This document shows, piece after piece, positions 1-37,071 of a stretch of 37,071 bases of DNA. The notes under the pieces are model-generated. The model saw nothing but the letters and a program-made list of their open reading frames with translations, did no database searches and was not told the DNA's origin. The position numbers and the translations under genes were made by a program. The stretch comes from Thiomargarita sp. (GTDB lineage: Bacteria; Pseudomonadota; Gammaproteobacteria; Beggiatoales; Beggiatoaceae): contig DYRG01000027.1 of assembly GCA_020718845.1 (NCBI GenBank), positions 1 through 37,071 on the forward strand. Direction: 5' to 3'. The stretch's first letter is position 1, and the number at the start of each line of letters is the position of its first letter.

Positions 1-56
1 TCGGCGTGAGTGAAAGAAACACTTATCGTTTGCTCAAAAAACACGCGCTAGTTTAA
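1..56 (+). CDS. C-terminal end of a Fis-type HTH regulator (partial)
   Basis: Reading from base 3 gives GVSERNTYRLLKKHALV followed by TAA at 54-56. This matches the recognition helix and tail of the Fis/HTH_8 domain that ends NtrC-type sigma-54 response regulators, where the pattern is LG(V/I)S..T.YR.LKK.GL. Only 17 codons are inside the window, so receiver and AAA+ domains cannot be checked. The gene lies tail to tail with the membrane-protein gene at 88-1329. It could instead be the end of another Fis-domain protein. Confidence 0.6.
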   Translation, partial: GVSERNTYRLLKKHALV

Positions 57-87
57 TTTTGGATTTTTAAAATATGAAATGATAATT

Positions 88-1329
88 TTATTTCTGAGTT
101 GTTTCATAATATTCGGGAAGAAGTTGAATGCTGTCGTTAAACCAAGCATCAATGGTTTTATTTAAAGATTCCCGCATTAGTTCTTCCCAAGCATCTTGCG
201 TACTTTGAATAGCTTTTTCAGTGTCATGAATAAACTCAGATCGTTGCATCAATTCGATGCCTTTACTAATGAAAAAATCAAGACCAATTCCACCTGTAAT
301 TCCAATTACAGTGCCCAACGGTCCTCCAATAGTTCCAACAGCCCCCATACCTCCAATTGTAACGGCTTTTGTAACAAATGGACTTGCAAGTTTGCTCAAT
401 AAAGCAGTTTTTGCAGCCTTAGCAGCAGCAACAGCCCCCGCAGCTTTTACTCCTGTCGTTGTAATTAAAGCCATGCTTAATACTTCGATATGACTCCTTT
501 GATAATCTACAAAGTTAATTTTATTCAAATGCCCATGCCAATCAAGTTTTAAAATTTCTTTCTTACAATTATCAGATGAATGGTTGGTATTATTTTTAAC
601 AAAAACTTGAAATCTATCCTGTACATAAACCAATATGTTTTTCCATTCATTTTCAATCACTTTGAGTTGTGATTTGTAGGCATTGACTAAATGGGAATTG
701 TTGATTGCAGGTTGCAATATAATATTACTATAGTATTTTTGAATATATTCTTGTAAATCAGTTGCAACTAATTCAGAAACCTTTTTCTTTTCAAAAAAAT
801 CAACGCTATGTGTTGTAATAGAATAAAGTGCTTCAAATAATATTGCATAGGTTGTTGAATAAGCAAAATACCAGTCTGCAAAACGTGGAGATTGTTGCTT
901 CATTTCTTGGAAAATAGGTGCTAATTCATCTGATAGACTTGCTCTAATCTTTAATTGTAATTCTTTACGATTTTTCTCAAAAAAATGAAATTGTTCCTGC
1001 ACAAAAATAGAATATTTTTCTGCATCAAGTATAACACGATAAGTTTCTCCATTTCTTGTAATTTCTACAAATTCAATAGTTGGGGTAATTTGTTGTTTAT
1101 ACTGGCATAATATTTCCTCGCACACTTGATTATTAGGGCATGATGGAGGTGGATCAAAAATCGTAATCATTCGTGATAAATCAAGAACAACAACCATACC
1201 AATCATCCAAAGAAATATATGCCATTTACGTTTTCTTTTTTTAGTCATTTTTACAGGCAAATGCTCTCCTTCTTTTGAAAGAAGACCTTGATTTTCATCA
1301 TGTTGCTGAGGTAGTTGTTCATTACTCAT
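88..1329 (-). CDS. Membrane protein of unknown function with glycine-rich hydrophobic tail region
   Basis: I do not recognise this 413-residue protein. A polar N-terminus ends in a very basic patch (KKRKRK, residues 30-35), followed by one membrane span at about 36-56. A 60-residue stretch with four Cys/Pro-flanked positions (C64, C70, C75) and a long, probably helical, charged segment (105-280) follow. Residues 290-352 are rich in Ala and Gly (for example VGTIGGPLGTVIGITGGIG), a glycine-zipper-like stretch that could insert in membranes. The tail is amphipathic and ends in TTQK. By the positive-inside rule the N-terminus is cytoplasmic and the bulk is periplasmic. The ATG at 1329 is preceded by a GGAG-type site. 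It is transcribed alone, convergent with the partial regulator. Confidence 0.8.
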   Translation of the reverse strand: MSNEQLPQQHDENQGLLSKEGEHLPVKMTKKRKRKWHIFLWMIGMVVVLDLSRMITIFDPPPSCPNNQVCEEILCQYKQQITPTIEFVEITRNGETYRVILDAEKYSIFVQEQFHFFEKNRKELQLKIRASLSDELAPIFQEMKQQSPRFADWYFAYSTTYAILFEALYSITTHSVDFFEKKKVSELVATDLQEYIQKYYSNIILQPAINNSHLVNAYKSQLKVIENEWKNILVYVQDRFQVFVKNNTNHSSDNCKKEILKLDWHGHLNKINFVDYQRSHIEVLSMALITTTGVKAAGAVAAAKAAKTALLSKLASPFVTKAVTIGGMGAVGTIGGPLGTVIGITGGIGLDFFISKGIELMQRSEFIHDTEKAIQSTQDAWEELMRESLNKTIDAWFNDSIQLLPEYYETTQK

Positions 1330-1680
1330 TTAAAGTTTTCTCCGAAAATTTTTTGAAGTTCCATTTCTTGTTCTAAACTGTGAAGCACTTCGGTAATGGT
1401 GGATTTGGTGTGAGTGATAGTCTTTATATTTCAAGGAGTTAGAGCAGTATTTTACCGCATAGTATATCATTATAGTCGCGTTCCTGCATAAAATTCAAAA
1501 TTATAATTTGTAAGCTATTGTTTAAATTAATTTTAAACACTAAAAATACAATCATTTTATGCGTAGTTTTTATGTAAGTGCGCTATTGTCCAAGTTTTTT
1601 CGAATTATCTCTTGCATTCATTTTATAAATAGTCTAATTTACTTGGCTTATTTTAGTATCTACTAATTTGGTGAAATACC
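1330..1680. other. Intergenic region between divergent genes, with a repeat copy
   Basis: This 351-bp, AT-rich divergent spacer has no supportable ORF. It must hold promoters for the membrane-protein gene (leftwards) and ccoG (rightwards). The part at 1392-1475 is a dispersed repeat described separately. I found no convincing FNR/Anr box (TTGAT-N4-ATCAA) ahead of ccoG, although such control would be expected for a cbb3 accessory gene. Confidence 0.6.
1392..1475 (+). repeat. MITE-like dispersed repeat, copy C
   Basis: The core tgatagtctttatatttcaa (starting at 1414) recurs exactly at 33954, and similarity continues through aaggaRttaRaRcagtattt. The left end GGTAATGGTGGA (1392-1403) resembles the terminal inverted repeat GGTGGCGGTGCA / GGTAGTGGTGCA of the 33934-34014 copy. 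The right end here is degenerate. There is no coding content. Confidence 0.65.
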
Positions 1681-3069
1681 ATGAGCGACATAAAACAATC
1701 CGATACGAAGGACGAAGCACCATCGTTGTATGCGAAACATCAGGTGATTCATCCGCGTTCAACCAGTGGTTTTTATACAAACTTGCGCCGATTGGCGGTG
1801 ATTTCTTTGCTGGGGCTGTATTACATTGTGCCTTGGTTGATGTGGGACGGGCGACAGGCGATTCTGTTTGACCTCCCAGAACGCAAATTTTATATTTTTG
1901 GGCTGGTGTTTTGGCCTCAAGACGCGATTTATTTAACCTTTCTTTTAAGTCTTGCAGCGTTTGCTTTATTTTTCTTTACAACGCTGGCGGGGCGCTTGTG
2001 GTGCGGGTTTGCGTGCCCACAAACCGTGTGGACTGAAATCTTTATTTGGATGGAACGGTGGGTCGAAGGCGACCGTCCTCAACAAATTAAATTAGAGAAA
2101 ATGCCCATGAATGCTTACAAATTGCGCATTAAAGCAACTAAGCATTTGTTATGGATTTCTTTCTCATTATGGACGGGTTATACCTTTGTAGGTTATTTCA
2201 CGCCAATTCATTTATTGACCGAAGAATTAATTGCTTTTAATGCAAGCGGTTGGGAAACTTTCTGGGTGTTCTTTTATTCGTTTGCGACTTATGGAAATGC
2301 GGGTTGGTTGCGTGAGCAAATTTGCATTTATATGTGTCCTTATGCTCGGTTTCAGGGAGCAATGTTTGATCGCAATACGTTTTTAGTGGCGTATGATGAG
2401 AAACGTGGCGAACCGCGTGGCGCAAGAAAACGCAATGAAACCAAAGAATTAGGCGATTGCGTTGATTGTGGTCTGTGCGTCCAAGTGTGCCCGACTGGCA
2501 TCGATATTCGAGATGGTCAACAATATCAATGTATTACCTGCACCGCCTGCATCGATGCGTGCGACGAAGTGATGGTAAAACTCAATCGTCCCAAAGGCTT
2601 AGTCGGTTATACCACCGAAAACAACCTCGAAGGCAAAAAAACGCAAATTTTACGTCCTAAGATATTGATTTATGGGGCTTTATTGGTGTTTTTTACATCG
2701 GCGATTGGCTATTTGTTGACCCAACGGATTCCTTTATCATTAGAAATCGTGCGAGATCGTAATTTGTTATTCCGTGAAACAAATGAGGGTTTTGTCGAAA
2801 ACGTCTATATTGTCAAAATTCTCAATATGGATCAAAAAGATCATACTTATCAATTGGTTGCAGAAGGCATTGAAGGCTTGAAATTGGAATTGGGTCAAAA
2901 AGATTTGAAAGTACCCGCTGGTAAAGTGGTTGATATTCCTCTCAGTTTGCAAGTCGATCCGTCCAAATTAACGAAGAAAAGCATGAATGTGGTTATCACC
3001 GCGCAAGCCCTTGATAATCCAGACCTTAAAATTTCTCGTGATAGTCGTTTCGTCGGGAAAAACAAATAG
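1681..3069 (+). CDS. ccoG: Cytochrome c oxidase accessory protein CcoG (RdxA/FixG family)
   Basis: CcoG is a membrane-bound polyferredoxin needed for assembly of cbb3-type cytochrome oxidase, where it is linked to copper reduction. The 462 residues are the family's normal length. Spans are visible near 38-56, 82-103, 155-175, 190-207 and 328-346. The family signature WCGFACPQTVWTE lies at 107-119. Two 4Fe-4S sites follow: C260/C263/C266/C270 and C284/C287/C290/C294, each run ending as expected for a ferredoxin fold. The C-terminal part (about 350-462) is the periplasmic Ig-like FixG domain. The ATG at 1681 has only a weak GGTGA site ahead. The gene stands alone here, with no ccoNOPQ, ccoS or ccoI in the window, and ends at a strong terminator. 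Confidence 0.95.
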   Translation: MSDIKQSDTKDEAPSLYAKHQVIHPRSTSGFYTNLRRLAVISLLGLYYIVPWLMWDGRQAILFDLPERKFYIFGLVFWPQDAIYLTFLLSLAAFALFFFTTLAGRLWCGFACPQTVWTEIFIWMERWVEGDRPQQIKLEKMPMNAYKLRIKATKHLLWISFSLWTGYTFVGYFTPIHLLTEELIAFNASGWETFWVFFYSFATYGNAGWLREQICIYMCPYARFQGAMFDRNTFLVAYDEKRGEPRGARKRNETKELGDCVDCGLCVQVCPTGIDIRDGQQYQCITCTACIDACDEVMVKLNRPKGLVGYTTENNLEGKKTQILRPKILIYGALLVFFTSAIGYLLTQRIPLSLEIVRDRNLLFRETNEGFVENVYIVKILNMDQKDHTYQLVAEGIEGLKLELGQKDLKVPAGKVVDIPLSLQVDPSKLTKKSMNVVITAQALDNPDLKISRDSRFVGKNK

Positions 3070-3098
3070 TTTCTTCTAATTCTCGTTTCTACGAATTA

Positions 3099-3132
3099 AA
3101 CCTTCTAGGTTTCTAAACTAGAAGGTTTTTTT
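3099..3132 (+). terminator. Rho-independent terminator of ccoG
   Basis: The arms AACCTTCTAG (3099-3108) and CTAGAAGGTT (3118-3127) form a perfect 10-bp stem with a 9-nt loop, followed by a T run to 3132. It starts 30 bp after the ccoG stop and sits between ccoG and the convergent chemoreceptor gene. Confidence 0.9.
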
Positions 3133-3134
3133 AT

Positions 3135-5084
3135 TTAAACCGATTGTACTTTAAAGAAACTAATTAATTGTTGTAAAGCATTTGCTTGGGTTGCCATTTC
3201 TTCACTAATCGAGGCAAGTTCCTCTGAAGATGCGGCATTTCTTTCGGTCATTTTTCCTAGTTCTGACATGGCATGATTGATTTCAAAAATGTTTTGTTTT
3301 TGTTGTTGACTAGCAGATGTAATTTCTTCAATTAAAGTCGCCGTCGAACGAATTGCAGGAAGCATTTCTGACAACAAAGCCCCCGCGTGTTCTGCCACTT
3401 CAATGCTATTTGCTGCGACACTTCTAATTTCTTGCGCTGCTGAACGGCTTCTTTCTGCGAGCTTTCGCACTTCGGTAGCAACCACTGCAAAACCTTTCCC
3501 TTGTTCTCCCGCTCGAGCAGCTTCAATGGCGGCATTTAATGCGAGCAAATTTGTTTGATAAGAAATGTCTTCAATAATATTTAATTTTCCTGCAATATCT
3601 CGCATTGCTTTGATAGTATTTTCAACAGCTTGCCCGCCTGTTGTCGACATATTAGCGGTTTTTTCGGCGATTTCATTGGTGTGAGCAGCGTTTTGAGCAT
3701 TTTGAGCAATTCCAATGCTAATTTGCTCAATGGTGCTTGAAATTTCCTCTAAACCAGCGGCTTGTTCACTATTATTTGAAGACAATTGTTGAGAGGTTTG
3801 ACTGACTTGTTGTGAAGCGAAAGAAAGTTGCGTTACAGCCGCAGAAATTTCACGAACAATCATCGATAATTTATTTGCCATTTTGTCCATTGATTGGAGC
3901 ATTTGTCCGGTTTCATCATTGAAATTTGTAGCATTATAATTTATCAAATTACCGTCTGCTAATTGGTGAGAAATATAGGTTGCTTTGTGAACGGGTTCGA
4001 TAATGCTTCGAGTGGTAAAAATTGCTAAGCCTAAACTCATAGCAAAAGAAATAATAATCAGAGCAAATGTTGAATAGAAAATATTATCTTTAACTATTTG
4101 TGCGTTCTCATAAAAGGCTTTGGCTTTTTCACGAGAAAAAATTCTTACTTTCGTAATTTCTTGATTAAAAAGCTGAAAATTTTTATCTTCTTCTAAACTG
4201 CTTTGTTGAAGCACAACCTCATGATTATTAGCCATTAATTTATCAAATAAATTTGTAGCTGTTGCTCTCCATTCTTGATATTCATTTGAGGTGCGTTCCA
4301 AGGTTTCTTTATCACCTAAAAAACGTTCTTGCGCTAAAGCAAAATTAGCCATAATTTCTTGATGATGCTTATCGATTTGCTCAAGCAGTTGTAATCTTTT
4401 TGTTTTATCTTTTGCTTCTCTAATTTCTCGAGCAATTAAACGAATTTTTGAAATCAAACTATCAATTTTTAACATCGCTTGAGTAACCATAAAAAGATGG
4501 TTATAAAGTTTTTGAGTTGCTTCAATTGGCGTTGTTGTAGTGTTATTTCCAATCATGCTCACAAAATCAGAGGCTTTATTTTGAGCAAATTGAATAATTT
4601 CTTGCATTACTTGAACAATATTGTTTCGTTTTTTAATCAGCTCTTCTTCCATCTCATTTATGGCTTTAAGATGGCTATCATCTTGTAATAATTCAATATA
4701 TTTATCAAGACTTGCCGTCCATTGTTTAAATAATTCGATGGATTTATCAACCTGAGTTTTATCACCTAAATAACGTTCTTGAATGATTACAAGATCATCT
4801 AAAATTTGTTGTTGATATTGTTTAGCTTGATTAAAAAGAGATGTTTTCTGATCTGAATTGGGTAAAACAGCGGCTTGTTTAACAGTTTCTTCTAATCTTA
4901 AAACATTTGCATCAATGCGTAAAACCGCCGTATTAACTGTAAAAGGATGGCGATAAAGTTTCTCACTAATTGCAGAAAGCTCAAACATTTGCCAAATAGC
5001 GACTATTCCTACCAATACTAATCCACTAAATCCAAGCATTAAACGTTTGGAAATGCTTAGTTTTCTTAACACTTCAATTAACAT
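3135..5084 (-). CDS. Methyl-accepting chemotaxis protein with duplicated sensor module
   Basis: This transmembrane chemoreceptor should signal to CheA/CheW. Numbered from the ATG at 5084, it has a first span at 15-33, a periplasmic region at 34-335, a second span at about 337-358, HAMP at 358-410 and the signalling domain at about 440-649. The hairpin tip is around [20 protein letters not shown] (505-524). The sensor holds two related helical modules, about 43-133 and 193-283. Each has LY.H, a lrID motif, and (Q)ERYLGDK or ERFLGDK followed by a W about 15 residues later. The open frame extends to a GTG at 5138, but that start has no ribosome-binding site. The ATG at 5084 has AAGGAA seven bases upstream, so I prefer it. 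No che genes are nearby. Confidence 0.93.
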
Positions 5085-5154
5085 AATGATTCCTTGTTCA
5101 GGATAATTAAACGCGACTTTTCTAAAAATAAAGTCCACTTATTTTTACACTTTA

Positions 5155-5254
5155 CAGGGGGTATTGTAAAATAAATATTATTATTTGAACTAGAAATCAT
5201 GCGTTTGTTTTTAAGAAACTTCTAGTTTCAATATAATATTTATTTAACCCCTTG
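5155..5254. repeat. 100-bp imperfect palindrome between divergent genes
   Basis: The outer arms CAGGGGG (5155-5161) and CCCCTTG (5248-5254), the middle arms AAATAAATATTA (5169-5180) and TAATATTTATTT (5234-5245, a perfect complement), and the inner arms GAACTAGAA (5187-5195) and TTCTAGTTTC (5220-5229, one bulge) nest into one long cruciform or hairpin with a loop near 5196-5219. It fills the space between the chemoreceptor start and the DUF1015 start. It could be a REP/MITE insertion or a shared regulatory structure. Confidence 0.75.
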
Positions 5255-5282
5255 AATATTATCAAGATATACGGAGAATTGT

Positions 5283-6518
5283 ATGCTTTTAATTCGACCT
5301 TTTGCAGGTTTACGTCCTCAAAATACTTACATCGACGGCGTGATTGCCCCTCCTTATGATGTGCTTAATACCCAAGAAGCGATTGCCCGTTCTGAAGCTA
5401 AGCCTTGGAGTTTCTTACATATTTCGCGTCCCGAAATCGATTTGCCGCCCAACACCGATCCCTATTCTCCTCAAGTGTACGCGAAAGGCGTTGAAAATCT
5501 TCAAAAAATGCTCGATGCGGGCGTTTTAGCGCAAGATTCAGTAGAAAATTATTATTTATATCAATTGGTTATGGGCGATCATATTCAAACAGGTTTGGTC
5601 GCCACCGCGTCCGTCGAGGCTTACGATAAAGGGCAAATTCGTCGCCACGAATTAACCCGACCCGATAAAGAAGACGACCGCGTGCGCCAAATCGATGCGT
5701 TGAATGCACAAACGGGACCTGTTTTATTAGCTTATAAACAAGATGCTGATTTGCAAGCACTTATTGATGTTTTAATTCAGTCAAAACCCGATGCGGATGT
5801 GGTTGCGGATGATCAAATTCGACATCGTTTGTGGGTGGTTTCTGACAAAACAAATATTGATAAAATATCTCATTTAATCAATAAGATGGCGTGTTTATAT
5901 ATCGCGGACGGACATCATCGGTCGGCGGCGGCTTCTCGAGTTGCAAAACAACGTTGTGAGCAAAATCCTCAACATTCTGGCAATGAATCTTATAATTATT
6001 TTCTCTCCGTCATGTTCCCCGATGTTCAAATGAAAATCCTCTCGTATAATCGCGTTGTTAAAGATTTGAATGGATTAGATGAACAAACCTTTTTAGAAAA
6101 AGTGGGCGAGGTTTTCAAATTACAATCTTCAGAAACCGCTTTTCAACCCACTAAACGCACTGAAGTTGGAATGTTTTGTAATGGAAAATGGTATCAATTA
6201 GAAATCCCATTTTCTTTAATTCCAAACGATCCCGTGAAATCTTTAGATGTGAGCATTTTAAGCGATCAAATCCTCGATCCAATCTTAGGAATCAAAGACG
6301 TTCGACGCGATAAACGCATTGATTTTGTCGGAGGAATTCGGGGTTTGAATGAATTAGAAAAACGGGTCAATAGTGGAGAAATGGCGGTCGCTTTTGCAAT
6401 ATTTCCTACCAGTTTAGGTGAATTAATGAGCGTTGCAGATGCAAATCAAATTATGCCGCCTAAATCAACGTGGTTTGAACCAAAATTAGCCGATGGTTTG
6501 GTTTCTCATGTTTTATAA
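5283..6518 (+). CDS. DUF1015 family protein
   Basis: This is a 411-residue cytosolic protein of the DUF1015 family (begins with the typical I.PF.GLRP, then APPYDV). Residues near 215-230 carry ADGHHRSAAA, the family's most conserved segment. It resembles the DGHHR-type motif of the ParB/SbnI/SerK-like fold, which suggests nucleotide or phosphotransfer chemistry, but that is inference and no reaction is assigned. No membrane span or signal peptide is visible. The start at 5283 has GGAGA six bases upstream. The gene stands alone, divergent from the chemoreceptor, and its last 6 bp overlap the convergent glycosyltransferase gene. DUF1015 genes often sit beside serine or hydroxypyruvate metabolism genes, but none are seen here. 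Confidence 0.9.
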   Translation: MLLIRPFAGLRPQNTYIDGVIAPPYDVLNTQEAIARSEAKPWSFLHISRPEIDLPPNTDPYSPQVYAKGVENLQKMLDAGVLAQDSVENYYLYQLVMGDHIQTGLVATASVEAYDKGQIRRHELTRPDKEDDRVRQIDALNAQTGPVLLAYKQDADLQALIDVLIQSKPDADVVADDQIRHRLWVVSDKTNIDKISHLINKMACLYIADGHHRSAAASRVAKQRCEQNPQHSGNESYNYFLSVMFPDVQMKILSYNRVVKDLNGLDEQTFLEKVGEVFKLQSSETAFQPTKRTEVGMFCNGKWYQLEIPFSLIPNDPVKSLDVSILSDQILDPILGIKDVRRDKRIDFVGGIRGLNELEKRVNSGEMAVAFAIFPTSLGELMSVADANQIMPPKSTWFEPKLADGLVSHVL

Positions 6519-7430
6519 TTTGAAATAATCTCGATAGGCTTTAAATAATGGGGCGAACAAATACCATCGTCCCGTTATTATTAAAGCAAATGATTTCAAA
6601 ATAAAACGATTGATTAAAATAAACCAGAACGTTTTTGGATAAAAATTTCTTGAATATTTTAAAGTACTTAGGTTTTCATAATAATTCGCATTTTTGATTT
6701 TTTCTTTATTATTATCTCGAACATTTCCAACACTTGCACTTCCTTTATGAATTACTACACTTTCTTTACACCATGCAATATTAAAATGAGCTTTTTTCAA
6801 ACGTTGAGAATAATCCAATTCTTCATAAAATAAAAAATATTCTTCATTTAATAATCCAATCTTTTCAATTATTTTTATTTCAATAAATAATGCTGCACCA
6901 GCAATGTAATCTAATTTAATTTTATCTTGATCAATTTCTTTTATCTCTTCTAAAGTTTTTCCCGCTAAAACAGGTTTAAAAATCGTTAAATACGGATGAT
7001 AAACACAACCGCCAGCGCATTGAGTTTTTCCATCATTTTCTAATAAAGTACTTCCCCACATTCCAATTTTTTTATTTTTATTTTTATTTTTATTTTGATC
7101 CGCACAAATTAAGAGTTTCTCTAATGCGTCGGGATAAATTTGCACGTCATTATTTAATAACCAAATAAAATCTGGATTCAAATTTTCTAGCGCATATTTA
7201 ATTCCGACATTCATTCCACCCGCAAATCCTTTATTTGATCCCGTTTGAATTAAAGCAATAAACAGATTATTTTCAAAGATTTTCAAATGTTCCCAAGAAT
7301 CATCGTTTGAACAATTATCACAAATGATCAAATGGGTGTTTTCATTTAAAATCGGTAATAAAGAATCAATACAAAGTTGGGTTTCTGTCCAACCATTCCA
7401 ATTGAGAACAACGATTGCAACTTTGTTCAT
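6513..7430 (-). CDS. Family 2 glycosyltransferase (rhamnosyltransferase-like)
   Basis: This 305-residue GT-A fold enzyme probably adds a sugar to a growing surface glycan on the cytoplasmic face. It starts with VAIVVLNWNGW, the usual GT2 nucleotide-binding strand. NKGFAGGMNVGIKYA lies near 65-79, and LLNNDV near 92-97 stands in the DXD position for metal binding. FYEELDYSQRLKKA near 200 is the acceptor-site ED motif region. The C-terminus is hydrophobic and may associate with the membrane. It starts 2 bp after the stop of the DUF58 gene, so it is the last gene of the leftward unit 10598 to 6513. A run of TTTTTA hexamers (7069-7097) encodes an Asn-Lys repeat (NKNKNKNK) on a surface loop. Confidence 0.9.
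   Translation of the reverse strand: MNKVAIVVLNWNGWTETQLCIDSLLPILNENTHLIICDNCSNDDSWEHLKIFENNLFIALIQTGSNKGFAGGMNVGIKYALENLNPDFIWLLNNDVQIYPDALEKLLICADQNKNKNKNKKIGMWGSTLLENDGKTQCAGGCVYHPYLTIFKPVLAGKTLEEIKEIDQDKIKLDYIAGAALFIEIKIIEKIGLLNEEYFLFYEELDYSQRLKKAHFNIAWCKESVVIHKGSASVGNVRDNNKEKIKNANYYENLSTLKYSRNFYPKTFWFILINRFILKSFALIITGRWYLFAPLFKAYRDYFKL
7069..7097. repeat. Short TTTTTA hexamer tract inside the glycosyltransferase gene
   Basis: About four to five near-perfect copies of the hexamer encode alternating Asn and Lys. Unit changes would add or remove two residues and keep the frame, so this is a length-variable loop at most, not an on/off switch. Confidence 0.7.
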
Positions 7431-7432
7431 AA

Positions 7433-8764
7433 TTAAGTGAGTGCAGCGAGTTGTTGAGGTAAGTTATCTAAGGTGAGGAAATGACAAGAAGATGGATAAG
7501 AAGAATCTGTTGGTGGAGAAATGCCAACAATTAAAACATGAAAAGGTAAATTGAGGCTTTCTAACCATTTCACAAAAGCCTGTCGTTGTTCATCCCAATT
7601 TAATAAAACACAAACACATCCGCTCATCGAAGAAATATGTTGTTGAACAAGAGGATATAATTCTTTAAATTTATTTGTAGAGGGTTGAACACAAGCGAGG
7701 ATTTCTAATAAAGTTGTGGCTTGTCCAACGCCATGTCCACTCGTTGTACAAAAGGCTTGTTCTCCGATGAGCATTAAATCTAATAAAGTATCTTGAGTTG
7801 TTAAGTTTCCCACTAAAGAAGCTGCTATAGAAACTGCGGTTTCAAATATTTCTAGTTGCTCTGGCTTTGCAAAGGTATCTAAAATTAAAGCATGGCGCAC
7901 AAAAAACTCGTCGGTAAATTCTTTAATAACGGGTTTGCCGCGTTTTGCCCAACTTTTCCAATGAATGTAACGCGGTGAATCGCCCGCTCGATAATCGCGC
8001 AACGAAGAAAATTCGCCCGAATCGCCGACCGACATTGCCCAATTTACGCCTCCCGCTTGATATTTCCGTGAACCCGCCAAATTTAATAAAGAAACCTCGT
8101 ATAACTTCGGTAAAATCAACACTCTAGCAGGCGCAGAAAATCGACAAATCGATCGAAATAACCCCAACGGATCAGGGCGTGCAATCATTACCCCACAAAG
8201 ATCAATGTAACCACGTCGTAATGGATTGAAAGATAAAGTTATTTCAATATTTGAATGCGAAGAAATGGGCGGTAAATCTTGCCATTCATTGGATGCGCCG
8301 CGATTTTTATGCGCCAACATCACCCATCGAGGATAACCAATATAATGATCAAATCGGTTGTGAAGACGTTTTTGGAGCGAAAGGGCGTTAAATTCTAAAA
8401 ATGTCGGTAGATGTTGTTGAAATTCATCACGAATTTGTAATCCAATTTCCAATTTATTGCTAGAATTGTGGATTTCGACCGAATAGAAAAATGGCTCGCC
8501 AACCGTCCCATAACGCGGAAGTTGCCGTGAAATTTGAAGGGAAATATTAAAGAAACGACTGCTCAAAAACGCAACCAATAATAACGCCAACGCTAACGTA
8601 AATATTTGATACGCATAGGTTCTTCGAGTATCCAATCCGAACACTGCGCCCGCCGTCATCGCCCCCATGATTAATAAACCCGCTGAAGTCAAATGTTGCC
8701 GCAACCATCCGCCCGACACATAAACCCAACGAAAATTATGAAATAAAATTCTTTTAATTATCAT
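7433..8764 (-). CDS. DUF58 domain protein
   Basis: This 443-residue protein has two N-terminal membrane spans (about residues 22-62) followed by a beta-rich region and the DUF58 core. The diagnostic stretch reads GDSGEFSSLRDYRAGDSPRY, then IHWKSWAKRGKPVIKEF, near 240-280. The C-terminal part resembles a von Willebrand A-type fold (LILDTFA strand). DUF58 proteins usually sit with a MoxR AAA+ ATPase and a transglutaminase, but neither is here. Instead the gene lies between a sugar dehydratase and a glycosyltransferase. The frame opens at a TTG (8797) inside the upstream gene. The ATG at 8764, 4 bp after the upstream stop, is the better start although its ribosome-binding site is weak. Confidence 0.9.
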   Translation of the reverse strand: MIIKRILFHNFRWVYVSGGWLRQHLTSAGLLIMGAMTAGAVFGLDTRRTYAYQIFTLALALLLVAFLSSRFFNISLQISRQLPRYGTVGEPFFYSVEIHNSSNKLEIGLQIRDEFQQHLPTFLEFNALSLQKRLHNRFDHYIGYPRWVMLAHKNRGASNEWQDLPPISSHSNIEITLSFNPLRRGYIDLCGVMIARPDPLGLFRSICRFSAPARVLILPKLYEVSLLNLAGSRKYQAGGVNWAMSVGDSGEFSSLRDYRAGDSPRYIHWKSWAKRGKPVIKEFTDEFFVRHALILDTFAKPEQLEIFETAVSIAASLVGNLTTQDTLLDLMLIGEQAFCTTSGHGVGQATTLLEILACVQPSTNKFKELYPLVQQHISSMSGCVCVLLNWDEQRQAFVKWLESLNLPFHVLIVGISPPTDSSYPSSCHFLTLDNLPQQLAALT

Positions 8765-8768
8765 AAGG

Positions 8769-10598
8769 TTACATTTCTTCACAAAATTCAGGAACAAGAG
8801 ATTTTAATAAAGGGCGAATGACTTGTTCATCATGTTGCTCTGTTGCTTCTTTTAATAAATTCAAATGTTCTATTAAATAGTTCCAATCCGCTGAACGTGA
8901 AGAAGCTAACATAATTTTGCTATGTCGAGTTCGACTCATTTGTTCTTCTTCTGCGTGAAAAAGTTCTTCATGAAGTTTCTCACCCGCTCTCAAACCCGTA
9001 TAAACGATTTGAATATCTTGATCGGGAATTTTACCTGACAAACGAATTAATTGTTCTGCTAAATAACGGATTTTAATTGGCGATCCCATATCTAAAACAA
9101 ATATTTCGCCGCCGTAACCCATTGCACCCGCTTGTAAAATTAGTTGACAGGCTTCTGGAATAGTCATGAAATAACGAGTAATTTCTGGATGCGTAACAGT
9201 AACAGGTCCTCCATTTGCAATTTGAGAACGAAACAGAGGAACTACACTGCCCGCTGAATCTAAAACATTACCAAATCTAACCGTGATAAAGCGCGTTTTT
9301 GAACGTTCATTTAATGCCTGACAAAACAATTCTGCAATGCGTTTGCTCGCTCCCATAATATTTGTCGGATTAACGGCTTTATCAGTAGAAATTAAAACAA
9401 AACTTTTAACTTGATATTGAATAGCTAATTGTGCAAAGGTTTGTGTGCCTAAAATATTATTTTTAACGGTTTCACGGATTTGATGTTGTAATAAAGGAAC
9501 GTGTTTGTAAGCGGCGGCATGAAATATAACATCAGGTTGATGAATGCTCAAAATTTGCTTTACTCGAACTGCATCGCCGACATCGCCTAAATAAATATGC
9601 AAAGGGGTTTCTGGAGAAACTTTTTGTAAAGATTGTTCGATTTGATAAAGATTAAACTCACTGCGTTCTAAAATGATTAATTTTTCGGGTTTTAAAGAAG
9701 CAATTTGTCGGCATAATTCTGCGCCAATTGATCCGCCACCGCCACTAATTAAAACGCATTTGCCTTTCAAACGGTCTTCGATAATACCTAAATCTAATTT
9801 AACCTTTTCACGACCTAATAAATCATCTAAAGAAACTTTGTGTAATTCAGAAATAGAAGTTTTAGGTGATTCGCTTAATTTGGGAAGTGTTAAAAAAGGA
9901 ACTTGAGTTTGTTCGCAATACTCGACTATACGCTGCATTTGGGCATCGCTTGCGGAAGGCATGGCGATAATTAAACGTTGAATATTTGATTTACGAACCA
10001 AAGCCGCCAAACGTTCAATTCCTCCGTGTAAAATGGGAACACCATGTATATTTGCACCATGTAATTTTGGGTTATCATCGACTAATCCAACTAATAAATA
10101 TTCACCGTCGTGCAATATATCTCGAACTAACATTTCTCCTGCGCGTCCAGCTCCAATAATTAGTGTGCGTTTTGGAGAACGAGAATCTAATACATAACGC
10201 AAAGAATGTTCTTTCCATAAACGGTATAACAAACGGGGCGTTCCTAAAAGAAATCCGAGAAATAAAGGATAAAGAATAAGTGCGGTTCGAGGAATGAAAT
10301 TCAGTCGATTAAATAAAAATAAAATAGCGGTAATTGCTAATGTACCAATAATAGAGGATTTTGCAATGTTTGTTAAATCTGGCAAGCTCGCAAATCGCCA
10401 CATACTTCGATAAAGCCCGTAATACCAAAAAACAGGTGCTTGAGCGGCTAAAATCAAAGGAATAATTTGCCACGCATTAGCATCAAGGGATTCCATTTGA
10501 AATCCCACCCGCACCATTATCGCAAGCAACCACGCAAGCATAACCATGAACGTGTCATGAACAATAACCGCAATGCGGCGAAAATCAATTGTTATCAT
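8769..10598 (-). CDS. Membrane nucleotide-sugar 4,6-dehydratase/epimerase (WbpM/CapD/FlaA1 family)
   Basis: This long-chain enzyme probably converts UDP-GlcNAc to the 4-keto-6-deoxy sugar used for surface polysaccharide. Four N-terminal spans occupy about 10-120. A first Rossmann domain carries GAGRAGEM (149-156). The catalytic SDR domain carries the NAD loop SGGGGSIGAEL (285-295), then STDKAVNPTN (404-413). As in WbpM, the usual Tyr of YxxxK is replaced by Met (M415...K419). The 609-residue length is typical. It heads a tight leftward unit with the DUF58 protein and the GT2 enzyme. Its ATG lies 2 bp beyond the end of the interrupted TerD-like frame. Related enzymes instead make UDP-QuiNAc or act as PglF, and substrate cannot be fixed from sequence. 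Confidence 0.93.
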   Translation of the reverse strand: MITIDFRRIAVIVHDTFMVMLAWLLAIMVRVGFQMESLDANAWQIIPLILAAQAPVFWYYGLYRSMWRFASLPDLTNIAKSSIIGTLAITAILFLFNRLNFIPRTALILYPLFLGFLLGTPRLLYRLWKEHSLRYVLDSRSPKRTLIIGAGRAGEMLVRDILHDGEYLLVGLVDDNPKLHGANIHGVPILHGGIERLAALVRKSNIQRLIIAMPSASDAQMQRIVEYCEQTQVPFLTLPKLSESPKTSISELHKVSLDDLLGREKVKLDLGIIEDRLKGKCVLISGGGGSIGAELCRQIASLKPEKLIILERSEFNLYQIEQSLQKVSPETPLHIYLGDVGDAVRVKQILSIHQPDVIFHAAAYKHVPLLQHQIRETVKNNILGTQTFAQLAIQYQVKSFVLISTDKAVNPTNIMGASKRIAELFCQALNERSKTRFITVRFGNVLDSAGSVVPLFRSQIANGGPVTVTHPEITRYFMTIPEACQLILQAGAMGYGGEIFVLDMGSPIKIRYLAEQLIRLSGKIPDQDIQIVYTGLRAGEKLHEELFHAEEEQMSRTRHSKIMLASSRSADWNYLIEHLNLLKEATEQHDEQVIRPLLKSLVPEFCEEM

Positions 10599-10600
10599 AA

Positions 10601-10747
10601 TTAACTAGGAAACTTCCAGTGTTTCAAATCGGGTTTTTTCTTTTCAACTGAATTGATATTTAAAACCCTTGGTGTATTTCCACGATTATCAATTCCAGCA
10701 ACAATACACCATTCGCCACTTTCAGAAGAAGAAAGTGGAATTTCAAT
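10601..10747 (-). pseudogene. Cut-off 3' end of the TerD-like gene beyond an in-frame TAG
   Basis: Immediately after the TAG at 10750-10748 the same frame stays open for 48 codons to TAA at 10603-10601. It encodes IEIPLSSSESGEWCIVAGID, then NRGNTPRVLNINSVEKKKPD and LKHWKFPS. The text looks like genuine protein, and the segment EKKKPDL also occurs in the linker of the upstream part (26-nt near-repeat at 10626-10651 and 11677-11702). The restored frame would end 2 bp before the dehydratase start, the close spacing expected of an operon. Other genes here end in TAG (ccoG, the yejB-like gene, the gtrA-like gene), so TAG is a normal stop. This is a nonsense mutation, rare readthrough, or a base-call error. 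Confidence 0.7.
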
Positions 10748-11992
10748 CTATTGTTTAATATCTAGTTGCACTAAAATTTTGCCATCATAATGTGCAAAAC
10801 TATCTTCTTTTTTGAAAAATGAAAAGAGATTGCCTATAATACCTTTTTCTTTAAAAATATTAACGGCAATTAAAATATAATCCATTTCAGAAATCGAGGT
10901 AATAATTAAGTTTTCTTCATTATCGCCACTAATATTTCCAATCCCAGAATCTTCATCTAATTTCATAAAAGGAAAGTTTCTCAAACTTCCTTTATTATCA
11001 TAAAAGACTTCTCCTACTTTACCGTCTTTTGTGCGATAGAACGCATACAAATCTAAATCAACGGCTTGTGTCCAACTTAATGTTACTAAGATATAATTGA
11101 AATTGCTTGATATTTCTGAAGAATCTTCGCTTTGTTCTAATACCTTAATCAATTGAGTAAAATTCATAGATTTATTTTGATAATTTCTATGCGTTTCATC
11201 TATATTAAAAAATGCCAAAATATTATTTAATTTGTTTCCAAAATAGGTAATAGATGCACCAAAACTTCGAGATTGTTCACTGGTTACATCAATAAATTTC
11301 AAATCATTTAAATTAAAATTTGCGATTTCTATTTTCAAATCTAAATCATCGCTGATTTCAACATATTTTTGCAATAATAGTTGATATGCTTGTTTTTCTT
11401 TATCAAGATCAGGGGTTTGGTATTTTTGGAGAAATGCAAAGGAAGTTAAATTTTCATAATTTTCTCCGCGACGAATTATGACTGTTGGAGAACCAATTCG
11501 ACAAATATAAAATGAGGCTTCTTGATCGGTAAAGTTAAACCATCTTTTTGCGTGCATTTTGTTACAAGCTGAACAAAATCCGCGATGGATTTTTCCTATT
11601 TCTATTTTGCCTAATAAAACTAATTGGTTAATGAATTGTTCTAAATCTTTTAGTTCTTCAAGATTTTCAGGCGGCAAATCGGGCTTTTTCTTTTCAACGG
11701 GTTCTCTAGTTATTTCTGATTCGTTTAAAAATTCAGGAAGTTTTTTTAATAAAGTATTTTTTCTCCCAACCGAATCCATGCCAATTTGTTGGCAAAACTC
11801 TTTAACTTGCACTTCATTCCAAGTATTTGCAATCTCATAAATTCGAATATCAGATTTAATAAGTACTTCAACTAATTGATCTTTTTTTGTCGACGATTCA
11901 CATTCAAGACCAAAACATTTTGCAAGTTTTTTCAAATCTCGCACAGTTAAACTTTTAATCAAATTTGCTCTAATTTCAGCAGTATTATTCAC
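10748..11992 (-). CDS. SAP-like/TerD-like domain protein, probably truncated
   Basis: The 414-residue product reads in three parts. Residues 11-47 and 55-88 are two SAP-like helical repeats (LTVRDLKKLAKCFGLECESS and EVQVKEFCQQIGMDSVGRKN). Residues 135-170 hold GFCSACNKMHAKRWF with a further Cys at 164, a possible small metal site. Residues 299-414 resemble a TerD stress-protein domain (LSWTQAVDLDLYAFYRTKDG, FYDNKGS, DEDSGIG, SGDNEENL), with acidic positions where TerD binds calcium. An in-frame TAG cuts off 48 further residues. The frame opens at an ATG at 12067 with no ribosome-binding site. The GTG at 11992 has GGAGG eight bases upstream and is my start. Function unknown; TerD proteins are linked to tellurite, phage and general stress. 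Confidence 0.75.
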   Translation of the reverse strand: MNNTAEIRANLIKSLTVRDLKKLAKCFGLECESSTKKDQLVEVLIKSDIRIYEIANTWNEVQVKEFCQQIGMDSVGRKNTLLKKLPEFLNESEITREPVEKKKPDLPPENLEELKDLEQFINQLVLLGKIEIGKIHRGFCSACNKMHAKRWFNFTDQEASFYICRIGSPTVIIRRGENYENLTSFAFLQKYQTPDLDKEKQAYQLLLQKYVEISDDLDLKIEIANFNLNDLKFIDVTSEQSRSFGASITYFGNKLNNILAFFNIDETHRNYQNKSMNFTQLIKVLEQSEDSSEISSNFNYILVTLSWTQAVDLDLYAFYRTKDGKVGEVFYDNKGSLRNFPFMKLDEDSGIGNISGDNEENLIITSISEMDYILIAVNIFKEKGIIGNLFSFFKKEDSFAHYDGKILVQLDIKQ

Positions 11993-12202
11993 TTTCTTTT
12001 CCTCCACTATTTGAATTAGTGCGATATTATATAAAACATTTCGTAGGCTAAACTTTAAATCCAACATTTTGTTGGAGTACCTACCTATAAATGGTGTAAT
12101 AAAGCTATATAAGGTTAAAAACTAATTTTGATTCTATAACAAATTGGTTTATAAGAAAATATCATCAATAATATAATCAATAAAATCAATCTATTATAAA
12201 TA

Positions 12203-12240
12203 TAAAAAAGATTAGTAATCCTTAATGGGCTGCTGATCTT
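12203..12240 (-). terminator. Rho-independent terminator downstream of yebC
   Basis: The arms 12208-12221 and 12227-12240 pair over 14 positions with three G-T pairs and one mismatch around a 5-nt loop. Read leftwards the stem is followed by a run of T (complement of 12203-12209). It is 110 bp past the yebC stop because a repeat element lies in between. Confidence 0.75.
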
Positions 12241-12256
12241 TACCCGTATTTTTAAT

Positions 12257-12319
12257 TTTGAGAAAACTTGGCTGCGCCTTTTCTCTAATTAATCTATATG
12301 TGATGTAATACTGCTATAG
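12257..12319 (-). repeat. Dispersed 63-bp repeat, copy A
   Basis: The reverse complement matches 33869-33931 with about seven differences in 63. Its centre is a hairpin, GAGAAAAGGC-GCA-GCCAAGTTTTCTC, preceded by the shared tract atatagattaatta. It lies between yebC and its terminator. Confidence 0.8.
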
Positions 12320-12350
12320 TAAGATGCGGGGAGAACCGCATCATTTGTTT

Positions 12351-13100
12351 TTAGCCTAAAGTGGCGAGCACTTCTTCGGGAATGTCGGCATTAGAATAGA
12401 CGTTTTGAACGTCGTCCGAATCTTCGAGCATATCTTGTAATTTGATCATTTTTGCAGCGATTTCTGGATCGGTTAAAGAAACCATTTCTGCGGGACGCAT
12501 GGTGATTTCAGCTTGATCTGATTTTAAACCCGCTTTTTCTAATGCCGTTTTGACATTTAAAAAGGTTTCTGGCGAGGTAAGAACATCTAATGAATTATCA
12601 TCATTAATGATCATATCATCTGCGCCGTTTTCTAAAGCGATTTCAAGGATTTGATTTTCATTTGATTTATCGGGAAAAGAAATCACGCCAAGTTTTTGAA
12701 ATAAATAAGAAACTGAACCATCTGTGCCTAAATTTCCACCGCATTTTGAGAACGCATGGCGCACTTCCGCGACCGTTCGCACGCGATTGTCGGTCATGCA
12801 ATCGACCATCACCGCCACGCCGCCCGCCGCATAGCCTTCGTAACGAATTTCTTCAAAATTATCAGAATCTTGCGAACCAGTACCGCGTTTAATTGCGCGT
12901 TCGATGGTATCTTTGGTCATGTTTGCGTCGATGGCTTTGTCAATCGCTAATCGCAAACGCGGGTTTGTATTGGGGTCGCCGCCGCTCATTTTCGCCGACA
13001 CCGTGATTTCACGAATGAATTTGGTAAATAATTTACTGCGCTTTGCGTCTTGCACACCTTTACGATGTTGAATATTCGCCCATTTGCTGTGTCCAGCCAT
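12351..13100 (-). CDS. yebC: YebC/PmpR family protein
   Basis: This 249-residue protein starts with the invariant [20 protein letters not shown] and has the three-domain YebC layout. [17 protein letters not shown] lies near 59-75, [15 protein letters not shown] near 88-102, and [20 protein letters not shown] near 105-124. The family was annotated as DNA-binding regulators (PmpR), and more recent work links members to relief of ribosome stalling at proline runs (also mitochondrial TACO1). The start is the conserved Met at 13100. It is divergent from the sixA-like gene with a 74-bp promoter space. In many bacteria yebC neighbours ruvC, but that linkage is absent here. Confidence 0.96.
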
Positions 13101-13174
13101 AATTTTTGCTCCGATTTTTTCTGCAAATTTGTTATGATAACTTAGGTTTTATTATAAAGAAAAAGGAACGATAA

Positions 13175-13663
13175 ATGAAACAGTTAATTTTAATTCGTCA
13201 CGCAAAAGCCGTCGATGGTTCATTGCATCTCCATGATTTTGATAGAGTTTTAAGCGATCGAGGACAGCAAGAATCCGCGATCATGGGAGAAAAACTTGTA
13301 AGTAAAAATCTTCCCATTGATGCAATCATTGCAAGCCCCGCCGCGAGAACAAAATCGACCGCCCAATTGATTGCAACACAGTTAAATTTTCATCTTCAAA
13401 ACATTCAATTTCAACCTTTAATTTATGAAGCAAGCACCCGCACTTTATTTAAAATTGCTTGTGAATTAGAAAATGAATGGAACTCTGTCATTTTAGTCGG
13501 TCATAATCCAGCTTTTCATGATTTAGCAAATAGTCTGTTAGGAAAATATTTGATGGATTTTCCAACTTGCACGGTTTGTGGGATTTCTTTTAACATTGAA
13601 AACTGGGCTGATCTTCAAATCAATTCTGGAGAACTCATGTTCTTTGAAACACCCAAAGGATAA
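13175..13663 (+). CDS. sixA: Phosphohistidine phosphatase SixA-like
   Basis: This small 162-residue histidine-phosphatase-superfamily enzyme begins LILIRHAKAVDG, the RHG-type motif with catalytic His9. It has ASPAARTKSTAQLI near 51-64 (second Arg of the pocket) and ILVGHNPAFHDLANSL near 109-124 (second catalytic His). Length and order fit SixA, which removes phosphate from phosphohistidine (ArcB HPt domain, or NPr in E. coli). A general phosphatase role is equally possible. AAGGAA lies seven bases before the ATG. It ends 5 bp before the ABC permease gene and is probably cotranscribed with it. Confidence 0.88.
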   Translation: MKQLILIRHAKAVDGSLHLHDFDRVLSDRGQQESAIMGEKLVSKNLPIDAIIASPAARTKSTAQLIATQLNFHLQNIQFQPLIYEASTRTLFKIACELENEWNSVILVGHNPAFHDLANSLLGKYLMDFPTCTVCGISFNIENWADLQINSGELMFFETPKG

Positions 13664-13668
13664 GTTGA

Positions 13669-14724
13669 ATGTTTAGCTATATTTTAAAACGTTTATTGTT
13701 AATGATTCCAACTTTATTAGGAATCTTATTAGTTACTTTTGCGATCATTCAATTTGTGCCTGGTGGACCTGTTGAACAAATCATCAGTCAATTAGAAGGT
13801 AAAACTTTAGGAAGTGGAGAAATAAGTTCTTCTGGAAAATCAGGTATTTATCAAGGTGCAAAAGGGTTAGAACCTGCACAAATTGAACAATTAAAAGCCT
13901 TTTATGGATTTGATAAACCCGCTTCTGAACGTTTTTGGCAAATGATGCAAAAATATCTCGTTTTTGATTTGGGAGAAAGTTATTTTCAAAGTCGTTCTGT
14001 TTCCTCATTAATTGCTTCAAAATTACCCGTTTCAATTAGTTTAGGAATCTGGACATTTTTGTTCACTTATTTGATTTGTATCCCTTTAGGGATTAAGAAG
14101 GCAATTCAAGATGGTTCTTCTTTTGATGTGGTGACGAGCACTTTTATTTTAATTGGATATGCAATACCTGGTTTTATGTTAGCGATTTTTCTATTAGTTT
14201 TGTTAGGGGGAGGAAGTTTCTGGGATGTATTTCCATTGCGGGGTTTAACGTCGGATAATTGGGAGTCACTTTCGACATTTCAAAAAATAACCGATTACCT
14301 TTGGCATATTACGTTACCAATCATTACAATGGTGATAGGAAATTTTGCAGTCATGACCCTTTTAACTAAAAACAGTTTTTTAGAGGAAATTCGCAAACAA
14401 TATGTTTATACGGCGAGAGCAAAAGGTTTAACGGAAAAAGCGGTTTTTTATAAACACGTTTTTCGTAACGCATTGATTCCATTGATAACAGGGTTTCCCG
14501 CCGCATTTATTGGGGCGTTCTTTACGGGAAGTTTATTAGTTGAAACCGTGTTTTCTTTAGATGGATTAGGGCTACTTTCTTATGAATCCATTATGAAACG
14601 CGATTATCCTGTTGTTCTCGGTAGTTTGTATATTTTTACTTTAATCGGTTTGTTTGGAAAATTGCTTTCTGATTTAAGCTATGTGTTAGTTGATCCACGC
14701 ATTCAATTTGAAAGCCTTAAATAG
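13669..14724 (+). CDS. yejB: Peptide-type ABC transporter permease, YejB-like
   Basis: This 351-residue inner-membrane permease belongs to the DppB/OppB group. It has one N-terminal span ([20 protein letters not shown]), a long periplasmic loop (about 30-120) containing [18 protein letters not shown], and five more spans. The EAA loop for ATPase contact reads [20 protein letters not shown] near 246-265. The insertion with [19 protein letters not shown] and the ending DPRIQFE are typical of YejB, the microcin C/oligopeptide permease. The usual partners YejA, YejE and YejF do not follow: the next gene is zwf on the other strand, overlapping by 8 bp. It may pair with subunits encoded elsewhere. 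A ribosome-binding site AAGGA precedes the ATG. Confidence 0.88.
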
Positions 14725-16189
14725 GTTCTAAAGAATGTCGCCAGAAATGGGTTTCTTTCTCAAAAATGCGGCGACTTTCTTCTGCACCCCAACTTCCTGC
14801 TGGATAAGTTGCAATATAATCTCTTTCGGTCGCCCACACATTCAAAATCGGTTCAACAATCTTCCACGCATATTCCACTTCATCATAACGCAGAAATAAA
14901 GAACGATCGCCTTTAATCACATCTAATAATAAATCTTCATACGCATCATGAGTGATTTCATTTTCTTTACGCAAACCCGCATCTAAACTGATTTGTCGAA
15001 CATTCATATCTAACCCTGGTTCTTTAGAAGTCATTTCAATGCGCAAACACTCTTCAGGTTGAATACCTAATAAAATCCAATTGGGTTGCATTTGTTGAAA
15101 TTGATTGCTTTTAAAAAATTGTTGTGGCGGGGTTTTAAATGCAATTGAAATTAAAGAACGGTTCTCTGCTAATCTTTTACCCGTTCTCAAATAAAACGGC
15201 ACGCCCGCCCATCGCCAATTATCAATAAAAACTTTCATTGCTGCATAGGTTTCTGTGACGCTATTTGAAGGCACTTTTTCTTCTTGCAAATAACCATTGA
15301 CTTTTTCATTATCAATCATGCCAGCTTTGTATTGTGCACGAAACGCTTGCGCATGAACCGCATTGGGTGTGATTTTTCTGATAGATTTCAAGACTTTAAC
15401 TTTCTCGTCACGCAAAGATTCGGCTTCCATAGAAACAGGGGCTTCCATTGCAACTAAGGTTAAAAGTTGGAGCAAATGGCTTTGAATCATATCGCGTAAT
15501 GCACCCGCACCATCATAATAATCAGCTCGACTTCCTACCCCTTTTTTCTCAGAATGAGTAATTTGAACATACTCAATATAATTACGATTCCACAACGGCT
15601 CCATTAAAAGATTTGCAAACCGAAATACTAATAAATTTCTAACCGTACTTTTACCCAAATAATGATCGATACGATAAATTTGATCTTCACGCAAACATTT
15701 CATTAAACGGCTTTGTAATGCTCTCGCACTTTCTAAATCATAACCAAAGGGTTTTTCAATTACAATGCGTCGCCAACCTTGCGATTCATCAAATAAATTT
15801 GAATCACTTAAATGTTGAACCACAAAACTAAATTCGGCTGGACGAATCGACAAATAAAATGCAATGTTTTGAGAAAGATTTTTTTCTATAATGAAATTAT
15901 GTAATTGTTGATACATCATTTCATTAGATAAATCGCCTTTAAAATAAAAACATTTTTCTTGAAAACGTTGATAAAGGCTCTCATCAATTGTTCCAAATTT
16001 ATCAATGAGTATTTGACGAACTTCTTGATACCAGAAATCAGTATTCCACTCGCGTCGTCCAATCGCTAAAATACTGGTTTGCTCTGATAAACGATTATCC
16101 ATTTCTAAACGAAATAACGCTGGAATTAATTTGGTTCTTGCAAGGTTTCCTGTCGCGCCAAAAATAATATAAGTGCATGGATTTAACAT
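14717..16189 (-). CDS. zwf: Glucose-6-phosphate 1-dehydrogenase
   Basis: Zwf oxidises glucose 6-phosphate to 6-phosphogluconolactone with NAD(P)+, opening the oxidative pentose phosphate or Entner-Doudoroff route. The 490 residues are standard. The coenzyme loop reads [18 protein letters not shown] (8-25), with Asn in place of the more common Asp. The active-site signature [15 protein letters not shown] follows near 178-192, where Ser replaces the usual Glu after Lys, and [11 protein letters not shown] lies near 328. The frame opens at 16234 inside hypE, but the ATG at 16189 has AGGAA seven bases upstream and gives the normal N-terminus. It is the third gene of the tsaE-hypE-zwf unit (19-bp gap after hypE). 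No pgl, edd or gnd is adjacent. Confidence 0.95.
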
Positions 16190-16208
16190 TTTGGTTTTCC
16201 TAATGTTT

Positions 16209-17204
16209 TTAACAAATACGAGGTAAAGGATCATCTTCTAATTCTTCTAAAAAGCGTTCTCCCCCTAAATGGGTTTGAATAATGACGTGTTTTTCTTTGT
16301 CGGAGATTTCTCCGATAATTGCTGCATCTTGACCTTGAGGATGGTTTCTCCAAATTTGTAAAGCGGTTTCTGCGTCTTCTGAAGAAAGGATTGCAACTAC
16401 TCGACCTTCGCACGCTAAATACAGTGGATCATAACCGAGCATTTCACAAACCGATTGAACGGGAGAACGGATTGGAATATTGTTTTGAAATAAGCGAATG
16501 CCAAGATTTGTTGCACGAGCAATTTCGTGGGTTACAGTGGCTAATCCGCCGCGAGTGGGATCGCGCATAAATCTCAATCCTTTCAAAGAGATAATAGAAT
16601 TTGTTAAAGGAAAAACATTGGCACAATCGGATTTCAAATCGCCTTTTAAACCAAATTGTTCTCGCGCTAACATTACTGCAATGCCATGATCGCCGACTGA
16701 ACCGCTCACTAATATTTTATCGCCGCTTTTGATTTGAGAAAGTCCGAGAGAAATTCCAGTAATTTTTTCTCCCAATCCAGTGGTTGCTAAATATAAACCA
16801 CCGCCTTCGCCGCGACGTAAAACTTTAGTATCACCCGCGACTATTTGAACTTTACATTCTTTTGCTGTTTCTGCGAGAGATAAAATGAAATGATCTAATT
16901 GAGCAATTTCTAAGCCTTCTTCGATAAAGGCATTTAAAGTCAAAAATCGAGGAATTGCACCAGAAACTGCTAAATCATTTACCGTTCCGTGAACAGCCAA
17001 AGTTCCAATATTTCCTCCATTAAATTCAAGCGGTTGCACGGTAAATCCATCAGTGGTAATTAACCAATCTTTGTTTTCTAAAATTAGAGGTGCGGCATCG
17101 GTTTGCACATCGTTTTTCAAATGTTTCGCAAAGATTTCATCGATGAGTTCTCGCATCCAACGTCCACCATTTCCATGCGCGAGAGCAATATGGGTTTCTT
17201 GCAT
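16209..17204 (-). CDS. hypE: [NiFe]-hydrogenase maturation protein HypE
   Basis: HypE dehydrates the carbamoyl group that HypF places on its C-terminal Cys, giving the thiocyanate that donates CN to the hydrogenase iron. The 331 residues end in the invariant PRIC, with the modified Cys last. [12 protein letters not shown] lies at 10-21 and the AIR-synthase-type ATP segments ([20 protein letters not shown] near 63-82, [11 protein letters not shown] near 122-132, [15 protein letters not shown] near 222-236) are all present. Its ATG shares one base with the tsaE stop (TAATG), so the two are translationally coupled. No hypABCDF or hydrogenase structural genes are in the window, an unusual setting for hypE. 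Confidence 0.96.
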
Positions 17205-17641
17205 TATGAATTATTCCTTTTGATGGTGATTTGTCGACCGTCGGGTTGTGCGTAATCTAATTGGATAACAAAATCGGGGGCGGGTAAAATGCCTTGACCG
17301 CGTTCAGCCCATTCAATTAAACATACGGTTTTCTCTTGTGTCAAATAATCCCAAATGCCGAGAAATTCTAATTCTTCTGGATCATTTAATCTATATAAAT
17401 CAAAGTGATAGAGAAATTTGATCGGTGAATTTTTATCAAATATTTGATAGGGTTCGACTAAGGTGTAAGTGGGGCTTTTGACTGTGCCTTGATAGCCCAA
17501 ACCGCGTAAAAAGCCGCGTGTGAAGGTTGTTTTACCCGCGCCTAAGTTGCCCACTAAAAAAATTAACGTCTTTGTTATACACTGTTTGGCGAATTGTGCG
17601 CCGAATTGTTCGGTCATTTCAGCATTTGGCAAATAATTCAT
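17204..17641 (-). CDS. tsaE: tRNA threonylcarbamoyladenosine biosynthesis ATPase TsaE
   Basis: TsaE is the ATPase partner of TsaB/TsaD in making t6A at position 37 of ANN-decoding tRNAs. The 145-residue protein has the P-loop GNLGAGKTTF (31-40), then TVKSPTYTLVEPY near 52-64, HFDLYRLNDPEELEFLG near 77-93 and LIEWAERG near 107-114, all family hallmarks. AGGAA lies eight bases before the ATG at 17641. It is first in the leftward tsaE-hypE-zwf unit. Only 28 bp separate it from the divergent HD-GYP gene, so the two promoters must overlap or lie inside the neighbouring gene. Confidence 0.95.
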   Translation of the reverse strand: MNYLPNAEMTEQFGAQFAKQCITKTLIFLVGNLGAGKTTFTRGFLRGLGYQGTVKSPTYTLVEPYQIFDKNSPIKFLYHFDLYRLNDPEELEFLGIWDYLTQEKTVCLIEWAERGQGILPAPDFVIQLDYAQPDGRQITIKRNNS

Positions 17642-17669
17642 TTATAATTTCCTTTCTCAATGCAACATT

Positions 17670-19412
17670 GTGAATCCGCCTATGTACCGTGAAGAAGAGA
17701 TTTCTCATCTCCTGTCCCGACTCAAACAATTGAATTCTATCGGAATTGCGCTGTCATCCGAGAAAAATAGTGACCGCTTGCTCGAGTGTATTTTAGACGC
17801 TGCGCGCATTTTAACCAATGCTGACGGCGGTACGTTGTACATTAAAACCGACGCGGGTCTGAAATTTGAAATCATGATTTCAGAAAGTTTGAAAATTCGC
17901 AAGGGCGGCAGCAGTGGCGAACCCATTACTTTTCCTCCGCTTCCTCTATACGATAGCACTGGCAAACCTAATATGCACATGGTAGCGGTGTGCGCGGCGT
18001 TGAGCGAAAAAACTATCAATATTCCAGATGCTTACGAAGATACGCAATTTGAATTTTCAGGCACTCGACGCTTTGATGAGAAAATGAATTATCGTTCAAA
18101 ATCATTTCTCACCGTTCCAATGAAAAATCATAAGAACGACATTATTGGCGTATTACAACTCATTAATGCCCGAGAGCAAAAAAATAATGAGATAATTGCT
18201 TTTAATGAATGGGATCAAGAGTTAGTTGAATCTTTGACCTCACAAGCGGCGATTTCCATTATGAATCAACGCTTTATTAAAGAACAAAAAGAACTTTTTG
18301 AAGCCTTTATTAAACTCATTGCCAACGCCATCGACGCGAAATCTCCTCATACCAGCAAACATTGCAGCCGTGTTCCTAAAATCACTTTAATGTTAGCAAA
18401 TGCTGCCGCGAGAACAAAGCACGGTTCTCAAGAAATCCGCAATTTCCAAATGAATGAAGAACTTGCTTATGAATTATGGATCGCGGCAATGTTGCATGAT
18501 TGCGGCAAAATTACAACGAAAGAATATGTCGTTGATAAAGGTAAAAAGTTAGAAACTATCATCGACCGAATTCATTTGATCGACACGCGATTTGAAGTTT
18601 TAAAACGTGATGCAGAAATTGCCCATTTGAAACAACAAGTCGAAATGCTTAAAAAAGGTGAACAACTAAACTTTGAAAAACTTGATCAACAATTTAAAGA
18701 ACACATAAACACTTTAAACGAAGAAAGAGATTTCATTCGATATTGCAACGTCGGCACTGAAGCGATGGATGAAATTGATCAAGAACGTGTCAAACAAATT
18801 GCGCAACGAAAATGGATTTCTCCAAACGGTGAAGAAATGAATTTGTTGCTCGACGATCAAACCGTTGAAACCTTATTTTATCCATTAATTAAAAACGAAG
18901 TTCGCAAACCTAATGATTTGAGAAAATCAAACGGTGAAATTGAAAACCTTTGCATTAAAAAAGGCACATTGCGCGATAGTGAACGCAAACATATCAACGA
19001 TCATATTGTCACTTCAATTAAGATGTTGAAATCATTACCTTATCCACAACACTTAAAAAACGTTCCAGAATTTGCGGGCGGGCATCACGAACGAATGGAC
19101 GGCAAAGGTTATCCATATGGTTTAAAACGAGAAGATATGTCTTTGCCTGCGCGAGTGATGGGGATTGCAGACATCTTTGAAGCCTTGACTTCTTCAGAAC
19201 GTCCTTACAAGAAAGCAATGCCGCTTTCTCAAGCCTTAACAATTTTAGGAAAAATGAAAGAGGAAAATCATATTGATCCCGATTTGTTTGATGTGTTCAT
19301 TCACGAGAAAGTTTATTTAGAATACGCTGAAAAATACCTCAGCGAAGAACAAAGAGATCAAGTTAATATTTTGACTCTTCCTGGTTACAATCCACATTTC
19401 TTTTCGGAATAA
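17670..19412 (+). CDS. GAF and HD-GYP domain phosphodiesterase
   Basis: This probable cyclic-di-GMP phosphodiesterase has 580 residues. A GAF sensor covers about 25-200. The metal-dependent HD domain starts at about 205, with HD at 276-277 (MLHDCGKITTKEYVVDKGKK). The diagnostic HHERMDGKGYP is at 472-482, followed by GIADIFEALTSSERPYKKAM. Between the HD and GYP segments lies an insertion of about 120 charged, probably helical residues (315-435) not found in the core fold. No membrane span or receiver domain is visible, so the GAF domain is presumably the signal input. The start is ambiguous: GTG 17670 or ATG 17682, neither with a clear ribosome-binding site. It ends 2 bp before the epimerase gene, but is probably independent in function. 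Confidence 0.9.
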   Translation: MNPPMYREEEISHLLSRLKQLNSIGIALSSEKNSDRLLECILDAARILTNADGGTLYIKTDAGLKFEIMISESLKIRKGGSSGEPITFPPLPLYDSTGKPNMHMVAVCAALSEKTINIPDAYEDTQFEFSGTRRFDEKMNYRSKSFLTVPMKNHKNDIIGVLQLINAREQKNNEIIAFNEWDQELVESLTSQAAISIMNQRFIKEQKELFEAFIKLIANAIDAKSPHTSKHCSRVPKITLMLANAAARTKHGSQEIRNFQMNEELAYELWIAAMLHDCGKITTKEYVVDKGKKLETIIDRIHLIDTRFEVLKRDAEIAHLKQQVEMLKKGEQLNFEKLDQQFKEHINTLNEERDFIRYCNVGTEAMDEIDQERVKQIAQRKWISPNGEEMNLLLDDQTVETLFYPLIKNEVRKPNDLRKSNGEIENLCIKKGTLRDSERKHINDHIVTSIKMLKSLPYPQHLKNVPEFAGGHHERMDGKGYPYGLKREDMSLPARVMGIADIFEALTSSERPYKKAMPLSQALTILGKMKEENHIDPDLFDVFIHEKVYLEYAEKYLSEEQRDQVNILTLPGYNPHFFSE

Positions 19413-19414
19413 AA

Positions 19415-20359
19415 ATGACTAAACAAATCTTAGTGACGGGTGGCGCAGGTTTTATTGGTTCGCATTTAGTTGAAAAACTATTAGAACTCGGTTTTTTTGT
19501 AAAGATTTTAGATAATTTTTCAACGGGGAAATTAGAGAATCTTGCGCATTTGGATCAAAGCAAAATTCAAATCATCAAAGGCGATGTTTCTCATTTCGAA
19601 GAAATATTTGAAGCAGCTCAAAATGTCGAAGCCATTTATCATGAAGCCGCGCTGGTTTCTGTGCCGTTATCGATTCAAAATCCTCAATTGAGTTTTCAAA
19701 TAAATAGTTTGGGTTCTTTTAATGTATTTGAAACCGCACGTCGTTTAAATATTTCAAAAGTAATTTATGCAAGTTCGGCGGCAGTGTATGGAACAAATCA
19801 AAACCTTCCTTTAAAAGAAACCGAACTTTGCGAACCTTTAAGTCCTTATGCGTTAGAAAAACATTATACAGAACAACTTGCGCATTTGTATTTTCATTTG
19901 TACGGCATTTCATCGGTGGGTTTGCGTTATTTCAATGTGTATGGAGAACGCCAAGACCCAACTTCACCTTATTCTGGCGTTATTTCAATATTTGTAGATA
20001 AATTATTAAAGAATCAACAAATAACTATTTTTGGCGATGGTGAACAAACCCGTGATTTTATTTATGTGAAAGATGTGATTTCTGCAAATATTTTAGCATT
20101 AGAATATTCAGAGAAAAACGCGCAAATTTTCAATGTTGGAACACAAACAAGTATAACTATAAATAAATTATTATTTGTATTGCAAACCCAACTCAAAACG
20201 TCGATAATACCTACTTATCAACCCAACCGATCTGGCGATATTAAAGATTCCTGTGCGAATAATTCAAAACTTAAAGAAACTTTACATTGGAATCCGCAAT
20301 TTTCTATTGAGGAAGGTTTCGCATATTATTTAACTTGGCAGAAACAACAATTAGGTTAG
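19415..20359 (+). CDS. NAD-dependent nucleotide-sugar epimerase
   Basis: This 314-residue extended SDR enzyme is of the UDP-glucose/UDP-GlcNAc 4-epimerase (GalE/WbpP-like) type. The NAD loop is GGAGFIG (9-15), followed by Asp33 for the adenosine ribose (ILDNFSTG). The catalytic set is S121 in YASSAAVYG and Y145-x3-K149 (SPYALEKH). RYFNVYGERQDP near 172-183 and GEQTRDFIYVKDV near 208-220 are standard substrate-side motifs. It lacks the TDEVYG motif of RmlB, so it is not the dTDP-glucose 4,6-dehydratase. It is first in the eight-gene glycan locus. Possible products are UDP-Gal or UDP-GalNAc, which sequence alone cannot settle. Confidence 0.9.
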   Translation: MTKQILVTGGAGFIGSHLVEKLLELGFFVKILDNFSTGKLENLAHLDQSKIQIIKGDVSHFEEIFEAAQNVEAIYHEAALVSVPLSIQNPQLSFQINSLGSFNVFETARRLNISKVIYASSAAVYGTNQNLPLKETELCEPLSPYALEKHYTEQLAHLYFHLYGISSVGLRYFNVYGERQDPTSPYSGVISIFVDKLLKNQQITIFGDGEQTRDFIYVKDVISANILALEYSEKNAQIFNVGTQTSITINKLLFVLQTQLKTSIIPTYQPNRSGDIKDSCANNSKLKETLHWNPQFSIEEGFAYYLTWQKQQLG

Positions 20360-20363
20360 AACA

Positions 20364-21461
20364 ATGTTACAAATAAACAATTTATTGGCAAGAACCACTC
20401 GGTATCAAACCCAAATTCAAACGGCGGTTGATCGGGTGATTAGAAGTGGTTGGTTTGTGTTAGGACCTGAAGTGAAACGTTTTGAGCAATCTTTTGCAAC
20501 TTTTCTCGGTGCAAATCATTGCATTAGTGTAGCAAATGGTACAGATGCCATTGAACTCGCTTTGAAAGCATTAGGTGTGCAAAAAGGTGACAAAGTTGCA
20601 ACCGTTGCAAATGCTGGAATGTACACAACAACAGCGGTTTTAGCGATTGGTGCAACGCCTTATTTCATGGACGTTGATTTAGAAACCCAAGTTGTAACAT
20701 TAGAAGAGGTTACAAAAGCAATTAATTCAGGTGTAAAAGCCGTCGTGGTAACGCATTTGTACGGGTTAGCAATTCCTCAAATTTCTGAAATTGCCAACAT
20801 TTGTACAAAAAGAAATATTTCCTTACTCGAAGATTGTGCGCAAGCCCATTTGGCTAAAATAAAGGGGAAATACGTTGGAACATTTGGAAATGCAGGAACT
20901 TTTAGTTTCTATCCGACTAAAAATCTTGGTGCATTAGGTGATGGTGGCGCAATTATTTCTAATGATCCCGCGATTACAAAAAAAGTAGAATTATTACGTC
21001 AATACGGTTGGACAGCAAAATATCAAGTTGAAATCCCCAATGCTAAAAATAGTCGATTAGATGAAATACAAGCTGCTGTTTTATCTGAATTTTTACCATT
21101 TCTTGAACAAGATAATGATCGCCGTCGACAAATCGCAACTCACTATAGTTCTTTAATTAATCACCCAAATGTTATTACCCCACCAGTTAAAGAAAAAGAT
21201 TATATTGCGCATTTGTATGTGATTAGAAGTGCTCAACGAAATCAATTGAGAGAACATTTGCGTCAATTAGATATTTCTTCTGATATTCATTACCCTATTC
21301 CAGATTATCAACAACCTGTATTTGGAAAACAATTTGCTCAGATTCATCTTCAAATAACTGAGCAACTTGCAAATGAAATTTTAACGTTACCTTGTTATCC
21401 AGAAATGTCTGATCAACAAGTTGAACAAGTTATTTCAGCAGTTAATAGTTGGTGTGTATGA
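20364..21461 (+). CDS. DegT/DnrJ/EryC1/StrS-family sugar aminotransferase (FdtB/QdtB-like)
   Basis: This 365-residue PLP enzyme transaminates a keto-sugar nucleotide. It has NGTDAIELALKALG (58-71) for phosphate binding, LLEDCAQAHLA (154-164) with the Asp that contacts the pyridine nitrogen, and the Schiff-base lysine K186 in FSFYPTKNLGALGDGGA (180-196). Because the same locus encodes a 3,4-ketoisomerase/acetyltransferase fusion, a C3-aminotransferase acting on a dTDP-3-keto-6-deoxyhexose (FdtB/QdtB role) is the best guess. It starts 4 bp after the epimerase and its stop overlaps the next start as ATGA. Confidence 0.9.
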   Translation: MLQINNLLARTTRYQTQIQTAVDRVIRSGWFVLGPEVKRFEQSFATFLGANHCISVANGTDAIELALKALGVQKGDKVATVANAGMYTTTAVLAIGATPYFMDVDLETQVVTLEEVTKAINSGVKAVVVTHLYGLAIPQISEIANICTKRNISLLEDCAQAHLAKIKGKYVGTFGNAGTFSFYPTKNLGALGDGGAIISNDPAITKKVELLRQYGWTAKYQVEIPNAKNSRLDEIQAAVLSEFLPFLEQDNDRRRQIATHYSSLINHPNVITPPVKEKDYIAHLYVIRSAQRNQLREHLRQLDISSDIHYPIPDYQQPVFGKQFAQIHLQITEQLANEILTLPCYPEMSDQQVEQVISAVNSWCV

Positions 21462-22390
21462 AATACTCGGTAATTATTCCCGTTTATAAAAACGAAGCAT
21501 CGATTTCTCGTTTATTGCAAACGCTTGAGGAAATTAATGCAAATTTAGAGAACCAACTTGAAGCAGTTTTTGTAGTTGATGGAAGCCCCGATCAAAGTTA
21601 TGCGCTGTTAAAAAAAGGGATTTCTGAGTTAAGTTTTCCAGCACAATTATTAGCCCATTCGCGTAATTTTGGTTCATTTCCAGCGATTAGAAGTGGGTTA
21701 ATGGCAGCGAGAGGAGATTTCTTTGGTGTGATGGCGGCTGATCTTCAAGAACCGCCTGAATTATTGGTAGAATTTTTCAAAGCACTTGCTGCTGATGAAT
21801 GCGATGTCGCTATTGGAACACGCATTGGAAGAAATGATCCCTTTTTCTCTCGTTTTACTTCTGGATTATTTTGGGGAATTTATCGCCGTTTAGTTATGCC
21901 AGAAATGCCTGAAGGTGGAGTTGATGTCTTTGGTTGTAATCATCTTTTTAGAGAGCAATTGCTCAAATTAGAAGAATCCCGTTCTTCATTAATTGCTTTA
22001 ATTTTTTGGTTAGGTTTTCGACGTAAAATTGTTGGATATGAACGCCAACTCCGTCAAGAAGGAAAATCCGCGTGGACATTTCGTAAGAAACTAGATTACA
22101 TGATGGATAGCATTTTTGCTTTCACGGATTATCCCATTCGTTTGTTAATGCGTATAGGAAGTATTGGTTCAGTGTTGTTAATTTTGTTAGGAATAGTTGT
22201 TTTATTTGCTAAATTATCTGGCACAATTGACGTACCTGGTTATGCTGCAACAATGTTAGTTATTTTATTTCTAGGCGCACTCAATTTGTTTGGACTTGGA
22301 TTAGTAGGAACATACGCTTGGCGGGCGTATGAAAACACCAAACAACGTCCTCTCGCCGTTGTTGCTATTAAGGTATCAAATGACAAATAA
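21458..22390 (+). CDS. GtrB-like polyprenyl-phosphate glycosyltransferase
   Basis: This GT2 enzyme of the DPM1/GtrB/ArnC group has 310 residues from the ATG at 21458. The N-terminal GT-A domain begins YSVIIPVYKNEASI, has AVFVVDGSPDQSY near 37-49 and AADLQEPPELL near 92-102, the DxD-like site. Two C-terminal spans lie at about 230-252 and 264-290. Such enzymes move a sugar from a nucleotide to undecaprenyl phosphate on the cytoplasmic face, producing the donor for periplasmic transferases. The frame opens earlier at a TTG (21449), but the ATGA overlap with the aminotransferase stop points to 21458. The gtrA-like gene three genes downstream is its expected flippase partner. Confidence 0.9.
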   Translation: MKYSVIIPVYKNEASISRLLQTLEEINANLENQLEAVFVVDGSPDQSYALLKKGISELSFPAQLLAHSRNFGSFPAIRSGLMAARGDFFGVMAADLQEPPELLVEFFKALAADECDVAIGTRIGRNDPFFSRFTSGLFWGIYRRLVMPEMPEGGVDVFGCNHLFREQLLKLEESRSSLIALIFWLGFRRKIVGYERQLRQEGKSAWTFRKKLDYMMDSIFAFTDYPIRLLMRIGSIGSVLLILLGIVVLFAKLSGTIDVPGYAATMLVILFLGALNLFGLGLVGTYAWRAYENTKQRPLAVVAIKVSNDK

Positions 22391-23711
22391 AACATCACTA
22401 CTAAAATTGCCCAATATTTCCCGCTCAGCATTTAATATTGGGGTTGTACTATTGTTTTCATTAGGATTTGTTTTTTTTATCCAACAAATATTAGAATCTC
22501 CTCGTTTTGACGCGCTTAAATATTTAGAATTAGCACAACAAGTAAATTCTAATGGTATTGCCTCTATAAAAGAACCTATTAGAACTTTTGCTTATATTTG
22601 GATATTGTCTTTAGTATCAAAAATAAGTTATTTTCTTAATCTACCAATAAACTTGCTAATATTTTTAACGCAACTTTTTACTTATTATTTAGCTATTATA
22701 GTAGTTTCAAATGTAGTAAATTCACATAGTAGAATATTATCAAGTACAATATACGTTTTACTTTGTGCAAATATTTTTGTTATTCCTTATTCAGGTATAA
22801 CACTTACAGATTTATTTTATACTTCAATTTGTCTCTTTTTATTTGGAGGAATGATGTGGATAGAATTTTTGCAAAAATCTGAGCAATTTATTTCTACAAA
22901 ATGGATATTTTGGGGTGTTTTATTATTAAGTTTAGCTATTACAATACGTCCCGCAGCAGTTTGGCTTCTTATTCCCATTTCTTTTTGTTTAGTCAGATTA
23001 TTATGGAATAAAAGTATTAATATTTTTGATGTTTTACTAGCGATTCTTTTAGGTGCAATTCCTCTTTATATTCAAATCGTACTAAATGTGATTAACTATA
23101 AAGTAATTAGCTTTTTACCTGTAACTGATTTAGGTTCTTTTCAAATAAAATGGGGTATAGAAAATATTAAATATGCAACTTGGTTAGGTGGAGGAAATCC
23201 TCAAAATTTCTATCCTTCAGCAGCATTAATAAACATTCCCACCCAAGATTTTACTTTATGGTGGTATTTTAATAATCTTATTGATGCGGTAAAATTGCTT
23301 ATTGTTAAATTAATTGGAGCATTTGATTTTGACTATTTAATGCCTTACCCTTACTATCGTTCTAATCAATGGTTTTTATCGTTTTTTTCATTTACAATTT
23401 TTTGGCTTGGTTTATGTGGAATTGTTATACATTTATTCACTAATAAATTAAAATTACTTGGCTCTCGATATATGCCTTTAATCATTTTCATAGGATGGTG
23501 TTCTGTTTCTTTAATTTCTGCGTTAGAATTACGATTTACATTACCACTTATTAGTTATTTTATTATTGTTGCTAGTGTAGTAATGTATTTTGCGATTGTG
23601 GAAAGAAACAAAACAGTTTTATTATTTATAGGTGCGGGTTGGATTATCTGTATGCCCATTTTTTATCAAATATCACATTTCATTAGATTACAAAGTACCA
23701 TTCAGGGATAA
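22380..23711 (+). CDS. Polytopic membrane protein, probable GT-C-type glycosyltransferase
   Basis: This 443-residue protein has roughly ten hydrophobic spans and no recognisable soluble domain. A short luminal loop after the first span reads [15 protein letters not shown] (40-54), the position where GT-C enzymes (ArnT/PMT-like) keep an acidic catalytic residue, so D44 is a candidate. Location next to GtrB- and GtrA-like genes supports a role in moving a polyprenyl-linked sugar to a periplasmic acceptor. That is inference, and a Wzy-like or transport role cannot be excluded. The ATG at 22380 overlaps the previous stop by 11 bp and has AAGG upstream; the longer frame from 22329 lies inside the GtrB-like gene. 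The gene is markedly AT-rich. Confidence 0.75.
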
Positions 23712-23722
23712 AGGAACTAAGT

Positions 23723-24646
23723 ATGTTACATCAAACAGCAGACATTCAATCTTCTCAGATTGGAAAAGGAACAAAAGTATGGCAATTCGTCGTTGTATTG
23801 CCTAATGCAAAGATAGGAAATGATGTGAATATTTGCTCACATTGTTTTATAGAAAATGATGTAGTAATTGGTGATCGAGTAACGATTAAAAGCGGTGTTC
23901 AAATTTGGGATGGAATTAGCATTGAAGACGATGTGTTTATTGGACCGAATGTTTCTTTTACCAATGATCGTTTTCCCAGAAGTAAAATTTACCCAGAAAA
24001 TTTTGCTCGCACGACTATTCAAAAAGGTGCATCAATTGGAGCAAATGCAACGATTTTACCTAATCTAACTATAGGAACAAATGCAATGATTGGGGCTGGA
24101 TCAGTCGTGACGCGATCCGTTCCTCCAAATGCAATTGTGGTTGGTAATCCAGCTAAAATTATTGGTTATGTCGATACAAAGAACAATATAACAACTCATC
24201 ATGAAAAATCTTATCCTCAAACGATAGGAAAAATGGAAACAACTGTTACGGGTGTAACATTTCATACCTTTCGTTCAGTGCCTGATATGCGCGGAGAATT
24301 ATCGGTAGGTGAATTTGAGAAAGAAATCCCATTTAAACCATTACGCTATTTTCTTGTATTTAATGTTCCAACCACTGAAACCAGAGGAGAGCACGCGCAT
24401 AGAAAATGTCATCAGTTTTTAATTGCGGTTAAAGGGACAGTTCATGTGGTTGCAGATGATGGTAAAAACAGAGAAGAATTTGTGTTAGAACGTAATAATC
24501 AAGGCTTATATCTTCCTCCAATGACTTGGGGTATTCAATATCATTATTCATCAGATGCAGTTCTTTTAGTTTTTGCTTCTGAATACTACGATGGAAGTGA
24601 TTACATTCGTGATTATTCTGAATTTATGAAACTTATTTCAAAATGA
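23723..24646 (+). CDS. Fused sugar N-acetyltransferase and dTDP-4-keto-6-deoxyhexose 3,4-ketoisomerase (FdtD-like)
   Basis: This 307-residue two-domain enzyme is a fusion. Residues 1-150 form a left-handed beta-helix of hexapeptide repeats ([57 protein letters not shown]), as in WbbJ/FdtC acetyltransferases. Residues 175-307 form a cupin of the FdtA/QdtA/WxcM family ([31 protein letters not shown] with catalytic His near 224-226, [20 protein letters not shown]). The fusion would both shift the keto group from C4 to C3 and acetylate the 3-amino group formed by the aminotransferase. A comparable bifunctional enzyme is known from Shewanella (FdtD). The likely product is dTDP-Fuc3NAc or dTDP-Qui3NAc. 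RmlA/RmlB would have to be encoded elsewhere. Its stop overlaps the gtrA-like start (ATGA). Confidence 0.9.
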
Positions 24647-25038
24647 TTAATAATCTTAAAATAAAACAATGGATAAGATTTCTGGTAGGTGGTGGAATAA
24701 ATACTGCTTTTACATATGGAATCTATCTCATTTTAATGTTGTTTATACATTATCAAATTGCTTATTTAATCGCTTATATTGTAGGCGTTGTTTTTGCGTA
24801 TTGGTTTAATGCTGTTATTGTTTTCAAAGTTTCTTTATCATGGAAAGGTTTATTTTCTTATCCGATTATATACATTATTCAATATACAATCTCAGCATTT
24901 TTATTAAATATATTTGTAGAAACTTTACAAATAGATAAAACTTTTGCACCTTTAATGATTATTATCATAATGATCCCATTGACTTATGTACTAAATAAGT
25001 ACGTTTTACTGATTTCTTCACCCACTAACAAAAGATAG
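24643..25038 (+). CDS. GtrA-family flippase-like protein
   Basis: This 131-residue protein has four closely packed spans. The family opening [20 protein letters not shown] (11-30) is followed by [12 protein letters not shown] near 56-67 and a final [11 protein letters not shown]. GtrA proteins are thought to flip undecaprenyl-phosphate-sugar across the inner membrane in serotype-converting gtrABC sets. Start and stop overlap the previous gene as ATGA, and the next gene begins 5 bp later, so it is made together with both neighbours. Confidence 0.9.
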
Positions 25039-25043
25039 AATTT

Positions 25044-26867
25044 ATGCAAAACAAATGGCAAGAAAAATTGAGTTGGATATTTATTGCTTTTCCTCTTGTA
25101 GGATTAGCAATTAGTGCGTTATCGTGGCTTCGTTTTGGAATTGATTTACCTTATTTAGATGATTGGAGAGTCTATTTAGAAGGAAGAATGGGGTCTCTAG
25201 CTTTAAAATATCTTTTTATAAGTGCTAATGATACTCTGTATCCTATTGGTAAAATGCTTGATTCTCTTGCATATCGCTTCCTCAATGGAAATTCTATTGC
25301 ATACCAATTCATTTCAATGATAGGAATTTTAGGATCATTGTTATTTTTGCAGTGGAAATTACTGTCGTTAGTTTTAAAAGAAAAGCTATTAATTGCATCA
25401 GCCTTTAGTCTTACGTTATTTATTATTCAACCAAGTACTTATTGGGGACTTCAAGATATAGCTTATCACCAAGCTATTCCTCTTGTCATGGTTCTTTCGT
25501 CAATATATCTAATATTGAAAGGAACTTGGCGTAATTGGTATATTCCAATAGTTGTAATGTTGGGTTTTATTTCAGGGCTTTCTTATATTAGTGGCGCGTT
25601 TGGTGTTTTAGCATTGAGTATTATTTTAATCATATTTAGCTTTTTTATAGAAACATCAGAACGAAAACCTGTTTTAATGGGTGGAATATCGCTGTTAATT
25701 CCTGCAATTATTACGACATTTGCTCAAGCATGGGTGATTGCAGTTGTTCAAAAAGGAACTCATCGACCTGATGCGCCTTTAGCGTTGCCGATTGAAAGCG
25801 ATTTCTGGTTTTTTATGTTAGGAAAAATTGCCCGTTCTTTAATGCTACCTTTTAATCAACCAGTGTTATCTTTTATCGTAACTTGCTTTATTTTGGCATT
25901 GGTTTTAGTGTTAATATTTATCATATTAAAGAATACAATTAAAGATAAGAAACAATCTTTAGAATCTATTTCACCAACACTTATTTTTATCAGTATTTTT
26001 GGAATAATATTTGTGTATTTAATACTAATTTCTGCAGGTAGAACAAATTTGCGTCCAGAAGAGGTTACTTCACCTATCCAAATATTTTCATTTGGTTTTC
26101 ATCGGTTTCATTTTTTTTGGGTAACAATTTTGTGGTCTTGGGTAATTGCAATATTGTTTATTGTATTAAAAAAATATTCAAATAATTTACAATACAAAAT
26201 TGCTTTAATAATTCCTGTGCTAGTTATTCCATTTTTGCTTTATTTAGGTGTATTTGATCATGCTAAGTATTTCCAATATGAATCCAAAATTAGAATTGAT
26301 GGCACTACTTGTTTGATTAAAGAATTGCAAAGAGGGACAGATATTAATTGCCCACAACTTTACCCAGCTTCTTTGAAAGCAGCCTTTTTTAAAGCAAAAG
26401 AAACGGGTGCTTCTTTTACCCGCATAATTCCAACTCTTGTTCCTTATATACCATTGATTTTTCGAATGTCAGAAGATTTAAATGGTAAAACAATTGAATT
26501 AAAAAATGTTGTGGTCAGTTCGCATAAAGATGGCATTGTAACATTGCAATCAGAAGATACTGATCCAATGATTATTTTTAATACTGGAAACGCGAAGAAA
26601 ATGGCTGAATGCAAAACCTTAGAAATGGAGGTTTCTATGAAGGTATCTGAATCTTCACTTGCTCAACTTTTCTTTATGTCGCCTAATCAAACTGATTATC
26701 AAGAAAGTGCAGCGGCGACGCAAATGGTTCATGCGGATGGACATTTCAAAAATATTATTTTTACTGTTCACAGTCCAAATGGATTTGTTGATAAACTAAG
26801 GTTTGATCCCGTAACCATGCCGCAGCAATTTGATATTAAAGAACTTGAGGTTCGATGTCGGATGTAA
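25044..26867 (+). CDS. Polytopic membrane protein with C-terminal beta-rich domain, probable GT-C-type glycosyltransferase
   Basis: This 607-residue protein has about ten spans up to residue 405 and then about 200 periplasmic residues. The loop after the first span reads GIDLPYLDDWRVYLEGRMG (32-50); the acidic pair D39/D40 fits the GT-C catalytic position. In the tail, SSLAQLFFMSPNQTDYQESA and later LRFDPVTMPQQFDIKELEV resemble the beta-sandwich attached to some surface-glycan membrane proteins, probably for carbohydrate contact. I infer a second periplasmic transferase, parallel to the specificity gene (gtrC position) of gtrABC sets. No named family is certain. It starts 5 bp after the gtrA-like gene. 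Confidence 0.75.
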   Translation: MQNKWQEKLSWIFIAFPLVGLAISALSWLRFGIDLPYLDDWRVYLEGRMGSLALKYLFISANDTLYPIGKMLDSLAYRFLNGNSIAYQFISMIGILGSLLFLQWKLLSLVLKEKLLIASAFSLTLFIIQPSTYWGLQDIAYHQAIPLVMVLSSIYLILKGTWRNWYIPIVVMLGFISGLSYISGAFGVLALSIILIIFSFFIETSERKPVLMGGISLLIPAIITTFAQAWVIAVVQKGTHRPDAPLALPIESDFWFFMLGKIARSLMLPFNQPVLSFIVTCFILALVLVLIFIILKNTIKDKKQSLESISPTLIFISIFGIIFVYLILISAGRTNLRPEEVTSPIQIFSFGFHRFHFFWVTILWSWVIAILFIVLKKYSNNLQYKIALIIPVLVIPFLLYLGVFDHAKYFQYESKIRIDGTTCLIKELQRGTDINCPQLYPASLKAAFFKAKETGASFTRIIPTLVPYIPLIFRMSEDLNGKTIELKNVVVSSHKDGIVTLQSEDTDPMIIFNTGNAKKMAECKTLEMEVSMKVSESSLAQLFFMSPNQTDYQESAAATQMVHADGHFKNIIFTVHSPNGFVDKLRFDPVTMPQQFDIKELEVRCRM

Positions 26868-26869
26868 AT

Positions 26870-27853
26870 ATGAACAAAAACTTATTAATTTTTATTTTCT
26901 TTACAGGGCTTGCACAAGCAGAAGAAAATAAAAACAGTTGTATTGAAATACCTGAGAGTAATTTGTGGTTTGATCAAACGCAAGCGTACATTTCTGAAAG
27001 TGTTTGTAGTTCAGCGATATGGTTTGATCATTTCTTTGCAAATGAACGCGATGAATCTGAAAACGTTAATCGTTATATTCGTTTAACAACGACGGCGGGT
27101 TATCGTAAGGTTGAAGGATTTGATTCAAATGTAAGATTGAGTGGACGAATTGAGTTTCCTAATGTTAAGAAAAAATTGCATTTGCTATTAGAAAGTGAAC
27201 AAGATAAAGATGCAATGGATGTATTAAGTCAAGGAAATCAAGTAACCCATCTATTGAATAAAAATAATACTAATAAATCAAATTCTGTAGGTTTGCGTTG
27301 GGATGTTTCTCAACAGGCTAATTCTGCGTTTTCAATGAATGTAGGATTGCGTTTCAATAAAACGATTAATTTGCGTTTGCAAGGTCGTTATCGTTACACT
27401 TATCCTTTAGAGGAAGATTCATTAATACGTTTAACGCAAAGTGTGTTTTGGGAAGGGAATGAAGGCGTGGGAGAAAATACCCGCGTTGATGTAGAGAAAC
27501 TTTTAGCTTCACAAACCCTTTTACGTTTTAGCCAAAATTTAGGCGTTTCTGAAGTCAGCAAAGGCAAAGAATGGCTTTCTGAAGTGGCATTATTTCATCA
27601 TTTCACGAAAGAAAAAGCGGGCGCATTGACATTTTGGTTAAGTGGAGCAACTAAACCTACAGATAACATTAGTGGCTTAGAAGAAACGGGGTTTAGCCTG
27701 CGTTATCGACAAAGTTTCTATCGCCCTTGGTTGTTCTTTGAAATTGAACCGCATTATCGATGGGTAAGAAAAAAATTTACTCGTGATTATCAACCTTCAC
27801 CCGGGATTATTGCTCGTGTAGAAATCCAATTTGGTTACAAACACGATCAATAA
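26870..27853 (+). CDS. Probable outer-membrane beta-barrel protein
   Basis: The 327-residue precursor starts with a clear signal peptide (MNKNLLIFIFFTGLAQA, then EENKN). The mature part alternates polar and hydrophobic residues in strands ending in turns. Many strands have the pattern seen in barrels, such as NLRLQGRYRYTY, SLRYRQSFY, LFFEIEPHYRW and ARVEIQFGY close to the end. There are two Cys (in NSCIEIPE and ESVCSSAIWF) near the N-terminus. An in-frame ATG at 26855 exists with GAGG upstream. The ATG at 26870, 2 bp after the previous stop, gives the better signal peptide. It closes the glycan locus and may export, anchor or receive the glycan; its exact role is unknown. Confidence 0.75.
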   Translation: MNKNLLIFIFFTGLAQAEENKNSCIEIPESNLWFDQTQAYISESVCSSAIWFDHFFANERDESENVNRYIRLTTTAGYRKVEGFDSNVRLSGRIEFPNVKKKLHLLLESEQDKDAMDVLSQGNQVTHLLNKNNTNKSNSVGLRWDVSQQANSAFSMNVGLRFNKTINLRLQGRYRYTYPLEEDSLIRLTQSVFWEGNEGVGENTRVDVEKLLASQTLLRFSQNLGVSEVSKGKEWLSEVALFHHFTKEKAGALTFWLSGATKPTDNISGLEETGFSLRYRQSFYRPWLFFEIEPHYRWVRKKFTRDYQPSPGIIARVEIQFGYKHDQ

Positions 27854-27908
27854 AAAAGGGAACTTTGCATTTGTGAAGTGCTTTTCTGTTTTGAACAAAT
27901 AAAAAATT

Positions 27909-30900
27909 ATGACTATCGAACCTTTTTATCAAATTTGTAATAACTATTGCAAACAAGTTCTTTCAATCCATTCTCAAATTAATGCAACGCCAGAATTATC
28001 CTATCGCACGGATTTAGATAATTTATTAAGAAAGGCAGCAGAATTAAACGGCATGGGAACAATTCCTTTATTAGAAGGAAAAAAACTTCTTATAGAACGC
28101 CCACATCCAGAAACGGGAAAGTCTGAGCAAATATCGGTAGGAAGACCCGATTTTATCTTTACAAATCAACAAAGTAGCGCACCATTAGGTTATTTAGAAG
28201 CAGAAGGCTTTGGAGTTAATTTAAACAAATTAACGGGTCATGCAAAACACCAAAATGATATTTTTAAAGATTGTTTGGATAATTTTATTATAACGAATCA
28301 TATTGAGTTTCAACTGTATGTAAATCGCGTAAAACAAGACAGTGTAAATTTGTTTGATTTTCCACAAGAAACCGCTGTTAAACCAGAAAAAGCAACTGCG
28401 TTATTTAAGTTATTTGAAAATTTCTTTAAACGACAATCTTATGATGCTTTTACAACTCAAATTCATTCGCCGCATGATTTAGCAGAATTATTAGCCCGCC
28501 GCACTCGCCAAATGCGCAATGAATTATTAAATAGTTTGCTCTCCAAAAATCCTCAATTATCTGATTTGTATAATTCATTTAAAACCGCGTTATTACCCGA
28601 TTTGAAACCAGAAGAATTTGCAGATATTTATGCGCAAACTATTACATATGGATTATTTACTGCGCGTTCTGCATTAGCGGGAGGACAAAAATTTACTCGC
28701 CATAGTGCAACTGCGCTTATTTCAGAAAGCAATCCATTTCTATTTGCACTCTTTGAGCATATTGCTGGCGATAAACTAGACCCCAATTTAATGTGGATTG
28801 CAGATGACATTGCAAACTTGTTATGTGGCGATTACATGGAAACGGTTTTAATGGCATTTGGAAAGCGCAAACATCAAGAAGATATAGTTGTTCATTTTTA
28901 TGAAACCTTTTTAGCGAAATACGATAAAGAAAAACGTAAAGCAAGAGGTGTTTATTATACGCCAGAATCGGTGGTTTCTTATATTGTCAAATCGGTTGAT
29001 CAAGTATTAAAGCAACATTTCGATAAAAAATTGGGTTTAGCCGATAAAGAAACTTTGATTTTAGACCCTGCCACTGGAACAGGAAGTTTTTTATTTAATG
29101 TGATTAATCATATCTATGATACCGTTAAAGAAAATCCCAAAGAATTAGGTAAATGGCAGCATTATGTTGAAAATACTCAATTATTACAACGTTTGTTTGG
29201 ATTTGAAATATTGCTTGCGCCGTATGTTGTTGCGCATTTGAAATTAACTATGTTATTGAATGAAAAAGGATTTTTAGCATCAACGTCTAAACAACAACGA
29301 TTTGAAATTTATTTAACCAATGCGTTAGAAGAACCTACGAATAAGAAATCTTCTTTGATTCCAAATTTCATTTCTCAAGAAGCCGATCAAGCCGCCGATA
29401 TTAAAAATGAAAAACCGATTTTAGTGATCTTAGGAAATCCGCCTTATTCTAATTATGGAATGATGAACAAAAACAAATGGATTTTAGATTTATTAGATAC
29501 TTACAAAATTCGAGATAAAGTGAAATTATCAAGTGAAGAAAAGAAGTTAAATTTGAATGATGATTTTATTAAATTTATTCGGTTTGGACAATGGCGAATT
29601 GATAAAACAGGTTCAGGGATTTTAGCGTTTATTTGTAATAATACCTTTATTGATGGTTTAACGCATCGTTTTATGCGTCAATCTTTATTAGAAAGTTTTG
29701 ATGAAATTTATATTTTAGATTTGCACGGAAGTAGTAAGAAAAAAGAAACTTGTCCCGATGGTTCAAAAGATGAAAATGTCTTTGATATTCAACAAGGTGT
29801 GTGCATTGTTATTTTTATTAAAAAACCGCCTTCTCTTTTTGAAGAACAATCTCAAGCAACGGTATTTCATGCAGAAATGTTTGGATTGAGAGAAACAAAA
29901 TATCAACAACTCGATGCAAATGATATTTCAACGACTCATTGGACAACCTTGAAACCACTCGCCCCCGATTTCTTTTTTGTTCCCAAAACAATTATTGCAG
30001 AAAATGATCCTTATCAGCATTTCTGGGGATTAAAAGATGTTTTTACAATTTCTGGTTCTGGTGTGAAAACAGATAGAGATGATTTGTTTTTTGATACAAA
30101 TAAGGAAGTATTGAAAGAAAGGATTCAAACTTTACTTAATAATGAAGAATTAACAGCTCAATTTATTAGCACTTATCGTATAGAAAATTCGTCAAGTTAT
30201 CCATTACTTTCAAGGATAAGAAACTCTCAATTTAATGAGCAAAATATCCATCATTGTCTTTATCGCCCTTTTGATGAAAAATGGTTATATTATTCAAATG
30301 GTTTGACCAGTCGCCCTGCATTTGATGTTATGCGATACATGATTAATAACAAAAATTTAGGTTTAATAACTGTTCGTCAAGTTGCAGAGAATAATTTTAC
30401 ACATATTTTTATTTCTGATTGTTTAGCAGATTTTAGAATGACTTTAAGTAATAGAGGAGGCTGTTATTTATTTCCCCTTTATCTTTATCAAACGGATAAT
30501 TTAAAGGGAGAAACGTTAAAGATACCGAACTTCAAAAAAGAGTTTTTAGAAGGGTTTGCGAAGGCGTTGAACTTAAAGCAAGTTGAACCGTTTAATTTAC
30601 CCGAAAATATAAGTGCAGAAATGATTTTACACTATATGTATGCGGTATTTCACGCGCCCAGCTATCGTGAAAAATATGCGGAACGTTTGAAAACCGATTT
30701 TCCCCGTTTGCCATTACCTCAAAATAGCCAACAATTTCAATCACTTATTAAGATTAGTGAACAATTAATTGGATTGCATTTATTAAACAATATTGCGATT
30801 GAAGATGAACAACAACGTCCCTTATTTCCATTTGCGAAAACGATTCCAGAATTGGTTGAAAATATGACCATTCAAAAACCCGATTACATTGAGAATCAAC

Positions 30901-31124
30901 AACGAATTTATGTGAATAAAACGCATTATTTTGGAAAGGTTGAAAAAGGTTTGTGGGAATTTAGAATTGGAGGTTATCAAGTGTGTGAAAAATGGTTAAA
31001 AGATCGCAAAGATCGTATTTTAACCGCAGAGGAAATTACTCATTATCAACGTATTTTAGTCGCATTATCCAAAACCCAGCAACTCATGAAAGAAATAGAT
31101 ACCTATCTGGATAGAAATCCATAA
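27909..31124 (+). CDS. Type ISP/IIG-like restriction-modification protein (nuclease-like, N6-adenine methylase, specificity)
   Basis: One 1071-residue chain combines several parts. Residues 25-150 are a PD-(D/E)xK-like region (GRPDFIF 78-84, GYLEAEGFG 94-102). A helical connector leads to the methylase: GVYYTPESVVSYIV (347-360), the SAM loop DPATGTGSF (386-394) and the catalytic NPPY (510-513) of gamma-type N6-adenine methylases. The C-terminal third has YRPFDEKWLYY, a Type ISP-like specificity domain. There is no DEAD/DEAH helicase, so it is shorter than true type ISP enzymes. The residue expected to be the catalytic Lys after E97-x is Glu99, so cleavage may be lost. It starts 55 bp after the outer-membrane protein and stands alone. 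Confidence 0.9.
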   Translation: MTIEPFYQICNNYCKQVLSIHSQINATPELSYRTDLDNLLRKAAELNGMGTIPLLEGKKLLIERPHPETGKSEQISVGRPDFIFTNQQSSAPLGYLEAEGFGVNLNKLTGHAKHQNDIFKDCLDNFIITNHIEFQLYVNRVKQDSVNLFDFPQETAVKPEKATALFKLFENFFKRQSYDAFTTQIHSPHDLAELLARRTRQMRNELLNSLLSKNPQLSDLYNSFKTALLPDLKPEEFADIYAQTITYGLFTARSALAGGQKFTRHSATALISESNPFLFALFEHIAGDKLDPNLMWIADDIANLLCGDYMETVLMAFGKRKHQEDIVVHFYETFLAKYDKEKRKARGVYYTPESVVSYIVKSVDQVLKQHFDKKLGLADKETLILDPATGTGSFLFNVINHIYDTVKENPKELGKWQHYVENTQLLQRLFGFEILLAPYVVAHLKLTMLLNEKGFLASTSKQQRFEIYLTNALEEPTNKKSSLIPNFISQEADQAADIKNEKPILVILGNPPYSNYGMMNKNKWILDLLDTYKIRDKVKLSSEEKKLNLNDDFIKFIRFGQWRIDKTGSGILAFICNNTFIDGLTHRFMRQSLLESFDEIYILDLHGSSKKKETCPDGSKDENVFDIQQGVCIVIFIKKPPSLFEEQSQATVFHAEMFGLRETKYQQLDANDISTTHWTTLKPLAPDFFFVPKTIIAENDPYQHFWGLKDVFTISGSGVKTDRDDLFFDTNKEVLKERIQTLLNNEELTAQFISTYRIENSSSYPLLSRIRNSQFNEQNIHHCLYRPFDEKWLYYSNGLTSRPAFDVMRYMINNKNLGLITVRQVAENNFTHIFISDCLADFRMTLSNRGGCYLFPLYLYQTDNLKGETLKIPNFKKEFLEGFAKALNLKQVEPFNLPENISAEMILHYMYAVFHAPSYREKYAERLKTDFPRLPLPQNSQQFQSLIKISEQLIGLHLLNNIAIEDEQQRPLFPFAKTIPELVENMTIQKPDYIENQQRIYVNKTHYFGKVEKGLWEFRIGGYQVCEKWLKDRKDRILTAEEITHYQRILVALSKTQQLMKEIDTYLDRNP

Positions 31125-31170
31125 GGTGCAATTACATTGCACTGAAATAAATGCCATTAAATTAAAGCAT

Positions 31171-31208
31171 AAAAAAAGACTGGCAGTCCTTAAAGGAATA
31201 CCAGTCTT
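31171..31208 (-). terminator. Rho-independent terminator of the CHASE histidine kinase gene
   Basis: The arms AAGACTGG (31176-31183) and CCAGTCTT (31201-31208), extended by an inner TCC/GGA pairing, form the stem. Read leftwards it ends in seven T (complement of 31171-31177). It lies 17 bp after the kinase stop and 50 bp after the restriction-modification gene, and may act in both directions. Confidence 0.88.
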
Positions 31209-31224
31209 AATTGTTTAGAATTAA

Positions 31225-33066
31225 TTAGAAATTATGCGCTGGAAGTTTGAGGACGTAAGTTGTGCCTTTACCTGGTTCAACTTCAATATCAAAACGACCG
31301 TGCATCATTTGCCAGAAATGCGAACTAATTGCTAATCCTAAACGTACCGATTGTTCTCCGCCACTTGCATGAGGATCGGCTTTCGCAAGGGCTTTTAGCA
31401 ACCATTCACGACGTTCTGTGGGCATTCCGCCGCTAGTATCTCGCACCGAGAAACGAATCCATTCTTTGCCCGCTTCTAATTCACGAGAAACATCCAACGT
31501 AATTTGACCGTTTTCAGTGGCTTCGGAAGCGTTGTTAATTAAATTGAACAACACTTGATGCAAGCGGGTTAAATCAGTTTGCATTGTGCCGATGTCAGAT
31601 GGGCAATTGACCACCAACGTATTGCCATTTTGACGCGACAGAACGGTTGCAATGCTTTCGACTTCTTCGACCAAGTGCATGATTTTACAGGTTTCTGAAT
31701 GGAGTTCGATTTTGCCCGTTTTGATCTTCGACAAATCTAAAATTCCATCACTCATTGAAAGCAAATATTTCGCAGAAATGTAAATTCTATCGACATCCGA
31801 TGCAATCGCTAAATTTGGCGTGTCTTCGACTTCTTCACGCACCAATTCGCTGTAACCAATAATCGCATTTAACGGCGTGCGTAATTGGTGGCTCATGTTC
31901 GCTAAGAAACGAGATTGCGCTAAATTCGCGGATTCGGCAGCTTCCGCCATCAAATAGGCGTGACGCATCGAGTTGTGGAAATAAAGGGCTAATAACAGCG
32001 TGATAAATAAGCCAGAAATAAGAACTGTCGTTGCCTGCCAACGATACCCTGCCAATAAATGATAACCGGGTGCGGAACTACAAACGACCGTTAAAGTTCT
32101 TCCGCCAATAGTTAATTTGCGTTCGATTTTTAATTTAACGCTTTCAAAGTCTTGGTTGAGTTCTTTTTCGGAAAGACCATCTAAGATGCTTTCGTCGACT
32201 TGCCCGGGTAAGAAATGTAAAAAGCGCGCATCTTCTTCAATGTCTTCAGAATTATCGAAGACCCGAATATCAATCGGACGTGGTTCGAGGGTTTTCATCG
32301 CAATATCAAGCACATCGCCCACTAAATACACCGCCATCACAAAACCCGCAAAAGCGTCACGACGTTGTGCCATTGTTTGGATGGGCGCGTTGGGTTTGTA
32401 AATGGGCAAGAAAATCACCGAACCCGATTGATTTGCGGTATCTGGTACTAACGTGACGTGAGAAATTGCCACAGGTTCGCCGCTATCTCGAGAAGCCAAC
32501 AGCAACGCCCGCCGATGTTTATCCGCAGAAATATCTAAACCAATAGAAACTTCATTTCCTTCAATGGGTTGCACATAAAACAACGGCAAATAACTATCGC
32601 GTTGGGCTGCGGGGATAATTTTACCGTCGATGTTTAACTCATTGAATTGAAAGTTCGGATAAATTTTCTGTGCATCTGCCAAAAATTCAGCACGTTTGTC
32701 AGCGCTGACAAACGGAATCCATTCAACCGCTTTGATCGAATTATCCTTACTAATCAAAGGCATGACGTAGTTTTTAAACATTTCAGGGCTAACACCCGTT
32801 CCGACCGCTTGGAAAAAAGCGCTCATGCTGGACGTGACTAAATCGATTTTATGTTTTAACGCCCGTTCAATAGCGATGGCGCGGTCTTCAGCAGCCACCT
32901 GAAAAGTGTTGCGTGTGCGTTCCTCTTCCCACATATGCACAAAAATATACAAGCCAATCGACACCAAAATCCCCACCGTCAAACTTAAAACAATGGGCAA
33001 ATAGAGTCTGCCGCCGTCGGAAGAATTTACCCGCGAAGGGTTTGTTTGAGTAGTGTGTTTATCCAC
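31225..33066 (-). CDS. CHASE-domain sensor histidine kinase
   Basis: This 613-residue membrane kinase has a span at 22-43, a periplasmic CHASE sensor at about 60-275 (AVEWIPFVSADKRAEF, LPLFYVQPIEGNEVSIGLDI), a second span at about 342-362, and HisKA with the phospho-His H393 in ANMSHQLRTPLNAIIGYSEL. In the ATPase domain the N-box reads LFNLINNASEAT (506-517). The G1 loop is DTSGGMP rather than DTGxG, the F-box is not recognisable, and the G2 loop reads RLGLAIS. It could still bind ATP, but the lid is atypical. No response regulator or receiver domain is present, so it is an orphan. The start is a GTG with GGAGAGG close upstream. Confidence 0.92.
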   Translation of the reverse strand: MDKHTTQTNPSRVNSSDGGRLYLPIVLSLTVGILVSIGLYIFVHMWEEERTRNTFQVAAEDRAIAIERALKHKIDLVTSSMSAFFQAVGTGVSPEMFKNYVMPLISKDNSIKAVEWIPFVSADKRAEFLADAQKIYPNFQFNELNIDGKIIPAAQRDSYLPLFYVQPIEGNEVSIGLDISADKHRRALLLASRDSGEPVAISHVTLVPDTANQSGSVIFLPIYKPNAPIQTMAQRRDAFAGFVMAVYLVGDVLDIAMKTLEPRPIDIRVFDNSEDIEEDARFLHFLPGQVDESILDGLSEKELNQDFESVKLKIERKLTIGGRTLTVVCSSAPGYHLLAGYRWQATTVLISGLFITLLLALYFHNSMRHAYLMAEAAESANLAQSRFLANMSHQLRTPLNAIIGYSELVREEVEDTPNLAIASDVDRIYISAKYLLSMSDGILDLSKIKTGKIELHSETCKIMHLVEEVESIATVLSRQNGNTLVVNCPSDIGTMQTDLTRLHQVLFNLINNASEATENGQITLDVSRELEAGKEWIRFSVRDTSGGMPTERREWLLKALAKADPHASGGEQSVRLGLAISSHFWQMMHGRFDIEVEPGKGTTYVLKLPAHNF

Positions 33067-33305
33067 AATTCCTCTCCTTGAAATGTGACTTAAAGTAAAA
33101 AATTAACCGTACCATCTAAGCAGATGTTATGCCGTAATCCCCTCATTTTGCCTGTTAAGTACCCCTTATCGCAAGCTATTTTTCAAAAACCTCTTAACCT
33201 ATTATTTTTAATGGCATATTTGACAGTTTAATTAACCTGTTCATTTTGTGCCAGATCGTCCTTTTCAGGATTAAACAAAGGAATATTTCTCAAAGGGAGA
33301 AAAAA

Positions 33306-33339
33306 TGAATGAGTTGCGAGGTGTAAAGCAGCTCATTCG
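33306..33339 (-). terminator. Probable terminator of the DsrE-like gene
   Basis: AATGAGTTGC (33308-33317) pairs with GCAGCTCATT (33328-33337) through one G-T pair, extended by two outer pairs, around a 10-nt loop. Read leftwards it is followed by a T-rich tract (complement of 33299-33305). It sits 20 bp after the DsrE-like stop. The 294-bp spacer 33067-33359 otherwise holds only the kinase promoter region. Confidence 0.65.
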
Positions 33340-33359
33340 ATATTAAAAAGATAATAAAA

Positions 33360-33791
33360 TCAAGGGCGTAAATAGGCATAGCCTTGTTCTTGTAGTTCGA
33401 CGATTCTCACTACACCAGCGGGAACAACTTTCACGCCTTCTTCTAATTTTGGAACAACGCCGTTATTTTGAGCAGCCACGCGGTCAAGGGTATTTTTACA
33501 CATTGAAAAGCTGATGTTTTGCATCACTAAATTGGGGATGCGTTTAGATTCTGGACTCTCGCCCGCCATCAAACTTAACCCTTTGTTAAACGCAACAATT
33601 TCAATATCGACATCATCCATGCCCCATGCTTTTTGCATATTAAGTGCATTTCCTAACGCCATTTGATGTAATGCAGGATCGTCCGAATTAACTTGAATCA
33701 CAACCCTATGTTTTTTCAAGTTATTTTGTTCCGCAACGACGATATTTTGCACTAACATCAACCCTAAAATTATTCCATACATCAAACGCAT
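33360..33791 (-). CDS. Exported DsrE/DsrF-like family protein
   Basis: This 143-residue protein opens with a signal peptide (MRLMYGIILGLMLVQNIVVA, then EQNN). The mature part is a DsrE-like fold: HRVVIQVNSDDPALHQMALG near 28-47, DVDIEIVAFNKGLSLM near 60-75, and ISFSMCKNTLDRV near 94-106 with a single Cys where sulfur-carrier members keep their reactive thiol, followed by GVKVVPAGVVRIVELQEQGY. Cytosolic DsrE proteins pass persulfide sulfur. Exported relatives are common in sulfur-oxidising bacteria but poorly characterised, so the role is inferred. A strong AAAGGAG site precedes the ATG at 33791. Confidence 0.88.
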   Translation of the reverse strand: MRLMYGIILGLMLVQNIVVAEQNNLKKHRVVIQVNSDDPALHQMALGNALNMQKAWGMDDVDIEIVAFNKGLSLMAGESPESKRIPNLVMQNISFSMCKNTLDRVAAQNNGVVPKLEEGVKVVPAGVVRIVELQEQGYAYLRP

Positions 33792-33868
33792 ATCCTTTCT
33801 CCTTTGGTCAAAAAAGTGATCATAACATTAATTGTTTTGTTTGTTCAATTTGCAGCGTGTTTTCCTTA

Positions 33869-33931
33869 ATATAGAAATATTATATCATATATAGATTAAT
33901 TAGAGAAAAGGCATAGCCAAGTTTTCTCAAA
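33869..33931 (+). repeat. Dispersed 63-bp repeat, copy B
   Basis: It matches the reverse complement of 12257-12319 with about seven differences. It carries the hairpin GAGAAAAGGC-ATA-GCCAAGTTTTCTC; both copies differ in the loop but keep the stem. It abuts the MITE-like element at 33934. Confidence 0.8.
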
Positions 33932-33933
33932 GT

Positions 33934-34014
33934 GGTGGCGGTGCATTTGGTGAATGATAGTCTTTATATTTCAAGGAATTAAAACAGTATTTCACTCTAT
34001 AGTGCACCACTACC
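33934..34014 (+). repeat. MITE-like 81-bp element with terminal inverted repeats
   Basis: The ends GGTGGCGGTGCA (33934-33945) and TGCACCACTACC (34003-34014) are inverted repeats matching at 10 of 12 positions. The core shares 23 identical bases with copy C (1414-1436). The right end recurs exactly as GGTAGTGGTGCA at 37017-37028. It has no coding capacity. Confidence 0.65.
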
Positions 34015-34105
34015 AAAGCGTTTAAATAATCCTCAAAAAACTTGAGTTCGGGATAACTTAATTTTAATTTCTATTTAATTTAAAACTTAGGTTATTTTAA
34101 TTTAT

Positions 34106-34140
34106 AAAAAAAGAGCGGGAATATTTTCTCGCTCTTTTTT
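34106..34140 (-). terminator. Bidirectional-looking terminator after the small secreted protein gene
   Basis: An A run, the stem AAAAAAGAGCG / CGCTCTTTTTT and a T run form a symmetric hairpin with a loop of about 12 nt. It lies 20 bp after the stop of the gene at 34160-34807 and would stop transcription from either side. Confidence 0.9.
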
Positions 34141-34159
34141 ATTTTAAGTGCTTTGTGGA

Positions 34160-34807
34160 TCAACGATTTATTTGAAAATTCTCGAGGGGTTGAACGCTCT
34201 CAAGGTTAAGATCAAAGGTAAATGCGGTAGGTTTTTGTTGTTTCAAGTCAACATTGTAATTGGAGGTGGTTTGTTCACCAGAGGAAGATACCACTCGAAC
34301 GTTTAAACAAGGAATCTTTAAATCACCCGCTTCACCCGCCATTGTAACATAATTTGCAATACAGTGATTTGGGGCAGCATAAGTAATTGTTTTACTACTA
34401 GTGTCATCCAGTGAGCAATCATCTTTAACTATCAGTATTTTTCTAATTCCCACGAGAGCATTGGCGTATGCTTGATAACCTATCATTAAATCTACCCATT
34501 GAGATGTTTGTGTTGGGCATTTTTCTTTATATGAAAGGGTATCAAATACTAATACTTTTCCAGTTGCTGTTAGTTTGGCGTGATCAACTGTACCATAAAC
34601 ACATTTTTCTCCGTTGATTGCAACGTTTCCAAGTGCCGTAATCACTGCTGCGGGATAAAAGCACATTCCTTCAAAAGTATTATCTGGTTTTTGAGTAATG
34701 GCGACTTGAACGCCCGCCGATAAATTCCACATACCCGTTAAATCTAATGCCGCCGCTGGTTGAGCAACTGATGCACTAATCACTGCCGATAACAAGAGTT
34801 TTTTCAT
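34160..34807 (-). CDS. Secreted protein of unknown function
   Basis: The 215-residue precursor starts MKKLLLSAVISASVAQPAAA, a classic signal peptide cleaved before LDLTG. The mature start, LDLTGMWNLSAGVQVAITQK, followed by short alternating strands and GTVDHAKLTATGKVLVFDTL, suggests a small beta-barrel like a lipocalin, but I do not recognise the family. Six Cys in the mature part (including FEGMCFYP, GEKCVYG, KEKCPT, DDCSLD, NHCIAN, IPCLNV) could form three disulfides. The frame opens earlier at 34849. The ATG at 34807 has AGGAA upstream and starts the signal peptide. It follows the larger secreted-protein gene on the same strand across a strong hairpin. Confidence 0.75.
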   Translation of the reverse strand: MKKLLLSAVISASVAQPAAALDLTGMWNLSAGVQVAITQKPDNTFEGMCFYPAAVITALGNVAINGEKCVYGTVDHAKLTATGKVLVFDTLSYKEKCPTQTSQWVDLMIGYQAYANALVGIRKILIVKDDCSLDDTSSKTITYAAPNHCIANYVTMAGEAGDLKIPCLNVRVVSSSGEQTTSNYNVDLKQQKPTAFTFDLNLESVQPLENFQINR

Positions 34808-34828
34808 AAAATGTTTCCTAAAAAGTTG

Positions 34829-34900
34829 ATTAAAAAAGATGGATAACAAACTAAAGACTTATCTCCATAAATGAATACAGAAATAAGTCTTTGTTTGTTA
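34829..34900 (-). terminator. Long hairpin terminator overlapping the stop of the large secreted-protein gene
   Basis: 34844-34862 and 34883-34900 pair over 18 bp with a single bulged base and a loop of about 20 nt. Read leftwards a T run follows (complement of 34831-34838). The stop codon of the 702-residue frame is inside the stem. It sits between the two secreted-protein genes and may reduce rather than block transcription of the second. Confidence 0.85.
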
Positions 34901-37006
34901 TGGGATGCTACTTCTTATAGCTGCAGCAGGGGCGATAATATCGCACATATCACCAGCCACCCAAGTCACTATAGATACATAAGATACATAATCCTTAAGA
35001 GCCTGATTTGACTGACGATGGAAAGCCTCACACCGATTCCTGTCATATGTTCTGAGTGTGCAATTCGCTGGGTATTTGGAGTACCCTGCTGCATCTACAT
35101 TTACATAGTTAATATTATCAAATGCCTCTGCCTTACATCTATTCAGAACTTCGGCAGGTCCATCCTTCAGAACTGGGTCGCCGTTAACACGTTTATATGC
35201 CTCATCCCAGTCTTTGGCGATTGTCATTTTTACAGTGCACTGCCGTTCTATGTATCCCAAGCCTTGTTTAGCGCACTCTTCCCGAGATTTGCCAAGCGCA
35301 TTACGCTCGGCGACATTTATTATGTTCGACTCCGAAGCCGCACCTAAATTCGCAGTGTAGCTACTGTCTGTTTTAGCTTTAACTTTATCCTCTGGTCTTT
35401 TAGTTAAATCGGGGGGGTTTGTAAAGTCTATTATAGGAACACCTGTGGATGGCGACGGAAGCGCGGGGGTATTTTTTTTACAGTATCCTGAAAACAGCGT
35501 ATAGCCGCTTTCACATTTTCCATATTGGGGAACATTACGAAAACAACGTTCCTCAGGGGGAAATAACATCCAGTCAGTTTCTTTTCTATACGGTGATGGC
35601 GACGGCTGGTTGCACAAGCTCATATCCACAGTTTCTGGCTTGCAGAGATGAGGAGGTGATCCCATATATCCAATAGGACATTTATCTGCGTTGTCGGGCA
35701 TAGCAGGAGTAGTACCAGTAATAACAGGAATAGAATCGGTAATAACAGGGATAGAACCTGTACGGCGGGTCGATGTAGTGGTAGTCGCGCTATCGGTAGT
35801 GGGGGTGGTTGTATCAGGCGGCGTGAACGTGTGGGTCATCATAGACACGCGCCGCTCAAAACCGCCCAACATACCGCCTTCCTTCAAGCCAGCGTATTGG
35901 ATAAACGGCATAGACTCGCCATCGGGAGCAACGTGCATTAGATAGCCTTCACCTGACTCATACGTCACTAGAGCATCACAATAGTCGGTCATGGTGTAAG
36001 TACCTTTGGTGTATTGCGTCTGACCAGAAAGGGCATCGGTATAAACATTCGTTACATTACCTTTTCCGTCATAGGATTCTAGCCCGCTCTCGATGTACTG
36101 GTTATATTCTCTCGTGCCTCTTGCGCCGTAAGCATAAGTGCCTTTGAGCGTGGCAACCGAACAACCAGTCTCTAACCCCTTGCTTTGTCGTTCCATCCAT
36201 CCTGATAGGGGAGCAAGAACTCCTCCTCCTGGGGGAGCAGCCTGAGTGTAATAAAATTTATCCCCCATCGGCGGCGTGAAGAAATGGAAGTCGTTTCCAC
36301 CATAGCTCATTTTGGCTCGGCAGTTGGAGGCAACGCTATAAGTCCCTGTTACCGTCTTGGTAAAATAATTTAGTGTGTCAGTGGAGACGTTATACACTGT
36401 GCTCTCGCCGTCGAAGTAATTTACTCCAATTTCATAATAGTTATACCATTTACCATCAATTTCCCGTGTTCCGCCAGTGCCGTAGCCGTAAATTCCGTAC
36501 AGTGAGGCATTGGAACAATTAACAGGCATTTCTGCTTGATGAATTTGCTGTTGTAAGCGTTGGAAATAACTAGAAATACTGGGTTCGCCACTTATCGAAG
36601 AATACATCGTCGCATCTTCCATGGTAGAAATGCGCAACGTGCCTTTTTGTGGAACAAATTGCATAAGTAAGCGATAGGTTTTGTCACCGACTTGCACTTC
36701 TGGGACGTATGCCGTGCTCGACACGTTTAAAAAATTACTATTGCGAGCTTCGGGAGTTGCGTTGGGAATGAGAGTTTTAACCTCAAATTCATCACCCAAC
36801 GTGAGCGGGGCGTTGAGAGTTGCCCGTTTAAGCGTCACCGCATAAAGGCTGTTTTCCCAATCAAGCATCACCGCTGGCAAGATCAACTCGCCTGTTTCAG
36901 CTTTGAAAGTGGCAGCCGCTTGAACGGCATGACCCGTCGCCAATCCCGCACACAACAGCACTGGCGTAAAACTACGTCTAAGTGCTTGATATAACTTATG
37001 ATTCAT
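34898..37006 (-). CDS. Large secreted protein with tandem Cys-bounded domain and Thr-rich linker
   Basis: I do not recognise this 702-residue protein. A signal peptide ends near residue 30 (LATGHAVQA). Residues 31-160 are a mixed domain (LILPAVMLDWENSLYAVTLK, TYRLLMQFV). Two homologous units follow, about 164-270 and 282-385. Each starts with Cys and L.G.Y.YG..GTRE, has a (F/Y)DG...V.NV.TD core, KGTYT or TGTYS, and a second Cys. Residues 393-440 form a Thr/Pro linker with repeats of SIPVIT. Residues 443-510 are Cys-rich (eight Cys, for example KCPIGYMGSPPHLCK and KCESGYTLFSGYCKK). The C-terminal 180 residues are polar with six further Cys. The base composition of the 3' half is visibly less AT-rich than its neighbours, hinting at a separate origin. 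It is probably surface-exposed. Confidence 0.78.
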   Translation of the reverse strand: MNHKLYQALRRSFTPVLLCAGLATGHAVQAAATFKAETGELILPAVMLDWENSLYAVTLKRATLNAPLTLGDEFEVKTLIPNATPEARNSNFLNVSSTAYVPEVQVGDKTYRLLMQFVPQKGTLRISTMEDATMYSSISGEPSISSYFQRLQQQIHQAEMPVNCSNASLYGIYGYGTGGTREIDGKWYNYYEIGVNYFDGESTVYNVSTDTLNYFTKTVTGTYSVASNCRAKMSYGGNDFHFFTPPMGDKFYYTQAAPPGGGVLAPLSGWMERQSKGLETGCSVATLKGTYAYGARGTREYNQYIESGLESYDGKGNVTNVYTDALSGQTQYTKGTYTMTDYCDALVTYESGEGYLMHVAPDGESMPFIQYAGLKEGGMLGGFERRVSMMTHTFTPPDTTTPTTDSATTTTSTRRTGSIPVITDSIPVITGTTPAMPDNADKCPIGYMGSPPHLCKPETVDMSLCNQPSPSPYRKETDWMLFPPEERCFRNVPQYGKCESGYTLFSGYCKKNTPALPSPSTGVPIIDFTNPPDLTKRPEDKVKAKTDSSYTANLGAASESNIINVAERNALGKSREECAKQGLGYIERQCTVKMTIAKDWDEAYKRVNGDPVLKDGPAEVLNRCKAEAFDNINYVNVDAAGYSKYPANCTLRTYDRNRCEAFHRQSNQALKDYVSYVSIVTWVAGDMCDIIAPAAAIRSSIP

Positions 37007-37016
37007 AAAAAATTTC

Positions 37017-37039
37017 GGTAGTGGTGCAAAATAGGGTGA
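37017..37039 (-). repeat. Partial MITE-like end, copy D
   Basis: GGTAGTGGTGCA (37017-37028) is identical to the reverse complement of 34003-34014, and similarity continues weakly (ATAG, GTGA at the same spacing as in 33992-34002). It lies 10 bp upstream of the large secreted-protein gene. The rest of the element is diverged or beyond the window. Confidence 0.45.
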
Positions 37040-37071
37040 TAAGGTCTATTTAAAGAGCGGCAAGATAGGCA

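Follow-up and report, generated by a model that had tools for sequence, protein, structure and literature searches.

Modification of O-antigen by gtrABC gene sets is known from Shigella and Salmonella, and PMC8509367 describes a gtrA/B/II arrangement in Pseudomonas donghuensis. Dedicated donor synthesis next to a flippase and a GT-C enzyme has also been published already, for the pentofuranose system of Citrobacter youngae O1/O2 with its GT136 enzyme (PMC11127046, in part); there, auxiliary enzymes diversify the sugar, and the GT-C enzyme bears an extra periplasmic C-terminal domain. A third relevant system, Pgf of Streptococcus mutans, combines a GT2 glycosyltransferase, an epimerase and two polytopic proteins in a four-gene operon, described with neither GtrA nor amino-sugar genes (PMC5856776).

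The locus considered here lies within a 37,071-nt stretch of a Thiomargarita sp. contig, the whole of which is referred to as the window. We consider it likely to be a periplasmic glycosylation cassette of the three-component (Gtr) type, representing a subtype with its own amino-sugar branch. It resembles gtrABC in its GtrB-like loader, GtrA-like flippase and non-conserved, putative polytopic transferase, and a sister cassette (L090) carries a GtrII-family protein; unlike gtrABC, it has amino-sugar genes built in, a GtrB of a separate clade with the motif (V/I)DGSPD, and two polytopic genes. Dedicated donor synthesis, a flippase, a presumed GT-C enzyme with an extra C-terminal domain and sugar-diversifying auxiliary enzymes are shared with the C. 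youngae system, which differs in making a pentofuranose from PRPP and in using a MATE flippase and another loader (PMC11127046, in part).

The eight same-strand genes with tight junctions described in the initial annotation were all recovered by an ORF check of the window (19415-27853, + strand; Table 1). ATGA overlaps join g2 to g3 (21458-21461) and g5 to g6 (24643-24646), and g3 overlaps g4 by 11 nt, provided that g4 starts at 22380. The same-strand run begins before 19415, since a gene at 17670-19412 ends only 2 bp ahead of the start of g1. Promoter and terminator scans stayed under shuffle expectation. By hydropathy, g3 has two membrane spans, g6 four and g8 none; no Pfam or NCBIfam family was matched above cut-off by g4, g7 or g8.

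Table 1. Genes of the proposed glycosylation locus and its immediate neighbours in the window.
Gene	Assignment	Coordinates	Strand	Evidence or remark
g1	GalE-like SDR / NDP-sugar 4-epimerase	19415..20359	+	SSAAVYG and YALEK motifs; closest PDB match UDP-glucose 4-epimerase 4zrm, 6.9e-69
g2	DegT/DnrJ/EryC1 aminotransferase, FdtB/QdtB-like	20364..21461	+	Pfam PF01041 1.4e-97; QdtB 3frk 7.5e-80
g3	GtrB-like polyprenyl-phosphate glycosyltransferase	21458..22390	+	Pfam GT2 7.7e-22; GtrB sll0501 5ekp 5.7e-42
g4	Polytopic orphan, candidate GT-C transferase	22380..23711	+	10 spans; no family above cut-off
g5	FdtD-like fused N-acetyltransferase / sugar 3,4-ketoisomerase	23723..24646	+	Pfam Hexapep + FdtA; PDB 4mzu
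g6	GtrA-family small membrane protein, proposed lipid-sugar flippase	24643..25038	+	PF04138 1.1e-19
g7	Polytopic, candidate GT-C transferase, small unnamed family	25044..26867	+	11 spans, soluble C-terminal part
g8	Putative outer-membrane barrel protein	26855..27853 (start perhaps 26870)	+	Judged outside the system

The amino-sugar branch is represented by g2 and g5. In g5 a hexapeptide acetyltransferase is followed by an FdtA cupin on a single chain (Pfam; FdtA 1.7e-52), and the protein aligns over its full length (1-303 to 1-300, E=1.8e-128) with PDB 4mzu, which we take to be the bifunctional FdtD of the Fdt pathway leading to dTDP-Fuc3NAc. The aminotransferase g2, whose likely PLP lysine is K186 in SFYPTKNLGALGDGG, has a counterpart of its type in all eight other cassettes examined. 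Fusion and aminotransferase type are those of the Fdt pathway. That pathway feeds O-antigen assembly in genome L060 and in published O-antigen cases; in the cassette, its genes are linked with GtrB and, in most loci, with GtrA. The locus had been called self-contained; it is not, because RmlA and RmlB, both above curated cut-off, are encoded outside the window on two other contigs of the genome (C101 and C18). The motifs of g1 are presumably the mark of a GalE-like NDP-sugar 4-epimerase. Its matches in other cassettes, in three of eight loci, have identities of only 25-26%, and we judge g1 to be near by spacing and not a conserved cassette part; it has no role in the scheme proposed below.

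The loader g3 aligns with GtrB 5ekp over residues 3-302, matches the Pfam GT2 family above cut-off and ends in two membrane spans, as a GT-A loader of the GtrB/DPMS kind does; its D156 is invariant in all 15 alignment rows. A GtrB profile built on three seeds detected, at E <= 1e-60 among 398 sampled genomes, nine genomes scoring at least 428 bits and four at 217-234 bits. The copies related to g3 form a clade of their own (n=11, the three seeds included; support 100/99), found in 9 of the 398 genomes and, on plasmids, in 2 of 72,556 records. The core set recurs in distant bacteria, and carriers of sister cassettes include cultivated soil strains of Azospirillum and Phyllobacterium. In all 11 copies GtrB has a fused FdtD and the aminotransferase as neighbours, adjoining it or one gene off; this holds for 8/8 loci beyond the seeds and for each of the eight non-own genomes of the high-scoring group. 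Both plasmid copies have FdtD, the aminotransferase and a polytopic protein, and a polytopic gene occurs in the neighbourhood of all 11 copies (8/8 non-own genomes). GtrA lies near GtrB in 9/11 cases, no match being found in the L091 and L061 loci, and g6 itself matches the GtrA of seven of the eight non-own cassette genomes. As the sole GtrA-family match of its genome (PF04138, 71.2 bits vs a cut-off of 26.1), g6 is the predicted small flippase, a component often of this family. The genuine unit is g2, g3, g5 and g6 with a polytopic protein. Because this GtrB clade is constantly accompanied by FdtD and the aminotransferase, usually by GtrA, and by a polytopic gene (GtrII or PMT_2 in three loci), a 3-acetamido-3,6-dideoxyhexose branch appears to be built into a Gtr-type cassette. 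The link between the two made in the initial annotation is thereby supported, in eight of eight further genomes and both plasmids.

A phage origin of this GtrB clade was considered and is not supported: the best 10 of 71 phage matches have 29-30% identity, and all 71 lie below 60%. No phage match was found for FdtD at E 1e-30 or for g7 at 0.01, and viral contigs held no relatives of g4 or g7.

The locus might instead unite two neighbouring pathways, g3, g6 and g7 loading a common sugar (e.g. one supplied by the epimerase g1) while g2 and g5 feed cytoplasmic O-antigen assembly. FdtD and the aminotransferase do occur without GtrB in L059 and L060, and, with FdtD unfused as two genes, in L063; the annotation of L060 includes an O-antigen translocase and an EpsG protein; and UDP-glucose is the donor of a characterised GtrB (PMC4728340). 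Against this stand the constant company of FdtD and the aminotransferase in the loci beyond the seeds, the lack of a g1 counterpart above 26% identity in other cassettes, and two of the four more distant GtrBs (L093 and L094), which likewise have an aminotransferase, a GtrA and an unfused FdtA beside them, in L093 together with RmlA and RmlB. No FdtA match was found near the other two (L095 and L096). We regard the two-pathway explanation as quite improbable.

In sister cassettes the polytopic gene belongs to accepted GT-C families in three cases, GtrII in L090 (6.7e-32) and PMT_2 in L087 and L091; it lies on the opposite strand in L087, L088 and L091. Seven of the ten polytopic proteins scanned had no family above cut-off (five without any match, two with off-target sub-threshold matches to COX2 and DsbB), and the L092 protein gave no match either. 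Neither g4 nor g7 exceeded the gathering score of a known GT-C Pfam family: g7 was without any match, and the best for g4, Alg9-like PF03901 (E=0.0071), reached 16.0 bits vs a gathering score of 23.8. Sequence searches of the PDB returned nothing for either at E 10. AlphaFold models were unusable for both g4 (pLDDT 46.1, one-sequence input) and g7 (pLDDT 36.6, two sequences); because structure prediction failed, their GT-C fold is one that we infer. As the initial annotation had pointed out, acidic residues follow the first span in both proteins; in g7, D34, D39 and D40 are invariant in 4/4 homologs, and for g4 the observation concerns a single sequence.

A full-length g7 homolog (38% identity) lies inside the L086 cassette. 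Further homologs occur away from cassettes: that of L018 stands by itself, and that of L028 has an ABC transporter close by. The last span of g7 covers residues 381-408, after which about 200 residues form a soluble C-terminal part. For g4, the 398 genomes yielded its own copy and a 25% fragment only, and plasmids no match; on these comparisons g4 is not conserved with the cassette. When g4 and g7 were compared by hhalign with polytopic proteins of the cassettes and with seven controls, no probability exceeded 1.4%, and the controls were not beaten. In local alignments of g4, with 60 window shuffles for each row, the GtrII rows reached z-scores of 2.7 and 1.9, and all seven control proteins at most 0.2. 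Intermediate values were obtained for two L061 proteins (611 aa, 2.2; 743 aa, 1.4), L094 (1.8), the 446-aa protein of L085 (1.5, collinear over nearly full length) and the g7 of the window (1.1); the L062 protein scored 0.2 and L093 was negative, and PMT_2 rows (at most 0.1) and other g7 homologs (negative) behaved like controls. The likeness of g4 to GtrII is a weak, suggestive hint and not significant. No homolog of the L085 protein was found in plasmids or among 50 relatives of the L085 genome. The g7 type is single in sister cassette L086, as the g4 type perhaps is in L085.

Two membrane proteins with a GT2 enzyme and an epimerase also recall the pgfS-M1-E-M2 set (PMC5856776, in part), which would make the system one of protein O-glycosylation: g3 would correspond to PgfS, g1 to PgfE, g4 and g7 to PgfM1 and PgfM2, and the acceptor would be a surface protein. 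PgfS is indeed the best NCBIfam match of g3, but at 161.1 bits it falls under the curated cut-off of 500; conservation with the cassette covers sugar-synthesis genes and usually GtrA, not g1 or g4; and its soluble C-terminal part gives g7 the same layout as GT136, an enzyme that acts on polymers (PMC11127046, in part). Among the sister-cassette polytopic genes tested, one is GtrII and two are PMT_2, which also speaks against this explanation. The PMT_2 family is named for protein mannosylation, so that its presence cuts both ways. Overall, a Pgf-like system seems unlikely here.

The most inclusive explanation is a dedicated system of all eight genes, with the putative barrel protein g8 as acceptor or exporter, as the initial annotation had it. 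On the same strand as g7, g8 follows after a 2-bp gap or overlaps it by 13 nt, depending on its start. Its homologs occur in 14 of 95 genomes, the own included, and in none of the 13 others (of 94 related) did the fetched surrounding DNA hold g1-g7; g8 is also absent from all eight other cassettes. We reject g8 as a member of the system on conservation. Nor do the eight genes stay together as had been supposed: g4, like g8, is in none of the eight other cassettes, g7 in one, and g1 in none above 26% identity. The eight-gene system is thus largely refuted and very improbable.

For the Gtr-type cassette with an amino-sugar branch, the observations are the gene identities and the fact that g3, g5 and g2 keep together, mostly joined by g6 and in every case by a polytopic gene close by; the enzyme activities that we infer would run as follows. 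RmlA and RmlB, encoded elsewhere in the genome, would provide dTDP-4-keto-6-deoxyglucose; within g5, the FdtA half would move the keto group to C3 and, after amination of that carbon by g2, the hexapeptide half would N-acetylate the product to a dTDP-3-acetamido-3,6-dideoxyhexose, with the stereochemistry probably of Fuc3NAc. The amino sugar would then be loaded onto undecaprenyl phosphate by g3, the lipid-linked sugar flipped by g6, and the sugar transferred by a GT-C-type enzyme (g7, probably g4 too) to a periplasmic acceptor, most likely a surface polysaccharide.

We tentatively propose, as a possibility somewhat short of even, that three-component systems with an undecaprenyl-phosphate-3-acetamido-3,6-dideoxyhexose donor make up a class not yet described and spread horizontally, of which the GtrB clade is the mark, that g7 is the first member of a new GT-C family whose C-terminal domain binds polymers, and that both transferases of the window draw on a single donor to serve two sites or two acceptors. 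If the proposed system is true, a deoxy amino sugar joins glucose, galactose and pentofuranoses among the sugars of Gtr-type periplasmic decoration, and g7 adds at least one candidate transferase family that is still unclassified. The GtrB clade, so far found with FdtD without exception, would give a sequence signature for predicting the added sugar from the genome, and would thereby make the specificity of GtrB, GtrA and the GT-C enzyme for the sugar directly testable.

The interval 19415-27853 is filled by eight open reading frames (g1 to g8), all on the + strand and with tight junctions, as the initial annotation had described; family identities were assigned with Pfam and NCBIfam. A gene with GAF and HD domains (17670-19412, same strand), whose product appears HD-GYP-like from its sequence, stops 2 bp short of g1 and may be co-transcribed with it; the protein had no match in other loci of this type. 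A Type ISP-like restriction-modification gene (27909-31124; N6_Mtase and Type_ISP_C) starts 55 bp past g8, and other glycan genes occur about 9 kb upstream on the minus strand (6513-10598), encoding a GT2, a DUF58 protein and a 609-aa Polysacc_synt_2 (CapD/PglF-like) protein.

Genes of the candidate glycosylation locus, with Pfam/NCBIfam assignments and hydropathy spans
Gene	Position	Strand	Family	Spans
g1	19415-20359	+	GalE-like SDR	
g2	20364-21461	+	DegT aminotransferase	
g3	21458-22390	+	GT2	2
g4	22380-23711	+	none over cut-off	10
g5	23723-24646	+	hexapeptide + FdtA	
g6	24643-25038	+	GtrA	4
g7	25044-26867	+	no family match	11
g8	26855-27853	+	none over cut-off	0

Only part of this locus recurs elsewhere. 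A GtrB profile, seeded with the window's copy and two plasmid copies earlier met beside FdtD, was searched against a phylum-wide sample of 398 genomes with an E limit of 1e-60 and detected 13, of which 9 (own genome included) scored at least 428 bits and 4 scored 217-234 bits. Neighbourhoods of 12-16.5 kb were compared for all 12 other genomes, the 8 high-scoring loci (L085 to L092) spanning 5 genera. Fused FdtD and an aminotransferase adjoin GtrB or lie one gene off in all 8, and a polytopic gene also adjoins in each, on the opposite strand in L087, L088 and L091. GtrA was matched by g6 in 7 of the 8, the exception being L091, and a profile made from the GtrA sequences of the window and four high-scoring loci gave the same result; in L092, the polytopic frame separates GtrA from the aminotransferase, which follows about 1.5 kb downstream. 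The expectation that the eight genes stay together holds for FdtD and aminotransferase with GtrB, but not for g4 and g8 (0/8) or g7 (1/8: L086, 38%, full length); g1 had only 25-26% matches, in L089, L090 and L092. Neither g4 nor g7 was found in 94 related genomes (E 0.001), and g7 was not detected in 368 other genomes of the class.

The same GtrB clade was found in 2 of 72,556 plasmid records (limit E 1e-60). The gene order in a Phyllobacterium plasmid is aminotransferase, GtrB, FdtD, GtrA and a polytopic gene (708 aa, 7 spans). The Azospirillum plasmid locus (L061:6903-14467) has GtrB, FdtD, aminotransferase, a 743-aa protein with 11 spans and, as a separate annotated gene, an EamA-family transporter, with no GtrA match. 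A further L061 gene near GtrB, on the opposite strand, encodes another polytopic protein (611 aa, 9 spans), so the window may not be alone in having two such genes. The whole tally for such cassettes is 11/11 for FdtD and aminotransferase (3 being the profile seeds), 9/11 for GtrA and 11/11 for a polytopic gene. FdtD itself is not tied to GtrB: it occurs without GtrB in L059, L060 and L063 (in the last as two separate genes), and in an FdtD tree the two copies from outside cassettes were not set apart from those within.

In a PDB search, g3 matched Synechocystis GtrB over residues 3-302 (5.7e-42); g6 is the single GtrA-family match in its own genome. A tree of 15 GtrB sequences placed the 11 clade members on one side of a branch with support 100/99, the window copy being closest to L085 (70% identity) and next to L086; the 4 outgroup branches are long, as the tool warned, and the join is therefore not over-read. 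All 11 share GGVDxFxCN and (V/I)DGSPD, the outgroups having DDGS in place of the latter (0/4), and our guess is that (V/I)DGSPD may have to do with the use of dTDP instead of UDP donors. The outgroup loci L093 and L094 also contain GtrA, unfused FdtA and an aminotransferase; the other two, L095 and L096, gave no FdtA match.

PDB entry 4mzu, which we take to be FdtD of Shewanella denitrificans, aligned over the full length of g5 (E=1.8e-128). Its ketoisomerase presumably inverts C4, in which case the product would be dTDP-Fuc3NAc. For g2, QdtB was matched at 7.5e-80, and the top PDB row (4.6e-87) is deposited as a glutamine--scyllo-inositol transaminase. The 3-acetamido-sugar pathway requires RmlA and RmlB, and both lie outside the window on other contigs of the same genome, RmlB on C18 (501.5 bits, cut-off 365.1) and RmlA on C101 (506.4 bits, cut-off 360.65), so that donor synthesis is not self-contained, contrary to what had been proposed. 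L093, where RmlA and RmlB both exceed the cut-off, is therefore nearer to self-contained than the window. Besides L093:2106-8307, the distant GtrB locus L095:4040-8589 also holds RmlB and RmlA. The remaining sugar gene, g1, is unnecessary for the 3-amino branch; it contains SSAAVYG and YALEK, which we assume to be epimerase motifs, and its top PDB match is a UDP-glucose 4-epimerase.

Ten polytopic proteins were compared with Pfam, seven encoded in cassettes, two in outgroup loci and one in L028 (L088 and L089 left out). Those over cut-off were L090 (GtrII, 6.7e-32) and L087 and L091 (PMT_2); the other seven had nothing over cut-off, two of them giving off-target sub-threshold matches (COX2, DsbB), and no Pfam match was obtained for the g7 homologs of L086 and L028 or for the L092 protein. 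Outside cassettes, g7 homologs occur in L028, a Methylovirgula plasmid locus with genes for an ABC transporter and a glycosyltransferase close by, and in L018, from a Polaromonas MAG (48%). The latter stands alone, no other cassette gene being matched in its 21-kb locus, and L018:9950-11395 lies beside a putative L,D-transpeptidase-like gene. A four-row g7 profile (398 phylum genomes, E 1e-6) recovered only the window and the genome of L086. Residues D34, D39 and D40 of g7 are invariant in 4/4 homologs. The final predicted span stops at 408, leaving about 200 soluble residues; of the four proteins, only that of L018 lacks the last 130-140. This tail may be beta-rich, as a low-confidence model suggests; an extra beta-rich C-terminal domain, called a CBM, is described for GT136 in PMC11127046. 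In the 398 genomes, g4 is an orphan, matched by its own copy and one 25% fragment with stops (E=3.3e-4). Its sub-threshold Alg9-like match (16.0 bits) resembles that of the GtrII protein of L090 (21.3 bits), a weak hint.

Homologs of g8, probably an uncharacterised outer-membrane protein family, were found in varied contexts in 13 of the 94 related genomes, adjoining a putative ftsK in two by open reading frame analysis. Because g1-g7 had no tblastn match at any of the 13 loci within the DNA fetched (9-15 kb for nine, short loci for the other four), and g8 is likewise missing from the 8 other high-scoring cassettes, g8 is regarded as an independent gene, and the proposed barrel is not borne out as part of an eight-gene unit.

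In the proposed mechanism, g2 and g5 would convert the RmlB product to dTDP-3-acetamido-3,6-dideoxyhexose, g3 would load this sugar on undecaprenyl phosphate, g6 would flip the lipid-linked sugar, and g7, probably also g4, would transfer it to the acceptor. Among the open-licence PMC matches listed, none described fdt genes within a gtr cassette; where both occur in one genome or survey, PMC4869667 and PMC7198725 assign fdt to the O-antigen cluster and gtr to glucose side branches. Conserved GtrA and GtrB with variable GtrC are already known (PMC3688519), and a variable polytopic gene is therefore expected of the known three-component kind. As the Gtr-type systems described in PMC8035078, PMC11127046 and PMC3688519 act on polymers, a polysaccharide would be the favoured acceptor.
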